DNA of 64,000 nt from Fimbriimonadaceae bacterium (GTDB lineage: Bacteria; Armatimonadota; Fimbriimonadia; Fimbriimonadales; Fimbriimonadaceae), in assembly GCA_019638795.1 (NCBI GenBank), contig JAHBTB010000005.1:62001-126000 (forward strand), in the 5' to 3' direction. The position numbers and the translations under genes were made by a program. The notes under the pieces are model-generated. The model saw nothing but the letters and a program-made list of their open reading frames with translations, was not told the origin of the DNA and ran no database searches. Positions 1-64,000 of the stretch are shown here, one piece after another. Position 1 is the stretch's first letter; each line of letters starts with the position of its first letter.

Positions 1-429
1 CAGACCGATCACACCGCCCTCGCTGATGATGATGCCGGACAGGCGCCACGCTGGCTTGGGCTGGATCCGAGGCTGCTCGACGTCGGTCTCTTTCTCCGTG
101 TCGTCGTACTCCTGCCCGAAGCCGCCGAATTCAGAGTTCAGCCGCTCGGCGGCTTGGGACTGGTCAAAGCGGTACTCCTCCGCCGTCAACGCGAAGGGGT
201 TGCTCCGGGTGGAGAACGCCATCGTCTTGGCCTGGGTGACCGAATCGGGCAACCCGGCGGAAGGTGTCGCCCCCAGTTCCACTCCAGCGTCGGCCGGACG
301 GGTGGTGGCGAGGGTGTCCTGGAACTTATTGACCCCGGTCACCGCGGCGTCCTGGTCAGGCACGCCGGCTTGGCAACCCGTCAGCGTGACGGCGGCCGCG
401 ACCAAGAACCACAGAGAATGTCGTTTCAT
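1..429 (-). CDS. PilP-like lipoprotein, partial (3' end beyond window)
   Basis: The reading frame begins with an ATG at 429 and stays open to the window edge, giving the first 143 residues. The N-terminus is a lipoprotein signal peptide: MKRH, a hydrophobic run, then the lipobox LTGC with Cys at residue 19. Next comes a flexible acidic, Gln-rich stretch, then a segment near the edge (PAWRLSGIIISEGGVIGL) that resembles the start of the PilP/GspC-type beta domain. It lies 23 bases after pilO in a pilM-pilN-pilO-pilP order, which is the conserved T4P alignment-subcomplex order, so PilP (the lipoprotein linking PilNO to the secretin) is the natural reading. A secretin gene (pilQ) would be expected next, outside the window. 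The assignment rests mostly on lipobox plus synteny; the missing C-terminus prevents a firm domain call. Confidence 0.75.
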   Translation of the reverse strand, partial: MKRHSLWFLVAAAVTLTGCQAGVPDQDAAVTGVNKFQDTLATTRPADAGVELGATPSAGLPDSVTQAKTMAFSTRSNPFALTAEEYRFDQSQAAERLNSEFGGFGQEYDDTEKETDVEQPRIQPKPAWRLSGIIISEGGVIGL

Positions 430-452
430 CTTCGTTTCCATCCTGTCAAGCC

Positions 453-1250
453 TCAGGCGCCACCCCGGCCACCAGAAACCGGCGAGAACCCGACCGGGAG
501 TTTCTTTCCGCCGCGGGCCGCGCCCGCCGACCCGGCCCCGGTCGAATTGGCGGCCGGAACCTCGGCCGCACCGGCGACACCGACCGGCGGCGCGACCTTG
601 TCACCACGGACAAAGGCGACCAACGTGACGTTGTACGTCGCCGTCAGGGTCGGCGCCGTCCCATTGACGGCCAAGCCGTCGGCGACGGCCAGGTAGTTCG
701 GCATCGACGACCACGCTTGGACGTTGTCCTTGATCTGGTCCCAAGTGCCGGTCACGGTGACCGTGCCCAGGTCGAAGACGCATGCCGGGAATTTGAACCC
801 CGGATAGTTGTAGTAGGACTCGATGATCTGGTCCGGCTCGGTGGGGGGCTGGGGGATCGTCGGCCCCTGGATAACCTTGACCCCACCGGTCTTGACCTGC
901 CGGTTCACCGCCGCCTGAATGCTGTCGCGGAAACGTTGCGAGTCGATGGTGAGGTGATAACGGTCGACGGCGAGGTCGATGCCGCCCATGTTGACGTCGG
1001 CAGGCGGGGTGTGCTCGGCGACGATGGCCTGCCATTCCGCACCGATCCGGCGGACCTCGGCTTCGGCGTCAGCACAGCGCTTCTTGGCCGCGGGCAACTT
1101 GTTGCCTTCGGCCTTATAGGCATCGGCAGTCTCGCGGACCATCTGCGCTTCTTGCCGGTTCGGCAGGAAGTGCCAGAAGAACCCATAGCTGAGCGCGACA
1201 AGGGCGACGGCCAGACCGACGACCAACCAGACGATAGGACTCAGTTTCAT
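453..1250 (-). CDS. pilO: PilO-like type IV pilus inner-membrane alignment protein
   Basis: A 265-aa bitopic protein. It has a short cytoplasmic start, one transmembrane helix (about residues 6-27), a coiled-coil-prone Ala/Glu/Lys-rich stretch (about 30-80), and a periplasmic domain with the ferredoxin-like character of PilO (about 90-215). It ends in a Gly/Ala/Pro-rich tail of roughly 45 residues. PilO pairs with PilN in the inner membrane and connects the PilM ring to PilP and the secretin. The gene is 19 bases after pilN and 23 before the PilP-like lipoprotein, all on the same strand, so co-transcription is likely. Sequence similarity in PilO is generally low; architecture and position carry the call. 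Confidence 0.8.
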   Translation of the reverse strand: MKLSPIVWLVVGLAVALVALSYGFFWHFLPNRQEAQMVRETADAYKAEGNKLPAAKKRCADAEAEVRRIGAEWQAIVAEHTPPADVNMGGIDLAVDRYHLTIDSQRFRDSIQAAVNRQVKTGGVKVIQGPTIPQPPTEPDQIIESYYNYPGFKFPACVFDLGTVTVTGTWDQIKDNVQAWSSMPNYLAVADGLAVNGTAPTLTATYNVTLVAFVRGDKVAPPVGVAGAAEVPAANSTGAGSAGAARGGKKLPVGFSPVSGGRGGA

Positions 1251-1269
1251 GTTTCTAAATCACGCTCCC

Positions 1270-2208
1270 CTAGTCGGCTTCCTCGCCACGTCGGCCACCG
1301 GCGGCAGGCGCTCCGCCACCGCTCGGCGCAGGGACGCCAGGAGGCCTGGAGCCACTCGGCGGGCCAAACGAACCGGCCCCGGGAGGCCCGAACGGGCCAC
1401 CGGGACGCCCGACACCCGGGATCCCGCCACCGGTGCCGCCACCACCGGCACCACCCAACGACGCGCGGGGATCCGGCGTCCGGATGTCCTTTTGCATGGT
1501 CAAGACCATGGTCACCGTCGACCAACCCGGCATGGACTCTTTGGTCACGCCTTCCTGCCCGAAGCCGCCGACGCCCAGATAGCCCTGCTGTTCGGCCGAC
1601 GCCCGCGCGATCAGCGCGTCGAGTTTGTCGATCGGGTCGGACGGCAAGGGCTGCTCACCCGGCTTGACAACGCTGCCGACCTGGTCAGTCTCCGTGATCG
1701 GTTGACGGACGGGGTCGTCCAGTTGATAGCCCGCCCGTTGGACGTTCGTCACGCCGGGCACCCGCCAAAACGCAAACGCCACGTCGGCGTACTGGCGGAA
1801 GGTCTTCAGGTGGCCGACCAACGTGACCGTGGCCGCATTCTCACCGGCAGGCTGGGCGGTCATCGAAGTCACCCGATAGAAGTCGGGGATGTACTGCATG
1901 ACCTGCTCGTAGAGGTCGACGTAGGTCGAATTGTGCTTTGACATCGCCTTGGCGAGCATCAGGTTGGAGTTGATGACCTCGCCCTTCTTCGCGATCTCGT
2001 CGGCGTGGTTGGCCGTGGCCAAGGCGTCGGCGGCGGCTTGCTTGCTGGAAGCCAAGTCTTCTTTGGCCGCACGCAGGTCGGCTTCGGACGCGACTTTGAG
2101 GAACACGGCGCCGGCGATCGCGGCGACGGCGGCGACGGCACCGATCCCGGCGAAGACCGGGGCCTTGCTCTGCGTCGCGACATGGGTCGGGAGAAGGTTG
2201 AGTTTCAT
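1270..2208 (-). CDS. pilN: PilN-like type IV pilus assembly protein
   Basis: A 312-aa protein that opens with MKLNLLP, matching the short cytoplasmic INLLP motif by which PilN docks into PilM. This is followed by a transmembrane helix (about residues 17-38), an alpha-helical coiled-coil region (about 40-90) and a periplasmic domain (about 95-215). The C-terminal 70 or so residues are extremely Gly/Pro-rich and probably disordered; that tail is longer than in typical PilN (about 180-200 aa) and explains the extra length. The gene follows pilM by 13 bases and precedes pilO by 19. Starting at the ATG at 2208 places the INLLP-like motif at the very N-terminus, as the family requires. Confidence 0.85.
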   Translation of the reverse strand: MKLNLLPTHVATQSKAPVFAGIGAVAAVAAIAGAVFLKVASEADLRAAKEDLASSKQAAADALATANHADEIAKKGEVINSNLMLAKAMSKHNSTYVDLYEQVMQYIPDFYRVTSMTAQPAGENAATVTLVGHLKTFRQYADVAFAFWRVPGVTNVQRAGYQLDDPVRQPITETDQVGSVVKPGEQPLPSDPIDKLDALIARASAEQQGYLGVGGFGQEGVTKESMPGWSTVTMVLTMQKDIRTPDPRASLGGAGGGGTGGGIPGVGRPGGPFGPPGAGSFGPPSGSRPPGVPAPSGGGAPAAGGRRGEEAD

Positions 2209-2221
2209 GGCGCGTCCTCAG

Positions 2222-3430
2222 TTAGAAGGCAATGTGGAGCCCGTTGCCGATCGCAACGGCGAAGTCCTGTTTCTCTTGCTGGAGATCATCGGCGTGTTTC
2301 GCCGTCACTGGAAGGCCCCTCGTCGGGTCGAAGAGGGCCGTCGGCACTCCGATGACGGACTGGACGAACTCCGCCACGCCTTTGAGACGGGCTCCGCCAC
2401 CGCAAAGCATGACGGAATCGACGTCGCCTCCTTTGCTCCGGAAGTAGTCGATCGACCGCCGGACCTCGCTCACGAACTCGTCCGCAACCGCGGCCATCGC
2501 GTTCCAGAGCTTCGTCTCTTCGGGGTCAAGGCCGCTTGCAACGGGTGCCGCGGGTGCTTGCGGGGCTTCCTCGGCAGCCGGTGCGGCCGGAGCAGCCTCG
2601 TCCGCGTCGGCGAAGGGGTTGTAGGGCTGGAACTGCTGGGTCGCGAACCCAGAGTCGCCGAAGGGGTTGAACGTCGGCGCCTGGCCAGCCGTCTCGGGAA
2701 TGCGGCCCTTCGCATGCTTCATCGCCTCTGCTTCCGCGAAGGGGACGGCGAGACCGTCGGCGATGGCGCGCGTGAACATCTCGCCGCCGATCGGCACCTG
2801 GCGGGGCATCACGAGTTTGCCGTCGTTGAAAATACTGATCGAACTCGATTTGTGGCCGATGTCGACGATGCAGACCCGCTTGTTGGCCAACTCCACCTCA
2901 TAACCGGTGCGCAGGACGCGGGCCAGACCGAGGGGCTGGACGTCGAGGGCGGCCGGCTTCTTGCCGGCACGCTTCAGGATGTCGCGGATCGTGTTGACGG
3001 TGGACTGCGTGGCGATCGCCATCACCACGTCCATGTTTTGGGCCCCGTTGGCCGGGAAGGAAGCGAAGTCGCTGACCACGTCGCTCTCGGCGAACGGGAT
3101 GTTGCGGGTGATCTCCCACTCCATGTGCTGCTTCAGCTCGGCGTCCGACATCACCGGGACTTCGAGGGTGCGGACCACGACGGAACCTTGGCCCGACAGA
3201 GAGACGACGGCGTCGCCGACACTGACGCCGGCCTGGGCGCAAACCTGCTTGAGGACGTCGCCGACCACCACCGAATCATGCACGCCGACATGGTCGACCG
3301 CCCCTTCTGGCGTCATCGCCATACCCAGGGCCGTGATCGTGGGTTGCTTGCCGGCCAATTTGACCTCCGCGACTTTAATGGTCTGACTTCCAATGTCGAC
3401 CCCGACGATGCTCGTGTACTTCTTGGCCAT
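2222..3430 (-). CDS. pilM: PilM, actin-like type IV pilus assembly ATPase
   Basis: A 402-aa cytoplasmic actin/FtsA-fold protein that forms a ring around the pilus motor and binds the N-terminus of PilN. The phosphate-1 motif is visible near residues 10-17 (VGVDIGSQ) and the phosphate-2 region near 187-200 (VCIVDIGHKSSS). The end holds the adenosine motif MLCGGGARLKG. Unlike usual PilM (about 350 aa), it has an Ala/Pro-rich, acidic low-complexity insertion at about residues 245-300 containing two NPF tripeptides. It is the first gene of the pilMNOP unit, preceded by a good promoter (TTGACA, 18-base spacer, TATCAT) and by a terminator that isolates it from the upstream giant gene. Confidence 0.95.
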   Translation of the reverse strand: MAKKYTSIVGVDIGSQTIKVAEVKLAGKQPTITALGMAMTPEGAVDHVGVHDSVVVGDVLKQVCAQAGVSVGDAVVSLSGQGSVVVRTLEVPVMSDAELKQHMEWEITRNIPFAESDVVSDFASFPANGAQNMDVVMAIATQSTVNTIRDILKRAGKKPAALDVQPLGLARVLRTGYEVELANKRVCIVDIGHKSSSISIFNDGKLVMPRQVPIGGEMFTRAIADGLAVPFAEAEAMKHAKGRIPETAGQAPTFNPFGDSGFATQQFQPYNPFADADEAAPAAPAAEEAPQAPAAPVASGLDPEETKLWNAMAAVADEFVSEVRRSIDYFRSKGGDVDSVMLCGGGARLKGVAEFVQSVIGVPTALFDPTRGLPVTAKHADDLQQEKQDFAVAIGNGLHIAF

Positions 3431-3497
3431 TGAGGACTACCTGACCCCTCGACAGGGCGACGACCGCTCTCCTTGCTTGGCTTCGCAGGCGTATCCG

Positions 3498-3527
3498 ATG
3501 ATAGCATCGGGGCACTCTGGCTGTCAA
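3498..3527 (-). promoter_or_regulatory. Sigma-70-type promoter of pilMNOP
   Basis: On the minus strand a perfect TTGACA (-35, bases 3522-3527) is followed after 18 bases by TATCAT (-10, bases 3498-3503). Transcription would start near 3490, leaving a leader of about 60 bases before the pilM ATG at 3430. It lies between a terminator and pilM, exactly where a promoter is needed. Confidence 0.6.
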
Positions 3528-3595
3528 CTTCAAGGCGAGCGTGGCGCGATAGTATTGACGCGACCACGCCCCGGTTGGTCACAGGCTGGGCAGCC

Positions 3596-3637
3596 CGAAA
3601 AAGCACCGGGGCCCGGCGCGGTCTGCGCCAGGCCCCA
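3596..3637 (-). terminator. Rho-independent terminator after the giant beta-propeller gene
   Basis: A 12-base-pair GC stem with one mismatch and a 5-base loop (3608-3636) is followed on the minus strand by five consecutive T (3598-3602). It lies 22 bases after the stop codon of the 2377-aa protein gene and before the pilM promoter, so it separates the minor-pilin unit from pilMNOP. Confidence 0.75.
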
Positions 3638-3658
3638 GAGGCTTCCATACGGTCGACG

Positions 3659-6600
3659 TCAAGGAGACGGGGGCTGGGGAGCCCACTTCGGCGCGATGGT
3701 CTGGAAGTACACGTCCGGCACACCTGCCCTGGCGCTCGACCAGAACATCCACACGAGCGGGGGCCGGCGGCGCGTCGGGTCAAGCGGGTTGAACGCGATG
3801 TTGTACGGGTCCAGGGCCAGCGACATGTCCGATTCGTTGGCGGCCTGCTCGATCGTGACGGCCTCCTCGGCCCGCTCCGTGATCAGTCCGACCCGCGGGA
3901 TGTTGGTCGCCGACGTGCCGACCACGATGTTCGGGACGAGGTTGCCGTTGCCGTCGACGCCGGTGTAGACGACACGCACGGGCCGGTCTTCCATCACCGA
4001 GGTGAAGTACACCCGTCCGTTGACGGGGTCGACCTGATAGAACGGTGCCTCCGGCGTCGCGCCGATGAACATGACCTGGAACTGCACCAGGGCCCCGTTG
4101 GCCCCGACGGCGACCGGAGTCGGCAGGTTGATGCCGTACCGGAGCGTGGTCAGGAACGGACGGGTCGCCTGGGATCCGTCGGCCGAGGTCTTCGTCAACG
4201 AGAGCACGTAGCGGTCGTAGCGGACCGGGTCGTTGTTCGCGGGCCGGGCGTTGACACTGTTGCCCCAGAAGTTCAGGTCTCCGATCAGGTTCTCGTCGGC
4301 CCGGTTCACGTCGTTCGTGGCGTAGATGCCGACAAACCGTTCGTCAAAGACTCCCGAGACGCTCCGATAGTTGCCGCCTCGGGCCGCGTTGACGCGGACG
4401 AAGGTCGGGCTATAGGTGATGAAGAGCTGCATGTTCCGCGGGACGACCGCTCCCGACAGCTTGACCGTGCCGGCGTTCGCGTCCATGTAGACCTTGCCGC
4501 CCAGTCTGCTGTCGTAGACCAGTTCCCCGTCGGTCCGGCTCACCACACGTTCGGGCGAGATCGGGTCGATGACGTCGGTCAGTGTCGCGTTGCCCGAACC
4601 GTCCACGCTGAGGTACTTCAGCCTGATGCCGGCAAGACCGGCCTCGGACATCGACCACTGCACGCCGGGGGCGAAGTAGGTGCCCGTCGCCGGGTCGACC
4701 TCGAGTTTGTCGGTGCGGTTGCTGAAGGGCAGAGTGCGGACAGACCCACCGGGCCCACCGGTCGGGGCACCGGAGACCGGGCTGGCCGCCAACCGGCCGA
4801 GGAACGTGTCGGCGAACTGGCGCCCACGGAGCTTGGCCGTGAACATCAGGTCGATGCGCGCCGCGTCGTTACGGCCCTGGTAGCGCCGCAAGATGGCGTT
4901 GGGAGCGCCGACGTTCTCGAACTGGTCACCCAGGGAGACAGACCTCACGCCCGTCCAGTTGGAACCGTCGAACGTCGAAGTGTAGATCTGGCCGAGGCCG
5001 TTGCTCGTCCCCGTGTAGAACACGGTCGCGGACGAGCCGGCTTGGACCACGCTCGGCTTACTCTTGGTCGACGTCGTGTCGAACGGCATCGCGCTGAGAC
5101 CGTTCAGGACGACCCCGCCGCCGCCGAACCCGAGGTTGGCCAGCATGACCTGTTCGACCGTCGACCGGTCACCGCCCGGGCCGACCTTCGTCCCGCGGCC
5201 GACAAAGGCCAGATACTGCTGGTTCACGTCGGCACGGGAGAGTGTCGGAGACTGGAGCGGGTTGTAGGCGCCGCCGGTCGGGAAGGACGGAGACCCGAAC
5301 TGGAACCCGGCCGGTCCGCGGCTCATGTCCATCGACTCGCCGGCACCGAGGGTGAACAACGTGTTGAAGTTCACGACGCCCTCCAGCGGGAAGAGCAAGG
5401 ACGGGCCGAACCATCGGCTGTCCGGGGTGCCCAGGCCAGAGGAGACCGGCAAGGCGTTGTCCAGGTCGTTCATCGGGCTGTGGTCGGCCGACGGGTTCGT
5501 GCGGTCCCACACCGGAGTCGTGCCGCCGTTGGCCGAGACGAAGATCCGCCATGTGTCGCCACTGGCGAGCGAACCCGCGGTGCGGCCCGGCGTCAGCCAG
5601 TCAGGCAGGCCGGTCGCGTTGGAGCGGCGGTTCGACGCCCAGGCGACGGCCAACTGGCCACTGCCATGGCGGACGGCGGTCGGCTGGGTGTTCGACCACG
5701 TGAACGCCTCGTTCCCCGCCAGGAGATTGTCGACGTTCGGCGCCGCCTTCCGCGTCGGGGTGTTGGTCAACCGGGCCTCGCGGACGTTGAACTTCAGGGT
5801 GATCGCCGGGTCGGCGTACGGCTCGCTGACCGCCGGGTCGCTGGCCGAGGGGCCGAGCGACGGATGGTCGGCGTCCCCGTCGTTGCCGTCGTTGTCAAAG
5901 GCATACACCTTGCGCTGATAGGTGCCACTGGGGGTGCCGACCGGGACAGCCACGCCGACCTTCGGGTCGCCGGACTCGAAGCCCGCCGTCGTCGGCACGA
6001 GGGTGCCGCCCGAGACCCGCAGGTTGGCGTTGGCCCGGAACACCGGGTTGCGGCTCATCCGCGTGGGAGCGGCGTCGCCCGGACGCGGCTTCTGCAAGAC
6101 CATGCGGTTGTCGACACCGGCCCTGAACGGCACGCTGTACAGCGGGTCAAGGTCGGAGATCATGTTCCGCTTCGCGTCGATCCACGCAAGTTCCTGCATC
6201 TGCGGGCCGTACAGTTCGACGGTCCGATAGACGCGGGTGAAGCCGTTGATCTTGTCGAACTCCTGGGCCAGACGGACGTTCAGCAGGTTCACGTTGCCCT
6301 GGTTGAGGACGGTGAACGGCTGGAACATCGCCGTGTTGCCGGTCGTGTAGGCCGGGTTGTACGGACGGAACGCGGAGTTCGGGTCGCTGGGTGCGATGGC
6401 GCCGTTGTCCGGCCCGCCGCTGACATGACCGTTGTAGCCGCCGCCGCTAGGCAACGAGCCAAGGTCGACGGTCGGGCTGTTCGTCGACAGCCGCCGGTCC
6501 TCGCCGACACGCGCACCGAGGGCAAAGCTGCGGTAGGCGTCTTCGGTGCCGAAGCTGTTGTTTGAACCGCCCACGTAGACGATCTGGCGTCCCCGGTAGT

Positions 6601-9600
6601 CCGAGGCGTTCGCCGGTTGGTACCGCGGCACGTCGACACGGATGTCGAACGGCGTGTCCACCAGCGTCCGCTGCATCTGGTTCTCGTAGCCGGCCTTCGT
6701 GTTGTAGGTCGTCCGGTCGGCTTCGGTCCAGGCCGGGCCCTCAAGGGTGACCCGGGTCAGGAGCGGGTTCGAAACGCTGCCGGAGCCGCCGACCGCGACC
6801 GACATGGACCCACGCCCGAGGTCGGGGTAGTCCAAGCTGCGGTTCGGCAAAGCCCACGGATAGTCTTCGAACTGCCCGTACTTCCAATTCGCCTTGTTCG
6901 AACCCGAGTTCAGCGGGCGGTCGACGCCGAGCTGGGTCGCCGGGTCATAGACCGGCTGGCCAGGGGCGGCGGCATCCGGCGGCAAGGTGCGGGTGTCGAC
7001 CAATGGCATCCAAGCGAGGTCGTTGCTCGACATTTGGACGTTGGCGAGCCCCGTGCCCGGGCCCGTCAGCAGGGAGACCAGCGACCGGTCGCGGACGTTC
7101 ATCCGCGCGACGGCGGTAGAGCCGTGGCTGACGTACTCGCCGGTGGTCGACGGGGTCGTCCCGAGGAACCCGCCCGGCTCGATGCTGTCTGTACCGCCGA
7201 ACACCGGCTTCAGGAACTGGTTGGTCGGGCCGCCCACGGTGGCGAGGCCGACTCCGGTGTCGAGGCCGTTGCTGCCGTTGACGACCGCGTTCGGCTGGGT
7301 CGCGTCGATCGTGTTGCCCACGCTGTTCGGCAGGAAGCCGTTGACGGCGTCACGGGTCGGGAAGACCACGGCCAGCGGGTTCGCGACGACCACGTCGCCC
7401 ACCGTCGGGCTCGGCGACTTCGGCGTGGTGCGGAGACCCGCCTCGGCCCCGCGGACGGTGCCTTGCACGGTCAGCGTGGCCCGCACGCGGACGAAGTTTC
7501 CGCCCGGCTGGGTGCCGGCCTGGCCGGTCGGCATGAACGTGACCTTATGGAGGCCGATGCCACCCTGGTTGGCGGGCGCGCCAGTCACGTTGCGGACGAT
7601 GTCGGGGAACCGGGCCTGGACGCGCTGGTTCGAGTACGTGTTGAACTCAAGCTGGTATCCGGCCGTCGGCGAGTCGGTCGTCGACGGGATGTTCCAGACC
7701 ATGACGTAGAGGGTCTCGCCCACCTCGAAGTTGCGGCGTTGGATGCCTCCACCGGTCGCCGCGGTTTGCACGGCGGCGTAGGTCAAGGAGCCTTGGTTGG
7801 CCTTGGAGAACAAGGACTGGTACTCGTCCGGCGACACGAGGACGACGTTGGTCGACGAGATGAAGCTCAGGTCTTGCGCGGTCACCCCGTTGTTGGGCCC
7901 GTCGGTGATCGGCGATTGGCCGGGCGTGATCGGAGCCGTCGAGTTGTCGTCGTCCACCGACGAGAAGGCGTAGAGGAACCCCTTGGAGTCGCCGATGTAG
8001 AGGTGGCTTCGGTTCGCCGGGAATCCCGGCTGGTTCGGCCATCCACCGGACGCAAAGGACGCGACCGGGTTGCTGCCCTGCATGGTCAGCACCCAGTTCC
8101 GGTGCGAACCGTCGGAATAAGTCCGGCCGTCGGCGAGGAATCCCAGGCACTCGCCGCGCCGGTTGGCGACGACGATGGTCGGCTGGGCGTCCTCAAGCAA
8201 GATCGGCGTCGCCGGGTTCGGTTGGCGCATGTGGGTGAAGACCAACGACGAGTCGCAACGGGTGCTGACCTCACTGGTCTGCCAGCGGACATTGCCGTTC
8301 ACCGGGTCGAGCGAAAGCAAGACCCCCCGTCCGTCGACGAAGAACACCGAGTCCCAGTTGCCCGGGTCGGCCGGGTTGACCAACGAACCGCTGACCGCCG
8401 CCGGGCTGCACGAGCCCATGTAGCCAAGGGCCGTCGCCGTGTTGTCGACGGTGCGCCGCCAACTCAGGACACCCGTGTCGAGGTCAAGGGCGTTGATCTC
8501 CCCGAGGGTCGGGTCGGCCATGGTGGCCGCGCCGAAGAACACCTTTCCGAACGCGATGGCCGGAGTCGCTTCGACCTGGCCGAAGTTCGAGATCGCGGCC
8601 GGATATTGCCAGATGACGTTCGTCGTCTTGCTTACCGGGTTGCCAGCGGCGTTCAGGGCGAGGATTTTGCCCGCGACCGCGACGATGACGGCGTCTTGGC
8701 CCGCCACGACGGCTCCGGCGACCGAAGCCTTGACCGGCGGCAGGGCCGCGGCAAACGGGGTCGTCGGGGCGTCAGGCCGGAAGTCGTCGGGGTAAGTCCA
8801 GCGGCGTCGGGTCGTGCCGTCGCCGCGGCCCGCCATCTCGATGCAATAGACGCGGCCGTTGTCCGCCCCGATGTAGAGCAGGTCGACTGCGCCGACTTTC
8901 ATGACCAGCGCCGAACTCAGGTTGAACTTGGTCGGCATCGTCGCGACCCGCCCGTCTTCGCTCAGCGAGGCGTTCGGGTCGGTGGCCGAGACTTCACTCG
9001 GGTACGTCCAGAAGACCTTGGGTTGCGAGCCGGTGGTCGGGTCGCCGTGGGCGTCCATGCACCGGATATGCCCCGTCTCGTCGGCGGTGACGACCACGTC
9101 GCGGGTCGCCAAGGTGGCACCGTCGCGGACATCGGCCGAGACCATCGCCGGGGTCGAGCTCATGGACAGGTCGGACTGGGTGACGAAGCGCACCGCGTCG
9201 GCCACGACCCGTCGGCCCTCGATCACGTCCTGCGCGACCGAGCTATGGTCGGTGACGACGACGGAAAGGGGCATCGCCGCGGAATGCTCGGCGCCTTGCG
9301 TGCCGACGCCAGGCAGACGGATCCAACCGCGCTGGGTGGACTCGTTGATCGTCACCGAGTCGATTTGGACACCACCGCGGAACACCTGGACCTCGACGTT
9401 GGTGGCCAGGTCGACGGCCGGGGCTCCCGGCGGGACATAGACGTCGATGTAGTAAGTGCCGTCGGCAAACTCGTCGGCCTTGAACCGGACGCCACCGGTG
9501 ACCGAAGCGCTCACCGGGCTGGTCTGATAGGTCGATCCCAACGGACTGTACGAGAGGTCGATTCCCTGGATGAAGTTGCCCGATGCCGACGTGAGGGGGT

Positions 9601-10792
9601 TCAGGTCGTCGACCACGCGGCGGACTTGGGCCCGCGTGTCGGCCGTGCTCGGGCCGACGATCCAGTCGGCCAGTTCCGTGGCGAACCGCTCCTTCTCAGC
9701 GGTCGAGACGTCGTTGGGCCGTCGCCCAGGCCACGACCACACCATGTTGCGGCGCAGGGGCGCGAAGGCGTCGACGACCTCGCCGTTGTGGGTGAACGAG
9801 GTGACTTCGCCGACGGTGAACGTCTGGCCCAGGGACCCGACCGTGACCGGCTCGTTCCGAGCCGAGACGACGCGCTGCGGGAACACGGTGGGGCCACCGA
9901 TGTACGGGGCGTTCAGGAGTTCACCGACCACGGGCGAGGCGACATAGCCCCCCGTGAGCGAACCCGAAGCTTCGGCGCGGACCGCGTCGGCATAGACCAA
10001 CTGGTTGACCGGGTTTGCACCTGGGTCCAGGAACTGGCCGTCGGTGCCCCGAGGCACGGTGTTGTAGAGCCTGACCGCGATCTGGCCCAAGGCGTCGGCG
10101 GTGTAGAGCTTGGTCTCCGCCTCGCCAAACCGGACGAACGAGCCGCCGACGGTGGAGTCCACGATGCGGACGTCCGTCCCGTTGGCGTCGACAATGTCAA
10201 AAACGTAGTACCGCTGGCCGTAGTGCAGCGGGTTTGCGCCCGAGACCGGCGTGGTCGGCACGGTGTTCGTCCCGCCGACGGGGACGCTGGCGGAGACGGC
10301 GTACTCCGCCCCGGGGATCAGGCCGGTGATCGTCCACCGGTAGGTGGTCGTCGCGCCGGTGCGGGCGTCCGTCGAATTGAGCGGCTGCGCCACCGTGGTC
10401 GCCCAGCGGTAGGGCGCGTGGAGCACGTCGGTCTGGTAGTAGCCCGTGGCCAGGTCGATGAAGTCGTTGCCTGCCGCGATCGGCGCGGGGTTCACCCACG
10501 AGAGCGGGGGCGACTCCACCGTGTTCGGGGCGTCGTTGTCGACGACGCCGCCCAAGGAGAAGATCGGGTCCCACCACCGCAAAAACCCTCGGCCCGCGTT
10601 GTTCCACACGGTCTCCGCCACCACGGTGCCGGTCTGGACCGTCGCCTTGCCGGTGCGCTGGGCGCCTCCCCGGTGCGTGCGGAAGTCCTGCGCCCCGGCG
10701 AAGATCGCCAGCAGGGCGGTGGCAGCCACCAGAAGCGGGCCAAGCTTGGCCTTGCCTTTGGTGGTCGTCGATGATTGGCGGCGAGGTTCCAT
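3659..10792 (-). CDS. Giant exported beta-propeller protein, candidate T4P-associated adhesin (2377 aa)
   Basis: Start chosen at the ATG at 10792: it follows the upstream stop by 7 bases and puts a basic segment plus one hydrophobic helix (about residues 17-34) at the N-terminus, either a signal anchor or a signal peptide. Two segments (about 200-270 and 445-540) end in VADAVRF/YADAVRAE-type motifs, characteristic of golvesin/Xly-CBD-like beta-sandwich domains. About 545-960 is a PQQ-like beta-propeller with repeated ALDLDTGVLSW and SLDPVNGNVRW blades. The middle (about 960-1500) is Thr/Gly/Pro-rich and Ig-like in feel. About 1600-2000 has BNR-like blades (AVAWASNRR, VFYTGTSNG), and the C-terminus ends with a similar VWMFWSSARAG element. 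A DNDGNDGDAD stretch near 1660 could bind calcium. It is the last gene of the minor-pilin unit, the position of PilY1 in classical operons. Function is inferred from position; no sequence identity to PilY1 is claimed. Confidence 0.85.
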   Translation of the reverse strand: MEPRRQSSTTTKGKAKLGPLLVAATALLAIFAGAQDFRTHRGGAQRTGKATVQTGTVVAETVWNNAGRGFLRWWDPIFSLGGVVDNDAPNTVESPPLSWVNPAPIAAGNDFIDLATGYYQTDVLHAPYRWATTVAQPLNSTDARTGATTTYRWTITGLIPGAEYAVSASVPVGGTNTVPTTPVSGANPLHYGQRYYVFDIVDANGTDVRIVDSTVGGSFVRFGEAETKLYTADALGQIAVRLYNTVPRGTDGQFLDPGANPVNQLVYADAVRAEASGSLTGGYVASPVVGELLNAPYIGGPTVFPQRVVSARNEPVTVGSLGQTFTVGEVTSFTHNGEVVDAFAPLRRNMVWSWPGRRPNDVSTAEKERFATELADWIVGPSTADTRAQVRRVVDDLNPLTSASGNFIQGIDLSYSPLGSTYQTSPVSASVTGGVRFKADEFADGTYYIDVYVPPGAPAVDLATNVEVQVFRGGVQIDSVTINESTQRGWIRLPGVGTQGAEHSAAMPLSVVVTDHSSVAQDVIEGRRVVADAVRFVTQSDLSMSSTPAMVSADVRDGATLATRDVVVTADETGHIRCMDAHGDPTTGSQPKVFWTYPSEVSATDPNASLSEDGRVATMPTKFNLSSALVMKVGAVDLLYIGADNGRVYCIEMAGRGDGTTRRRWTYPDDFRPDAPTTPFAAALPPVKASVAGAVVAGQDAVIVAVAGKILALNAAGNPVSKTTNVIWQYPAAISNFGQVEATPAIAFGKVFFGAATMADPTLGEINALDLDTGVLSWRRTVDNTATALGYMGSCSPAAVSGSLVNPADPGNWDSVFFVDGRGVLLSLDPVNGNVRWQTSEVSTRCDSSLVFTHMRQPNPATPILLEDAQPTIVVANRRGECLGFLADGRTYSDGSHRNWVLTMQGSNPVASFASGGWPNQPGFPANRSHLYIGDSKGFLYAFSSVDDDNSTAPITPGQSPITDGPNNGVTAQDLSFISSTNVVLVSPDEYQSLFSKANQGSLTYAAVQTAATGGGIQRRNFEVGETLYVMVWNIPSTTDSPTAGYQLEFNTYSNQRVQARFPDIVRNVTGAPANQGGIGLHKVTFMPTGQAGTQPGGNFVRVRATLTVQGTVRGAEAGLRTTPKSPSPTVGDVVVANPLAVVFPTRDAVNGFLPNSVGNTIDATQPNAVVNGSNGLDTGVGLATVGGPTNQFLKPVFGGTDSIEPGGFLGTTPSTTGEYVSHGSTAVARMNVRDRSLVSLLTGPGTGLANVQMSSNDLAWMPLVDTRTLPPDAAAPGQPVYDPATQLGVDRPLNSGSNKANWKYGQFEDYPWALPNRSLDYPDLGRGSMSVAVGGSGSVSNPLLTRVTLEGPAWTEADRTTYNTKAGYENQMQRTLVDTPFDIRVDVPRYQPANASDYRGRQIVYVGGSNNSFGTEDAYRSFALGARVGEDRRLSTNSPTVDLGSLPSGGGYNGHVSGGPDNGAIAPSDPNSAFRPYNPAYTTGNTAMFQPFTVLNQGNVNLLNVRLAQEFDKINGFTRVYRTVELYGPQMQELAWIDAKRNMISDLDPLYSVPFRAGVDNRMVLQKPRPGDAAPTRMSRNPVFRANANLRVSGGTLVPTTAGFESGDPKVGVAVPVGTPSGTYQRKVYAFDNDGNDGDADHPSLGPSASDPAVSEPYADPAITLKFNVREARLTNTPTRKAAPNVDNLLAGNEAFTWSNTQPTAVRHGSGQLAVAWASNRRSNATGLPDWLTPGRTAGSLASGDTWRIFVSANGGTTPVWDRTNPSADHSPMNDLDNALPVSSGLGTPDSRWFGPSLLFPLEGVVNFNTLFTLGAGESMDMSRGPAGFQFGSPSFPTGGAYNPLQSPTLSRADVNQQYLAFVGRGTKVGPGGDRSTVEQVMLANLGFGGGGVVLNGLSAMPFDTTSTKSKPSVVQAGSSATVFYTGTSNGLGQIYTSTFDGSNWTGVRSVSLGDQFENVGAPNAILRRYQGRNDAARIDLMFTAKLRGRQFADTFLGRLAASPVSGAPTGGPGGSVRTLPFSNRTDKLEVDPATGTYFAPGVQWSMSEAGLAGIRLKYLSVDGSGNATLTDVIDPISPERVVSRTDGELVYDSRLGGKVYMDANAGTVKLSGAVVPRNMQLFITYSPTFVRVNAARGGNYRSVSGVFDERFVGIYATNDVNRADENLIGDLNFWGNSVNARPANNDPVRYDRYVLSLTKTSADGSQATRPFLTTLRYGINLPTPVAVGANGALVQFQVMFIGATPEAPFYQVDPVNGRVYFTSVMEDRPVRVVYTGVDGNGNLVPNIVVGTSATNIPRVGLITERAEEAVTIEQAANESDMSLALDPYNIAFNPLDPTRRRPPLVWMFWSSARAGVPDVYFQTIAPKWAPQPPSP

Positions 10793-10799
10793 ATGCTGC

Positions 10800-13700
10800 T
10801 TATTGCCGTTCGGCAAAGACGGGGGACACCAGTCCACGGGTGCCGGACACTGGCGGGAGCTCGAATTTCACGCTGGTCGCGGTGAACCCAAGGTTTGGTC
10901 GGTTGAACCCGAACCCGGGGTCAAGGGGCCCCGTGGCCCCCGACGCGAAGCTGCCGTCGACCAGCACGACCTCGCCGTTGAACTCCGCGTTCGAACCGAA
11001 CTTAGTGCCGAAGTAGTTGTTGACGATCAGGACGTCGCCCGACTCCAACCGGCGGGCATAGGTGGGCCGGAACTGGGCGGGGTTACCGGAGAGGTCGGCC
11101 GCCGAGTACGGGCCCGCCGTCCGAGGGCGGCGCATCCCGACGTAGGCTTCCTTGGGCAACATCCACCGGGCGCGCCACACCGGTGCGCCGGGGTTCGACG
11201 TGTCCTTCACGATCTCGTACACGCCGGAGCTGACCGTCACCATGATGGCGATCGTCGGTGTCCCGCCCATGTCCACGTAGCGGACCGTGGTCGACCTCAG
11301 TCCCGCGAATTGATCCACGTGCTCGTCCTGGTTGGTGGACGGCAAGTTGAACGAGTAGGTTCCCGATCCAGGCGGGTTTTCACCTAAGAACTGGCCGGCC
11401 ACCGCGCCGGCGACGGTGAACTGCTTGATCACCTCGGTGTTGCCACCGTCGTAGAGGACGATGCCGCCGAAGCCGTTGTGGCGGTCGACGTCCTGGCCGG
11501 TGCCGTCGAGGCCGACGGTCACCTTGCCCGGCTGGATGTTGCCGAAGCCGAACGCGAACACGGTGTGGCGGCCGGCGCCCGAGCCGACGTCGACTCGACC
11601 GATGCTGTTGTAGCTGTAGAGCTTGCCGGAGAACTCCTCGGGCGTGTGCCAGACGATGACGCTCTGCGCCGTCGTGTAGCCGTCTCCCTCGTCATCGGGG
11701 ACCCCGCCCGCGACCTTGTAGCGGACCGGACCGAGGACGCGGCCGAAGCTGTCCAAGCGGTAGCGATCGACGACTTCGATCACCCGGTTGTTGCCGGAGT
11801 CGGCGACCAAGACGTGGTCCCAACGCTCGGGCGTGGGGGCCTGGCGCAGGACCTCGCCCGGGAACAGCGCGGCGACCTCGGCGATCGACTTGGTGTCGGT
11901 GAAGGTCGCGATGTCGCGCGGGTTCCTCAGGCTGAGCGACTCGTTGTCGACCATCCCAGCCGGGACACGCTGCGGGTGCAGGCGGAGCCGGTTGATCGTG
12001 CGGAGCTCGCGGCCCGCGGCGTCGATCTTGATCACCTGGTCCGATCCGGCGTCGACCACCCAGTATCCGTTGGAGTCGGCGGGATAGACACGCACGGGGT
12101 CGGAGAGCGGACGCAGGTTGTTGGCGTTGGTCACGGGCTGGCGTGGTCCGGCCGACAGGGTCGTGTCCGTCGTCCACAGCGGGTTGCCGTTGGCGTCCCA
12201 CCGCCCGATGCGGCCAGCGTCGGCGACCAAGAACTCACTGCGGCTGAAGGCATGCAGCGTGCTCTGGCCCAGGACGCTCAGCACGTCGCCGCCAGCCCCC
12301 ATGGTCAAGGCGACCGGGTCGGGCAGGGTGGCCTGCAAGATACGGGTGCGGAAGTCGCTGACGTCCTCCATGCCGTTGGTCTGAGGCCAGCGGAACGCCG
12401 GGTCGATGCTCACCCCGACGAAGCTGTTCGGAGCAACGACACCCTTGACCGCGTAGAGCTGGTTCTCCCACGGCTTGAGGGAGTTGCCAAAGAGGTAGGG
12501 GTCGTTGCCCGCGATCTGAGAGTCGATGCCGTAGATCAGGCCGTTCGTCGGCAAGGGGAACGACGGGACGCCGGACACGAGCAACCCGGGCAGGATGCTC
12601 GCCCCGCCGATGAACATCGTCTGGCCGGTGACGAGCGGCCCGGTGGACGCCGCGTAGCCGTTGAGCACGGTGTACCACTGCAGGTGGCTGAACTTCCCTG
12701 CCGCGTAGCCAGGCGTGAAGTTCGCGCCACCGTACGTCCACGTCGCCGACGCTTCCGGTTGGACAAGCTGGTCGGTGGACGTCGTCCCCCGCTTGATGAC
12801 CAAAGGCAAGTTCGTCGAGATGCACGAGGACATCGTGCCGTTGGACGACGCGGTCAGGCTGTCCAGTGTGACGCGGACGCGGCTTGACCCAGGCGACCGG
12901 TTGAGGCTGACCTTGCTACCGCCGGTCACGACCGCACTGAACGCGGTCGGATTGGCCTGGTTCAGGCTACGGGCGAGGTCGGGCTGTTGGATGGTCAGGA
13001 GCGGCTCAGGCTGGCCCGCGGCCGGGGCCGGGCTCTCGACCTCGAACTGCACCGGATCGGGGTTCGCTTTGAACGCGAACACCACCGAAGTCGGGACGCC
13101 TTGGCCGAACACCGTCTTGACGCCACTGGCGACGCAATACATGGTGTCGCCGATGACCGCCGGGGCGGACGCGAACCGCAACCTGGTGATCGGGGTGTCC
13201 AGGATGAACGAGCCGCCGAGGAAGAGGAGCTTCTTGACGAGGTCGTCCTCGTCGGTGACGCACGGCGGATACGTGACGTTGCCTTGGCCCAGCACGTTGA
13301 ACCCGGTGCTGATCGAACTGTACAGGTCGTAGCGGGTCTTGACGTCGAAGACGCCGCGACCGCTCTCGACAAGGTTGTAGAAGGTGCCGCCGGGCACGCC
13401 CGCGTTGGTCGTTGTCGAGACCGTGACGCCGATGTGGCCGTCTGTGCCGAGGGCTGGGCTACCGATGACCTTTCGCGAATACAACGAGTTGTCGACGAAG
13501 TTGAGGTTGCCACGGACATAGCTCCGCGGATCGACCGTCGAACTCTGGCTCCAGTCGATGGTGTAGTCGATCCGGAACCCGATGTCGTCGGCCGGGTTGG
13601 TCGTCGCCTTGCCGTCCCAGTCAAGACCCGAGGCGACGCCCGCCGCCGACAGGGAAAGTTCGACCGTGCCCGGACTCGGTTGGATCACCGTGTTGGTGAA

Positions 13701-15548
13701 ATACGTCTCCATCTCGGCCTGGGTCAGCGGCGCGCCGTTGGCGCGGAGGGCGGTGACGTGGAGGCCGAACGGGCTGCTTCCGAGCAAGACGGGCAGGTTG
13801 GTGTACTTCGCCCGGAGGTTGATGGTCACCTGGGAGCCGGTCCGGGAGACTTGGCCCGCGCCAGGGGACTCACCGCGGGTGCTCAGCCAGGTGCTGCTGA
13901 TGCCGCACGGCCGGTTGTTGGCCGGGTCGGAGTCCATCGCGGTGTAGACGACGCGGTCGGCGCCGTTCGAGTTGTCGCGGATGGGGATGTAGCCGACGGT
14001 CGGTGTCGCCGTGGGCGTGAAGAGGCTGCCCACGCCCTTGACCAGCCAGGGGTTCGACGTGCTGCCGGGGTTCTCCCCGTCGATGACGCTCACGGCCCAG
14101 AGGCGGCCGGAACTGTCGCTCGACGACTTGTCGGCGACCACGACAAAGTTCTCGTGGACGGCCGGCGCGAAGGGTGTGCCGAAGGGCACGGTGCCCCCTG
14201 CGGGTGCGCTGATGGACTTCAGGAGCGTCCCGGTCTTGAGCGAGAAGACACGCAGGGTGTCGTCCGAGCCGAGCACCCAGATCTGTTCGGTGTCACCGAG
14301 GGTGGTGTTCGGCACGTCGACGATCACCGGTGACGAGAGGGTCGCCCCCGCGTCAACCGTCGGCCACAGCTGGACATATGGGTCGGTGGCGTTGGCCGGG
14401 GTGCCCTCGGACGGGTTCGCGAGGAACGCCGCGATGCGGGAGCCGCTCGTGACGACGACTTTGCCCTTGGCGACCGCCGGGGTGTTCAGGCTGGTGTAAG
14501 ACCCGCCGACCTTGAACCGTTCGATGAGCGGGGCAGGGACGGTTCGCCGCACACTGTTCGAACGGCGGGCGCCGCCCGCCTGGCTGTTGAAGTCACTCGA
14601 CAGGTTGACGAGGTTAAACGCGAACTTAGCCGCCGCAGAAAACCAGTTGTCGTTGGGCGGCAGAAGTGAAGTGAAACCGGTGTTCGCCGACCAGCCGGAA
14701 CCGGGCGAGTTGGGGTCGAAGCCACGGTTCAAGTTGGCGGTGACGCCACGGGTGGTGATGACGACGCTTCCGGAGCCGATGCGGGCCAGACCGACCACGC
14801 CGCCGGCCGAGGTCGCGACGACATTGCCCATGCGGGGCAACCCTTCGGTGAAGTCGGCCATGACCTGGTTCACCGAGGTCGTCGGCAGGGCGAGGACCAG
14901 GGTCTGGGCGACACTCGGGTCGCGCAGGTAGTTGATGTCGGTCGTGTTCAGCGCGTTCGGATAGCGCAACAACTGGTTGCCGAGGTCAGCGAAGAGGTTG
15001 CCGTTGTCCGAAGCCGTGGTGAAGAGGACGGGGCCCGAGTTGGCCGGGTCGATGCCGAAGGCTCCGCTGGGCCACAAGTCGATCCAGAGGATGCCGCCCT
15101 GGTCCACGAACCGGCGGAGCTTCTCACGCTCGCTAGGGGTCAGGGAGAGGCCGTTGCGGACGGTCAGGGAGAGGACGTCGAACTGGGCGAGGGTCGACTC
15201 GCTGACGTCGCCGAGGACGACCTCCCAGTAGGGGGCGTCACGCTTGGTCAAATGCCGAAAGCTGTTCGCGGGCATGCCCCAGCGTTGCGCGGCCGCGGCG
15301 GTGAGGGTCGTCTGGCCGATGGGGTTGTCGAACGAGAGTCCCGCCGGTTTGACCCGGGTGTCCCGGTCAAGCTGGCCCCAGACGTGCGGCGTCGGGTTGT
15401 AGAGTTGGCCCCCGTTGACCTGGCTCGCGACGAGGAGGACACCGGCCTGCACCGACTTCGTCTTGGTCGCATAGGTGACCGGTTGGGCGAGGCCAAGGCA
15501 CGCGGACGCGGCCAGGGCCAGGCTCAGGACATAGCGTGCTACGTTCAC
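10800..15548 (-). CDS. Secreted multi-domain beta-propeller protein in minor-pilin operon (1582 aa)
   Basis: GTG start at 15548 overlaps the upstream TGA (GTGA). A Sec signal peptide is clear (MNVARYVLSLALAASACLGLAQ, cleavage probably after GLA). Residues about 90-290 contain a segment (VRNGLSLTPSEREKLRRFVD, then GGILWIDL) typical of the class-I glutamine-amidotransferase-like/DUF4159 fold that is common in secreted proteins. About 340-530 carry PQQ-like propeller blades (VVVTSGSRIAAF, WVLGSDDTLRVFSL). About 1180-1400 carry NHL-like blades (VLVADSGNNRVIEV). There is no membrane anchor after the signal peptide. It is translationally coupled to the PilX-like gene upstream and only 7 bases from the 2377-aa gene, so the two giants are made together. 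Role unknown; surface or pilus-tip adhesion is an inference. Confidence 0.85.
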   Translation of the reverse strand: MNVARYVLSLALAASACLGLAQPVTYATKTKSVQAGVLLVASQVNGGQLYNPTPHVWGQLDRDTRVKPAGLSFDNPIGQTTLTAAAAQRWGMPANSFRHLTKRDAPYWEVVLGDVSESTLAQFDVLSLTVRNGLSLTPSEREKLRRFVDQGGILWIDLWPSGAFGIDPANSGPVLFTTASDNGNLFADLGNQLLRYPNALNTTDINYLRDPSVAQTLVLALPTTSVNQVMADFTEGLPRMGNVVATSAGGVVGLARIGSGSVVITTRGVTANLNRGFDPNSPGSGWSANTGFTSLLPPNDNWFSAAAKFAFNLVNLSSDFNSQAGGARRSNSVRRTVPAPLIERFKVGGSYTSLNTPAVAKGKVVVTSGSRIAAFLANPSEGTPANATDPYVQLWPTVDAGATLSSPVIVDVPNTTLGDTEQIWVLGSDDTLRVFSLKTGTLLKSISAPAGGTVPFGTPFAPAVHENFVVVADKSSSDSSGRLWAVSVIDGENPGSTSNPWLVKGVGSLFTPTATPTVGYIPIRDNSNGADRVVYTAMDSDPANNRPCGISSTWLSTRGESPGAGQVSRTGSQVTINLRAKYTNLPVLLGSSPFGLHVTALRANGAPLTQAEMETYFTNTVIQPSPGTVELSLSAAGVASGLDWDGKATTNPADDIGFRIDYTIDWSQSSTVDPRSYVRGNLNFVDNSLYSRKVIGSPALGTDGHIGVTVSTTTNAGVPGGTFYNLVESGRGVFDVKTRYDLYSSISTGFNVLGQGNVTYPPCVTDEDDLVKKLLFLGGSFILDTPITRLRFASAPAVIGDTMYCVASGVKTVFGQGVPTSVVFAFKANPDPVQFEVESPAPAAGQPEPLLTIQQPDLARSLNQANPTAFSAVVTGGSKVSLNRSPGSSRVRVTLDSLTASSNGTMSSCISTNLPLVIKRGTTSTDQLVQPEASATWTYGGANFTPGYAAGKFSHLQWYTVLNGYAASTGPLVTGQTMFIGGASILPGLLVSGVPSFPLPTNGLIYGIDSQIAGNDPYLFGNSLKPWENQLYAVKGVVAPNSFVGVSIDPAFRWPQTNGMEDVSDFRTRILQATLPDPVALTMGAGGDVLSVLGQSTLHAFSRSEFLVADAGRIGRWDANGNPLWTTDTTLSAGPRQPVTNANNLRPLSDPVRVYPADSNGYWVVDAGSDQVIKIDAAGRELRTINRLRLHPQRVPAGMVDNESLSLRNPRDIATFTDTKSIAEVAALFPGEVLRQAPTPERWDHVLVADSGNNRVIEVVDRYRLDSFGRVLGPVRYKVAGGVPDDEGDGYTTAQSVIVWHTPEEFSGKLYSYNSIGRVDVGSGAGRHTVFAFGFGNIQPGKVTVGLDGTGQDVDRHNGFGGIVLYDGGNTEVIKQFTVAGAVAGQFLGENPPGSGTYSFNLPSTNQDEHVDQFAGLRSTTVRYVDMGGTPTIAIMVTVSSGVYEIVKDTSNPGAPVWRARWMLPKEAYVGMRRPRTAGPYSAADLSGNPAQFRPTYARRLESGDVLIVNNYFGTKFGSNAEFNGEVVLVDGSFASGATGPLDPGFGFNRPNLGFTATSVKFELPPVSGTRGLVSPVFAERQ

Positions 15549-18500
15549 GGGTTCACGTCTCCAAAGAAGGCCAGGGTCGGTGAGACCGGCAGCCGCGGCA
15601 TCGGGGGCAACAGCCTCCCCGCCGCGTCGGTCCTCACCGGGACGAGGGCCGGCGACACCGCGTCGGCCGGGACGCCCGCCGTCGCGAGCATCGGGTCATA
15701 GATCAACTTCAGGTTGGGCGCCACGGACGCGGCGACGTTGGGGTCGACCGTGCCGAGGTGCATCTGCGGCGAGTAGGTGCCCGTCGCGGCGAACCGGCGC
15801 GGGATCCAGCCCCACTTCTTCAGCCACTCGGCCTGTTGGCTCACCGGCGCAGGCATGTTCTGGCTGATCGCGCCGACGATGGTGATCCGCACGTCGAGCG
15901 GCTCCCCGTAGAACGGCACCTCGGGCGAGTTGCCGTACTGCTGGTAGCGTTCAAGCTGGGCTTGGGCGAGGGCGTTGCCGCCGCCGTAGTTGACGGTCGT
16001 CGTGTTACCGCCGAGGGCGACCACCCGGCTCTCGAACCGGGGCCTCGTGTCCAGCGGGTTCGTGTTGAACCAGTTGCCCGGGATCACGAAGAACGAGCCT
16101 TCCTGGGCGTAGAGGCACGCCTCGACCCTGACGTCGAACGGGGCCACCGCGGTCCGGCTGACGAGCCAGTTCTTCGTCGCACCGCCGCCGACCGGGTTCA
16201 ACCGCAGGTCGAAGAAGGTCGGGTCCTGCATCGACAGCGCGTACAGGCCCTCGGGGTTGCTGCCCGTCGAGACCAGTTTCCGCGTCAGCGGGCTGTAGGC
16301 GTTGAAGTACGAGCCGTTGAGCGGGCTGTAGAGGGGCGTCGCCACGGTCATGAACTTCGGATAGGCGTTCACACCGGCGTCGCCGAGCCCGAGCACCGGG
16401 ACGTTCCACGGCGCGGGCGGGGCGGGTGGCGGCGGCGGGGTGAAGAACGACCCGGCGTCGTTGAAGTACTCCGTGGCATAGACTCCCGACGAGCCCATGA
16501 AGTTGTACCGGGCGGGCCACAGGTAGGTGCCCGTCGACGGGGAGCTGTCGGCAAAGGTGCCGGTCGAGATGTCCAGCGAGGCAAAGGACGGGCCACCGTC
16601 GTCGGCCGCGACCGAGAACAGCAACCGCGAGACCATGGGACGACCCGCCGCGGCACCGCCTTCGGCGTAGTACCGCATGTACGGCAACCAGTTCGACGGG
16701 TTGGCGCTGACCGGGTTGAGCAGGAACTGCGCCATGAGGCGGAGGTTTGAGCGGGTGCCGTCGAGTTCGACCGGGTTCGGCGTGTCGGCCACTCCCTCGC
16801 CGCTCTTGGCCTGCGGGCTCTCGCCCGGCGCCGGCGCAAAGAACTGCGTCGGGTTCAGGGTCACGTAGTCCTTCGCGAGGATGGCGAGGGCCGAGTGGCT
16901 CGGACGGCCCAACGTGGAGGCGTTGCCGGTGGCGGCGTCACGACCCACGACCCCTCGGACAAGGCTGCCTTCGATGTAGGCGGTGCCCATCGTCACAAGG
17001 GTGACTTGCACGTCGGTGGGGATGACGCCCCGGGTGCGGACGTCGCCCGCGGCCAGGATGACACCGTTGAACTCCTGGGCCACGGCGCGGCCGTTGACCG
17101 TCCAAGACTTGAACGCGTTGTCAGAGATGTTGGGGTTGAAGTTGGGGGCCTCGACGTCGTTGACGATATACGTCTTGTTGTCCGCCGCGACATAACGCGT
17201 CCAGTAGTGGACCGAACTGACGTTGCCCCGGGGCTGGCCGTTGACGGGGTCGGTCCACGTCGTGCCGCCGGTCTCCGGATAGCGCCAGAACTTGTTCCGG
17301 GAGCGCGAGTCGCGGGTGATGACGAACCCGTCCGGTGTGAAGAGCACGTAGCTCGCCACGGGGATGTAGTACGGGCCCTGCCACCCACGGCTGTTCGCGT
17401 TGTTGGGGTTCAGCCAGTCGTTGGGGAGCGCCTTCGACGGGTCGAGGTTCTCTCGGTCTTCCTCCGTCTGACGGTTGCCCCGCTCCGGCGAGTCGATGTA
17501 AACACCTCGGCCGTAGCCCCAGGAACCGACGTTGAAACCGTCGGCGTTCAGGCGGCCGTTCGAGCGGGTGAGGTTCTCGTAGCGGTTGCGGTTGTCCGCC
17601 GGGTCCAGGCGGTCGATCAGCGGGGGGTCTTTGTAGGGGACGCTCCGGATGTAGCCGTCGGCGTCAGTCCCTTTGTTGCTGTCGACCAGGGCCCCTTTGG
17701 CCGTGGTGAACTGCGGGTTGTCCGACGACATCGCGTTGCCGACCAGGGTCATCGAACCGGCGGCGTCGAGCTGGAACTGGTCCGCCGCTTTGTTATAGAG
17801 GAAGCTCTTGATGGAGAGGCTCGCCGCGTCGTTGCCGGGGGTGACCTTGCCGGCGACAAGCAGCTTCTCGTCGAGGGCACGGTTCAGGACAAAGCTCGTC
17901 GAGCCGTAGAACTTGACGTCGGCGTTGCTGTAGAGCGAACTCAGACCGGGGACCTGGGCCCAGTCAGCGGTGCTGCCCGGCATAGACGTGGCGCCGAAGT
18001 CTTCGCCCAGAGCGTTGGGGATACGGACGTCGGTGCCTTCGTAGGTCACGCCGACGTTGGTGTTGTTGTTCCAGAACGGCGACCCAGGAAGGGTGGACGG
18101 CGCCCCGATCTCGGCGGCGCGGGTCTGCTTGTCTTTGTTCGTGATGAACATCGCCGACTCCACGATGCCGATGGACGCGAGGGCGGTCAGCTTCTTGCTG
18201 TCGGTCACCTGGGCGTCGGCCGCCTTCAGTTTGCCGACGGCGGCGGCGAGGGCGGCCGCGTCGGGCAGGCCGAGGATCTGGACAGAGTCACCGAGCAACA
18301 GGCTCGGGTCGACCCGACCGTCGGTCGTCGTCTGGCCGCTGCGGCCCACCGACTCGATGATCGTGTAGGCGCGTGCGGCGCCAGGCTGGCGCAGGCTGCC
18401 GGTCGGAGCGGCGAACGCGTCATAGTCGGACGGTGCGTAGCGCACCCGGACCAAGGCCCGGCCACGGCTGAAACTCAGCTTGGAGTAGGGCCCCAAGTAG

Positions 18501-18883
18501 TCGGGCCCGCCCAGATCGGTGATCTGGATCGTCGGCCGCGCGGGGTCGGGCGTCACCTGCATGTAGGTGCCGGGCCTCGTGTAGTAGGCGTCCGGGTCGC
18601 GGGTGAAGTTGCCGCTCATCGCCGGCGGGGTCGGGTCGGGCCTCCAGTCAGCGCCCAGCGCCGAGTTCAGCATCTGGCTGTGGGCGTACTCGGCCCCGGC
18701 ATGGGCCAAGTCTTCGGTCACGGTGCGCTTGGCCGAACGGCTCGCGCCGCTGATGTTGCCGCTGACCACGCCCGCAAAGGCCAGGCCAAGGATCAGCAAG
18801 ACCGCCAAGATGATGATCGCGATGACCAGGGTCTGGCCGGCGTGCCGCCGATGCTGAATCGGTCTCCGTCGCTGGATGTCCAT
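15545..18883 (-). CDS. Very large PilX/GspK-like minor pilin (1112 aa)
   Basis: The N-terminus is basic and His/Arg-rich, then GQTLVIAIIILAVLLILGLA, a prepilin-like hydrophobic helix lacking the Glu at position +5, as in GspK and many PilX proteins that cap pseudopilin complexes. The remaining roughly 1050 residues are a secreted domain with repeated Asn/Gly/Pro-rich beta segments and a Pro-rich run (PPPPPAPPAP) near residue 800. Typical PilX/GspK proteins are 180-330 aa, so this is several times larger. An in-frame TTG at 18892 is an alternative start; the ATG at 18883 was preferred because GAGG lies just upstream. It sits 15 bases after a 726-aa prepilin gene and overlaps the next gene by 4 bases. 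Confidence 0.8.
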   Translation of the reverse strand: MDIQRRRPIQHRRHAGQTLVIAIIILAVLLILGLAFAGVVSGNISGASRSAKRTVTEDLAHAGAEYAHSQMLNSALGADWRPDPTPPAMSGNFTRDPDAYYTRPGTYMQVTPDPARPTIQITDLGGPDYLGPYSKLSFSRGRALVRVRYAPSDYDAFAAPTGSLRQPGAARAYTIIESVGRSGQTTTDGRVDPSLLLGDSVQILGLPDAAALAAAVGKLKAADAQVTDSKKLTALASIGIVESAMFITNKDKQTRAAEIGAPSTLPGSPFWNNNTNVGVTYEGTDVRIPNALGEDFGATSMPGSTADWAQVPGLSSLYSNADVKFYGSTSFVLNRALDEKLLVAGKVTPGNDAASLSIKSFLYNKAADQFQLDAAGSMTLVGNAMSSDNPQFTTAKGALVDSNKGTDADGYIRSVPYKDPPLIDRLDPADNRNRYENLTRSNGRLNADGFNVGSWGYGRGVYIDSPERGNRQTEEDRENLDPSKALPNDWLNPNNANSRGWQGPYYIPVASYVLFTPDGFVITRDSRSRNKFWRYPETGGTTWTDPVNGQPRGNVSSVHYWTRYVAADNKTYIVNDVEAPNFNPNISDNAFKSWTVNGRAVAQEFNGVILAAGDVRTRGVIPTDVQVTLVTMGTAYIEGSLVRGVVGRDAATGNASTLGRPSHSALAILAKDYVTLNPTQFFAPAPGESPQAKSGEGVADTPNPVELDGTRSNLRLMAQFLLNPVSANPSNWLPYMRYYAEGGAAAGRPMVSRLLFSVAADDGGPSFASLDISTGTFADSSPSTGTYLWPARYNFMGSSGVYATEYFNDAGSFFTPPPPPAPPAPWNVPVLGLGDAGVNAYPKFMTVATPLYSPLNGSYFNAYSPLTRKLVSTGSNPEGLYALSMQDPTFFDLRLNPVGGGATKNWLVSRTAVAPFDVRVEACLYAQEGSFFVIPGNWFNTNPLDTRPRFESRVVALGGNTTTVNYGGGNALAQAQLERYQQYGNSPEVPFYGEPLDVRITIVGAISQNMPAPVSQQAEWLKKWGWIPRRFAATGTYSPQMHLGTVDPNVAASVAPNLKLIYDPMLATAGVPADAVSPALVPVRTDAAGRLLPPMPRLPVSPTLAFFGDVNP

Positions 18884-18898
18884 GTTCCTCAAAGCGCC

Positions 18899-21079
18899 TT
18901 ATCTCACCGCGTTGCGGACCGCCACTGTGCCACGGACCGTCACGATCTGCGGATAGGGGACTGTCGTCTGCGGATAGTTGTGGATGGTCAAGACGACCTC
19001 CATGAGTTCCGACGAGTCGTAGCTGACGGCCACGGCGTCGTTGGGCTCAGTGAATTGGAAGCGGTAGGCCACGAAAATGTTCCCCGCCGGGATCGGCTCG
19101 CCGAAGCGGCTGTTGAGCTCGATGTAGCCCGCCCGGTAGCGCTCTTGGAGCACGCCCGAGAGGAAACTTGTGAAGTTCATGACCTTGGGGTCGTAGTTCA
19201 CGCCGCCGAACCCGAAGAGTCCGGCCCAGTCCGGCTCTTTGCGGTCGACGTAGTTGATCTTGTACTGGTTCGGCCCGACGGGGATCGACTCGACGTTCGG
19301 GACGCGGGTGTAGCGCACCAGCCGGCCGTAGTTGGGGCCCGGAGTCTGGTCGGGGCCGTAGACCTCGTCGCTGCCCGGCGTGACCGAGGCCCGGTGGAAC
19401 CCGAAGCCGGGAGAAAGCGGTCCCATCGTGTTGCCACTGCCCCACTGCGGATACTCACCGAGATAGATCGAGCGCTTGACGCCGAACGGGCCTTCTTTGG
19501 CCGGTGCCTGCGCCGGGTTGGGCCACAGGCCTTCCCACTGGTTCCACAGACGGGCATACCGCTCGTTGATGCCGGTGAAGGTGTACCAGTCGGGGCCGGA
19601 CTTGTAGAAGGCGTCGGCCGGGGTCACGGCCGGGCCGGTGTCGAGGCCAGGGTCGGCGCCCGAGCTCGGCACCCGGTTCGCCCACGCCACTGACTCGTCG
19701 GTGCCCCACTCCTGGATCGGGAAGCTCGCCAAGACCTTGCCCGAGCGCGGGTCAGGGACGACGGGCAGGAAGAGGTCGGGCGTGGTCGAGGCACCGGCCA
19801 TGACCGCCTTGGTGAACGGGTATGCCGCGCCGGCCGACTTCATGCGCATGTAGGCGCCCGCGTCGAAGAAGTCACCGGTGAAGCCGCCTACCCCGCTGAG
19901 GACGAGCGACCCCGTCACGCCAGGTCGGAGGACCAGGCTGCCGACGGACGGGTCGGCGGCCGGGCGCACCGCACCGGCCGAGGCGTCGCCCGCACCCCAC
20001 GTCGTCGGGACACGGCTCGGCCACAGTTGGACGGTCGCGTTGGCCCAAGAGGCGTGCTCGGTCGAGTACACGTCCGGCCCGATCTTCTGGGCGTTGTCGT
20101 TCTCTTCGCCGCTGCGCACCGCCAGCATGCCCTTGCTCGGCTCGCTGGAGACCCGGGTCGGCTGGAACCGCGCCGTGCTGGAGACCACCGGGTTGCCCGA
20201 GGCGTCGAACAGCACGCTGCCGTTGCTCTTGTTGACCTCAGGCAAGACCATGTCGTAGCGGCTGATCTCGGTGACGATCCGGGCCGCCCGAAGCCAGTTG
20301 TTGACCATCGCGCCCTTATTGGCCGGGTCATAGGGCATCGCCGTCGCGTAAGCCGGGTACGCGACCGACGGGTCCATGAAGTCGGGGTCGTCGTATCCCG
20401 GGCCGGAGGTGTTGGGGTCCGCGTCCCGGTCAAGGTCATAGAAGTAGTCGGAATTGACGACCCTCGTCGGAGTCCCGCCGATGTTCACCCACTTGTAGAC
20501 GGGGACTTCGGCGCGGTAGAGGACATAGAGGTTGTCCTGGCCGCTCGTGCCCGCCAGCCATGTGCCGCCGCCCGGGTTCTTGTAGGTCACCCACGGGTTG
20601 TTGTACGGCGAGAACGGGTCGCGCAGGGCGACGAAATACCGGACCATCGTGTCGCCAGCCCCGACCGGCAGGACGGCCTGGCCTTTGGGGGCCTTCAGGG
20701 TCGGGTCGACCTTGCCGGTGTCCGGGTCGATGAACGCGGTGCCGACCCGCGCCCCGGGGTCGCCTTGGGCGGGCGGGAAGATGTCGAGCTTGCTGAACGG
20801 CAACAGCAACCGGCGGTCGGTGCGGTCCAGACCAGGCAGGTGGACGGCGCACATCCCCGCGAGATTGGTGTTGTCACGCACCGCGGCGGCGTTGTTGACC
20901 TCGCGTTGGACCCGCGCGATGAGCGTCCTCGCCTTGGACTGGGCGTCGGCAAAGCCTTGGCCCGCCCGGGTGAGGTTGAAGCTCTGGACGACGGGGACAA
21001 CGATGATGGTCAGCAGGATGGCGGTGACCGCCATGACCGTGATGAGTTCGATGAGCGTGAAGGCGCGTCGTGCACGCAT
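18899..21079 (-). CDS. Large prepilin-type N-terminal methylation protein (PilW/GspJ-like, 726 aa)
   Basis: ATG at 21079 gives MRARRA followed by FTLIELITVMAVTAILLTII, a canonical class III/type IV prepilin signal: basic leader, Phe+1, Glu+5, then the N-terminal assembly helix. PilD would cleave after Ala6 and methylate Phe. After the helix comes a coiled alpha segment (FADAQSKARTLIARVQREV) typical of PilW/GspJ, then a very long secreted domain rich in Pro/Tyr/Gly with no recognised family. An upstream in-frame extension was rejected because it buries the prepilin leader. The gene starts 5 bases after the upstream stop. The extreme length (PilW is usually 250-350 aa) is shared with its neighbours. 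Confidence 0.85.
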   Translation of the reverse strand: MRARRAFTLIELITVMAVTAILLTIIVVPVVQSFNLTRAGQGFADAQSKARTLIARVQREVNNAAAVRDNTNLAGMCAVHLPGLDRTDRRLLLPFSKLDIFPPAQGDPGARVGTAFIDPDTGKVDPTLKAPKGQAVLPVGAGDTMVRYFVALRDPFSPYNNPWVTYKNPGGGTWLAGTSGQDNLYVLYRAEVPVYKWVNIGGTPTRVVNSDYFYDLDRDADPNTSGPGYDDPDFMDPSVAYPAYATAMPYDPANKGAMVNNWLRAARIVTEISRYDMVLPEVNKSNGSVLFDASGNPVVSSTARFQPTRVSSEPSKGMLAVRSGEENDNAQKIGPDVYSTEHASWANATVQLWPSRVPTTWGAGDASAGAVRPAADPSVGSLVLRPGVTGSLVLSGVGGFTGDFFDAGAYMRMKSAGAAYPFTKAVMAGASTTPDLFLPVVPDPRSGKVLASFPIQEWGTDESVAWANRVPSSGADPGLDTGPAVTPADAFYKSGPDWYTFTGINERYARLWNQWEGLWPNPAQAPAKEGPFGVKRSIYLGEYPQWGSGNTMGPLSPGFGFHRASVTPGSDEVYGPDQTPGPNYGRLVRYTRVPNVESIPVGPNQYKINYVDRKEPDWAGLFGFGGVNYDPKVMNFTSFLSGVLQERYRAGYIELNSRFGEPIPAGNIFVAYRFQFTEPNDAVAVSYDSSELMEVVLTIHNYPQTTVPYPQIVTVRGTVAVRNAVR

Positions 21080-21084
21080 GTCGT

Positions 21085-23193
21085 TCAGTCCTTGGCCCCC
21101 GCCGCGAAGCTCTCGGTCGTGACCTTGCGCCAAGACTGCGCCCAGGTCATGAAGTTCTGGTAGTTCTGCACCTGGTCCGTGCCCAACTGGAAGGAGCTGG
21201 GGTTCCACAGGACACGGGCTTTGATCGAGGCGCCGCGCACCCGGCGGACGGAGTAGCCGTTGGTCGCGAAGTCAAATGTCAGGCCGACGGGGAGCTGGTA
21301 GTAGGCCAGCGGCACGCCGCCGATGGTCTCCCGCCCGCCGACGAGGAGGTCCTTGTCCAACAGGGGCTGGGTCGTCGAGCCGTCGGTGGCCCAGATCTCG
21401 CCGACGGTGACCTTCTGTCCGTAGTCGGCAAGCGAGAAGTACAACCGGTTGGGGGAGCCCCACCCGTTGCTGCCCCCGACGGTGCATTCGCCGGCCTTCA
21501 GGCCGCTGGGCGCGCCGGGGAACGTGACGCGGTAAGAACTCGCCGCCTTCATGACCTGGACGGCATACTCTCCCCGGGCCATGTAGAGGGCGCGGACGCT
21601 GTGCCCGGCGATGTCGACAGGGTTGTTCAGGTCGGCCGCCCACGGGTTGTCGGGGTCACCCGTCGGATAGGCGACGTAGGCCATCAGCACACCACCCCCG
21701 GCGACACTGCGGAAGTTGACCACGCCGTTGGACTTGTCGACCCAATAGCAGCTATGGGTGTCGGTCTGGCTGTTGCCGAGGATCACGCCACCGGACTCGA
21801 CGTCCTGAAGGATGAAGTCCTGGCTCCCGTTGACGCCGGCAGCGTCGGGGGTCCAGAGCGACTTGTCGCCCGGGATGTCGGAGCCCAGGCCCGGGTTCGG
21901 TTTGCCGTCGGGGCCCGTGCCTGAGCGTGGCTTGATCGAGTTGACGACCAGCTTGACCGAGCCGGTCGCGGGGACCCGGAACTCGTCGCGGATGATGCGC
22001 CAGTCGAAGACGGTGTAGTCGGCCTGGGCGACGAGGGGGACGGTCGCACCGCCCGCCACGCGCACCTTGGTCAAGGACGCGTTCGGGTTGACGAGGACCG
22101 CGCCGAGGTTGGAACTCAGCACTTTGTACTGGTACGGGTTGCCGGCGTCCCAAGCGGCCGTCGTGGTGACTTCGTCATAGACGCGTTGGACGCGGACGGA
22201 GGCGAGGTCGGCGTGGACAAACCTGGCCGGATCGAACCCGCCGCCCCCGTACAGCCCTGACTTGGCGATCAGGCGCTTGAGGGAGATGACGGTGTAGGGG
22301 CCGTCGTAGACCCCGCCAGAAATCGTGTCCGGGGCGACGTAGGCGGCGTCGCCCGGCTGGGCCAAGACGATCACGTCGAACTGCCTGATCCCCGAACCGG
22401 TGTCGTAATTGAAGCTGAACGCGACGCGGTAGGTCTGGCTCAGGTAGTTACCGGTCGTGGCGCTTCGGATCGAGCTCACCCAGACTTGGTCTTCGCCGTT
22501 GAACGGCGAGGCGTCTGACTCGGTGGCGTTCTCCGCCGCGACGGTGAAGAACTGATAGTCGCGGAACCGGGTGCCCCGAGGGTTGGGGATACCGAAGTCG
22601 CGGTCGCCGTCACGGCCGACCATGTCGTTGCCGTAGACCTGGAGCAGGCCGACCCGGCCGATCCCCGTGCCCGGGTCGACGCTGTAGTAGACCGGGGCGA
22701 AAAGCAACTGCATCAGGCTACCGAACTGGGTGCCGACGACGCGGGGGGCGGGGACGGGCCGCCCTTCGCCGATGACGCGGGAGAAAAGGTTCGCGCCGCT
22801 CAGCTTCGGCCACTTGCCGGCGGCGATGCCGCCGATGATGACGTTGCCGTCGGAGTCGATCCGGCCGATGTTGTTGGCCACGTCGTCCAGCGGGGCTTTG
22901 AGGTCGTTGAAGTCCGCCCCGTTGTCAATGGAGATGAACGCGCCGCTTCCGATGAAGTTGACGGGCATGATCATTTCCGGGATCTGCTGGGACTGACCTT
23001 GGATCCGGTCGGTCTCCGACTTCGCCAGGGAGTTCGCCAGGGTGTTGCCGGCCGTGGTCTTGAGCGTGGCCAAGCCCGTCGGGAAGATCTGGACGACCGC
23101 CAAGATCCCGACCAAAAAGACCACGATCACGACCAGGAGTTCGATCAGGGTGGTACCTGAACGCTTCTTCCGGCGCATCACGACACTTGCCAT
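21085..23193 (-). CDS. Large prepilin-type minor pilin (PilV/GspI-like, 702 aa)
   Basis: The N-terminus carries a basic leader and Gly, then TTLIELLVVIVVFLVGILAV, a type IV prepilin signal with Glu+5. The sequence after the helix (QIFPTGLATLKTTAGNTLAN) is typical of PilV-type minor pilins, whose helix is followed by a short Gly/Ala-rich turn. The rest of the chain (about 650 residues) is a beta-rich secreted domain that I cannot assign. Starts at 23193 (ATG), 23178 (ATG, giving the shortest leader) and 23208 (TTG) are all possible. It is 49 bases after the pilin gene and 5 before the 726-aa prepilin. PilD in the same cluster is the expected processing enzyme. Confidence 0.8.
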   Translation of the reverse strand: MASVVMRRKKRSGTTLIELLVVIVVFLVGILAVVQIFPTGLATLKTTAGNTLANSLAKSETDRIQGQSQQIPEMIMPVNFIGSGAFISIDNGADFNDLKAPLDDVANNIGRIDSDGNVIIGGIAAGKWPKLSGANLFSRVIGEGRPVPAPRVVGTQFGSLMQLLFAPVYYSVDPGTGIGRVGLLQVYGNDMVGRDGDRDFGIPNPRGTRFRDYQFFTVAAENATESDASPFNGEDQVWVSSIRSATTGNYLSQTYRVAFSFNYDTGSGIRQFDVIVLAQPGDAAYVAPDTISGGVYDGPYTVISLKRLIAKSGLYGGGGFDPARFVHADLASVRVQRVYDEVTTTAAWDAGNPYQYKVLSSNLGAVLVNPNASLTKVRVAGGATVPLVAQADYTVFDWRIIRDEFRVPATGSVKLVVNSIKPRSGTGPDGKPNPGLGSDIPGDKSLWTPDAAGVNGSQDFILQDVESGGVILGNSQTDTHSCYWVDKSNGVVNFRSVAGGGVLMAYVAYPTGDPDNPWAADLNNPVDIAGHSVRALYMARGEYAVQVMKAASSYRVTFPGAPSGLKAGECTVGGSNGWGSPNRLYFSLADYGQKVTVGEIWATDGSTTQPLLDKDLLVGGRETIGGVPLAYYQLPVGLTFDFATNGYSVRRVRGASIKARVLWNPSSFQLGTDQVQNYQNFMTWAQSWRKVTTESFAAGAKD

Positions 23194-23242
23194 ACAAAAA
23201 CCGTCCAATCTGCAGACCGCACCGGCTGCTTTCGTGTTCCCG

Positions 23243-24136
23243 TCACCGGGCCCGTCGCAGCCGCCAAGAGTTGTTGGCGAGGGCGAGCGTGTCCCAAGGA
23301 CGCGCGCTCCCGCTCACGAAGAGGATGATGTCGCGGCGACCCGCGTTGGGGACGCCCGCCGACGCATAGTCGCGGAAGTAGCTGTCCCACGTGACGACGG
23401 TGTCTTCCGGAGGGTCGGAATAGCCGAGCTGGCGCGGGTCGTCGTCGGGCGCACCGACGCCGCCGCCCACCCCGATCGCGTAGTTCGTCCAAAAGCGCGT
23501 GTAGCGCAACTCGGTGCGCGAGCCCGAGCCGGGCAACGGCACCTGGGCGGCGTCGTACCCGCTCAGCGCGTAGAAGTCCAGAGGGCTGGAGTCGACCCCG
23601 CCGCACCGGGCCCCCGCCGCCACGGCGAGGACGGTGCTGTTCCAGCACACGTCACCGTCACCGGGGCCGAACGCTTGGCGCGCCCCGGCCACGTCGTCGG
23701 CGTTCGAGACGATGCCGTCACCGTTCAGGTCGAGGATCGGGGCCGAGCCGACCGCTGACTGGTCGGCCTGGGGAAAGACCGCTTTGGTCGTGACCGTCGT
23801 GCCCGAGCGGTTGTACGCCGGGGTGAACGTCTTCAGCGAGTCGACTCGCTTGGGATAGAGGTAGCCCTTCAGCCGGTCGGCCGGGATGACGTTGCCCGCC
23901 TCTGGCCCCGTCGTGTACAGGGTGACATAGCCCAGCAAGGCCGGTGGATAGCCCCCTTGGTCGGCGCGGTAAAGCTGCAATGCCGACCGGAGGTTGTTCA
24001 ACGAGGCCATGTCGGAGTTTCGGTTCGCCGAGTCCTTGGCCCTCGCGTACACGGGGAAGATGATCCCGGCAAGGATCGCGATGATGGCGATCACCACCAA
24101 GAGCTCGATCAAACTGAACGCCCGCTTGCCTTTCAT
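23243..24136 (-). CDS. Type IV pilin/pseudopilin with EF-hand-like loop (297 aa)
   Basis: ATG at 24136 follows AGAGGA by 5 bases and gives MKGKRA followed by FSLIELLVVIAIIAILAGII, a textbook prepilin signal (Phe+1, Glu+5). The next residues (ARAKDSANRNSDMASLNNLR) match the PulG/DUF1559-type pilins of deep-branching phyla. It is the shortest pilin in the cluster, so it is the best local candidate for the major pilin or a PulG-type subunit. Residues 136-147 (DLNGDGIVSNAD) fit a complete 12-residue EF-hand/dockerin-type calcium loop, with Asp at positions 1, 5 and 12, Asn at 3 and Gly at 6. Calcium-stabilised pilins exist (PulG), so Ca2+-dependent stability is a reasonable inference. It lies 58 bases after pilD. 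Confidence 0.9.
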   Translation of the reverse strand: MKGKRAFSLIELLVVIAIIAILAGIIFPVYARAKDSANRNSDMASLNNLRSALQLYRADQGGYPPALLGYVTLYTTGPEAGNVIPADRLKGYLYPKRVDSLKTFTPAYNRSGTTVTTKAVFPQADQSAVGSAPILDLNGDGIVSNADDVAGARQAFGPGDGDVCWNSTVLAVAAGARCGGVDSSPLDFYALSGYDAAQVPLPGSGSRTELRYTRFWTNYAIGVGGGVGAPDDDPRQLGYSDPPEDTVVTWDSYFRDYASAGVPNAGRRDIILFVSGSARPWDTLALANNSWRLRRAR

Positions 24137-24194
24137 AGTGTCCTCTGATTCTTTGCCGCAGACTCTGACGACATCTACAGCCGATATGTTCCGC

Positions 24195-25262
24195 CTACTT
24201 TCCCGTGACATATTTGACATAGGCTTCCATGGCCTGCTGCAACGTGCCAGCAAAAACCATGGCGACCAACGCCCCCGCGGCCAGGTAGGGCCCGAACGGG
24301 ATCATCGTCGGTTCTACCTCAGGCTGGTCCACGATCTCTTCGGTGGACCGTGGGTTTTCCTTGAACCACCACTCGTAGAGCCGGGGAAAGAACAGGCCGA
24401 CGACGTCCACGCACAGCACATAGCCCAGGCCGCAAAAGAGCAACGATCCCAGCGACTCGGGTTCGTACGGCCCGTCGTCGTCTTCGTCTTCGGTCGTGGT
24501 CTCGCCGTTGGCGGCCCGCTCGGCGGCCCGCTTGGCCTCGACCTGCCGGCGGACCAAGATCATGACCACGCCGAGCACCGCACCAAGCACCACCGCGATG
24601 GCGAAACTGGCGACGGCGTTCTGCCACAGGAGCACGGCCCCGATTCCGCGGGCCATCTTTATGTCGCCATGCCCCATGGCGTCCTTTCGGAAGAGCAGCA
24701 GGCCCAAAAAGGCGATACCCCACAGCACGACGGTCCCGACCAGGGCGCCGACGACGCTTGAGGGCCATCCACCCGTCCACGCGACCGGGTCTTTCAGGGC
24801 GGCGAAGGCGACGTTCATGCCCAGGCCGACGACCAGCATCGCCGCGTTGACCTCGTCGGGGATGATGTAGTACTGCAGGTCGGTGCAGATCGCGCAGAGC
24901 AGCGCGCTGGCGAAAAGCATGTAGCCGACCGCCCAGACGACTTCGGAAGGCGAATTGTATCGCCCCATGACCAGGTGCTGGTGCCAAAGCACGGCCCAGA
25001 AAAGGCCGTTGAGCATCTCGACGACCAGATACCGGGAGCTGATCGGCGCGCCGCACTGCTTGCACTTGCCGCGCTGGATCAGCCAACTGAGGATGGGCAC
25101 CATCTCGCCCCAGGACAGCTGGTTCTTGCACGAAGGGCAAAAACTGTGGGTCGGCTCGCCGATGGAGAGGCCGCGGGGCAACCGGTAAATGACGACGTTG
25201 AGGAAGCTGCCGATGGCAGCCCCGATCCAGAAGCCCAACAGGCTCGTCCATTCGGGAAACAT
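24195..25262 (-). CDS. pilD: Prepilin peptidase / N-methyltransferase PilD
   Basis: A 355-aa polytopic membrane protein of peptidase family A24. It cleaves prepilin leaders at the cytoplasmic face and N-methylates the new N-terminus. The N-terminal domain has the zinc-type cysteine quartet C42-x2-C45 and C67-x2-C70. The two catalytic aspartates are D128 in TDLQYYIIPDE and D200 in the GxGD-like motif GHGDIK. About eight hydrophobic segments are present. A strongly acidic cytoplasmic insertion (Glu/Asp-rich, about residues 245-270) makes it longer than usual (about 260-290 aa). It precedes the pilin genes and is preceded by a terminator, so it appears to lead the prepilin transcription unit. 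Confidence 0.95.
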   Translation of the reverse strand: MFPEWTSLLGFWIGAAIGSFLNVVIYRLPRGLSIGEPTHSFCPSCKNQLSWGEMVPILSWLIQRGKCKQCGAPISSRYLVVEMLNGLFWAVLWHQHLVMGRYNSPSEVVWAVGYMLFASALLCAICTDLQYYIIPDEVNAAMLVVGLGMNVAFAALKDPVAWTGGWPSSVVGALVGTVVLWGIAFLGLLLFRKDAMGHGDIKMARGIGAVLLWQNAVASFAIAVVLGAVLGVVMILVRRQVEAKRAAERAANGETTTEDEDDDGPYEPESLGSLLFCGLGYVLCVDVVGLFFPRLYEWWFKENPRSTEEIVDQPEVEPTMIPFGPYLAAGALVAMVFAGTLQQAMEAYVKYVTGK

Positions 25263-25313
25263 TTGTCAACGCCCTCCGTGGCGCCCCCGCCCGCGCGAAG
25301 GATACCCGCCCTC

Positions 25314-25358
25314 GTAAAAATCGGAGCCCTCTGCCTGGATTCCCAGGGCAGAGGGCTC
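25314..25358 (-). terminator. Terminator between pilC and pilD
   Basis: A near-perfect stem of about 15 base pairs with a single-base bulge and a 4-base loop (25324-25358) is followed on the minus strand by TTTTT (25316-25320). It lies 23 bases after the pilC stop and about 50 before the pilD start, dividing the motor genes from pilD and the pilins. Confidence 0.85.
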
Positions 25359-25381
25359 GAAGACTCCGGGCGGGCCGGGCT

Positions 25382-26614
25382 TTATTCGTCGCCGCCGCCG
25401 GCGGAGAGCTTCTCGATGACCTTGATGAGCGGCATGAACATCGCGATGACGATGAAGCCGACGACAAAGCCAAGGAAGACGATCAGCAACGGCTCGAGGG
25501 CCGCCGTCAACGACGACAAGGTCGCCTCGACCTCCGACTCGTAGAAGTCGGCGATCTTCTGCAGCATGTAGTCGAGCGAACCCGACTCCTCCCCGACACC
25601 GATCATGTGGACGACCATCGGCGGGAACATCTTGCTGGCTTCGAGGGGGTCGCCGATCCGGTCACCTTCCCGGATACGCGCGCGGGCGTCAAGGACCGCG
25701 TCGGCCATGATCGAGTTGCCCACCGTGCCGGCGACCGTCTCCATCGCCTGCAAGATAGGGACGCCCGACGTGAGCAGGGTGCCCATCGTGCGCGAGAACC
25801 GCGTCATGCAGACCTTGTGGTGGAGGGGGCCGAAGACCGGGACATGCAACTTGATGCGGTCCATCGTCCTCCGCCCGAACCGGGTGCTGACAAAGAGTCT
25901 ATAGCCAAAGATCACCGCGATCACGACGAGGACGATCATCGGGCCGTTTCTCGTCAGGTTGTAACTCAAGTCGAGCAGGAACTTGGTCATCGCCGGGAAG
26001 TCCTCATCCTTCAGGCCGATGTCCCTAAAGAGGTTGGCGAACTGGGGCACGACCCACGTGACAAGGAAGATGACGATCGCGACGGCGGCGACCATGACCA
26101 AGATCGGGTAGGTCAGGGCCGAAGTCACCTTGCGGCGAAGGGCGACGTCCTTCTCCAAGAACTCAGAGAGTCGCTGAAGTGACTCTTCCAAGACACCGCC
26201 GATCTCGCCGGCGCGGATCAAACCGATGAACAGGTTGTTGAACGTCCGTGGATGCCGTTGCATCGACCGGCTGAGCGACTCACCGCCCTCGACCTTCTCG
26301 CCGATGTCCAACAGGATCCGTTTCAATTTGGGGTCGTCCGTCTGGCGGGAGAGCACGTCGAGGCACCGCACCAACGACACGCCGGCGTCGACCATCGTGG
26401 AGAACTGGCGGCAGAAGACGGCGAGCTTTTTGAGTTTGACCTTGCCGAAGCCGCGCGCCTTCTGCGTCGACCCCTTCTTGATCATCTGGAGCTCGACGAT
26501 CTCGAGCCCCTGCTCGGTGAAGCGCTGACGTAGCCGCTCTTCCGACTCAGCTTCGGCGGTGCCCTTTTGCAGGCCACCGGTCGCATCCTTGAACGTGTAG
26601 CTATAGACGGGCAT
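25382..26614 (-). CDS. pilC: PilC inner-membrane platform protein of the type IV pilus
   Basis: A 410-aa protein with the two tandem T2SF domains of the PilC/GspF family (about residues 70-195 and 270-395) and three transmembrane helices (about 170-190, 225-245, 375-397). Family hallmarks include FCRQFSTMVDAGVSL, GEIGGVLEESLQRL in the first domain and GEESGSLDYMLQKIADFYE in the second. PilC anchors the motor ATPases and moves pilin subunits into the fibre. It follows pilT by 8 bases and is the last gene before a strong terminator. Length and motifs are normal for the family. Confidence 0.97.
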   Translation of the reverse strand: MPVYSYTFKDATGGLQKGTAEAESEERLRQRFTEQGLEIVELQMIKKGSTQKARGFGKVKLKKLAVFCRQFSTMVDAGVSLVRCLDVLSRQTDDPKLKRILLDIGEKVEGGESLSRSMQRHPRTFNNLFIGLIRAGEIGGVLEESLQRLSEFLEKDVALRRKVTSALTYPILVMVAAVAIVIFLVTWVVPQFANLFRDIGLKDEDFPAMTKFLLDLSYNLTRNGPMIVLVVIAVIFGYRLFVSTRFGRRTMDRIKLHVPVFGPLHHKVCMTRFSRTMGTLLTSGVPILQAMETVAGTVGNSIMADAVLDARARIREGDRIGDPLEASKMFPPMVVHMIGVGEESGSLDYMLQKIADFYESEVEATLSSLTAALEPLLIVFLGFVVGFIVIAMFMPLIKVIEKLSAGGGDE

Positions 26615-26622
26615 GGGTCATC

Positions 26623-27822
26623 TCACCTTTTCGGCTGGGCCCCTGGGGCGGCTCCCGGAGTGGGGCCTCCCAGGTTGATCATCTTCTTCAATTCTTCGAC
26701 GTTCATGCAACGGGTCAGAGCCTCTTCCAGGGTGATCAACCCCTTCATGTACAGGTCGCGCAGACACTGGTCCATCGTGACGTTGCCGGCGGCGGCGCTG
26801 GTCTGGATGATCGACGGGATCTGGTGGGTCTTGTTCTCGCGGATCAGGTTCCTGACGGCGGGAGTGGCCACCATGATCTCGTTGGCGGGTATCCGACCCG
26901 GGCCAGACGCCCTCGGGAGCAGTTGCTGGGAAATGATCGCAATGATATTGTTGGACAACTGCACCCGGATCTGCTCCTGCTGTCCGGGGGGGAAGACGTC
27001 GATGATACGGTCGATGGACTCGGCCGCGTTGTTGGTGTGCAGGGTCGCGAAGACCAAGTGGCCGGTTTCCGCGGCGGTGATGGCCAAGGCGATCGTCTCC
27101 ATGTCCCGCATCTCACCGACCAGCAGGATGTCGGGGTCTTCGCGAAGGCTCGCGCGCAGTGCGTTCGTAAAGCTGAGCGTGTCGCCGCCTAGTTCGCGCT
27201 GGTTGATGACGCACTGCTTGTGCTGGTGGAGGTACTCGATCGGGTCTTCGATCGTGATGATGTGGTGGGAAAAGTTCGTGTTGATATGGTTGATCATCGC
27301 GGCGAGCGACGTCGATTTGCCCGAGCCGGTCGGGCCGGTGACCAAGATCAATCCACGGGGCTTCTCGGAAAGTTGTTTGAGGATGGGAGGAAGGTTCAGC
27401 TCCTCGACGGTCGGGATGCGGCTGGAGATCAGACGGAACGCCGCGGCGCAGGCGCCGCGGTCACGGTACATGTTGACGCGGAAACGGGCCCGGCGCGGCA
27501 ACTGGTAGCTGAAGTCCAGTTCCTTCGTCTGCTCGAACCGCGTCACCTGGTCGTCGCTGATGATCTCGTACATCATCCGCTGGACCTGTTGGGGGGTGAA
27601 CCTCTCGTAGTTGAGGCGTTTGAGCTTGCCGTCCTCGCGGATGACCGGCTCGCTTTGGGCGCACACGTGCAAGTCGCTGCAGTTCCGGTCGACGACCACG
27701 TGGAGAAGCTCGTCGATGTGCAGGTCTTCGAGCGACTTAGGCTGCCCTGCCCGGGTCGGCTCCTCGGTCGGGGGGGTTGCCGTCGGTTGCACCGGCGGCG
27801 CGGACATGTTCGGATTCTGCAT
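26623..27822 (-). CDS. pilT: PilT retraction ATPase
   Basis: A 399-aa hexameric secretion ATPase that depolymerises the pilus. Walker A GPTGSGKS is at about residues 163-170. The Asp box (TIEDPIEYLH), Walker B region (DPDILLVGEMRD) and His box (HLVFATLHTNNAAESIDRI) are all present. The PilT-specific AIRNLIRE-type retraction motif is present as AVRNLIREN. An N-terminal Pro/Thr-rich extension of about 30 residues precedes the PAS-like N-terminal domain. Start at the ATG at 27822 was preferred over an upstream TTG (27855); ATG 27807 is also possible. It follows pilB by 111 bases and precedes pilC by 8. Confidence 0.95.
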   Translation of the reverse strand: MQNPNMSAPPVQPTATPPTEEPTRAGQPKSLEDLHIDELLHVVVDRNCSDLHVCAQSEPVIREDGKLKRLNYERFTPQQVQRMMYEIISDDQVTRFEQTKELDFSYQLPRRARFRVNMYRDRGACAAAFRLISSRIPTVEELNLPPILKQLSEKPRGLILVTGPTGSGKSTSLAAMINHINTNFSHHIITIEDPIEYLHQHKQCVINQRELGGDTLSFTNALRASLREDPDILLVGEMRDMETIALAITAAETGHLVFATLHTNNAAESIDRIIDVFPPGQQEQIRVQLSNNIIAIISQQLLPRASGPGRIPANEIMVATPAVRNLIRENKTHQIPSIIQTSAAAGNVTMDQCLRDLYMKGLITLEEALTRCMNVEELKKMINLGGPTPGAAPGAQPKR

Positions 27823-27933
27823 GGGCGTGTGGTCTCTACTTGAATGCAAGCTCAACGCTGAAGGCGATGCCTCATTCTACCAAAGCACCGCCGGAAGTGG
27901 GCACATCCACGTCCGACGGCGCGTCAACTACGG

Positions 27934-29715
27934 TTAGAAGCCTGCGGTGAAGACGACGCGCATGACTTCGTCGGGCGTCGTGACCCCGGCAAGGACCTTC
28001 TCAAGGCCGTCCTCGCGGAGTTCCTTCATGCCGTTGGCTTTGGCGGCAGACTTGATGTCGTTCAGGGCGGCGCGGCGGACGACCAACTCGGCGATCTCCG
28101 CGTTCATGACCATCAGTTCGTGGAAGCCGGTGCGGCCTCGGAAACCGGTCTGACGGTTGTCCTCGTGCGGGACGCCTCGGTACAGGGTGATCTGCTCGTC
28201 CGGGTCCGTGACGGGGAAGCCGAAGCGACGCAACTCGATGGCGCGCACGGTGAACGGTTCCTTGTGGTCCTTGTCGATCTGACGTCCCAAGCGTTGGGCG
28301 AGGATGCCGATGACGGTGGCCGCGATCAGGTAGGGCTCGACGCCCATGTCGATCATACGGATCGTGGCGGACGGCGCGTCGTTGGTGTGCAGCGTGGACA
28401 AGACCAAGTGGCCCGTCAGGGACGCCTCGATGGCGATCTCGGCCGTCTCAAGGTCGCGCATCTCGCCGACCATGATGATGTCGGGGTCTTGCCGGAGAAA
28501 GGCGCGGAGGGCGGTGCCGAAGGTCAGGCCGGCCTTCTTGTTCACGCCGACCTGGGCGATACCGCCGAGTTGGTACTCGATGGGGTCTTCAACCGTGATG
28601 ATGTTCCGCTCGATCGAGTTGAGCATGTGCAAGACCGAGTACTGCGTCGTGGTCTTGCCCGAACCCGTCGGGCCGGTGCACAGGAACATGCCGTTAGGCT
28701 GGCTGATCAGTTCCTCGATCTTGGCCTGGTTCTCGGCGGTGAAGCCGAGCTTGGTCAGACCGATCATCGCGTTCCCCTTGTCGAGGATACGCATGACGAT
28801 CTTTTCGCCGAACGGCGTGGGGATCGAACTGACGCGGAGGTCGAACTCCTTGCCCTGGTGGCGCACCTCGATACGGCCGTCCTGAGGAACCCGCCGCTCG
28901 GCGATGTTCATCTCCGCCATGATCTTGAGGCGGCTGATGAGTGGCGCCTGCAGGTTCTTGGGGATCGTCATCGCCTCCATCAAGACACCGTCGATGCGGT
29001 ACCGGACGCGGACACCGCGCTGCTGGGGCTCGACGTGGATGTCCGAGGCGCGGTCGAGGATCGCCTGCTGGATGACGGCGTTGGCCAGCTTGATGATCGG
29101 GGCTTGGTCGGCCAAGTCCTCGTCGCTCTTGTCGTCGGCGACGACGGAGGTGTCGGCGTCGCGGATGACCTGGGCGGCGGCGATCGCGCCGCGGATGTCG
29201 GCCGTCATGACCGTCCGTTCGGCCGCATTGTTGCCGCCGCCCGCTGCGGTCGCGGCAACCGGGGCGCCGGTCGCGCCACCTTCGGGGTAGTACTTGCGGA
29301 TCGCGTCGTCCAACGCGCCCGGCACAGCCAAGACGGGCCGGACCAAGCAGCCGCTGGCAAAGCGGACCGCGTCCATCGCCTCCAGGTTGGCCGTGTTGGC
29401 CATGGCGAGCCACAGGGTCGTGCCGTCCTTTTTGACCGGAAGCACCTTGTGCTGACGCACGATCCGGTCGGGCACCACGTTGATCGCGCTGCTCTCGACC
29501 GAGACGTTGTCCAGATCGACGAACGCCTCGCCGGTCTCCTGCGCCCGGGCTTTGAAAATCTCGCGCTCACCGACCATCCCCAGGTCCATCAGCACGCGCC
29601 CCAAGTCGGGGTTGTTAGTTTGTTTTTGTACCTGCTGGGCCTCCGCCAGTTGCTCGGGCTTCAAAAAGCCGTTCTGCACCAGGAACTGCTCCATCGGTAC
29701 GCGTTTCAATGCCAT
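27934..29715 (-). CDS. pilB: PilB extension ATPase
   Basis: A 593-aa GspE/PilB ATPase that powers pilus polymerisation. An N-terminal GspE_N/MshEN-type domain (about residues 1-140) precedes an Ala/Gly linker and the ATPase core. Walker A GPTGSGKT is at 348-355, the Asp box (TVEDPIEYQL) near 374-383, the Walker B region (PDIIMVGEMRDLE) near 411-423 and the His box (GHLVLSTLHTND) near 435-446. The tetracysteine zinc motif usual between the His box and the C-terminus is absent; that stretch contains no cysteine pairs. First gene of the pilB-pilT-pilC unit. A TACAAT -10-like box lies about 60 bases upstream of the start. Confidence 0.95.
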   Translation of the reverse strand: MALKRVPMEQFLVQNGFLKPEQLAEAQQVQKQTNNPDLGRVLMDLGMVGEREIFKARAQETGEAFVDLDNVSVESSAINVVPDRIVRQHKVLPVKKDGTTLWLAMANTANLEAMDAVRFASGCLVRPVLAVPGALDDAIRKYYPEGGATGAPVAATAAGGGNNAAERTVMTADIRGAIAAAQVIRDADTSVVADDKSDEDLADQAPIIKLANAVIQQAILDRASDIHVEPQQRGVRVRYRIDGVLMEAMTIPKNLQAPLISRLKIMAEMNIAERRVPQDGRIEVRHQGKEFDLRVSSIPTPFGEKIVMRILDKGNAMIGLTKLGFTAENQAKIEELISQPNGMFLCTGPTGSGKTTTQYSVLHMLNSIERNIITVEDPIEYQLGGIAQVGVNKKAGLTFGTALRAFLRQDPDIIMVGEMRDLETAEIAIEASLTGHLVLSTLHTNDAPSATIRMIDMGVEPYLIAATVIGILAQRLGRQIDKDHKEPFTVRAIELRRFGFPVTDPDEQITLYRGVPHEDNRQTGFRGRTGFHELMVMNAEIAELVVRRAALNDIKSAAKANGMKELREDGLEKVLAGVTTPDEVMRVVFTAGF

Positions 29716-29774
29716 ACGTTCAAACCTCGACCAAGCCCCGGGATGACCGGGGGCGCCATGCGCCAGTCAGGCCT

Positions 29775-29780
29775 ATTGTA
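29775..29780 (-). promoter_or_regulatory. Possible -10 element upstream of pilB
   Basis: TACAAT on the minus strand, 59 bases before the pilB start codon, in the only gap between pilB and the divergent argS gene. No convincing -35 box is visible at 16-18 bases, so this is tentative. Confidence 0.35.
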
Positions 29781-29919
29781 GTCCTTTCGTCCATAAAAGG
29801 GGAAGGGGCAAGACATTTCTTGACGGTCCAGACACGCGCGGGTTTCGCTCCGCTTCGCCCGGTGCGGCACCCGCGTTCCCGGGCCTCGCGCGGGCGGTCC
29901 GGGTATCTCTAGCCTCACT

Positions 29920-31947
29920 TTGCCGACCCTTCCCCTCGTCCGCGACTCTCTGGCCACCATCCTCTCCGAGGCCCGTCGCCGTCTGGTGGAAAAAGGCGCC
30001 CTCCCCGCCGCCGTGCTTGACCAAGCGGTTGATATCGACGTTCCCAAGCAGGCGGGGTACGGCGACTTTATGACGAACTTTGCCCTTGTGGCGGCCAAGT
30101 CGGCCGGCATGGGCCCGCGTGCCGTCGCCGAGGCCCTGGCCGGAGAACTGGGGGGAGACGCCGCCTTCGAGTCCGTCGAAGTCGCCGGGCCTGGGTTCGT
30201 GAACCTCACCCTCGCCCCCGGATGGGCCGCGGGCCACCTCTCCGCCGTCCAGTCGAAAGACTTCGCGCGGTCGACGGCGGCCGCGCCAAAGAAGATCAAC
30301 GTCGAGTTCGTCTCGGTGAACCCCAACGGGCCGATCACGGTCGGTTCGGGCCGGGGCGCCGCCTACGGGTCGACACTCTGCAACGTCCTCGCCGCCGCCG
30401 GGCACACCGTCCACCGCGAGTACTACGTGAACGACGGTGTCAACAGCGAGCAGATGCGGCTCTTCGCCGAGTCCGTGCGCAGCTTTGTGGAGGGGACGCC
30501 CTTCCCAGAGAAGGGATACAAGGGCGACTACGTCCAAGAAGTCGCCGACCGCATTGCCGCCGGTGGGCGTCCGGAGGTGTTTCGACCGAGAAGCCAGGGC
30601 TACTTGGGCCACGGTTCCGGGGAAGGCGTCAGCCTGGGCGACGGCGAAGACTGGATGCGCCGACACTGTGAGGACTTGATGGTCGACGCCCAGATGCAGG
30701 CGTTGACCACGTTCGGGGTCACCTTTGACGTCTGGTTCAGCGAGCAGTCCCTCCATGACGCCGGCGTCGTCCAGACCGAGCTCGACACCCTCCGCGACGG
30801 CGGCGCGGCCGATGACCAGCCGTACCGGCTCAAGCTGAAGTTCGCCAAGGGCGGCAAGGTCGTCGACGTCGAGAAGGAAGACCAAGAGACGATCCTGGTC
30901 GAGACCGAGGACGAGGAGTTCGCCACCACCGGCGACAGCCCGACGGTCTGGCTCCGCAGCACCAAGTTCGGCGACGACATGGACCGTGTCCTCCGCCGCA
31001 AGGACGGCCGGCTCACCTACATCGCCAGCGACGTCGCCTACCACAAGGACAAGTTCAACCGTCCGGAGCACGCCGACAAGTTGGTCACCGTCCTCGGGCC
31101 CGACCACCACGGCTACATCGGCCGCCTGACCGCCGTCGTCGCCGCCATGCTCCTGGCCGACGGCCAGGTCAAGGTCGAGCCAAGCGGCGAGCCCCTCAGC
31201 GACATCGACGCCCAAATCTTCGCCTCGGCCGAAGAACGCGACCGGTGCCGGGCCGCCACGGCTCTGGCACGTGAAAAGCTGGACGTCCAGATCTTCCAGA
31301 TCGTCCGCTTTGTCAAGGACGGCAAGCCTGCGCCGATGCGCAAACGCGACGGCAACATCTACGCCCTCATCGACCTGGTCAACGAGATCGGTGAGAAAGC
31401 CCGCCCGAGCGGGACGCGGGAGGAGAAGCAGGCCGCCGGAAGCGACGTCGCCCGGTTCTTCTATCTGATGCGGCACCACGACACGGCGATGGACTTCGAC
31501 CTCGACCTGGCTGAGAAGCAGAGCGACGAGAACCCCGTCTTTTACGCCCAGTACGCCCACGCCCGCATCTGCAGTGTCCTGGACAAGGCCGCCAAAGCCG
31601 GCTTTGCCGCTGAAGTCCCCTTCGGACATGACGACCCGCTCTGGGCGTTGCTCACCGAGCACAAGGAGAAGGCCCTTGCCCTCAAGGCCCTCGACTTGCG
31701 CTACGAGGTCGCCCGGTGTGCCGAGGACTATGCGGTGAACCGGCTGACCACCTACGCGGTCGAGCTCGCCCGCACCTACCACGCCTTCTACGACGCTTGC
31801 CGCGTCGTCCAGCCCGACCAGCCTGAACTGTCGCGGGCCCGGGTGGCCCTCTGCGCCGCGACCCGGTCGGCGCTCCAAGCCGTGTTCGGTCTGCTGGGTA
31901 TCGGCTCGCCGGAGCGGATGGAACGCGACCCTGGGGCCACGGAATAG
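29920..31947 (+). CDS. argS: Arginyl-tRNA synthetase
   Basis: A 675-aa class I synthetase that charges tRNA-Arg. It has an N-terminal additional domain (about residues 1-100), the catalytic Rossmann fold with the signature NPNGPITVGSGRG at 135-146, and the ArgRS DALR anticodon-binding domain at the C-terminus (about 540-675). The YYVNDGVNSEQM and YIASDVAYHKDKF blocks are ArgRS-specific. The HIGH signature is altered: the usual His-x-Gly-His reads Thr140-Val-Gly-Ser143. The start is a TTG at 29920; no ATG is available before conserved sequence. The gene is divergent from pilB and its stop abuts that of the convergent reductase gene with no gap. Confidence 0.93.
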   Translation: MPTLPLVRDSLATILSEARRRLVEKGALPAAVLDQAVDIDVPKQAGYGDFMTNFALVAAKSAGMGPRAVAEALAGELGGDAAFESVEVAGPGFVNLTLAPGWAAGHLSAVQSKDFARSTAAAPKKINVEFVSVNPNGPITVGSGRGAAYGSTLCNVLAAAGHTVHREYYVNDGVNSEQMRLFAESVRSFVEGTPFPEKGYKGDYVQEVADRIAAGGRPEVFRPRSQGYLGHGSGEGVSLGDGEDWMRRHCEDLMVDAQMQALTTFGVTFDVWFSEQSLHDAGVVQTELDTLRDGGAADDQPYRLKLKFAKGGKVVDVEKEDQETILVETEDEEFATTGDSPTVWLRSTKFGDDMDRVLRRKDGRLTYIASDVAYHKDKFNRPEHADKLVTVLGPDHHGYIGRLTAVVAAMLLADGQVKVEPSGEPLSDIDAQIFASAEERDRCRAATALAREKLDVQIFQIVRFVKDGKPAPMRKRDGNIYALIDLVNEIGEKARPSGTREEKQAAGSDVARFFYLMRHHDTAMDFDLDLAEKQSDENPVFYAQYAHARICSVLDKAAKAGFAAEVPFGHDDPLWALLTEHKEKALALKALDLRYEVARCAEDYAVNRLTTYAVELARTYHAFYDACRVVQPDQPELSRARVALCAATRSALQAVFGLLGIGSPERMERDPGATE

Positions 31948-32934
31948 CTACAGGGCCATGTCGGACGAGTGTCCGGGGAACAATTTGGCGGTGGGGTCGA
32001 CCATCATCTTGGCCAGGCAGACCGCCGTGGCCGCCTCGCCGACACCGGTCGCGATCAGCTTGATCTTGCCCTCATAAGTGCAGACGTCGCCGACGGCGAA
32101 GACTCCGGGCAAGCCGGTCTGGTAGCAATGGTCGACGACGATCTGGTTCTTTTCGATCGTGAAGCCCCAGTCCTTGAGCGGGCCGAGGGACGACTTGAAC
32201 CCGATGTTGACCACGACGGCGTCAGCCTCGTGATGGACTTCCTCCTTGGTCTGGGTGTCGACGAGGGTCACGCCGGACAGCGCACCGTCACCATGGAGCA
32301 AGTGCACGGCCTTCCACAAGTGGAACGGGACCCCGAGCTGCGACACCTGGCCGACCGTCTCCTCGTGCGCTTTGAAGACATCCCGGCGATGGACCAGGCC
32401 GACCGACGACGCCACGGGGTGGAGTTCCTTGGCCCAGTCGAATGCCGAGTCGCCGCCCCCGACGATAAGCACCTTTTTGCCTGCGAACCACGACTTGTCC
32501 CTGACGCCGTACCACAGCCCCCGGCCGTGGAACTCGTCCTCTCGGTCGACCCCCAACCGCGTCGGGGTGAACGCCCCCGCCCCGGCGGCGACGACCAATG
32601 TCTTGGTCGGGTAGCGGTCACCGTCCTTACCCACGACAGCCCAGCCCTCGCCGTCCCGTTCGAGACCGCTGGCGGTCTCCCCGGTCACGACTTCGGCGCC
32701 AAACCTTAACCCTTGCTCGACCATCGCCGACGCCAGGTCTTTGGCCAAGACTTGGGGGAATCCGGGCATGTCATAGACGCTCTTCTCCGGATACAGGGCG
32801 GTGAGTTGGCCACCCAGTTCGGGCAAGGAGTCGATGATCCTCACCGACATGCCACGCATACCGGCGTAGAACGCGGCGAAGAGTCCGACCGGCCCTCCGC
32901 CGATGACCGTCAAATCGACCTGGGTGAATGCCAT
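31948..32934 (-). CDS. Ferredoxin--NADP(+) reductase, thioredoxin-reductase-like (YumC type)
   Basis: A 328-aa flavoprotein with an N-terminal FAD-binding motif (VIGGGPVGLFAAFYAG, about residues 10-25) and a central NADPH-binding motif (VLIVGGGDSAFDWA, about 155-168). The C-terminal block GVFAVGDVCTYEGKIKLIATGVGEA is that of the family. The redox CxxC of true thioredoxin reductases is absent, which together with EKSVYDMPGFP and the C-terminal extension marks the YumC-type ferredoxin-NADP reductases of Bacillus and Chlorobi. It would move electrons between NADPH and ferredoxin or flavodoxin in the cytoplasm. No ferredoxin gene is adjacent. Divergent from mnmG with about 65 bases between them. 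Confidence 0.92.
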   Translation of the reverse strand: MAFTQVDLTVIGGGPVGLFAAFYAGMRGMSVRIIDSLPELGGQLTALYPEKSVYDMPGFPQVLAKDLASAMVEQGLRFGAEVVTGETASGLERDGEGWAVVGKDGDRYPTKTLVVAAGAGAFTPTRLGVDREDEFHGRGLWYGVRDKSWFAGKKVLIVGGGDSAFDWAKELHPVASSVGLVHRRDVFKAHEETVGQVSQLGVPFHLWKAVHLLHGDGALSGVTLVDTQTKEEVHHEADAVVVNIGFKSSLGPLKDWGFTIEKNQIVVDHCYQTGLPGVFAVGDVCTYEGKIKLIATGVGEAATAVCLAKMMVDPTAKLFPGHSSDMAL

Positions 32935-32984
32935 GGCGCGGCCTGATTGTGGGGCTTCGCGGGGTGAGTCCCCGGGCCGGACAG

Positions 32985-32990
32985 TACACT
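32985..32990 (+). promoter_or_regulatory. -10-like box immediately upstream of mnmG
   Basis: TACACT sits 9 bases before the GTG start of mnmG, with no Shine-Dalgarno sequence in between. This spacing fits a leaderless transcript starting at or near the GTG. Confidence 0.4.
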
Positions 32991-32999
32991 GGGTCCCAC

Positions 33000-34946
33000 G
33001 TGCAAGAGTTCGACGTCGTGGTCGTGGGAGCCGGACACGCCGGAATCGAGGCGTGCCTCGCCTCGGCGCGCCTCGGCCTCCGCACCGCCTGCGTCACCCT
33101 CCGGCTGGACCGGGCCGGCCACCTGCCGTGCAACTGCAGCGTGGGCGGCCCGGCCAAAGGGCACATCGCCCGCGAGGTCGACGCCCTCGGTGGGCAGATG
33201 GCCGTCACCACCGACCACACCCTGACCCACATCCGCCGGGTCGGCACGGGCAAGGGCCCGGCGGTCCAGACTGTCCGCGCCCAGGTCTGCAAACGCGACT
33301 ACCCGCTGTTCATGCAAGACGTCTTGCGACGCCAGCCGGGCCTGACCCTCGTCGAGGCGGAATGCCAGACCGTCGTGGCCGAAGGCGGCCGGGTCACCGG
33401 GATCGTCGTGGGAGGTGGGCACGTGCGGGCCAAAGCTGTCGTCCTGACGACGGGCACGTTCCTTAACGGGCTCTGCCACCAGGGTCACGAGAAAACCGTC
33501 GCCGCCCGCCACGGCGACCAAGCCGTCCAGGGTCTCTCGCGGTTCCTCACCGAACACGGTGTGCGCCTCCGCCGTTTCAAGACCGGGACGACACCTCGGG
33601 TCAAACTGTCTTCCCTGCGGTTGGACGCCACCCAGGTCATGCCCAGCGAACCCGAGGCGGGCCCGCTGAGCTTCCTGCACGACCGTCCCTTCCCTCGGCG
33701 CGCCCTGCTCCCCACCTGGCAGACCCATACAAACGAGGCGACCCACGCGGTCCTTCGTGACAACCTCGGACGCAGCGCGATGTTCGGCGGCCAGATCGAA
33801 GGCGTCGGCCCGCGCTATTGCCCGAGCGTCGAAGACAAGGTCGTCCGGTTCGCCGACAAGGACTCTCACCCGGTGTTCTTGGAGCAAGAGGAGTGGGACG
33901 ACGAGTCGGTCTATGTCCAAGGGTTCTCGACGTCGATGCCGGCGGACGTGCAGTTGGCTGCCCTCCACACTATTCCCGGCCTAGAGTCCGTGGAGATGAT
34001 CCGGCCGGGATACGCCGTCGAGTACGACATGGCCGACCCCACCCAACTCTTCCCCACTCTGATGTCGAAGCAGCTGGAAGGTCTCTTCTTAGCCGGCCAG
34101 CTTAACGGCACGAGCGGCTATGAGGAGGCCGCTGGCCAAGGAATCGTGGCCGGGGTGAACGCAGCCCGCTATGCCACCGGGCAGGAGCCGGTCGTCCTCA
34201 CGCGCGAGCAGAGCTTCATCGGGGTCATGCTCGACGACCTGGTGACCAAGGGGGTCGAAGACCCCTACCGGATGCTCACCGCCCGGGCCGAGCACCGCCT
34301 CTTGCTCCGGCATGACAACGCCGACCAACGGCTCACCCCCCTTGCCGCTGAGATCGGACTCGCGACCGACGACCGCAAGAGGCGCCTGGAGGCGAAGATG
34401 GCGCTGGTGGAGCGGGGCATGGCCGCCTTGGAAGGATGCGTGTTCCTCCCTGCCCACCGGGACGCGATGGAAAGGCTGGAGATCGCCCCGACCGCCAACC
34501 GGGCCAGCGCCTATGACCTGCTCAAGCGGCCTGGGGTCACCCTCGACCTCGTCACCGAGGCCGCCCACCTGGCCGGGCTTACTCTCGATGACCTCCCCCC
34601 CTCAGACCCCGAGAACCCAGGGGCACCGCACCACGCGGCCCGCGAGCAGATCGCGATCATGGCGGTCTACGACGGGTACCTGCGGCGTCAGGACGAGGAG
34701 GTCGCCGCGGCGAAGCGGCTCGAAGGGCTGGCGGTGCCCGCTGACTTCGACTTCCACGCCCTGGCCGGGCTCAGCTATGAGTCGCGCGAAAAGCTCAGCC
34801 GGGTACGGCCGCTGACCGTCGGTCAGGCAAGCCGGGTCCCGGGAGTGCGGCCGGCGGACATCGCGCTCCTTATCGGCCACCTGCAAGCCCGTTCAAAGAC
34901 CGGTCGGGCCGTGCCGGGCGTACGGTCCCCGTCTGGCCCGGAATAG
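33000..34946 (+). CDS. mnmG: tRNA uridine-5-carboxymethylaminomethyl modification enzyme MnmG (GidA)
   Basis: A 648-aa FAD-dependent enzyme that, with MnmE, installs the cmnm5 group on wobble uridine 34 of certain tRNAs. The FAD motif VVVVGAGHAGIEA is at the N-terminus. Signature 1 (CNCSVGGPAKGHIAREVDALGG) begins near residue 45, and signature 2 (GQLNGTSGYEEAAGQGIVAGVNAA) near residue 365. The GTG at 33000 was chosen because the FAD motif starts a few residues later; longer upstream frames add no conserved sequence. Its last 77 bases overlap the 3' end of the convergent lipoprotein gene. mnmE is not in the window. Confidence 0.96.
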   Translation: MQEFDVVVVGAGHAGIEACLASARLGLRTACVTLRLDRAGHLPCNCSVGGPAKGHIAREVDALGGQMAVTTDHTLTHIRRVGTGKGPAVQTVRAQVCKRDYPLFMQDVLRRQPGLTLVEAECQTVVAEGGRVTGIVVGGGHVRAKAVVLTTGTFLNGLCHQGHEKTVAARHGDQAVQGLSRFLTEHGVRLRRFKTGTTPRVKLSSLRLDATQVMPSEPEAGPLSFLHDRPFPRRALLPTWQTHTNEATHAVLRDNLGRSAMFGGQIEGVGPRYCPSVEDKVVRFADKDSHPVFLEQEEWDDESVYVQGFSTSMPADVQLAALHTIPGLESVEMIRPGYAVEYDMADPTQLFPTLMSKQLEGLFLAGQLNGTSGYEEAAGQGIVAGVNAARYATGQEPVVLTREQSFIGVMLDDLVTKGVEDPYRMLTARAEHRLLLRHDNADQRLTPLAAEIGLATDDRKRRLEAKMALVERGMAALEGCVFLPAHRDAMERLEIAPTANRASAYDLLKRPGVTLDLVTEAAHLAGLTLDDLPPSDPENPGAPHHAAREQIAIMAVYDGYLRRQDEEVAAAKRLEGLAVPADFDFHALAGLSYESREKLSRVRPLTVGQASRVPGVRPADIALLIGHLQARSKTGRAVPGVRSPSGPE

Positions 34947-36099
34947 CCGTCCCCCCTCCACCTCGCGAGAACCCACCAGAGCCCGTCACGTTGCGCCAGT
35001 CGTAGTACTGCACGTTGTGGCCCGTCGTGTTGACGACGACGAGGAGCCCGAACGGGTACTTCGTGCCAAGCTGGGCGGAGGTCACCGCGACGCCGCTTGC
35101 CGTGTCGGCCATCGTCTTGACGACAGAGAGGACTTCGCCTTGCTTGCCGGTCCGGCGGTGAAGGTGCAGTTCCGACCCACCCGGCAGACTGTCCACGGCG
35201 ACGATGAAACCGTCCGACTTGGGTTGGGCATACACCGCCAGTGCCGACCGTGCCCCTTTGAACCCGTCCGCGCCGAACACGGCTTGTTGGTCGCCGGCCT
35301 TCTTGGCGTCGGGGTCGGCCGGATAACGGCGGAGGTTCTTGCGCTCGTCGGCGTAGTAGACGGCGCCTTCGGCGTCGTCGACCGAGACCGCGGTGACCTC
35401 GCCGTCCTTCGTCGGAGTCCTGCCGCTGAACTGCCCGAAGGTGCGGACAAACTTGGCGTCCACCTTCCCCTCGTTGGCGACGAGCCGATACTGGCCGAGA
35501 TAGCCCTCGGCCGGGCCAGCCCGGCGGCTGACAATCGCGTAGAGGGCACCGTCGGCAGGCCGACGGTAAATGTCAACGCTCGTCGGCTCGGCCTGCAGCC
35601 CCTTGGCGTCACCAAAGACGGTCGTCGAACCGGTCACATCGACGAGCTTGCCGCTCTCTGCGTCGCGGCGATAGACGAGGAGGCGGCTCTTCTTGCTCTC
35701 CGCGACGACGACAAGGTCGGTTTCCCCACTGCCCAGCTTCACCCCTTGCTCGACGGCGACCCCGACCGGGCCGGCCAAGCCCTTGCTCCGCTGGACCAAC
35801 TTGCCCTCCAGGTCGTAGGCGTTGAGAGACCCGTCCTTCTCGTCGCGGTCGGTGACAAGGACAAGCGACTTCTCGACGTCTTTAATGTCACCGAGGATAG
35901 CGACGGCGGCGACTTGGTGGGCGACGCCTTCTGTCGACACGAGAGGCTGGACGAGCGTTCCCGATGCGACCGGCGCACTGTAACCGGTGGACGAAGCTGG
36001 GGCATAGGCCGGTTGCAACGGGTTCTGCCCCTCGCCGGCGCAACCGCCGACGGCCACGCTCGTCGCCGCGACCACGATCCACCACCTCATGTTTGTCAT
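34870..36099 (-). CDS. Phytase-like beta-propeller lipoprotein
   Basis: A 409-aa exported protein starting at ATG 36099 (ATG 36090 also possible), with a lipobox AVGGC and acylated Cys at about residue 20. The mature part matches the layout of beta-propeller (3-phytase-type) proteins: SLNAYDLEGKLVQ, TSVDIYRRPADGALYAIVSRR, GYLGQYRL, FVRTFGQFSG, AVYYADERKNLRRYPADPD and LGTKYPFGLLVVVNTTG correspond to successive blades. Several calcium/phosphate-site acids of active phytases (for example the DIEG motif) are not evident, so substrate is uncertain. The C-terminus is Gly/Arg/Pro-rich. It is the last gene of the group beginning at 39738 and overlaps mnmG tail-to-tail by 77 bases. Confidence 0.8.
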   Translation of the reverse strand: MTNMRWWIVVAATSVAVGGCAGEGQNPLQPAYAPASSTGYSAPVASGTLVQPLVSTEGVAHQVAAVAILGDIKDVEKSLVLVTDRDEKDGSLNAYDLEGKLVQRSKGLAGPVGVAVEQGVKLGSGETDLVVVAESKKSRLLVYRRDAESGKLVDVTGSTTVFGDAKGLQAEPTSVDIYRRPADGALYAIVSRRAGPAEGYLGQYRLVANEGKVDAKFVRTFGQFSGRTPTKDGEVTAVSVDDAEGAVYYADERKNLRRYPADPDAKKAGDQQAVFGADGFKGARSALAVYAQPKSDGFIVAVDSLPGGSELHLHRRTGKQGEVLSVVKTMADTASGVAVTSAQLGTKYPFGLLVVVNTTGHNVQYYDWRNVTGSGGFSRGGGGTAIPGQTGTVRPARPDRSLNGLAGGR

Positions 36100-36143
36100 T
36101 GTGCCTGCTTGTTGGACGCACTGGATGGGGAAAAGGATCGCCG

Positions 36144-36968
36144 CTACATCAACTCCAGCAACACGTCCGCGAACGTCGGCTCTTTGACGACCACCGCCCT
36201 CACCGAGCCGTACCCTTCGGTCAACAGGCGGGCGGCCAGCGCCTGGCCGTCGTGAGCGGCCAGGTGAAGACCGTCCGGTGTCTTGTGGACCGTGAGCATG
36301 AACGGGTCGGCCATGCTCAGGGCGGTGCTGGGGTCGGAGGTCGTCACCGTCACCTCGCTCGGACGCCCCCGGCGCACCAAGTCGGCGACGGGGCCCGCAT
36401 AGACGGCCTCGCTGTCGCGCAGGACCACCACCGAACCGAGCCGTTCGGCAAGCCAGAGGTCGTTCGTCACGATGACAAAGCACCGTCCCTGGCGGGACAA
36501 CTCGGCAAAGGCCAGCAGGGCATGGTCGGCGGCCCAGGGGTCGAGGAGGTCGAGAAGTCCGTCGATGACGACGACCGCCGCCGGAGTCAGCAGGCAGGGG
36601 AGAAGGTCGCAGGCGACCGCCATCCCGACCGGAAGCTTTGCGACCAGGGCGTCTCGGTCGTCCCAGAGGCCGAGGGAGGTCAGGGCCTCGGCGCATTGGC
36701 CTTCGTCGCGGCCGACGGCCTTTTGGGCCAGAGTCAAGGGCGTCGCCCGGCGGTTGTGCCCTCCGTGCCAAGAGTCGACCACCGGGCCTGCCCGAAGCAC
36801 GCTGCCCCCGTGAGGTTTGGCCCGGCCCAAAAGGCACTCGACAAAGTGGGTTTTGCCCGAGCCGGACGGCCCGACCACCGCAAGTTGCTCGCCCGACCCG
36901 AGTTCCATCGAAAGGCTCCGCCGACCTTCGGCGAGCACCAGGGACTCGAGCGCCAGGACGACCGCCAC
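36144..36968 (-). CDS. Degenerate ABC-type ATPase
   Basis: A 274-aa protein with GTG start and an intact Walker A (VVGPSGSGKTHF, near residues 31-42). The ABC signature region reads LPVGMAVACDLLPCLL instead of LSGGQ. Walker B (AAVVVIDGLLDLLDP) has Gly where the catalytic Glu should follow Asp. The switch histidine is replaced in VIVTNDLW. The fold looks like an ABC nucleotide-binding domain, but hydrolysis is probably impaired or needs a partner. No permease gene is adjacent. It lies 4 bases after the aminopeptidase gene and 44 before the lipoprotein gene, suggesting co-expression. Role unknown. Confidence 0.75.
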   Translation of the reverse strand: MAVVLALESLVLAEGRRSLSMELGSGEQLAVVGPSGSGKTHFVECLLGRAKPHGGSVLRAGPVVDSWHGGHNRRATPLTLAQKAVGRDEGQCAEALTSLGLWDDRDALVAKLPVGMAVACDLLPCLLTPAAVVVIDGLLDLLDPWAADHALLAFAELSRQGRCFVIVTNDLWLAERLGSVVVLRDSEAVYAGPVADLVRRGRPSEVTVTTSDPSTALSMADPFMLTVHKTPDGLHLAAHDGQALAARLLTEGYGSVRAVVVKEPTFADVLLELM

Positions 36969-36972
36969 CGGC

Positions 36973-38037
36973 TCAGACCACCGTCAGTTCACGCGGGTAC
37001 CGGGTCAGGACCACGGGGCCGCCCGCCGTGACATGGACGTCGTCCTCGATCCGCACCCCGCCGAAGCCGTCGATGTACACCCCCGGTTCCACCGTGTAGA
37101 CGTTGCCCTCGCCGACCGTGAACGTCGACGCTTGGCTCAGGGACCCGGGATCGTGGACGGCACGGCCCAGCCCATGGCCCAAGCCGTGGGTGAAGTACTC
37201 ACCCAACCCGCGAGACGTCAGCAGGTCGCGGGCGACCGAGTCGACCGCCTTACCGGTGTTGCCGGGAACAAGGGCTTTGGTGGCCTCCAAGAGCGAGTCC
37301 AAAACGGCTTGATAGACCTCCTTGTGGCGGTCAGTGGCCTCGCCGATGACAAACGTCCGGGTGATGTCGCTGCTGTACCCGTCCAACCAGCACCCCCAGT
37401 CAATCGTGACGAAATCGCCCATTTGCAGGACACGGTCGCTGACCTTGGCGTGGGGCTTGGCACTGTTCGGGCCGCTGGCGACGATCGGGCCGAAGCTGGC
37501 CATGGTGCCCTGACGCTCGAAGTAGAACCGGATGTCCATCGCGATCTCGCGTTCGGAGACGCCGGGCTGGAGAAGCCGGGCAGAATGCTCCAGGCAGGCT
37601 TCGGAAAGTCGGCAAGCTTCGACGATCTTGGCGACCTCCCAGTCCTCCTTCACCATGCGCAAGGGGTGGACGGCGTCCTTCGTCTCCACGAACTCGACGG
37701 AGGGGTGGGCGTCACGGAGCCTCCTTGCCGAGGCGCAGGTCGTCGAGTCCTCGAAGCCGATCGTTTTGACGCCGACGTCCGCAAAGACCTTGGCCAAGCA
37801 CCCGTCCAGCGTCATCGGCGGCTTGTAAATGACGATCTCGAACCCCTTGACCTCTTCATGGGCTTGGGTGTCGTACCGGCCGTCGGTGACAAAGACCGCG
37901 CGACCCGGGGTCAAGACAACGAACCCCGACGACCCGGTGAAACCGGTCAGCCACTGGACGTTGGTGATGTCGGAGACGAACAGGGCGGGCAGTCCGAGGG
38001 TGCCCAACCGGTCGGTGAGTCTGGACAAGGAGCTCAT
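36973..38037 (-). CDS. M24-family Xaa-Pro aminopeptidase
   Basis: A 354-aa cytoplasmic metallopeptidase that removes the N-terminal residue from X-Pro peptides. The N-terminal creatinase-like domain (about residues 1-130) precedes the pita-bread catalytic domain. The five metal ligands are all visible: D213 in TIDWG, D224 in SSDITR, H288 in GLGHGLG, E317 in TVEPGV and E331 in RIEDDV. Size and motifs match the PepP/PepQ/YqhT group. The start overlaps the aroQ stop as ATGA, so translation is likely coupled; aroQ-pepQ/yqhT adjacency is common in bacteria. Confidence 0.94.
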
Positions 38038-38486
38038 GGGTTCACACTTTCTGCCGCGCGCAGGGCCCGTAGGGCGAGGACGTAGCCCTGGTCACCAAGG
38101 CCGACGATCTGGCCGACGGTGATCGGGGCGATGACGCTGTGGCGACGGAACTCTTCTCGGGCGTGGACGTTGGAGAGGTGCACCTCGATGACGGGCAACC
38201 TCACGCTGACCAGGGCGTCACGCAAGGCGTAGGAGTAGTGGGTCAACGCGCCCGGGTTGATGATGATGGCGTTGGCCCACTTCCGGTGCTCCTGGATCGT
38301 GTCGATCAGCACGCCCTCATGGTTTGACTGGAGGATCCTGACGTCGATGGACAGTTCGCCTGCGACACGCTGGATGTCCGCGTCGATATCGGCGATCGGT
38401 TTCTTGCCGTAGAGCTCGGGCTCCCGGAACCCGGTCATGTTAAGGTTGGGGCCGTGCAGCACGAGCACGTTCAGGGTCGTCGTCAT
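38034..38486 (-). CDS. aroQ: 3-dehydroquinate dehydratase, type II
   Basis: A 150-aa protein that converts 3-dehydroquinate to 3-dehydroshikimate, the third step of the shikimate pathway, as a dodecamer. Diagnostic motifs are [16 protein letters not shown] near the N-terminus (with the catalytic Tyr in LYG and Arg on the flexible loop), [23 protein letters not shown], and [17 protein letters not shown] (with the catalytic His near residue 100). The start at ATG 38486 shares its first base with the upstream TGA (TGATG). The stop overlaps the aminopeptidase start. Confidence 0.96.
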
Positions 38487-38665
38487 CAGGGGTTTCCTTC
38501 TTCGGGCAAGCTGGCCTCTTCGACGAGCAGGTGGGGGATGCCGTCGACGACCGGGTAGCGTCGGCCGCACGTGGTGCACACCAGGGCGTCGCCCGCATCT
38601 GTCAGCTTGGGTCGGTCCGGGCAGGCCGGGCACGCCAGGAGGTCCAAGAACGACGCCTCGATCAT
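38486..38665 (-). CDS. Trm112-family small zinc-ribbon-like protein (59 aa)
   Basis: A short gene between the glycosyltransferase and aroQ. The 59-aa product begins [19 protein letters not shown] and contains a second cysteine pair (CTTC), followed by [17 protein letters not shown], the Trm112/YcaR family pattern (LLACPxC ... YPVxDGIPxLL). Two CxxC pairs could bind zinc. Family members activate or stabilise methyltransferases, or are of unknown role in bacteria. Both ends overlap neighbours (ATGA with the glycosyltransferase stop, TGATG with aroQ), which strongly supports it as a translated gene. Confidence 0.9.
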
Positions 38666-39738
38666 CGGCCGACCTCGTTGTAGACGTCCAAGGTGAGGCG
38701 GGCGGTCTTGCCCCAGTCATAGTGGGCCAAGCGCTCCTGGCCTCGCGCGCGCATGGCGGCGAGATTACTCGAATCGGCCAAGAGACTCGTGACCGCGCCA
38801 GCCCACTCGGCCGGGTCGTAGCCAGACGTCACATGGGCGGCCCCGCCCGCCACCTCGCTGGCCGCACCCGCAGGCCCACAGACGACCGGGCAACCGCATG
38901 CGAACGCCTCAAGGATCGGGATGCCGAACCCTTCGTGAAGGCTCGTCAAGAGGAAGAGTTCTGCGCCGGAATAGAGGCGTGACAGGTCTTGGTCGCTGAC
39001 ATAGCCCGTGTAGACGACCCCCGGACACTGCTCCTCGTCACCCCAGCCCGGTTGCCCGGCGACGACCAAGCTCAGGCCATAGTCCGACGGGAGGCGCCTG
39101 AACGCCTCGACCGCCAAGCGGAGGTTCTTTCTGGGCCAACGGGTCCCCAGGGCCAAGAGGTACCGTCCGACGCCCACGTTCTCCTTGGCCCATGCCCGCG
39201 CGGACCCGGGCGGCACGGGGGTGATGTTGTCGCCGAGCGCGTTTGGCGTGACGACGATTTTTTGCCGGGTGCCTGGGATAAGCCGGGCGATTTCTTCCTT
39301 CGACGTCTCCGAGACGGTCAAGACCTTACGGGCACGGCGGCACGAGGCGGGCACCTGCCACTGCAGCAAGATCCTGTCCTTGGGCTTGAACCAGTCCGGC
39401 TCGATCAGGAACGACACGTCATGGACGGTCGTCACGCCCCGTTTGTAGGCAAGGGGGCTCAAGGTGTACTGGGTGTGGACCACCTGCGCCCCGGCCCGCC
39501 GCGCGGCAAGGGGAAACTTCACCAGGCTCCACCACCGCGACGGCCCTTCCAGGTGGACCCACCGGAACTTGCCGCCCTCGGGAATCCATTCGGGCCTCGG
39601 TGCGTTGGAGTAGAGCAGGAACGTGGCGTCCGACTCGATCGTGGCCAGGCCGCGCAAGAGACCCCGCCAATAACTGGTGTCACCCGTGTTACGGGTCGTG
39701 GCCAGGCGGGCGTCAATGGCGACGGTCAAGGCTGACAT
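38662..39738 (-). CDS. GT4-family glycosyltransferase
   Basis: A 358-aa GT-B fold retaining glycosyltransferase. The acceptor-side N-terminal domain begins [19 protein letters not shown], with HTQYTLSPL and TTVHDVSF loops. The donor-binding C-terminal domain has [14 protein letters not shown] and the EX7E motif in [18 protein letters not shown], both typical of mannosyl/glucosyl transferases of family GT4. Substrate cannot be told. It is the first gene of a tightly overlapping minus-strand series (Trm112-like, aroQ, aminopeptidase, ABC-like ATPase, lipoprotein) and is divergent from the small membrane protein gene, with about 90 bases between. Confidence 0.92.
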
Positions 39739-39775
39739 CGGGGACCGGCGTCCGGCCCGGGGCCGTCGCCGAGGC

Positions 39776-39781
39776 TACAAT
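39776..39781 (+). promoter_or_regulatory. -10-like box for the small membrane protein gene
   Basis: TACAAT about 46 bases before the ATG at 39828, with a GGAGA ribosome-binding site in between. This makes a conventional leadered promoter plausible. No clear -35 element. Confidence 0.35.
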
Positions 39782-39827
39782 ACCAGGCGGCCCGGCCTGA
39801 GCGATGGACCGACCAACCGGAGAACTT

Positions 39828-40214
39828 ATGCGAAAGAAACAGTCCCCCGTGATGCTGATCGTGCTGGGCGCCGTCATCCTGGTAGGCATCGGATTGACGA
39901 ACAGCACGGACATCTGGGCCAAGATCTTCACCCCGCCGCCACCTCAAAAAGACGAGAAGGCCTCAGACGCCCAGAAGGTGGACACGAAGAGCATGGTCAT
40001 GAAGGACGTGGGCAAGTCAAAGGACAAGTCCAAGATCGACCCCGAGAACCCGCCGGTCGTCTCGGGCATCCCCGAAGAGCCCTCGATCTTCCAGCCCAAG
40101 TTCAAGCGGTTCGAACCCTCTCCCAACGAGTCGTCGACGACCTCGCAATGGTACGACAGCCAGAGCCAGGAGCAGGTCCGCAAGGCGGAGCTCGACAAGA
40201 AGCGCGGCTACTGA
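39828..40214 (+). CDS. Small bitopic membrane protein of unknown function (128 aa)
   Basis: ATG at 39828 has a good ribosome-binding site (GGAGA, 5 bases away). An alternative ATG at 39804 lacks one. The protein has a basic start (MRKKQ), one transmembrane helix (about residues 8-24) and a hydrophilic Lys/Pro/Ser-rich tail of about 100 residues with PPPPQKDEKASDAQK. It ends in a charged helix and KKRGY. No family recognised. It is monocistronic and converges on the ABC ATPase gene, with one base between the stops. Confidence 0.7.
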   Translation: MRKKQSPVMLIVLGAVILVGIGLTNSTDIWAKIFTPPPPQKDEKASDAQKVDTKSMVMKDVGKSKDKSKIDPENPPVVSGIPEEPSIFQPKFKRFEPSPNESSTTSQWYDSQSQEQVRKAELDKKRGY

Positions 40215-40215
40215 A

Positions 40216-40986
40216 CTAGGGCGCGACGACGGGCCTCGGCCCGTACGGGGTGTCGGTCGTCATGACCGGCACCCCGTACGCTTGCTCAAGCACAGGCGCC
40301 GCCAAGGCCGTCGACGCGGGTCCGTAGGCCAAGACCGCACCTTGACCAAGCACCAGAGCGTCGTCGGCGTAGTCGAGGGCCCATCCGACGTCGTGGACGG
40401 CGGCGACGACGGCGATCCCCTGGCTGACCGCCGCCCGGGCGAGCCGCCCCACCGCGCGTTGGTGACGCCAGTCCAGATGGGTCGTGGGTTCGTCGAGCAA
40501 GAGGACACGCGGTTCCTGGGCCAGGGCCCGGGCCACGGCGACCCGCTGGGCCTCGCCTCCACTGACTTGGTCGAGCCTCTTCTCGGCGAGATGCAGGCAG
40601 TCCGTCTGCTCCATCGCCCGCCGGGCGACCTCGTGGTCTTGTTCCGTCTCAATGACGCCGGGGCTGTGGGCGAACCGCCCGGCCAAGACCGCCTCGCGGA
40701 CGGTGAAACCGAAGGAGGGCGGGCTGACCTGAGGCACGAGGGCGACCACCCTGGCCAAAGCACGGCGGTCATATGCGGCGATGTCCCGACCGTCGACCAC
40801 GACCGTGCCGGCGAGCGGGGGCAGTTGGCGCGCGAGGGTGAACAGCAGGGTGCTCTTCCCCGAGCCGTTCTCCCCGACGACGGCGAGGAACCGGCCCTTG
40901 GCCAGGGCGAACGAGACGCCGGAGACACAGGCCCTTCCGTTCCGGCCCACCGCGAGCCCCGACACCTCGACGGCGTAGTCAGGCAA
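40216..40986 (-). CDS. ABC transporter ATPase, siderophore/cobalamin-import type
   Basis: A 256-aa nucleotide-binding protein with Walker A (GENGSGKST), Q-loop (VALVPQ), signature (VSGGEAQRVAVARAL), Walker B (LLLDEPTTHLD) and switch His (AAVHDVGWALDYAD). The TTHLD sequence and overall pattern match the FecE/FepC/BtuD group that energises iron-siderophore or vitamin B12 uptake. No FecCD/BtuC-type permease or binding protein is in the window, which is unusual for this group. TTG start at 40986 overlaps the exporter stop by 8 bases, so it is expressed with the MsbA-type gene. A large inverted repeat lies in its last codons. Confidence 0.9.
   Translation of the reverse strand: MPDYAVEVSGLAVGRNGRACVSGVSFALAKGRFLAVVGENGSGKSTLLFTLARQLPPLAGTVVVDGRDIAAYDRRALARVVALVPQVSPPSFGFTVREAVLAGRFAHSPGVIETEQDHEVARRAMEQTDCLHLAEKRLDQVSGGEAQRVAVARALAQEPRVLLLDEPTTHLDWRHQRAVGRLARAAVSQGIAVVAAVHDVGWALDYADDALVLGQGAVLAYGPASTALAAPVLEQAYGVPVMTTDTPYGPRPVVAP
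40242..40280. repeat. Large inverted repeat (hairpin) at the 3' end of the ABC ATPase gene
   Basis: CGTACGGGGTG pairs perfectly with CACCCCGTACG, and the inner arms CGGTC and GACCG also pair. This makes about 17 base pairs (one G-U) around a 5-base loop. A second hairpin (ACGGGCC/GGCCCGT, 40229-40244) overlaps it and would be mutually exclusive. It lies just after the stop of the convergent small membrane protein gene, so it may act as a terminator despite lacking a T-run. Confidence 0.6.
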
Positions 40987-42736
40987 GGTCTTCTCCGACC
41001 AGCCCGCTGGTGAACGCGCGGAACATGCCGGCGTAGGCCCCGTCGGCCTGCATGAGTCGGTCGTGGGTACCCGTCTCCAAGACTTGGCCCCGCCGGAGCA
41101 CGACGATCTGGTCGGCCCGCGCCGCGGTCGTCAGCCGGTGGGCGATGAACAGGGTCGTCCGGCTCCGCATCGCCTCGTCCAGGGCGCTTGTCACCGCCTG
41201 CTCGCTGTGGGCGTCGAGGTTGCTCGTCGCCTCGTCGAGGAGCAGAATCTGGGGGTCGCGCACCAGCGCGCGGGCGATGGCGAGTCGTTGTCCTTCGCCG
41301 CCGCTGACCCCGACCCCCCGCTCCCCGAGGTTGCTGTCCAAGCCTCCAGCGTCGAGGTCGACGAACGACTCGGCATGGGCGGCCTGGACGGCCTTGGCCA
41401 GTGCGCCGTCGCTCGCATCGGGCGCACCCAAGCGCAAGTTCTCCGCCACCGTCCCGGCAAAGAGGAACGTCTGTTGCGGCACGACCCCGATAAGCGCCCG
41501 GTACCAAGCCCCCTTGAGGGTGCGGATGTCCCTGCCGTCGAGGAGGATCTGACCCTCGGTCGGGTCATAGAACCTGAGCAACAAGTCTGCGACGGTGCTC
41601 TTGCCCGCTCCGCTCGGCCCCACCAACGCCAGCGAGGTGCCCGCCTCGATCGTGAAGCTCACCCGGTCTAGTGCCTTGGTGCCGTCGGGGTACGTGAAGC
41701 TCACGTCACGGAACTCGATCTTGCCCGTGACCGAAGCCGGGGTGACCGCCTCGGCATGGTCGTTGGTCGTCTCCTCGATGTCGAGGACCTCGTCGTAGAT
41801 GCGGTCGGTCGCCGCCGAAAGCTGGGCAAAGGTCTGCTTGAGGTTTCCGACGCTTTTGAAGCCTTGGTTGATGACGTCCAGCATCACGATGAAGCCGGCG
41901 AGGTCTTCGATCTGGAGGGCGTCCCGCGAGACGAGCAACCCACAGACGAGGACGACCGCGGCGATGGCCACGGCCCCAAGGAACTCGACCAGGGGCCGCA
42001 GGGTGGCGGTCACCCGCGCCGAGTGGTTCTGACTGGCGACACTTGTCTCGACGAGGCGGGCGAACCGGCCGTCGACCCGACCTTCGGCCCCGAACGCCTT
42101 GATGACCCGGACTCCGGCCAGGGTCTCCTGCATCGTCGCCGTCATCGTGGCCAAGTCGGCCTGGACCTGGGCGTGGACCACCTTCATCTTCCGGCTGTTC
42201 CGCTGGATCGCCCAGGCCATGACCGGCATCACTGCCATGGCGGCAAGGGCCAGGTACGGCTGGAGGATGAAGACGGCGACGACGCCGGTGAGGATCTTGA
42301 CCGGGCCGTCGATGCTCTCGCGCACCGCTCCGATCGCGCCCGCGTACACGTTGATGTCGTTGGTCAGGACGCTCTGGACCGCGCCAGCCTTCTTGTCGTT
42401 GAAGTAGCTGATCGGAAGGCGCAGCAGTTTGGTAAAGACCCGCTTCCGGAGTTCGGCGGTCGTCCGGTTGCTCGCGACCCCAAGCAGATACAACTGGGCA
42501 CGCGCCAAAAAGTACCGGACGCCAAACAGGCCGACGACCGCCGCGCTGGTCCACAGCAGCCGGGGGACGTCGTGGTCGGTCACCGCACGGACGACACTCT
42601 TGATGATCGCCGCGTACGCTCCGAGCATCGCGGCGGCCAGGCCAGAGCAGACGAGGCCGGCCAGGACCAGGCGGCGTTGGCCAAGGATCTCCTGCCAGAC
42701 ACGCTTGTCGACAAACCGGCCCAGCCAGCGGAGCAT
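40979..42736 (-). CDS. ABC exporter, fused permease-ATPase (MsbA/LmrA type)
   Basis: A 585-aa half-transporter that works as a homodimer. Six transmembrane helices lie in about residues 20-310 and the nucleotide-binding domain in 345-575. Walker A (VGPSGAGKST), Q-loop (IGVVPQQTFLF), signature (VSGGEGQRLAIARAL), Walker B (ILLLDEATSNLD) and switch His (LFIAHRL) are intact, so it should be active. Sequence style matches lipid A/phospholipid/multidrug exporters; substrate unknown. Its ATG shares a base with the asnS stop (TGATG), and its end overlaps the siderophore-type ATPase gene by 8 bases. Confidence 0.94.
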   Translation of the reverse strand: MLRWLGRFVDKRVWQEILGQRRLVLAGLVCSGLAAAMLGAYAAIIKSVVRAVTDHDVPRLLWTSAAVVGLFGVRYFLARAQLYLLGVASNRTTAELRKRVFTKLLRLPISYFNDKKAGAVQSVLTNDINVYAGAIGAVRESIDGPVKILTGVVAVFILQPYLALAAMAVMPVMAWAIQRNSRKMKVVHAQVQADLATMTATMQETLAGVRVIKAFGAEGRVDGRFARLVETSVASQNHSARVTATLRPLVEFLGAVAIAAVVLVCGLLVSRDALQIEDLAGFIVMLDVINQGFKSVGNLKQTFAQLSAATDRIYDEVLDIEETTNDHAEAVTPASVTGKIEFRDVSFTYPDGTKALDRVSFTIEAGTSLALVGPSGAGKSTVADLLLRFYDPTEGQILLDGRDIRTLKGAWYRALIGVVPQQTFLFAGTVAENLRLGAPDASDGALAKAVQAAHAESFVDLDAGGLDSNLGERGVGVSGGEGQRLAIARALVRDPQILLLDEATSNLDAHSEQAVTSALDEAMRSRTTLFIAHRLTTAARADQIVVLRRGQVLETGTHDRLMQADGAYAGMFRAFTSGLVGEDLA

Positions 42737-44124
42737 CAGAACTCCGCGTGGCCCGGCGTCCGGGCAAAGGGGATGACGTCGCGGATGTTCTTCATCCCAG
42801 TGAGATACATCACCAGCCGCTCAAACCCCAGTCCAAACCCACTGTGGGGGGCCGAACCGTAGCGACGGAGGTCGAGATACCACCAATAAGCCTCGACGGG
42901 GAGGCCAAGTTCCTTGATCCTCGCCTCCAGCACGTCGAGCCTCTCTTCACGCTGCGAGCCGCCGATCAACTCGCCGATGCGCGGCACGAGGACGTCCATG
43001 GCCCGGACGGTCTTGCCGTCCTCGTTCTGCCGCATGTAAAAGGCCTTGATCTCCTTGGGGTAGTCGGTCAGGATGACCGGCCGGCCGACCTTGGTTTCGG
43101 TCAGCCATCGCTCGTGCTCACTCTGCAGGTCACTGCCCCAAGAGGTCGGATACTCAAAATTCTCGCCGCTGTTCTCCAAGAGCTTGACCGCCTCGGTGTA
43201 AGTCATCCGCTCGAACTGTGACTCGACGACATGGCGCAAGGTGTCCAGCAGGGTCGGTTCGACGCGCTGGTTGAAAAACTCAAGGTCCGAAGTGCAGTGC
43301 TCCAAGGAGTCCGCGATGACCTCGCGGACAAACTCCTCGGCCAAGTTCATGTCGCCTTCGATGTCGCAAAACGCCATCTCGGGTTCGATCATCCAGAACT
43401 CGGCGAGGTGCCGCGCGCTGTTGCTGTTCTCGGCGCGGAAAGTCGGCCCGAACGTGTAAACATTGGTCAACCCCATGCATTGGGTCTCCACGCTGAGCTG
43501 GCCGCTGACGGTGAGGAACGCCGGCTTGCCGAAGAAGTCTTTGGCGGGGTCCGCGCTCTTGAGCACGTACTTGCCGTCATGGGCCTCCAGATTGGAGGAA
43601 ACGGCGAACATCGCCCCGGCCCCCTCGCAGTCGCTCGCGGTGATGATCGGTGTATGGATCCACTTGAACCCACGGGCCTGGAAGAACTCGTGGACCTTCC
43701 ACGCCGCCCGGTCGCGCACGCGCATGACCGCGCCAAAGGTGTTTCCCCGGACCCGGAGATGGGCGATCTCACGCAGGAACTCCAGGGTCGCCCCCTTCTT
43801 TTGCAGCGGGTAAGTCGCGTCGGACGGACCGAAAACCGTGCAAGAGGAGGCGAGTAGCTCGACGCTTTGGCCCTCACCGGGAGACTGGACCAGCTCTCCG
43901 CTGAACCCGACGCAAGCCCCCGTCGTGATCTGCTTCAGGGTGTCCTCGTCCAACACACCCTCGTTCACGACGACCTGAAGGTCTTTGAAGCAAGAACCGT
44001 CGCTGAGTTGGACGAAGCTGACGACCTTGCTGTCGCGCCGGGTCTTCACCCATCCAAAGGCTTCGACCTGCTCGCCGGGCCGCGACGCCAGTAAGTCGCG
44101 GACATAGCGCCGTCGGTAATCCAT
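42736..44124 (-). CDS. asnS: Asparaginyl-tRNA synthetase
   Basis: A 462-aa class IIb synthetase. It has an N-terminal OB-fold anticodon-binding domain (about residues 1-110, with [20 protein letters not shown]) and a catalytic domain. Motif 2 is in [20 protein letters not shown] and motif 3 in [21 protein letters not shown], both typical of AsnRS rather than AspRS (the AsnRS C-terminal [10 protein letters not shown] is present). Length is normal. A TACAAT hexamer lies 8 bases before the ATG. It is the first gene in a translationally overlapped series with the ABC exporter and an ABC ATPase. Confidence 0.97.
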
Positions 44125-44132
44125 GGGCGAGG

Positions 44133-44138
44133 ATTGTA
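44133..44138 (-). promoter_or_regulatory. -10 box of asnS, probable leaderless transcript
   Basis: TACAAT on the minus strand, 8 bases before the asnS ATG at 44124, with no Shine-Dalgarno sequence between. Transcription would start about at the A of ATG. Confidence 0.5.
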
Positions 44139-44188
44139 CATGGGCCCCAACCCTGAGGCCGGGGCGTGCTCATTTGTCGGTCCCGGCG

Positions 44189-44194
44189 TAGAAT
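44189..44194 (+). promoter_or_regulatory. -10 box of the proteasome-alpha-like gene, probable leaderless transcript
   Basis: TAGAAT 10 bases before the ATG at 44205, with no ribosome-binding site. It sits in the 80-base gap shared with the divergent asnS promoter. Confidence 0.45.
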
Positions 44195-44204
44195 CGTCCA
44201 GAAC

Positions 44205-44897
44205 ATGATGACGCCCTACGACTGGCAGGAAGGCATCGGCCACCGCGCCCAGTACATCGAGTCCCGCCTGCAGAGCGGCGTGCCGGTCGCGGCCGTCAGC
44301 ATCCCCGAAGGCGTCTTAGTGGCGACCTACCGGGGCCATGCCCGCAAAGTCTTCGAAGTGTACGACCGCCTCGTCTATTCGGCGGTCGGGCTCCAGAGCG
44401 ACGTCGAGGCCCTGCGGGTGGCCGCCGTCGACTTCTGCCACCAGGAGGGCTACGCCCGAAGCGAGGCCGACGTCTCGGTCCAGCGGGTGGCGACGGCACT
44501 CTCCGCCCCGGTCAAGCGCGCCTTCGCCGACTTCTCCATGGCCCCCCTCATCCTCCGGTGCCTTTTCGCCGAGGTCGACGACTCCCCCGACAAGGACCGC
44601 TACTACAAGCTCGACTACGACGGCGACTATTCCGTCCGGCGTTATGGGGCGGTCGTCGCCGGTAGCGCCGACGCTTACGACACCCTCCACCAGAAGCTCA
44701 AGGACGACGACTTCACCGAGATGAAACTGGACGACGCCCTGGCCAACTTGCGCGAGGCGGTCCTTGTCGCCATGGACCCTGACGGGAGCAAGGCCCGCGA
44801 CGGCGAACTCCCCGAGCTCACGTTTGAGGCCGCCCTACTGGAGCGCGGGGCCGACAAGGCCCGCCGGTTCCGCCTACTGGCCGGGGCGGTTGACTGA
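44205..44897 (+). CDS. Proteasome alpha-subunit-like protein (PrcA-like, Ntn fold)
   Basis: A 230-aa protein that follows actinobacterial PrcA block by block. An N-terminal helix (about residues 4-24, WQEGIGHRAQYIESRL) resembles the alpha-type H0 helix. Then come VPVAAVSIPEGVLVATY, ARKVFEVYDRLVYSAVGLQSD (compare the KVxELYDRxxFAAxG pattern of PrcA), VDFCHQEGYARSEADVSVQRVA, PLILRCLFAEV, and YKLDYDGDYSVRRYGAVVAG. There is no propeptide followed by a catalytic Thr1, so it should be a non-catalytic alpha-type ring subunit. No beta subunit, ring ATPase, Pup-like modifier, Dop or PafA is in the window. A GTG at 44166 is a weaker start. Its 3' end overlaps the convergent gene by 24 bases. Confidence 0.8.
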   Translation: MMTPYDWQEGIGHRAQYIESRLQSGVPVAAVSIPEGVLVATYRGHARKVFEVYDRLVYSAVGLQSDVEALRVAAVDFCHQEGYARSEADVSVQRVATALSAPVKRAFADFSMAPLILRCLFAEVDDSPDKDRYYKLDYDGDYSVRRYGAVVAGSADAYDTLHQKLKDDDFTEMKLDDALANLREAVLVAMDPDGSKARDGELPELTFEAALLERGADKARRFRLLAGAVD

Positions 44898-45653
44898 CCC
44901 GCCCCCAGGTCGACGCACCAACCGGCGCGTGTCGCCCTCCATCACCGTCCAGCCCCACCGGTCGAACTCCTCCAACCACGCCACGGCGACGCGCCGGGAG
45001 ACGCCGGTCGCGTCACGCCACTCGCCCAGGCTGAATTCCCCGGCGCCGAACAACTCGCCGGTCCGTCTCGCGACCGACTCCGCGGTGTCCCGGGGCACGG
45101 CGACCATACCGACTTGGACAAGGTCGCCCGACGCCACCCCGACCCTCAAAATGTCCTCGACGGCAGGCCGCGGCAAACCCATGTCTGCGGCCAGAGACTT
45201 GGCGTCGGGTGCGTCAAGCCCGTAACCGACCAGGGCGTCCTTGACCTTGGCAAGCAGCTTCTCTTGACGGTCTGACAAGCGGGGGCGAAACGAGGCCAAG
45301 GCCGCCATGCCGTCCGTGACGCGGACACGGCCCTCGCTTTGTAACCGTTCGCAACCGCGGAGGGACGGCTTCGACCCCCAGGCAAGGCCGGCGGTCTCAG
45401 CGACGGCTTGGGGTGGCCAACCGAACTGGCGGTCGTCCCGGGCGTGCAAAGAGTCGATGGCGGCGAGCAGGCGTGCGGAACAGCTTTGCCACGCAAAGGG
45501 AGTCAACCAAAGGCCGGCCAAGCTGACCAACTGGCCCGAGGCTTTGGCGCGTTCGAGGTCGGCGGCCACGTCGCGACCGGCAGCGGCGGCCAGGCTGGCG
45601 GTCATCACCCCTTCGGGGTGTCGGGCGGCCTCCGCGACGACGTCAAACCTCAT
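44874..45653 (-). CDS. Stand-alone SelB C-terminal winged-helix protein (259 aa)
   Basis: The sequence corresponds to the tandem winged-helix part of the selenocysteine elongation factor SelB without the GTPase and EF-Tu-like domains. Matching blocks are ASGQLVSLAGLWLTP and ARLLAAIDSLHARDDRQFGWP (WH1-2 region), LSDRQEKLLAKVKDAL plus SLAADMGLPRPAVEDILR (WH3), and FSLGEWRDATGVSRRVAVAW followed by LEEFDRWGWT and EGDTRRL (WH4, the SECIS-RNA-binding domain in true SelB). The start at ATG 45653 overlaps the asparaginase TGA, supporting an intact short gene rather than a random frame. It could be a separate RNA/DNA-binding protein, half of a split SelB, or a decaying selB remnant. No selA, selD or tRNA-Sec is seen here. 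Confidence 0.75.
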   Translation of the reverse strand: MRFDVVAEAARHPEGVMTASLAAAAGRDVAADLERAKASGQLVSLAGLWLTPFAWQSCSARLLAAIDSLHARDDRQFGWPPQAVAETAGLAWGSKPSLRGCERLQSEGRVRVTDGMAALASFRPRLSDRQEKLLAKVKDALVGYGLDAPDAKSLAADMGLPRPAVEDILRVGVASGDLVQVGMVAVPRDTAESVARRTGELFGAGEFSLGEWRDATGVSRRVAVAWLEEFDRWGWTVMEGDTRRLVRRPGGGSVNRPGQ

Positions 45654-46549
45654 GCCTCGTCGGCGACCTGCTCGAAGTGGTGGCAAGAGAGGGCTCCGTC
45701 TTGCCACACCCACAAGTCGAACTCTCCGGTCGTCACCCCCGCGCCAAAGCCGCCGCTTCGGTCCAGGGCGATCACGACGCAGATCGTCTCCCGGCTGGCC
45801 GGTTGGCGACGGCGCATGTGGCGGGCGACCTCTTCGCAAGCCTCCTGGGCGGTCATCCCCGCCGCCATGTTCCGGACGGCGCGGTACGACGCGCAGGCTT
45901 TCCACAGCTCCTCTCCTAATCCGGTCGCCCCGGCGGCACCCGCCTCGTCGTCGGCGTAAATCCCCGCCCCGACGATCGGTGAGTCACCGACCCGTCCCGG
46001 CACCTTGAACGGCATCCCGCTTGTCGAGCTCGCCGCGACAAACTTACCGTCCTGCAGCCCCAACATGGTCACGGTGTCGTGGGGCGGCTCTGGACGCCCG
46101 TCCGCGGCCGTGTGGACGTAGGCTTTGGCCCGTTCCGGCGAGACCAGGTACTCGCGGTAGCGCCGACAAACTTCCTCGGTCACCAAGTTCTCCGGCACGT
46201 GACCGTGCTGGATGGCGAACCGGCGGGCCTGGTCCCCCGCCAACATGACGTGCGGCGTGGTTTCCATCACCTTGCGGGCGACCGAGATGACGGGCACGAT
46301 CCCCCGGACGGCGCACACCGCCCCCGCCGACAGGTCGTCACCCCGCATCACTGAGGCGTCGAGCTCCAACTCTCCGTCCATGTTGGGGACTGACCCTCGC
46401 CCGATCGCGATCAGTTCGGCGTCGTCTTCCGCCGCAGCAAGGCCGGTCTCGATGGCGTCAAGAAGGTTGCCGGACTCGGCCAACTTGGCCCCGGCCGCGC
46501 CGATGGTGACCTCGCCTGGTCGGTGCCAGGTGGCGAGCATTGTGGTCAT
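45650..46549 (-). CDS. Asparaginase-2/aspartylglucosaminidase-family Ntn hydrolase
   Basis: A 299-aa precursor of the Thr-type Ntn hydrolases (family T2). GSVPNMDGELELDASVMRGD, then AGAVCAVRGIVPVISVARKV, then TPHVMLAGDQARRFA are family blocks of the alpha chain. The self-cleavage site and nucleophile are at HDTVTMLGLQ (Thr near residue 180 becomes the new N-terminus). The substrate-site block GRVGDSPIVGAGIYADDEAGAAGATGLGE follows. It should hydrolyse beta-aspartyl or N-glycosyl-asparagine amide bonds. Start at ATG 46549 (ATG 46540 also possible), with a TAGGCT hexamer 7 bases upstream. Coupled by ATGA overlap to the SelB-C-like gene. Confidence 0.92.
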   Translation of the reverse strand: MTTMLATWHRPGEVTIGAAGAKLAESGNLLDAIETGLAAAEDDAELIAIGRGSVPNMDGELELDASVMRGDDLSAGAVCAVRGIVPVISVARKVMETTPHVMLAGDQARRFAIQHGHVPENLVTEEVCRRYREYLVSPERAKAYVHTAADGRPEPPHDTVTMLGLQDGKFVAASSTSGMPFKVPGRVGDSPIVGAGIYADDEAGAAGATGLGEELWKACASYRAVRNMAAGMTAQEACEEVARHMRRRQPASRETICVVIALDRSGGFGAGVTTGEFDLWVWQDGALSCHHFEQVADEA

Positions 46550-46855
46550 TGGCGCGAGCCTACCGCCCGCCGGTCGGCGACGCATAGGTCATGACGGCTC
46601 GCCCGGCACGTTGGCCATTTTATCCATCAATGTTTGTTTGTTTAGGCACTAATACCAGGCCAGTAAATATACCGATACGACTTAGCGATTCGCTATGAGT
46701 TACCAATGTCCGTGTATTTACCAGGTTAGAACCATACCAGCATCTTTGACAGGAACGGCCTGAAGGCATGGGCCGACCTGAAAGCATGGAAGTGCGTCTG
46801 GGACGACGCATCCTCACGGGGCGCACCCTGGGGGTCCAGTTCAGGGAAGAAAAAC
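46550..46855. promoter_or_regulatory. AT-rich intergenic region upstream of flagellin with TACCA repeats
   Basis: A 306-base gap between the divergent asparaginase gene and flagellin. Bases 46617-46745 are much richer in A+T than the surroundings. They include a TGTTTGTTTGTTTA tract (46631-46644) and four copies of TACCA (46653, 46701, 46719, 46735). ACCGATAC at 46671 resembles a sigma-28 -10 element (GCCGATAA) but lacks a properly spaced TAAA. The remaining 110 bases before the ATG contain a direct repeat of CTGAAGGCATGG/CTGAAAGCATGG and end in an AGGGAAG ribosome-binding site. No gene is seen. Confidence 0.45.
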
Positions 46856-48244
46856 ATGTCATTCAGGATCAACACCAACGTTAACGCCATGACGGCGTAT
46901 CGCAGCCTGTCGCAGACCGGCAACCAGCTCGCGACTTCCGTCCAGCGTTTGTCGACCGGCCTCCGCATCAACAGCGGTGCCGACGACCCGTCCGGCTTGA
47001 TCGCTTCTGAGGGTTACAAGGCCCAGATCTCTGGTCTGGACACGGCTATCCGCAACAACCAGAACGCGACCAACTACGCCAAGACCGCCGAGGGCGCTCT
47101 CTCCGAGGTCTCGCGTCTTCTGCAAGACGCCCGGTCGCTCGCCATCGCCAACGGTGACGGCTCGCTCGACGCCACGCAGAAGCAGGCGAACCAGACGCAG
47201 CTCAGCAACATCGTCGACTCGATCAACCGCATCGCCTCGTCCACCCAGTTCGGTAGCAAGTCTGTTCTGGACGGCAGCGCCGGCGTCGTGAGCTCGGTGT
47301 CGAAGGGTGCGAACATCAGCAAAATCAGCTTTGGTGGGACGTTCGGTGGTTCGTCCGTTTCGACGTCGCAAGCCGTCGACATCAACGTGACCACCGCCGC
47401 AACCCAAGCGACCGGAACGGGTGCGATCACCCACACCGCCGCCACCGACACGGTCGGTGCGGGCTCGTTCACCTTGAACGGCAAGGTGTTCACCACCACG
47501 GCCACGACGACCCAGCAGGACGTCGTCGACATGATCAACGCGGCGACCGGCGACACCGGCGTCAGCGCGGAGATCTCGGCGAACGCCGTCAAGCTGACCA
47601 ACGTCAACTACGGCAGCGACTATCACGTGACCCTGGCTGACGCGAACAGCATCATCCAGACTGCCGGCACGGCCATCGACAACAAGGGTGTCGACGCCGT
47701 CGCCACCGTCACGCTCGCCACCAGCGGCACGACCGCGTCCTTCAACAAGGGTAAGGGCCTGAGCCTGAAGGACTCCAGCGGCAACTCGATCACCCTCACC
47801 GCGGGCGGCAACGCCACCGGTTCGGTGACGGGCGTCGGCTACCTGGCCGTCGGCAACGCATCGTTCCAGATCGGCGGCAACGCGGGTCAGACCGCCCAAC
47901 TCGCCATCGGCAAGTTCGACGCGTCGACTTTGGGTGTCGGCTCGCTGGACATCACGGGATCGAGCATGGACACGGCGATCAACGCGATCGACGCGGCCAT
48001 CTCGACGGTGAGCAGCGCCCGTGGCGACATCGGCTCGTTCATCAAGAACACCCTGGAGACCCAGGTGCGCAGCCTTGGCGTCGCCAAGGAAAACATGAGC
48101 GCGGCCAACTCGACGATCAGCGAGATCGACGTCGCTGAAGAGATGACGCAGTACACGAAGCTGCAGATCCTTCAGCAGTCCGGTCTCTCGGTCCTGGCCC
48201 AGGCCAACCAAGGCCCGCAGGCCGTCCTCTCGCTCCTCCGCTAA
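46856..48244 (+). CDS. fliC: Flagellin
   Basis: A 462-aa flagellar filament subunit. The conserved N-terminal D0/D1 begins MSFRINTNVNAMTAYRSLSQ, with SVQRLSTGLRINSGADDPSG and QKQANQTQLSNIVDSINRIA. The conserved C-terminal D1/D0 has NTLETQVRSLGVAKENMSAA, EMTQYTKLQILQQSGLSVLA and ends in VLSLLR. The central 200 or so residues are a Thr/Ser/Ala/Gly-rich D2/D3 region exposed on the filament surface, with many possible O-glycosylation sites. No other flagellar structural genes are in the window, so this is a detached flagellin locus. A terminator follows, and GT41 glycosyltransferases lie directly beyond it on the other strand. Confidence 0.97.
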   Translation: MSFRINTNVNAMTAYRSLSQTGNQLATSVQRLSTGLRINSGADDPSGLIASEGYKAQISGLDTAIRNNQNATNYAKTAEGALSEVSRLLQDARSLAIANGDGSLDATQKQANQTQLSNIVDSINRIASSTQFGSKSVLDGSAGVVSSVSKGANISKISFGGTFGGSSVSTSQAVDINVTTAATQATGTGAITHTAATDTVGAGSFTLNGKVFTTTATTTQQDVVDMINAATGDTGVSAEISANAVKLTNVNYGSDYHVTLADANSIIQTAGTAIDNKGVDAVATVTLATSGTTASFNKGKGLSLKDSSGNSITLTAGGNATGSVTGVGYLAVGNASFQIGGNAGQTAQLAIGKFDASTLGVGSLDITGSSMDTAINAIDAAISTVSSARGDIGSFIKNTLETQVRSLGVAKENMSAANSTISEIDVAEEMTQYTKLQILQQSGLSVLAQANQGPQAVLSLLR

Positions 48245-48267
48245 GCCGGAACTGCGTCGGGACATTC

Positions 48268-48297
48268 GGATCCCTCTCGGCATGCCGGGAGGGATCC
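48268..48297. terminator. Bidirectional terminator between flagellin and the TPR-GT41 gene
   Basis: A nearly perfect inverted repeat: GGATCCCTC pairs with GAGGGATCC and the inner CGGC with GCCG, about 14 base pairs with one G-U and a tiny loop. It lies 23 bases after the flagellin stop and 8 bases from the stop of the convergent gene. T-richness on either side is modest. Confidence 0.65.
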
Positions 48298-48304
48298 TCA
48301 TTTG

Positions 48305-50506
48305 TCACAGTGAGTCAAGACCGTTGACGAAAGCCCGGGCGAACCCGGCGGCGTCGCACAGGGGGGACACCATGAGGGCGGGCCGCAACTCGCCGCGGAG
48401 GTCGCGGAGCCTGACCGGGTCTTGGGCAAGGCCCACCGCCTTGGAGACGTAGTCTTCACGGGTCGCCGCGACCAGGTCGGAGTGTCCGACGTGGCGGAGC
48501 ATCGCCGCCGACATGCGTCCGACAAACCCTGGCTCTTCCAAGGTGACGACGGGCAAGCCCATCCACAGGCCCTCGACGGTCGTCGTTGCCCCTCCGTAGG
48601 GGAACGGGTCCAACAGCATGTCAATCTGGTTGTGGACCACAAAGTGGGCGTTCCAGCTCGTCGTCCCCAGGAACACGACCCGCTCCATGCCGATGCCGTG
48701 CTCCTCGAACCATCGCAGGTACTGGGCTCGCGCCGACTTGGAACTGTAAGCCCTGGACTTGAGGACGATCCGCGAACCCGGGACTCCGTTCATCACTGCG
48801 GCGAAGGCAGCGACAACTTCCTGGTTGACCTTTTTCGAATGGTTCAGGCACCCGAACGTGAACGGGTGGCCCTTCTCGTGCGGGGGCTTCGCGACGGAGA
48901 GGTCGACCTCGGCAGGAGCCTTGAAGCAAAGCCAGGGCGCGTCGAGCCGGACGACTTTCTCAGCATAGTACGGGTCGTCGGCGGGCGGCGTGACATACCG
49001 GTCGCCCAGCAAAGCGTCGATCTGGGTCATGCCGACCGTGCCCGAGAAGCCAAGCCATGTGACCTGGACCGGTGCGGCACGCTCGGCGAAGATGTCCAGC
49101 CGGTTCCCGGCGGTGTGGCCGGAGAGGTCGACGAGCACATCGACCTTGTCTTCTTGGACCAGCTGAGCCGCCGTGGCCGAGTCAAGTCCGATGACCCTGC
49201 GCCACTGGGCTGTGTGCGCCTTCAACCGCTCGGTGACGGCGTCCTCCTGGCCGGTGTTCGAATAGACACATGCCTCGACGCCGCACTCGGCGAGATGCTC
49301 AAAGAGCGGCTCGACGAACCGTCCGACCGGGTGGCTCCACAGGTCGCTGCTGACAAATCCGATCCGCCGCACCGCCGACTTTCGGCGCCGGCCGACCACC
49401 TCACGCCCGGGCAGAAGCCGCGCGAAGCCGCGCGCTTTCTCCAGGACCAACTCTGGGCCGGCGCCCGGCGTGTATTGCGCGGCCATGACGACGTTGCTGG
49501 CGATTTCTCGATACGTCGGGTCTAGTTCCAGGGCACGCTGGAAACACCGGGACGCCTGCTCCGGTTGGCCGAGGTCCAGGTGGATGTTCCCCAGGCAGTT
49601 GTGGGCCTCGGGCAAGCGGGGGTCGAGTTCCAGGGCCGTCTTGCACGCGCCGACTGCCTCGTCCAGTTGGCCAAGTTCCCGCAGGGCCCGCGCCCGGCCA
49701 CAATTTGCCCCGGCATGGTCCGGCGCCAGCTTCACCGCGTGGATCGACGCCTCGAGGGCCGCAGCCGGCTTTCCCATGTCCAGGTTGGCCTGGGCCAGAT
49801 TGCTGAACGCAGGGGCATAGGTCGGGTCGAACCGCACGGCGACCATGAATGCGTCGACCGCCCCGGGGGTGTTTCCCATCGCCGCCAGGGACAGTCCGTA
49901 AATGTTGGCGGCCCGGGCGTTGCGAGGTTTGGCTGCCATCGCCTTCTGGGCCGCGCCCATGGCGTCCACGTATTGCTCCAGGTCAAAGAGCACCTTGGCC
50001 AGGTTCGTGAGGGCGTCGGCATGGCCCGCGTCGAGCCGCACGACTCGCCGATACGCCTCGGCGGCCTCCTGGGCCCGGTCGGTCGCACCCAAGAGGTTGC
50101 CCCGGTTGTAGAGGGCGTCGACCGCGTCAGGGTCGATGACCAGGGCTTGGTCGAAGCAGGCCATCGCCCGCTGCATGTGGCCGGTGTTCTGGAACGCCGT
50201 CCCCAAGTTCGTCCATGCCCCCACGTTACGGGGCGAGGCCTTGGTCGCCTCTTCCAGGTAGTTGATCGCCTCAGACGGGCGTTTGAGTTGGATCAGGGCG
50301 GCACCGGTGAGCGCAAGGGCGTCGCCGTTCTTCGGGTCGGACAAGAGTGCCTGCAGGTACACCGCCAGGGCCCCGGCGACGTCACCGGCTTGGTGCTTGG
50401 CCAATCCCGTGCCCACGAGTCCGTCGGCGGCGCTCGGTTTTGGCTTGCCGCCCGGTCGCACCGCTAGTTTGTGGTGGCTTTTCATGCCTTGCTGACCCCG
50501 GTACAT
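48305..50506 (-). CDS. TPR-GT41 O-GlcNAc-transferase-like glycosyltransferase (733 aa)
   Basis: About nine tetratricopeptide repeats (residues about 25-340; for example AWTNLGTAFQNTGHMQRAMA and ALYNRGNLLGATDRAQEAAE) precede a SPINDLY/OGT-type GT-B catalytic domain (family GT41). Catalytic-domain hallmarks are DVLVDLSGHTAGNRLDIFA, APVQVTWLGFSGTVGMTQID, FGCLNHSKKVN, and LLDPFPYGGATTTVEGLWMG followed by a GRMSAAML element that binds UDP-sugar. It should add a single sugar to Ser/Thr. Location beside the flagellin gene suggests the filament protein as substrate, as for TPR-type FlmG in Caulobacter (inference). ATG 50485 is an alternative start with a closer AAGG sequence. The next GT41 gene ends 25 bases upstream. 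Confidence 0.93.
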   Translation of the reverse strand: MYRGQQGMKSHHKLAVRPGGKPKPSAADGLVGTGLAKHQAGDVAGALAVYLQALLSDPKNGDALALTGAALIQLKRPSEAINYLEEATKASPRNVGAWTNLGTAFQNTGHMQRAMACFDQALVIDPDAVDALYNRGNLLGATDRAQEAAEAYRRVVRLDAGHADALTNLAKVLFDLEQYVDAMGAAQKAMAAKPRNARAANIYGLSLAAMGNTPGAVDAFMVAVRFDPTYAPAFSNLAQANLDMGKPAAALEASIHAVKLAPDHAGANCGRARALRELGQLDEAVGACKTALELDPRLPEAHNCLGNIHLDLGQPEQASRCFQRALELDPTYREIASNVVMAAQYTPGAGPELVLEKARGFARLLPGREVVGRRRKSAVRRIGFVSSDLWSHPVGRFVEPLFEHLAECGVEACVYSNTGQEDAVTERLKAHTAQWRRVIGLDSATAAQLVQEDKVDVLVDLSGHTAGNRLDIFAERAAPVQVTWLGFSGTVGMTQIDALLGDRYVTPPADDPYYAEKVVRLDAPWLCFKAPAEVDLSVAKPPHEKGHPFTFGCLNHSKKVNQEVVAAFAAVMNGVPGSRIVLKSRAYSSKSARAQYLRWFEEHGIGMERVVFLGTTSWNAHFVVHNQIDMLLDPFPYGGATTTVEGLWMGLPVVTLEEPGFVGRMSAAMLRHVGHSDLVAATREDYVSKAVGLAQDPVRLRDLRGELRPALMVSPLCDAAGFARAFVNGLDSL

Positions 50507-50531
50507 TTATCGGGGACTGCCGGGGAGATGA

Positions 50532-52256
50532 TTAGGGTCGGGTCGCCGACCAGGTCGCCGCCACGACATCCCCGAAGGCGTCGGCGAACCGTCGGGCGTC
50601 GAAGAGCACTGACCCGGCAAGCTCGTCGCGCAGGGTCGCCCGGGCCGACTCAAGGCCCGCAGGTGAGCGAGCCAAATCGACCGCCTTGGCGACATACTCG
50701 TCGGCCGAGCCGGTCACCAGCCCACCCAGTCCCGCGTGGTGGAGCAGGCTCCCCGTCATCCGAGAAGCGTAGCTACGACCCGCCAAGGTCAGCACCGGTG
50801 TCCCGGCCCTCAGGGCGTCCATCGTCGTCGTCGCGCCGTTGTAGGGGAACGAGTCGAGACAAAGGTCAAGCCCGGACAGGAAGGCCTCATGCTCGTCCGG
50901 GGGGAGTGCGCCGACAAACTCCACCCTTGACATGTCGACGCCGGCGGCGCCCATCACGCCACGGACGCGGGCGCGGAACAGTTCGCTGTCCGACGTGCCG
51001 TACTTGAAACAAACCTTGGCGTCACGTGCCGAGACGAGGACGCGTCCGACCGCGTCCAGAAAGCTGTCACTCAGCTTGGCCGGGTTGTTGGTGACGCCGA
51101 TCCTCAGCCCACTCTGTCCCGCCCGGGCCGGAAGTGCGGCAAGGGGCCCGTCGACGAGGAAGGCGGTGTCCAAGCGCGCCAAAGACTCCGTCGCCAGTCG
51201 CTCCAAGCCCTCGGGAAAGACAAAGTGGTCGCCGATGAACCAGTCCATTGCCGGCAGGCCGGTCGTCGAAGAATAGCCGAGCCACGTGGCCTGGACCGGA
51301 GCCGGGCGGAGGGCAAAGGCGTCGAGCCGGTTGGAGGCGGTGTGGCCGCTCAGGTCCACCAGGTAGTCGACCCCGTCACGGCGGACTTGGTCGGCGACCT
51401 CGGCCGCCCCGAGACCGACGACACTGCGCCACTCCACCGGGAGCGACCGGAACCGCTCCGTCATCGAGTCATCCGATGGGTTGTTGGAATACAGGACGAC
51501 TCGCCTCTCGCGGCAAAACTCGGTGATGAAGGGCAGGACAAACCGCCCCACCGGATGCCCGCGAAAGTCTCCCGAGACAAAGCCGACCGTTTCTGGTGTC
51601 CCCCGCATCGGTGGCCGGGGCGGGGCCGGGAACGTCGAGCCCCAGTGGCGGTGGGCGGCGACAACTTCCTCGGGCGACAGCCCTTCGTCGTAGAGAAGCG
51701 CGAAGAGGTAGCTCTGTGAAAGGGCGGTCTCACGCGGCTCCAGCCGGACCGCCTCACGGAAGGCGGCGCCGGCCTCGCCCATGGCTCCGACGCCTTGGAG
51801 GGCGACGGCCTGGTTCAAGTGGGCAAGGGCGTAGCCCGGGGCCAGTCTGACCGCTTCGGAGGCATGCCGAAACGCCCCGTCAAGGTGGTGTCGCCCGCGC
51901 AACGCCACCGATAGGTTGTTGTGGGCGACGGCACTTTGGGGATCCAGGGCAACGGCCCGCCTGGCCGCCTCTTCACATCCCTTCAAATCCCGCGAGGCCA
52001 AGCAGGCGTTGGCCAGGTTCGTCCAGCTTTCGGCGTCGTCTGGATCCAATTCGCAGGCACGTCGCAGGAGTTTGGAACCTCGTCCGAGGGCTCCGGTCTG
52101 GCAAAGGGCGACGCCGAGCCCCTTGTGGGCCAAGGCGTCACGCGGGTTTGCGGAAAGCACCTGCCGGTACAGGGCCGTCGCACCGTCAAGGTCGCCCGCC
52201 CCATGGCGCGTGAAGGCTTCAGCGAGCAAAGTCCCCAGATCCAGGGCGGCGTCCAT
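50532..52256 (-). CDS. Second TPR-GT41 glycosyltransferase (574 aa)
   Basis: A paralogue of the neighbouring gene with a shorter TPR array (about four repeats, residues 10-185, such as AHNNLSVALRGRHHLDGAFR). The GT41 catalytic domain carries YLVDLSGHTASNRLDAFALR, PVQATWLGYSSTTGLPAMDW, and LDSFPYNGATTTMDALRAG followed by SRMTGSLLHH. The GTxG of the usual WLGYxGTxG motif is replaced by STTG. ATG 52256 was preferred to the adjacent GTG at 52259. Likely co-transcribed with the 733-aa paralogue, 25 bases between. Two enzymes could act on different sites or sugars of the same acceptor. Confidence 0.92.
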   Translation of the reverse strand: MDAALDLGTLLAEAFTRHGAGDLDGATALYRQVLSANPRDALAHKGLGVALCQTGALGRGSKLLRRACELDPDDAESWTNLANACLASRDLKGCEEAARRAVALDPQSAVAHNNLSVALRGRHHLDGAFRHASEAVRLAPGYALAHLNQAVALQGVGAMGEAGAAFREAVRLEPRETALSQSYLFALLYDEGLSPEEVVAAHRHWGSTFPAPPRPPMRGTPETVGFVSGDFRGHPVGRFVLPFITEFCRERRVVLYSNNPSDDSMTERFRSLPVEWRSVVGLGAAEVADQVRRDGVDYLVDLSGHTASNRLDAFALRPAPVQATWLGYSSTTGLPAMDWFIGDHFVFPEGLERLATESLARLDTAFLVDGPLAALPARAGQSGLRIGVTNNPAKLSDSFLDAVGRVLVSARDAKVCFKYGTSDSELFRARVRGVMGAAGVDMSRVEFVGALPPDEHEAFLSGLDLCLDSFPYNGATTTMDALRAGTPVLTLAGRSYASRMTGSLLHHAGLGGLVTGSADEYVAKAVDLARSPAGLESARATLRDELAGSVLFDARRFADAFGDVVAATWSATRP

Positions 52257-52323
52257 CACCCCTTACCATCGGTCGGCTCGGGATTCTTCGCCAGCGACCC
52301 GACAATTTCACCAGGACGTACCG

Positions 52324-53085
52324 ATGAGCGCCGCACCCCACCTTGACGACCTGCTGACGCGGGTCGAATCGTTCCCGTTCTGGTACCACAAGATCGAACT
52401 CCCCGGGGGAGTCGTGACACCAGGCTGGGCGCCGCTCGTCCCCGAGGCCTACAAGGTTCCCGCCGACCTGACCGGCAAACGCGTCCTCGACATCGGGGCG
52501 TGGGACGGCTACTGGACGTTCGAAGCCCTGAAGCGCGGGGCCGCCGAAGTTGTCGCCATTGACGATTTCAGCGACTACTTGGGCCACCTAGACCAACGAG
52601 ACCGCGCCGCCTGGGAGACATTCGACTTGTGCCGGTCGGCTCTCGGCTACACCGAAGCCCAGTGCAAGCGGATCGAAACCAGCGTCTACAACTTGGACCC
52701 TGCCGTGCACGGCCTGTTCGACGTGGTCTTCTTTTTCGGCACGCTCTACCACCTGCGGTACCCCCTCCTCGCCCTCGACCTCGTCAGCACGGTGTGCACC
52801 GGTGACCTCTTTGTGGAGACGCACATCCTCGACGACTTCAGCCCCTACAACGGGGGCTTTGGCCACGGCTACCCGGGCCGACAAGTCGTCATGGAGTTCT
52901 ATCCAGGCGACGAACTGGGCCAGAACCACACGAACTGGTGGGCACCGACCCAGGCCTGCCTGGGGATGATGATGCTGTCAGCGGGCTTCCAGGACATCGA
53001 CGTGTGGAAGTTGGCCGACGACCCTCGGGAGGCCGCCCACTGCCGCGGGTTTGCCCACGGGGTCAAGTCGCCAGCCATTCCTTGA
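52324..53085 (+). CDS. SAM-dependent methyltransferase, CmoB/DUF1698-like
   Basis: A 253-aa class I methyltransferase with motif I RVLDIGAWDGYWTFEALKRG (near residues 56-75), motif II acidic EVVAIDDF and motif IV-like FDVVFFFGTLYHLRYPLLAL. The YHxxYP/LRxP pattern and FETHILDD-like block (LFVETHILDD) resemble the tRNA mo5U34 methyltransferase CmoB/DUF1698 group; members in other loci methylate sugars or small molecules. It starts at ATG 52324 with AGGA upstream. Divergent from the GT41 genes with about 65 bases between, so it could decorate the flagellin glycan; a role in tRNA cannot be excluded. Overlaps the next convergent gene by 23 bases. Confidence 0.88.
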   Translation: MSAAPHLDDLLTRVESFPFWYHKIELPGGVVTPGWAPLVPEAYKVPADLTGKRVLDIGAWDGYWTFEALKRGAAEVVAIDDFSDYLGHLDQRDRAAWETFDLCRSALGYTEAQCKRIETSVYNLDPAVHGLFDVVFFFGTLYHLRYPLLALDLVSTVCTGDLFVETHILDDFSPYNGGFGHGYPGRQVVMEFYPGDELGQNHTNWWAPTQACLGMMMLSAGFQDIDVWKLADDPREAAHCRGFAHGVKSPAIP

Positions 53086-53659
53086 GGCGTCGGGTCAGTC
53101 TCCGGGCAACGAGAATGTTGCCCCAGAGCGTCCTCGCCTCGCGGGGCTCGACGAGTAACCGGAACTCGGCGCTGTCGACCTGGCCCTCGATCGAGACCCA
53201 ACCGCCCAGGCCCAGCCATGTATGGGGGTTGGCCCGCCTGGCGACCCGAGTGACGGACGCCTTGTCCAGTCCCAGCTTCATGGCGGAGCCAAAGAACTCG
53301 ACCCTGTCGTCGGAAAGGACGAGCCAGCCGACGTCTTCATGCGGGTCAAGGACGCCACGGTAGGCGGGCCGTGCGCACCCGACAAAGTACTTTTCTGACC
53401 GTTCGAAGCCATGGGCCTCATGCCATCGGCGGCCCATCTCACCTTTGAGTGTGCCGTTGTCCCACAGTCCGAACAGGCCAGTGGTGACCCACGCGGCGAA
53501 GACCCCGGCTCCCGCCGCCCACAACGACTCGGCCAGTGTCGCGCCGTCCCGATGGCGGTGGGCCGCCCAAGCCGCACCCGCCAGCAACACGCCAAGAGGC
53601 AGGCCGTTGGCGGCCAGTTGCCGTCGGCGAGTCCAAAGCGGGCCGTCGGGCAACGGCAT
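53063..53659 (-). CDS. Hypothetical membrane protein with PH-like domain (198 aa)
   Basis: Two hydrophobic helices (about residues 15-35 and 43-62) lie near the N-terminus, followed by a cytosolic domain. It runs RAYRGVLDPHEDVGWLVLSDDRVEFFGSAMKLGLDKASVTRV, and the strand pattern (WLVLSDDRVEFF ... ASVTRV) suggests a bacterial PH-like fold. Family not certain. The 3' end overlaps the methyltransferase gene tail-to-tail by 23 bases. The start is 14 bases from the divergent addB-like start. ATG at 53659. Confidence 0.75.
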   Translation of the reverse strand: MPLPDGPLWTRRRQLAANGLPLGVLLAGAAWAAHRHRDGATLAESLWAAGAGVFAAWVTTGLFGLWDNGTLKGEMGRRWHEAHGFERSEKYFVGCARPAYRGVLDPHEDVGWLVLSDDRVEFFGSAMKLGLDKASVTRVARRANPHTWLGLGGWVSIEGQVDSAEFRLLVEPREARTLWGNILVARRLTRRLKEWLAT

Positions 53660-53673
53660 AATCGAAGGTGACT

Positions 53674-56538
53674 ATGGCAGATGTCCGGCTTCACGGTGTC
53701 ATCGTCGGCCCGGGCGGGGCCGGATGGGCACATGCCGTGCACCTGCATGCCAAGCCAGGGAGCTTCGTCACCTCCTTTGACGACAGCCTCCTCTACTCAG
53801 TCCGGAACGCCGGTCTCGACGATGAGATCGGCATCGAGTCATTTGGCGAACTTGTCGCCAAGGTGGCCCGGATGCTGGGGTTACCGGAACGACGTCAGGC
53901 GACGTCAGGCCAGAGGCAGGCCCTGATGGAGGCCGTGCTGGCCCGGGTGCCCAAGGATTCTTGGCTTGCCGGCTCGGCCGGGCACATCGGCACGGCGACG
54001 ACACTCGTGGAGCGCATGGCCGAACTCCGCCATGCCGGCATCAGCGCGGCCCGGCTGGTCGAATCAGCTGCCGAAGCGACGGACCCGGCCCAAATCCGAC
54101 GGCTAGAGGCCCTGGCTTGGGTTGCCAAGGAGTATGAGGCGGGACTTGCCCAAGCAGGCCGGGAGACGCTGGCCGACCGGATCGAAACATGCCTGGAATG
54201 CGACGTCCAGGCGCAGTTCCCGTGCTCGTTCAGGCGCCTGCTCGTCCTCGTCTCCGACGGGCGGGCCGACGTCCTTGCCGAACGCTTCCTTCAGTGGCTG
54301 GCCGGGCGCGGAATAGCGGTGACCGTCGCCCGGGAGCGGCCGAGAGGATCGCTCTTCGGTCGGTCGCAGAGCCTTGCCGACCGGCTCGGGCTCGATGTGC
54401 CAGACCAACTGCCGCCCGCCTGGCACGACCAGCTCTTTCAGGGCACGGCGGAGGAAGGGCGGCCCGAGGCGGCCCTCTTGGTCGCACCGGACATCCTGAC
54501 GGAGTGCGAGGAAGTCGTGCGGTGGTGCCTCCAAGCCGGCAAGGACGGCGTCCTTCCTCACCGCATCGGCATCTTCGCCCGCGACACCCAGTCATACGGC
54601 CCCCTTCTGCTGGCCTCGTCACAGCGTCTCGGTCTACCGTTGGCCGCCACGATCTCGGCACCCCTCCTCACCAGTGGGTTCGCCCGCATTGTCTTGCGGA
54701 CACTCCAAGCCCTTGGGTCGGCCGACGTGCGTGAGCTCGGTCACCTGGCCAGCAGCTCCTATTTCTCCGAGGGCACCGGCACGCGGAGTGATCTCTGGAC
54801 CCTGCTTCGCTCCTGCCATGCCGAGCGCCCCGGCCAAGGGTGGGACTCGCTCTACGACCAACCGCAATCAAAGACGTCGCCTTGGCCCTGGCTTGCCCCT
54901 CTTGCGGAGTGGCGTCACGACCACCACGATGACGAGGTGCCCCTTGCGGAGTGGACGTCCGGCCTGGTGGAACTTGTCAGTGACTGCGGTCTAGCCGAGC
55001 AACTGCATGACGACCACGACGGGGCTCAGCGCGACAGGAACGCCCAACTCGTCCTCCAAAGGTCATTGATCGACCGGGCCGGACACTACACCCGACCGAT
55101 GGCGTTCCGGGAGTTTCTCTTCCTCTGTCGCAGGATATGGGAGACCGAGACGGTCGTCGTCAAGTTCCACGACCCCCGCGACTCGAACATGGGCCAGACC
55201 GTCACCCTGTTCTCGTCCACGTCGCACCTTCGTGACTTCGACGCCCTCGCCGTCGTCGGCATGGTGGAAGGTTCGCTGCCACGCCGCCGGCGGAACGACC
55301 CCGTGCTCTCGGACGCCGACCGGGCGTGGTTGCGCGAGAAAACTGGCGCCTGGCTTGAAGACTCCTCAGTCGCCGCCGCCGCGGAACGCGACGAGTTTGT
55401 CCGTGTCTGCGCCTCGGCTTCCAAGCAGCTTCTCTTCAGCTACCCGCTCAGCGACGACAACCGCGACAACGTGCCGACCCTTTACCTGGACGAAGTGCGG
55501 CGGTGTCTGGGTGGCCTTCCCGAGACGCAGGTCCGCCGAGGGCACTACGCGCCACGCCCCTCCCTGTGCGTCAGCCCTGGTGACCTTGACCTGCGGACCT
55601 GGCTTGACGACCCGCTTCCTGCCCGCCCCGTCCCCATTGTCCGGACACCTCGGGCCCAGGCCATGGTCAGACCCGGCCCGGAAGAGGAAGTCCGGGCCCA
55701 AGAAATTGCGGACGCCTATGCCTGCCCCTTCCGTTCTGCGGCCCGCCACCGGTTGCAATTCTCATCGCCCTACAGTCGGTCTGGGCTGGGTGCGCTCGTC
55801 AAGGTCACCGAGAGAGCCCGCCTCCACACCCAACTCGACCGGGAATCGGCGGTGACGGCCATGGATGCCGAACTGGAACGGCTCCTGGCCGAACTCTATC
55901 CGCGACTCGAAACTTGGGAAGCGGCGCTGCTTGCTTCGGCAGGCAAGAGGTTTGTCCGCAAGCGGGCCGAAATGGAGTTCGACCTTCGCAACAGCGACGA
56001 TATTGTCGAGCAACCTGCCCAGCCGACCAAGCACCTCACCGGCCGCTTCTTGATCGACGAAGTCCGCACACTCTATGGCGAGACGGTCGCTGACCTCGGG
56101 TTGGTCAACGACGTCCCCGTGGTACGGACCACCTCGGGCCATGCCGTTTCAGACCGGACATGGCAAGACGACCCCTCGATCAAACTCCTCGCTCAACTGC
56201 TCGCGTTGAGCATGGTCTCTCATCGCCGCGCCGCACTTGTCCAACTCGACAGCGTGTCGGACAAGCGGATCCAATTTACCGTCGGCTCCGTCGGGCCGAA
56301 CCGGCCCGTGAACCAATATCTGCACAAGGTCGCCTTGGACGATTCCGATTCGTTGGCAACCGCCCGGATGAGCCTTGACGATTGGGTCAGGGGCGTCAAG
56401 GCTTCCGCGAAGGACAGCCTTGCCACTGTCTTGGCCGGAACTATGCAACCACGGCCCGGGCTCTACTGTGGGCGGTGCCGTTTCGCCGACTTGTGCCGCA
56501 GCGCCCTGGGTAACGACCCCGACTTGGAGGCTATGTGA
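53674..56538 (+). CDS. AddB/RexB-like helicase-nuclease subunit with degenerate active sites (954 aa)
   Basis: The C-terminus has the iron-sulfur staple of AddB-type nucleases: one Cys in DAYACPFRSAA (near residue 687) and three in YCGRCRFADLC (near 928-938). The N-terminal pseudo-Walker A reads GPGGAGWAHA without Lys, as expected of the inactive helicase half in AddB. In the nuclease region, LTGRFLIDEV and VADLGLVND align with the D...DYK motifs of the RecB-type PD-(D/E)XK fold, but the catalytic Lys is missing (DLG). This suggests a structural rather than cutting role. ATG 53674 has AAGG upstream; GTG 53668 is an alternative. Its TGA overlaps the helicase GTG start (ATGTGA). Homology to AddB is inferred from pattern and partner gene. 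Confidence 0.8.
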   Translation: MADVRLHGVIVGPGGAGWAHAVHLHAKPGSFVTSFDDSLLYSVRNAGLDDEIGIESFGELVAKVARMLGLPERRQATSGQRQALMEAVLARVPKDSWLAGSAGHIGTATTLVERMAELRHAGISAARLVESAAEATDPAQIRRLEALAWVAKEYEAGLAQAGRETLADRIETCLECDVQAQFPCSFRRLLVLVSDGRADVLAERFLQWLAGRGIAVTVARERPRGSLFGRSQSLADRLGLDVPDQLPPAWHDQLFQGTAEEGRPEAALLVAPDILTECEEVVRWCLQAGKDGVLPHRIGIFARDTQSYGPLLLASSQRLGLPLAATISAPLLTSGFARIVLRTLQALGSADVRELGHLASSSYFSEGTGTRSDLWTLLRSCHAERPGQGWDSLYDQPQSKTSPWPWLAPLAEWRHDHHDDEVPLAEWTSGLVELVSDCGLAEQLHDDHDGAQRDRNAQLVLQRSLIDRAGHYTRPMAFREFLFLCRRIWETETVVVKFHDPRDSNMGQTVTLFSSTSHLRDFDALAVVGMVEGSLPRRRRNDPVLSDADRAWLREKTGAWLEDSSVAAAAERDEFVRVCASASKQLLFSYPLSDDNRDNVPTLYLDEVRRCLGGLPETQVRRGHYAPRPSLCVSPGDLDLRTWLDDPLPARPVPIVRTPRAQAMVRPGPEEEVRAQEIADAYACPFRSAARHRLQFSSPYSRSGLGALVKVTERARLHTQLDRESAVTAMDAELERLLAELYPRLETWEAALLASAGKRFVRKRAEMEFDLRNSDDIVEQPAQPTKHLTGRFLIDEVRTLYGETVADLGLVNDVPVVRTTSGHAVSDRTWQDDPSIKLLAQLLALSMVSHRRAALVQLDSVSDKRIQFTVGSVGPNRPVNQYLHKVALDDSDSLATARMSLDDWVRGVKASAKDSLATVLAGTMQPRPGLYCGRCRFADLCRSALGNDPDLEAM

Positions 56539-58814
56539 CCGTCCAGCTGAACGATGAACAGCGGGCCGCCGTCGAGGCAGACCACCCTCGCTTCACCGTG
56601 ATGGCGGCGGCCGGTTCGGGGAAAACACGTGTCCTCGTCGAGAGGTATGTCCGTCTGGTCCGCGACGGTGTGTCCCCCGAGCGCCTCGTCACCATCACCT
56701 TCTCGAAAAAGGCGGCCGCCGAAATGAAGCGGCGGATCGTCGCCCGATTGGTCGAGGAAGGCCGCCGGCAAGAAGCCCAAGCCGCCGAGACCGGGCCGGT
56801 CCAGACCATCCACAGTTTTTGCGAGCGGATCCTTCGTTCCCAAGCGATCGACGCCGGGGTGGACCCTGACTTTAGCGTGCTTGACGACGCCGACTCGTAT
56901 CGCCTGAGGCTGCAGGCCCTGCACGATGTGTTGCGCCTCGACATCGGGTCCCTGCCCGACGCCCAACACTTTGTCGACCAAGTGGGAGGCGACAGCACCT
57001 ACCGGTCGACAAGGCTCGACTCTCACCTCCACGAATGCGTCCAGGCCGTCCTCGAGTTGAGGTCGACCCTCGTCGACCCCGACGCCATCCGGGCATGGTC
57101 CACGAGCCCCGAGACTGTCCTTGCCCGCCAAGCCGCCTTCTTGCATGAGCTCACCGAAGGGTTGGTGCCGGCCGACGCGTCGCCGCAGGAGATCATCGAT
57201 GCCTTGGCCGCCGCGAAGGGGAGGACAGGACCCAAGCTACATAAAGATGCCAGCGCCGCCGCGGAGCGCGACGCCGCCGCCATGACCGCGGGGCTCGTCC
57301 AGTTGTCGATGCGCGTATGGGACCGACTTGAAGCGGTCATGGAAGCCCGCCAGAGCTTCGACTACAGCGGCTTGGAACGCAAGGCCCTGGCCCTGCTCCA
57401 GTCTCACGACGGTGGTGCGGCCGTCCGGAGCCAGATCGACGCCGTCTTGGTCGACGAGGGCCAAGACCTCAATCCGACCCAGCATGCCCTGCTCGCCGCG
57501 CTGGACGCCCCGTGCGAGATGGTCGTCGGCGACCCCCGGCAGTCGATCTACGGCTTCCGACAGGCCGACGTCTCGCTTTTTAACCGGCGACTTGAGGAAC
57601 ACCCTCGCCTTGACCTGAGCCGCAACTACCGGTCGACGCCCCCACTCGTCAAGTTTGTCGACAAGCTGTACCCCTTGTTGACCGGCGAACCGAAGGCCGT
57701 CACCGAAGTGGACACGTCTCTGGGGGTCGAGGAACTCCTTGGCGGCGTCGAAGAGGACTTTGAGGGCACCGTCGAGGTGCTCCACTGCCATATGTCTGGC
57801 TACGAAAAGCTGACCGCCGACCGCATCAGCGGCCTTGTCCAGGAGGGGGTCGGGCCGGGCGACATCGCCGTCTTGACCCGCCACGGCAAATCGGGGGCGG
57901 CGATCGCCAAACTCCTGAGGCAACGCGGTGTACCCGTGACGGTGGTGGGAGGCTCCAAGGGCTTCATGACCAACATCGAGGTCCTCGACGTCGCCAACGT
58001 CTTGGAGGCCCTGATCGACCCCAGCAACGACTTCGCCGTCGCGGCCGTGCTCTTGTCCCCGTTCGTAGGTCTGACACTGGACTCGCTGATCCTCCTCTCG
58101 GCGCGACGGCCCCTCGTCTCCAGCATCAAGCAAAACCCATTGGAAGATGAGGAGGAGAACGAGAAGCTAGGCACCTTCATGGGATGGTTCGAGCGTCAGG
58201 CCGGGACGGTCGACCGGTCGACCGCATGGGAGACCCTGGCGAGCCTCTTTGCCCAAACGCCGTTCTTGCGTGGCCTCGCCCGGCAGCCCGACAGCGCCCA
58301 GGCATTGGCCAACGTGCGCAAACTGCTGACCATGGCGGCCTCGACCCCGGACGTCGGCCCGGTGGACTTCGCCCATCTCATCCGGGAGTTGCGGACCTCT
58401 CACACCGACCTGACGGAGCCGGAGATCGACGACGACTCCCAGGGCGTCGTCCAAGTCATGACGATCCATAAGGCAAAGGGGCTGGAGTTCGACCACGTTT
58501 TCCTCCCCGACATGCATGCGACAGAACCTTCGCCCGGCAACGTGCTGGTCGACGCCCGGTCGGGCCTCGTCGTCTATGGCGACGGACGATCCGTCGTCAA
58601 GTCTTTGCTTGCCAACGAGCAGAAGGTGCGCAACATGCAGGAATTGAAGCGCGTCTTCTACGTCGGCTTGACCCGGGCCAAGCTGCGTGCCTACATCACC
58701 TTGCAGACCGGCGCGTCCAACGGGCTGACACCCGAGCTTTACCTCCATCTCAACGTGGGGACCAAGACATGGCCTGGCGTCATCTTGCGGACCACGGCGG
58801 ACGAGGGCGAGTAG
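56535..58814 (+). CDS. AddA-like UvrD/Rep helicase lacking a nuclease domain (759 aa)
   Basis: A superfamily 1A helicase with all motifs: Q motif LNDEQRAAVE, Walker A AAAGSGKTRVL, motif Ia TITFSKKAAAEM, motif II VLVDEGQDLNP (DEGQ instead of DEAQ/DEFQ), motif III VVGDPRQSIYGFRQAD, motif IV SRNYRS, motif V QVMTIHKAKGLEF and motif VI KRVFYVGLTRAK. AddA proteins normally run to about 1200 aa with a C-terminal RecB-type nuclease; this one stops shortly after motif VI. Coupled to the AddB-like gene by a GTGA overlap, so the pair probably forms a DNA end-processing complex. Helicase activity should be intact. Confidence 0.9.
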   Translation: MTVQLNDEQRAAVEADHPRFTVMAAAGSGKTRVLVERYVRLVRDGVSPERLVTITFSKKAAAEMKRRIVARLVEEGRRQEAQAAETGPVQTIHSFCERILRSQAIDAGVDPDFSVLDDADSYRLRLQALHDVLRLDIGSLPDAQHFVDQVGGDSTYRSTRLDSHLHECVQAVLELRSTLVDPDAIRAWSTSPETVLARQAAFLHELTEGLVPADASPQEIIDALAAAKGRTGPKLHKDASAAAERDAAAMTAGLVQLSMRVWDRLEAVMEARQSFDYSGLERKALALLQSHDGGAAVRSQIDAVLVDEGQDLNPTQHALLAALDAPCEMVVGDPRQSIYGFRQADVSLFNRRLEEHPRLDLSRNYRSTPPLVKFVDKLYPLLTGEPKAVTEVDTSLGVEELLGGVEEDFEGTVEVLHCHMSGYEKLTADRISGLVQEGVGPGDIAVLTRHGKSGAAIAKLLRQRGVPVTVVGGSKGFMTNIEVLDVANVLEALIDPSNDFAVAAVLLSPFVGLTLDSLILLSARRPLVSSIKQNPLEDEEENEKLGTFMGWFERQAGTVDRSTAWETLASLFAQTPFLRGLARQPDSAQALANVRKLLTMAASTPDVGPVDFAHLIRELRTSHTDLTEPEIDDDSQGVVQVMTIHKAKGLEFDHVFLPDMHATEPSPGNVLVDARSGLVVYGDGRSVVKSLLANEQKVRNMQELKRVFYVGLTRAKLRAYITLQTGASNGLTPELYLHLNVGTKTWPGVILRTTADEGE

Positions 58815-58817
58815 ACT
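58812..58817 (+). promoter_or_regulatory. -10-like hexamer overlapping the helicase stop codon
   Basis: TAGACT, 7 bases before the ATG of the amidase gene; its TAG is the helicase stop. It matches the spacing of the other leaderless-type boxes but could be coincidental within an operon. Confidence 0.25.
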
Positions 58818-58824
58818 CGCGGCC

Positions 58825-59703
58825 ATGGCCTTCGACCTGGCCGTCGTCCAATTCTGCCCACTGAAGGGCGACCTCGCCGGCAACATCGACCGGTTGGGGG
58901 CTGCGGTCCGCCAAGCGTCGTCCGAAGGGGCCGGGCTCGTCGTCTTCCCCGAGGCCTCGTTGACCGGTTACTTCCTGGAAGCGGGAGTGGACGAACTGGC
59001 CCTGGGGCGGGAGACCCTGCTGGAGCGGGTCTCTGCCGCAGTCGGCCCGCTCGACCGACAAATCGACGTCGCCCTGGGCTTCTATGAAGCCACCGACACC
59101 AAGTCGGCCAATAGCGCGGCCTACCTGACGCTTGGCCCCGAGGGCGACCGGCTCCTCACCGTCTACCGCAAGTTCTTTCCCCCTACCTACCACGTGTTCG
59201 ACGAGACTCGTTTTGTGACCTGGGGCAACGAACTCGGGGTCGTGGACACCCGGTTCGGTCGGGTCGGCCTCCTCATCTGCGAGGACATGTGGCACTCCGT
59301 GATGCCGGCCCTGCTCGCCGTGGCCGGTTGCGACCTCCTCCTCGTCCACGCGGCGACCCCCGCCCGCGGCTTTTCCGCCTCCCGCCCGGCCAACGTGCTG
59401 CGCTACGAGACGATGGCGACGTCCATGGCGGTGGAGCACGGGTGCTACGTCGCCGTGTCCATGCTTGTCGGCTTTGAAGGCGGCAAGGGCCTGGTGGGCG
59501 GAAGCATGGTCGTCGATCCCGACGGCGAGACCATCGTGCAGGCACCCGACCTCGGTGAGGCCGCCTTGCTCGCCCCCGTCGACCTCGACCGGTGCGCCCA
59601 GGCCCGCCGGCGCTCTCCGATCCTCGCCGACCTTCAGGCGCGTTGGCACGACGTCGTCGCGGCGGCCGGCCGACTAGCCCCCTCCCCAGACCCCGTCACT
59701 TGA
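58825..59703 (+). CDS. Nitrilase-superfamily amidase (NAD-synthetase amidase-domain-like)
   Basis: A 292-aa carbon-nitrogen hydrolase. The catalytic triad is visible: E43 in VVFPEASLTGY, K116 in VYRKFFPPTY and C152 in LLICEDMWHS. The KxFxPTYxVFDExRxF pattern and ICEDMWH resemble the glutamine-amidase domain of glutamine-dependent NAD synthetase. No synthetase domain follows, so it is a free-standing amidase of unknown substrate. It starts 10 bases after the AddA-like helicase. Its TGA overlaps the rhamnosidase ATG (TGATG), indicating an operon. Confidence 0.92.
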   Translation: MAFDLAVVQFCPLKGDLAGNIDRLGAAVRQASSEGAGLVVFPEASLTGYFLEAGVDELALGRETLLERVSAAVGPLDRQIDVALGFYEATDTKSANSAAYLTLGPEGDRLLTVYRKFFPPTYHVFDETRFVTWGNELGVVDTRFGRVGLLICEDMWHSVMPALLAVAGCDLLLVHAATPARGFSASRPANVLRYETMATSMAVEHGCYVAVSMLVGFEGGKGLVGGSMVVDPDGETIVQAPDLGEAALLAPVDLDRCAQARRRSPILADLQARWHDVVAAAGRLAPSPDPVT

Positions 59704-62066
59704 TGGCCGACCTCGACCTTTCCCCGGCGCAGTGGATATGGTGGCCCAGCGAACGGACACTTCCGAACACGGTCGTCCTGTTCCGCAAGGTGATCGAACT
59801 CCCTGCCGTGCCGGTCACCGCGAAAGGTTGGGTGTGCGCCGACAGCCGGTACCGCCTGTGGGTCAACGGCAAGCGCGTCCAATGGGGGCCGTCGCCGGGC
59901 GACCCACGCCGTCTGGAGGCCGACCCGCTCGACCTCACTGGTCTCCTGCGGACAGGTACGAACGTAATCGGGGCTGAGGTCGTCCACTTCGGCCAGGGCG
60001 AGGGCACATGGCCTTTCGGCAAACCTGGATTCATTCTTCACCTTTTGGTGGATGACCTCCCAGTCGTCACCGACACGACCTGGAAATGCGTCGTTGACCG
60101 TGGCCGTCCTCCCGGACAGCACCGCCGTTCGTACCTCCGTGCTTGGCAAGAGGTGCACGACCTCCGTCGTTCACCGACTGGTTGGCTCGAGTCTGACTTC
60201 GATGAACATGGCTGGCGTGACGCCCGCCTGATTGACTGCGGCGGCGCGCGGAGCCCCGTCAGTTCGTCCTACCTGGACTACCAGAACGACACATGGATCA
60301 TTGACGCTTCCGTGAGCACACTTCGCGCCCGCTCCGTGCCGATGATGGCCGAGGAGCTAGTCCCTGCGCGCCACGTGGAGAGTTTCTCGCTGAAGTGGGA
60401 CGGCCCCGTCGACGACTGGTTTGACTTCCGCACACCAGGAATCTACACGGCCTCACCAATCCCGGTGGTGTCTGTCGCCCCTCATCAACCAGACGGTGAG
60501 TCTGTCGCCATGACGTTTGACATCGGTACGGAGAAGGTCGGCTTCCCCGTCCTCGACCTCTCCGCCCCGGCTGGGACTGTGGTCGAAGTGATCTGTCACG
60601 AAAGCAAAGCGCCGGGGCAAACCCTCCTGGACACCCAAATCTTCAGTTGGTCGAGGTTCATCTGCGCCGAGGGCCGAAACGTCCTGGAACCCTTAGATTA
60701 CGAGGCCGCCAAGTTCATCCAGGTACACGTCCACGCCAACCAGGGCGAAGTCAAGGTGAACGGTGTGGCGTTGCGGTCTCGCACCCTGCCGTTCCGGCAC
60801 CGGCCCGACATCACCGTTTCCGATCCGGCGCTCCAGAGGGTCATTGACGCCGACCTCCAGACCGTCCGCAACTCGTGTCAAGACAATGTCGTCGACGGGA
60901 TGGGGCGGGAGCGGCAGCAATACTCCGGTGACTGCAGCCACCAACTGCATGTCGCACGGCTGATGTTCGGCGACTCCCGACCGTCCGCCCGATTTCTGCG
61001 CACCTTCGTCCTCGGCCAACTGTCGTCCGGCGTGTGGTGTGACAGTTGGCCGGCCGTCGACCGGCTCAACCGCCTATGGCAGAAGGAGATGGGACTCTCC
61101 TACTGGGGTCCGATCGTCGACCACAGTATCGGGTTCCTCCTCGACCATGTCAACCATTTAGTTGAAGCGGGCGATGCCACGCCGCTGAAGGAGAACTGGC
61201 CTGCGGTTGCTGAGTTCCTCCGGTTCTGCTTGCGCCACGTGGACAAGGATGGACTGTTGCCGGCGTCCGGGATCAGCGGTTGCACAGTCTGGATCGACCA
61301 CCTGGCCTTCCAACGGCAAGACGACCGGACCGCCGCGCTCAACCTCTATCTGGCCCACGCCTTGCGTGAGTTGGCCGCCGTTCAAGGCATTGTCGGGGCG
61401 ACATTTGAGCGTGACTTGACCAAGTGGTCGAATGAGATTGTCCGGAGCGTGGAGCGGCGGTACGGCCACGCGGGGCTGGTGTGGGCGCGCCCACCGACGG
61501 AGACGGACAACGGCCGCCTTGACGACCGGAGCCTCTCGACCGTCTGTCTTCTCCGCGACGACAAAGAGGCGCTGCGTGTGCTTGAAGAAAAGTCGCCGCT
61601 CCTCGGTGAGAGCTATCCGGCGAACCGGTACTGGCCTTACCGTGTGCGCGCTGCCCAAGGGTCGTTGGCCAAGCTCTTCCGGGAAATCACCGACGAGTGG
61701 GGGACGATGGTGAGCGTCCGGAAGAACGGCACCGTCCAAGAGTTCTGGGACGCCAAGGAGGGCACCACCGCGCTCATGAGCCATTGCGCGGTCGCTCCCC
61801 TCGCGGCGGTCGTCTGGGGCCTCTTTGGCCTTGAGCCAAGGCTGCACGAGGGGGCGTATTCGATCAGGCCGCGTCTCGGGGGATTGGCGCATTGGGAGGG
61901 CACCCTGCACCTTGGCGACCATCCTCTGCACATCCGGGCATGGCGAGACGGTGACACAGGCCGAGCAGAGATCCTTGCCCCGTCTGGTCTCCGAGGCACC
62001 CTTCGCTCCGGCCCAGCCGAGCTCCTACCCGGCGAAAAGCAGACCGTCTCCATTGGCTTGGACTAG
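59703..62066 (+). CDS. GH78-like alpha-L-rhamnosidase (787 aa), no signal peptide
   Basis: The N-terminus is an accessory beta-sandwich (WIWWPSERTLPNTVVLFRKV, then SRYRLWVNGKRVQWGP) found in bacterial alpha-L-rhamnosidases, followed by a second beta domain. The six-hairpin (alpha/alpha)6 barrel (about residues 395-690) has the family motif DGMGRERQQYSGD, where the acid residues include the likely catalytic pair. A C-terminal beta domain (SIRPRLGGLAHWEGTL) closes the protein. No signal peptide is present, so it acts on imported rhamnosides in the cytoplasm. ATG 59703 is coupled to the amidase stop. A related GH78-like specificity cannot be excluded. Confidence 0.88.
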   Translation: MADLDLSPAQWIWWPSERTLPNTVVLFRKVIELPAVPVTAKGWVCADSRYRLWVNGKRVQWGPSPGDPRRLEADPLDLTGLLRTGTNVIGAEVVHFGQGEGTWPFGKPGFILHLLVDDLPVVTDTTWKCVVDRGRPPGQHRRSYLRAWQEVHDLRRSPTGWLESDFDEHGWRDARLIDCGGARSPVSSSYLDYQNDTWIIDASVSTLRARSVPMMAEELVPARHVESFSLKWDGPVDDWFDFRTPGIYTASPIPVVSVAPHQPDGESVAMTFDIGTEKVGFPVLDLSAPAGTVVEVICHESKAPGQTLLDTQIFSWSRFICAEGRNVLEPLDYEAAKFIQVHVHANQGEVKVNGVALRSRTLPFRHRPDITVSDPALQRVIDADLQTVRNSCQDNVVDGMGRERQQYSGDCSHQLHVARLMFGDSRPSARFLRTFVLGQLSSGVWCDSWPAVDRLNRLWQKEMGLSYWGPIVDHSIGFLLDHVNHLVEAGDATPLKENWPAVAEFLRFCLRHVDKDGLLPASGISGCTVWIDHLAFQRQDDRTAALNLYLAHALRELAAVQGIVGATFERDLTKWSNEIVRSVERRYGHAGLVWARPPTETDNGRLDDRSLSTVCLLRDDKEALRVLEEKSPLLGESYPANRYWPYRVRAAQGSLAKLFREITDEWGTMVSVRKNGTVQEFWDAKEGTTALMSHCAVAPLAAVVWGLFGLEPRLHEGAYSIRPRLGGLAHWEGTLHLGDHPLHIRAWRDGDTGRAEILAPSGLRGTLRSGPAELLPGEKQTVSIGLD

Positions 62067-62086
62067 CACGGCCCGCCTTGGGCCTG

Positions 62087-62356
62087 ATGCAACCCGGGGC
62101 TGCCGTTGTCGTCAAGAGTGGTGTGAAGAACCGCGGGTCGTTCCCCTGGATGTCGCTCCTGCCCGTGCTGGCCGGCCTCGCCTACGGTGCGTCGCCGGTC
62201 GACCTCATCCCCGACGTCGTCCCCGTGCTCGGGTGGGTCGACGACGCGTTCGTCGTGCCCGTCTCGCTCGCCCTGACCGCGTGGGCGCTGTGGCGTCGCT
62301 ACCGTCGGTCGCCGAGGCGACAGCCGGTCCCCGTGGAGTCGCGCACCGTCCGCTGA
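62087..62356 (+). CDS. DUF1232 (YkvA-like) small membrane protein (89 aa)
   Basis: The family motif SPVDLIPDVVPVLGWVDDAFVV is present across about residues 37-58, split by a helical hairpin that probably enters the membrane, followed by an Arg-rich C-terminal tail. ATG 62087 chosen; a TTG at 62078 adds three residues. The gene is 20 bases after the rhamnosidase stop. Function of the family is unknown. Confidence 0.85.
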   Translation: MQPGAAVVVKSGVKNRGSFPWMSLLPVLAGLAYGASPVDLIPDVVPVLGWVDDAFVVPVSLALTAWALWRRYRRSPRRQPVPVESRTVR

Positions 62357-62390
62357 TCGGGCAGACGCGCCAAAAGGCGGCAGGCTCAAG

Positions 62391-62396
62391 TAGAAT
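62391..62396 (+). promoter_or_regulatory. -10-like box upstream of the DNA methyltransferase
   Basis: TAGAAT, about 68 bases before the ATG at 62464, in the 107-base gap after the DUF1232 gene. No -35 consensus is seen. Confidence 0.3.
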
Positions 62397-62463
62397 CACA
62401 AGAGTTTTCCCCAGTGCACAACTGGTGAAGGCGAGGCCAGGACGGCCGAGACAATCAGGGACG

Positions 62464-63591
62464 ATGCGCTACCTCAGCTTCTTCAGCGGAGCTCTGGGGC
62501 TTGACCTTGGCCTGGAACGTGCAGGCTGGGAATGCCTTGGGGCCAACGAACTCGACCGCCACTGCCTGGCGACCGCTCGGGCAAACCGCCCGCGTCTGCC
62601 CTTGGTCGAAGGCGACGTCCGCCACCTTGACCCCGGGGCCTTGCGCCGTCGGCTAGGCTTTCGCCGGGTCGACGCGGTTGTCGGTGGGCCCCCGTGCCAA
62701 GCGTTCTCGACCGCCGGGCGCCGCCAGGGGTTGAACGACGCGCGGGGCAACGTCTTCCTGCACTTCGTCGACTTGGCCACCGCATTGGAGCCCCGGACGA
62801 TCGTCATCGAGAATGTCAGGGGACTCCTCAGCGCCCCGCTCACCCACGTCCCCCACGCCCAACGTGACGGCCTGGCGGCCCAGGACGAGCACCGTGCCGG
62901 CGGGGCGTTGCGGCTTGTCCTTGACAAACTCTCGGCGGCGGGATACCACGTCAGCTTTGACCTCTACGACGTCTCGCGGTTTGGCGTGCCCCAGGTCAGG
63001 GAGCGTGTGGTCTTGGTCGCCGACCGTGAGCACCGTGTGCCCCACCTGGTGCCGACCCACGGCGGCCCGCGCCAGCCGGCGCCGGTCAGTCTCCGTGACG
63101 CCCTCGCCGGTCTGGACTCGCCAGGCCCATGGGCCCCGTTGCGCGCGAAGCAACGTATTTTCCTGCCGTTCCTCGGGCCCGGGCAGAACTGGCGCGACTT
63201 ACCTTCCGAAGACTGGCCCGAAGCCATGGGCGGCGCGCTGACAGCCACAGGAGGTCGCGTCGGTTTCTACCGCCGCCTCGCCTGGGACGAGCCGTCACCG
63301 ACCCTGACGACCTGCCCGACGATGCCCGCGACCCTGCTCGGCCACCCCACCGCCCTGAGGCCGCTGAGCGTCCGCGAGTACGCCCGTGTCCAGACCTTTC
63401 CCGACGACTGGGTGTTCTCCGGGCCACTGGCTGAACAGTACAGGCAGATCGGGAACGCGGTGCCGGTCGATTTCGGCCGCGTCATCGGCGAGCATGTCCT
63501 TCGGCCGACCGTCCGGCGGGCCGAGGCACGGACGAGCCGGTATATGGGCACGTGCGACCAGACGTGGGCGGGCATGGCCCCGGGGGCTTGA
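62464..63591 (+). CDS. DNA (cytosine-5-)-methyltransferase (type II-like, orphan)
   Basis: A 375-aa m5C methyltransferase. Motif I LSFFSGALGLDLGLERAGW, motif IV with the catalytic Cys78 in GGPPCQAFSTAGRRQG, motif VI VIENVRGLL, motif VIII QVRERVVLV and motif X QIGNAVPV are all in order. The target-recognition region lies between motif VIII and IX (about residues 195-290) and is short; recognition sequence unknown. AGGGA precedes the ATG by 4 bases. No restriction endonuclease gene is adjacent, so it may be a solitary regulatory methyltransferase or a remnant of a restriction-modification pair. Confidence 0.95.
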   Translation: MRYLSFFSGALGLDLGLERAGWECLGANELDRHCLATARANRPRLPLVEGDVRHLDPGALRRRLGFRRVDAVVGGPPCQAFSTAGRRQGLNDARGNVFLHFVDLATALEPRTIVIENVRGLLSAPLTHVPHAQRDGLAAQDEHRAGGALRLVLDKLSAAGYHVSFDLYDVSRFGVPQVRERVVLVADREHRVPHLVPTHGGPRQPAPVSLRDALAGLDSPGPWAPLRAKQRIFLPFLGPGQNWRDLPSEDWPEAMGGALTATGGRVGFYRRLAWDEPSPTLTTCPTMPATLLGHPTALRPLSVREYARVQTFPDDWVFSGPLAEQYRQIGNAVPVDFGRVIGEHVLRPTVRRAEARTSRYMGTCDQTWAGMAPGA

Positions 63592-63646
63592 ACGCACCGG
63601 AGATCTGTCCAGAACAGGAGATGACGGCGGTCATCATCCGGCAGAT

Positions 63647-63698
63647 TCCAGACGCCTCAAAGGGGCTTTGTCCCTTGAACTGAGGTCGCAGGTCTGGA
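63647..63698. other. Intergenic multi-stem hairpin between the methyltransferase and lepA
   Basis: TCCAGAC/GTCTGGA (7 bp), CCTCA/TGAGG (5 bp) and AAGGG/CCCTT (5 bp) nest into one long bulged hairpin. It lies in the 144-base convergent gap, where a terminator for either gene is expected, but no T-run follows on either strand. A smaller GATGAC/GTCATC hairpin lies at about 63620. Confidence 0.4.
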
Positions 63699-63735
63699 TG
63701 CGGCCCCTTCCGTCAGAGGCCGGGTCCGCTAATCC

Positions 63736-64000
63736 TCACTCGGCGACCTTCAGGACGCTCAGGAACGCCTCCTGAGGCACCTCGATCGAACCGATGTTCT
63801 TCATCCGCTTCTTCCCCTTCTTCTGCTTTTCCAGCAGCTTCCGCTTGCGCGAGACGTCGCCGCCGTAGCACTTGGCGATGACGTTCTTCCGGAACGGCTT
63901 GATCGAGTCGGCCGAGATGACCTTGGCCCCGATGGCGGCCTGGATGCGGACTTCGAACTGCTGGCGGGGGACGACCTTGCGGAGTTGTTCCACGATCGCC
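63736..64000 (-). CDS. lepA: Elongation factor 4 (LepA), C-terminal part only
   Basis: The final 87 codons of the gene; the 5' part lies beyond the window. The sequence [60 protein letters not shown] and [18 protein letters not shown] is the highly conserved LepA C-terminal domain. LepA is a ribosome-associated GTPase that promotes back-translocation or 30S biogenesis. Convergent with the methyltransferase gene. Confidence 0.97.

Follow-up and report, generated by a model that had tools for sequence, protein, structure and literature searches.

P2 and P1, two giant propeller proteins encoded side by side in the type IVa pilus (T4aP) locus of a Fimbriimonadales (Armatimonadota) genome, are proposed with moderate confidence to be Sec-exported non-pilin subunits that do the work of PilY1 as a priming and tip complex. 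The role of PilY1 is probably split over the two proteins. On this reading, the T4aP loci of a whole phylum lack a recognizable PilY1 and carry a conserved two-protein replacement, which allows the requirements for a pilus tip (i.e., a propeller, a calcium loop, and docking on a Glu5-less PilX) to be tested independently. P2 and P1 are also adhesin candidates for Armatimonadota, a phylum in which pili had been recognized only as fimbriae for attachment (Fimbriimonas, PMC4072686). No earlier publication tying P2 or P1 to PilY1 was found in the literature searched.

Organization of the Pilus Locus

The window, a stretch of 64,000 nucleotides, lies on contig C5 of a Fimbriimonadaceae genome of 2.70 Mb. 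Its closest named relatives are Fimbriimonadales/Armatimonadetes MAGs, with isolate SZAS-4 as the top match (73% identity). The genome harbors here a complete T4aP locus on the minus strand, to which all coordinates below refer unless stated otherwise. The gene order is pilB, pilT, pilC, pilD, a GspG/PilA-like pilin, the PilV-, PilW-, and PilX-like pilins, P2, P1, pilM, pilN, and pilO, such that P2 and P1 lie between pilV–pilW–pilX and pilMNO.

Profile searches identify the extension ATPase pilB (27934..29715), the platform protein pilC (25382..26614), the retraction ATPase pilT (26623..27855; TIGR01420, 507.8 bits, cut-off 319.1), and pilM (2222..3430; TIGR01175, 188.6 bits, cut-off 133), while the prepilin peptidase pilD (24195..25262) was named from reading the sequence. 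The pilN-like (1270..2208) and pilO-like (453..1250) genes have no Pfam match and are assigned by position and by families kept in relatives. Past the window edge after pilO, two ORFs carry STN and Secretin domains (PF00263, E 5.6e-34). The secretin appears to be encoded by two ORFs on contig C5 just beyond the window start (L155), with the STN/PilQ N-terminal match at 16938–17870 and the Secretin domain at 15249–16901. Because PilT and PilM exceed their NCBIfam cut-offs, the locus is assigned to the retractile T4a type, and judged by its gene content (PilT, PilM, and a secretin) it is that of a retractile type IVa pilus. PilM was dropped as a marker of type IV pilus (T4P) presence, since its profile is too broad and also matches FtsA and MreB. 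Elsewhere in the genome, a tandem array of three pilT-family genes and another pilT/pilB pair occur without P1 or P2 (G000:C1:35311-38497 and C1:93142-96833).

Four pilins precede P2. The GspG/PilA-like pilin (23243..24253), assigned by profile match, carries a dockerin/EF-hand-like loop, DLNGDGIVSNADD, that is unusual for a pilin. The PilV-like minor pilin (21085..23208) is recognized by a sub-threshold match to TIGR02523 together with PF07963, and the PilW-like minor pilin (18899..21208, likely start ATG 21079) by PF07963 and as a conserved neighbor. The PilX-like protein (15545..18892) is a giant minor pilin of 1115 aa with beta-helix-like stretches in its sequence and a prepilin site, G|QTLVIAI, without Glu5. 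Its match to PilX_N (PF14341; E 0.079, 13.4 bits) falls below the cut-off of 25.5. Nearly all of 41 PilX-like sequences begin their mature part with G|QTLxIA or close variants, position 5 is never Glu, and the family is detected in 207 of 221 genomes of the phylum. The tip pilins PilX and GspK likewise lack Glu5 (PMC7541494).

The GTG start of P2 and the PilX stop share 4 nt, the likely ATG of P1 (10792) lies 7 nt past the P2 stop, and 228 nt separate P1 from pilM. The coupling to minor-pilin genes and the position before pilM that the first-pass annotation had described are thereby confirmed, as are its two giant ORFs of 1582 and 2377 aa, both of which are open, the latter length corresponding to the ATG at 10792. 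Opposite P1, the plus strand holds antisense ORFs at 3473–6565 (1030 aa) and 6617–10774 (1385 aa), as is usual at 67% G+C.

Architecture of P2 and P1

P2 (10800..15548, 1582 aa) is an open reading frame with relatives, placed directly after pilX, and is predicted to be secreted; its start, read by eye, resembles a signal peptide ending in A-Q. Residues 23–337 (14538..15482) form an alpha/beta domain of the DUF4159/DUF4350/GLMA_2nd-like kind, on the basis of PF13709 and the secondary structure of the model. PF13709 (DUF4159) matches all 24 P2 members, and the MIDAS pattern DxSxS has no conserved instance in the P2 N-termini. The domain occupies the place of the N-terminal vWFA domain of PilY1. 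Residues 338–1095 (12264..14537) fold in the AF2 model (pLDDT 82) as a BamB/PQQ-like propeller with large insertions, whose nearest structures among the matches listed are 8-bladed BamB, YxaL, and designed propellers (VIA Z 18–19). Residues 1096–1582 (10803..12263) make up an NHL-like propeller, recognized by blade motifs such as VADSGNNRV and by profile matches to Pizza6 (E 2.9e-6) and to NHL domains (best 5e-4).

P1 (3659..10792) is also predicted to be secreted, with a signal-peptide-like stretch ending in A-Q at its start (read by eye). It measures 2377 aa from ATG 10792, and the frame is open to GTG 10837, which would give 2392 aa. A golvesin-C-like domain at about residues 408–552 (9182..9616), its position mapped from relatives by alignment, is found in 16 of 22 P1 relatives (PF25275, best 1.3e-27). 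It is followed at about residues 560–1000 (7838..9160) by a PQQ/BamB-like propeller with PDB profile matches to BamB and PQQ enzymes; PF13360 matches at E 2.2e-7 in P1 itself and in 21 of 22 relatives (best 1.1e-22).

The C-terminal half of P1 was modeled by AF2 with a pLDDT of 83 and a pTM of 0.78. Residues 1634–2387 (3677..5938) adopt a six-bladed propeller of the sialidase fold in this model (VIA Z 15.1, rmsd 3.4 over 310 residues). The Asp-box pattern was not found in the P1 family apart from one chance-like match outside the sialidase-fold domain. Sialidase activity of P1 was rejected on this ground, and since the family lacks Asp-boxes, a binding role is likelier than catalysis for this propeller. 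P1 and P2 together thus comprise four propellers. The PQQ-, NHL-, and BNR-like blades and the golvesin domain first read from the letters are all recovered, as PF13360, NHL profiles, a sialidase/BNR-type fold, and PF25275, respectively.

In 32 of 39 relatives, a GRGD sequence occurs at the same position (residue 671) in the PQQ propeller of P1. RGD was rejected as a clue to integrin-type adhesion, as the P1 instance lies at a conserved propeller site and is likelier structural, and RGD in P2 occurs at chance level.

Conservation and Gene Order in Armatimonadota

Among 61 near relatives, P2 is present in 59, in a single place per genome and with few copies split or broken, and P1 in 52. In one relative (L066, G033) P2 is broken into three ORFs, and in another (L061, G025) an in-frame TAA splits the gene in two; either sequencing error or decay may account for this. 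P2 profiles match 175–176 of 221 genomes drawn across Armatimonadota; the scan used a family-level profile, whose reach extends to close relatives only, within Armatimonadota, and a phylum-wide profile raised the count little, from 175 to 176. In about a fifth of the phylum genomes, P2 is absent, has diverged too far, or falls into gaps. No P2, P1, full-length PilX, or strong PilM match is present in two 1.5-Mb genomes from the window's family, although pilT is kept in both and pilB in at least one.

Regions around P2 were fetched from 40 order-level loci (annotated by phmmer) and from 20 loci of other families of the phylum. The PilX-like gene precedes P2 in 40/40 and 20/20 of these, respectively, often with an overlap of 1–4 nt. 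The claim that the pair holds the position of PilY1 is therefore upheld for P2, which follows pilX directly in all 60 loci, and homologs lying commonly away from T4P loci were looked for and not seen. At the order level, the slot after P2 is filled by P1 in 38 of 40 loci and by a 2084- or 2122-aa ORF in the remaining two; pilM comes next in 33 of 40, usually after about 100–400 nt. At the phylum level, P1 is recognized in 12 of 20 loci. In five others, one giant ORF or a pair of ORFs stands between P2 and pilM, with weak matches to the P1 profile in four of these; pilM was found after the P1 slot in 9 of 20. Overall, 57 of 60 loci have P1 or another giant ORF at this place. A chance arrangement is excluded because the same gene order recurs in other families and in most of the phylum. 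One locus (L100) lies on a contig titled Methanoregulaceae archaeon; transfer to archaea was rejected, and the record is taken as probably a mixed or mislabeled bin.

Relationship to PilY1

PilY1 proteins are characterized by PF05567, by an N-terminal vWFA domain in some, and by calcium motif 1, Dx(D/N)xDGxxD, which is needed for piliation (PMC13190605). Their genes cluster with fimU–pilV–pilW–pilX, and the protein docks on the Glu5-less PilX and sits at the tip (PMC7541494). The profile search against PilY1 called for by the first-pass annotation came out negative, with no PF05567 match among 24 P2 and 22 P1 members (E<=0.1) or in this genome (E<=10). PF05567 was likewise not matched in the 221 phylum genomes, where its absence is weak evidence, as control genomes gave no match either. 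Among the PDB fold and profile matches listed there is no PilY1 structure, a result that does not exclude the fold itself; compared with the seven-bladed modified propeller of PilY1 (3HX6), the P2 propeller, a confident model, has its nearest listed matches in designed proteins and 8-bladed BamB.

The calcium motif Dx(D/N)xDGxxD is found in 44 of 58 P2 proteins, versus 0.27 expected from composition shuffles. The enrichment holds in the order-level set (31/38 vs 0.17 expected) and in the phylum-level set (13/20 vs 0.10 expected). Of the 31 order-level proteins with the motif, 30 have it in one shared alignment column within the BamB-like propeller (about residue 378). It is absent from P2 of the window and of a same-genus relative, and is also missing in some other genera. 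The corresponding stretch of the window's P2, at about residues 370–395, reads AAFLANPSEGTPANATDP. The calcium loop is lost in the window's genus. EF-hand-like patterns are common in secreted proteins, and an independent origin of the loop is possible.

P2 resembles PilY1 in its anatomy, and membership in the PilY1 family is not supported by the PF05567 profile. Of the PilY1-like interpretation, position, propeller content, and the phylum-wide link to T4P stand, and PF05567 membership does not. P2 and PilY1 may be analogous, or homologous too distantly for profiles, with convergence or homology as the respective source of the likeness.

Proposed Function and Alternatives

Gene content, order, and overlap across the phylum, the folds, the calcium motif, and the Glu5-less PilX are observed, whereas export, complex formation, a tip position, calcium gating, and adhesion of P2 and P1 are inferred. 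In the hypothesized scheme, P2 (and P1) would dock on the giant PilX, which together with PilV and PilW would prime the assembly of the pilus. The priming complex, with P2 and P1, would then exit via the secretin and come to stand at the tip of the pilus. There, surfaces could be bound by the propellers, by the golvesin-C domain, and by the alpha/beta domain. The P2/P1 complex would remain on the pilus while PilT drives retraction. In most Armatimonadota, the PilY1-type calcium loop in the P2 propeller probably gates function, as in PilY1. Counting against the tip placement is size, as PilX, P2, and P1 add up by residue count to about 0.5 MDa, which is large for passage through a secretin. The likeness to PilY1 is weakened by the missing PF05567, by the lack of a PilY1 among the listed PDB matches, and by the window's P2, which is without the calcium motif.

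A more tentative proposal, which we consider possible yet doubtful, is that Armatimonadota have a PilY1 of their own making. An unrelated propeller pair would have taken over the priming and tip role before the radiation of the phylum, converging on the same EF-hand-like calcium loop within a propeller. If this is true, the independently invented tip would weigh about 0.5 MDa and carry four propellers, mounted on a giant PilX.

P2 alone could instead be the PilY1-like tip subunit, with P1 a separate surface or outer-membrane adhesin of the same operon, located near the pilus exit or on the cell surface. P2 is indeed the protein that is coupled to pilX and bears the calcium motif, and outside the order P1 is more divergent and sometimes missing or represented by a giant ORF that matches it only weakly. 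However, P1 directly follows P2 in nearly all loci, and the two are kept or lost together in the genomes examined, leaving this division of labor unlikely. It is less probable still that P2 and P1 are exoproteins or glycan-binding effectors secreted by a T4P-like machine, similar to the T2SS substrates pushed by GspK. PilY1 itself has been compared to a T2SS substrate (PMC7541494), and the sialidase fold and golvesin-C domain of P1 suggest contact with glycans, but there are no Asp-boxes and no match to an enzyme family, the linkage of P2 and P1 is fixed to a single place across the phylum, unlike that of variable exoenzymes, and PilT is present. Least probable of all is a role as BamB-like periplasmic or outer-membrane scaffolds for the secretin or alignment complex, for although BamB is among the best fold matches of P2 and pilMNO and the secretin come right after both genes, the coupling is to pilX rather than to the secretin gene, a gap of about 100–400 nt usually follows P1, and golvesin-C and sialidase folds better suit contact with the outside.

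Comparison with Known Systems

The priming and tip complex proposed for P2 and P1 is closest to PilY1/PilC. Like the latter, P2 would be a secreted non-pilin (its start reads by eye as a signal peptide), and its gene follows pilX in a minor-pilin operon; an alpha/beta-type domain precedes its propeller, as vWFA does in PilY1 (PMC13190605), and the propeller of the P2 family contains the calcium motif. However, there are several differences. P2 and P1 have no PF05567 match, the N-terminal domain of P2 is DUF4159-like and not vWFA/MIDAS, P2 of the window's genus is without the calcium motif, P2 has an extra NHL-like propeller, and a second giant protein, P1, adds two more.

BamB and PQQ propellers share the propeller fold with P2 (Z 18–19) and the PQQ_2 domain with P1. 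In contrast, P2 and P1 are giant multi-domain proteins with large insertions, and the gene context of BamB is absent. The bacterial sialidases and pseudaminidase (3h6j, 2w38) have the six-bladed fold seen at the C-terminus of P1 (Z 15, rmsd 3.4 over 310 residues), whereas P1 is about 9% identical to them and has neither Asp-boxes nor a catalytic family match.

On the pilin side, the PilW-like protein has a match in the prepilin N-terminal part of the NCBIfam models for Verru_Chthon cassette proteins (TIGR02596/TIGR02599), although the match covers the N-terminal helix only and lies below the cut-off. ComZ of Thermus thermophilus is a tip-type minor pilin of T4P with a large accessory domain (PMC6561018). 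The giant Armatimonadota PilX, with its beta-helix-like stretches, is comparable to ComZ as an enlarged minor pilin; ComZ differs from P2 and P1 in being itself a pilin with a beta-solenoid and not a propeller protein.
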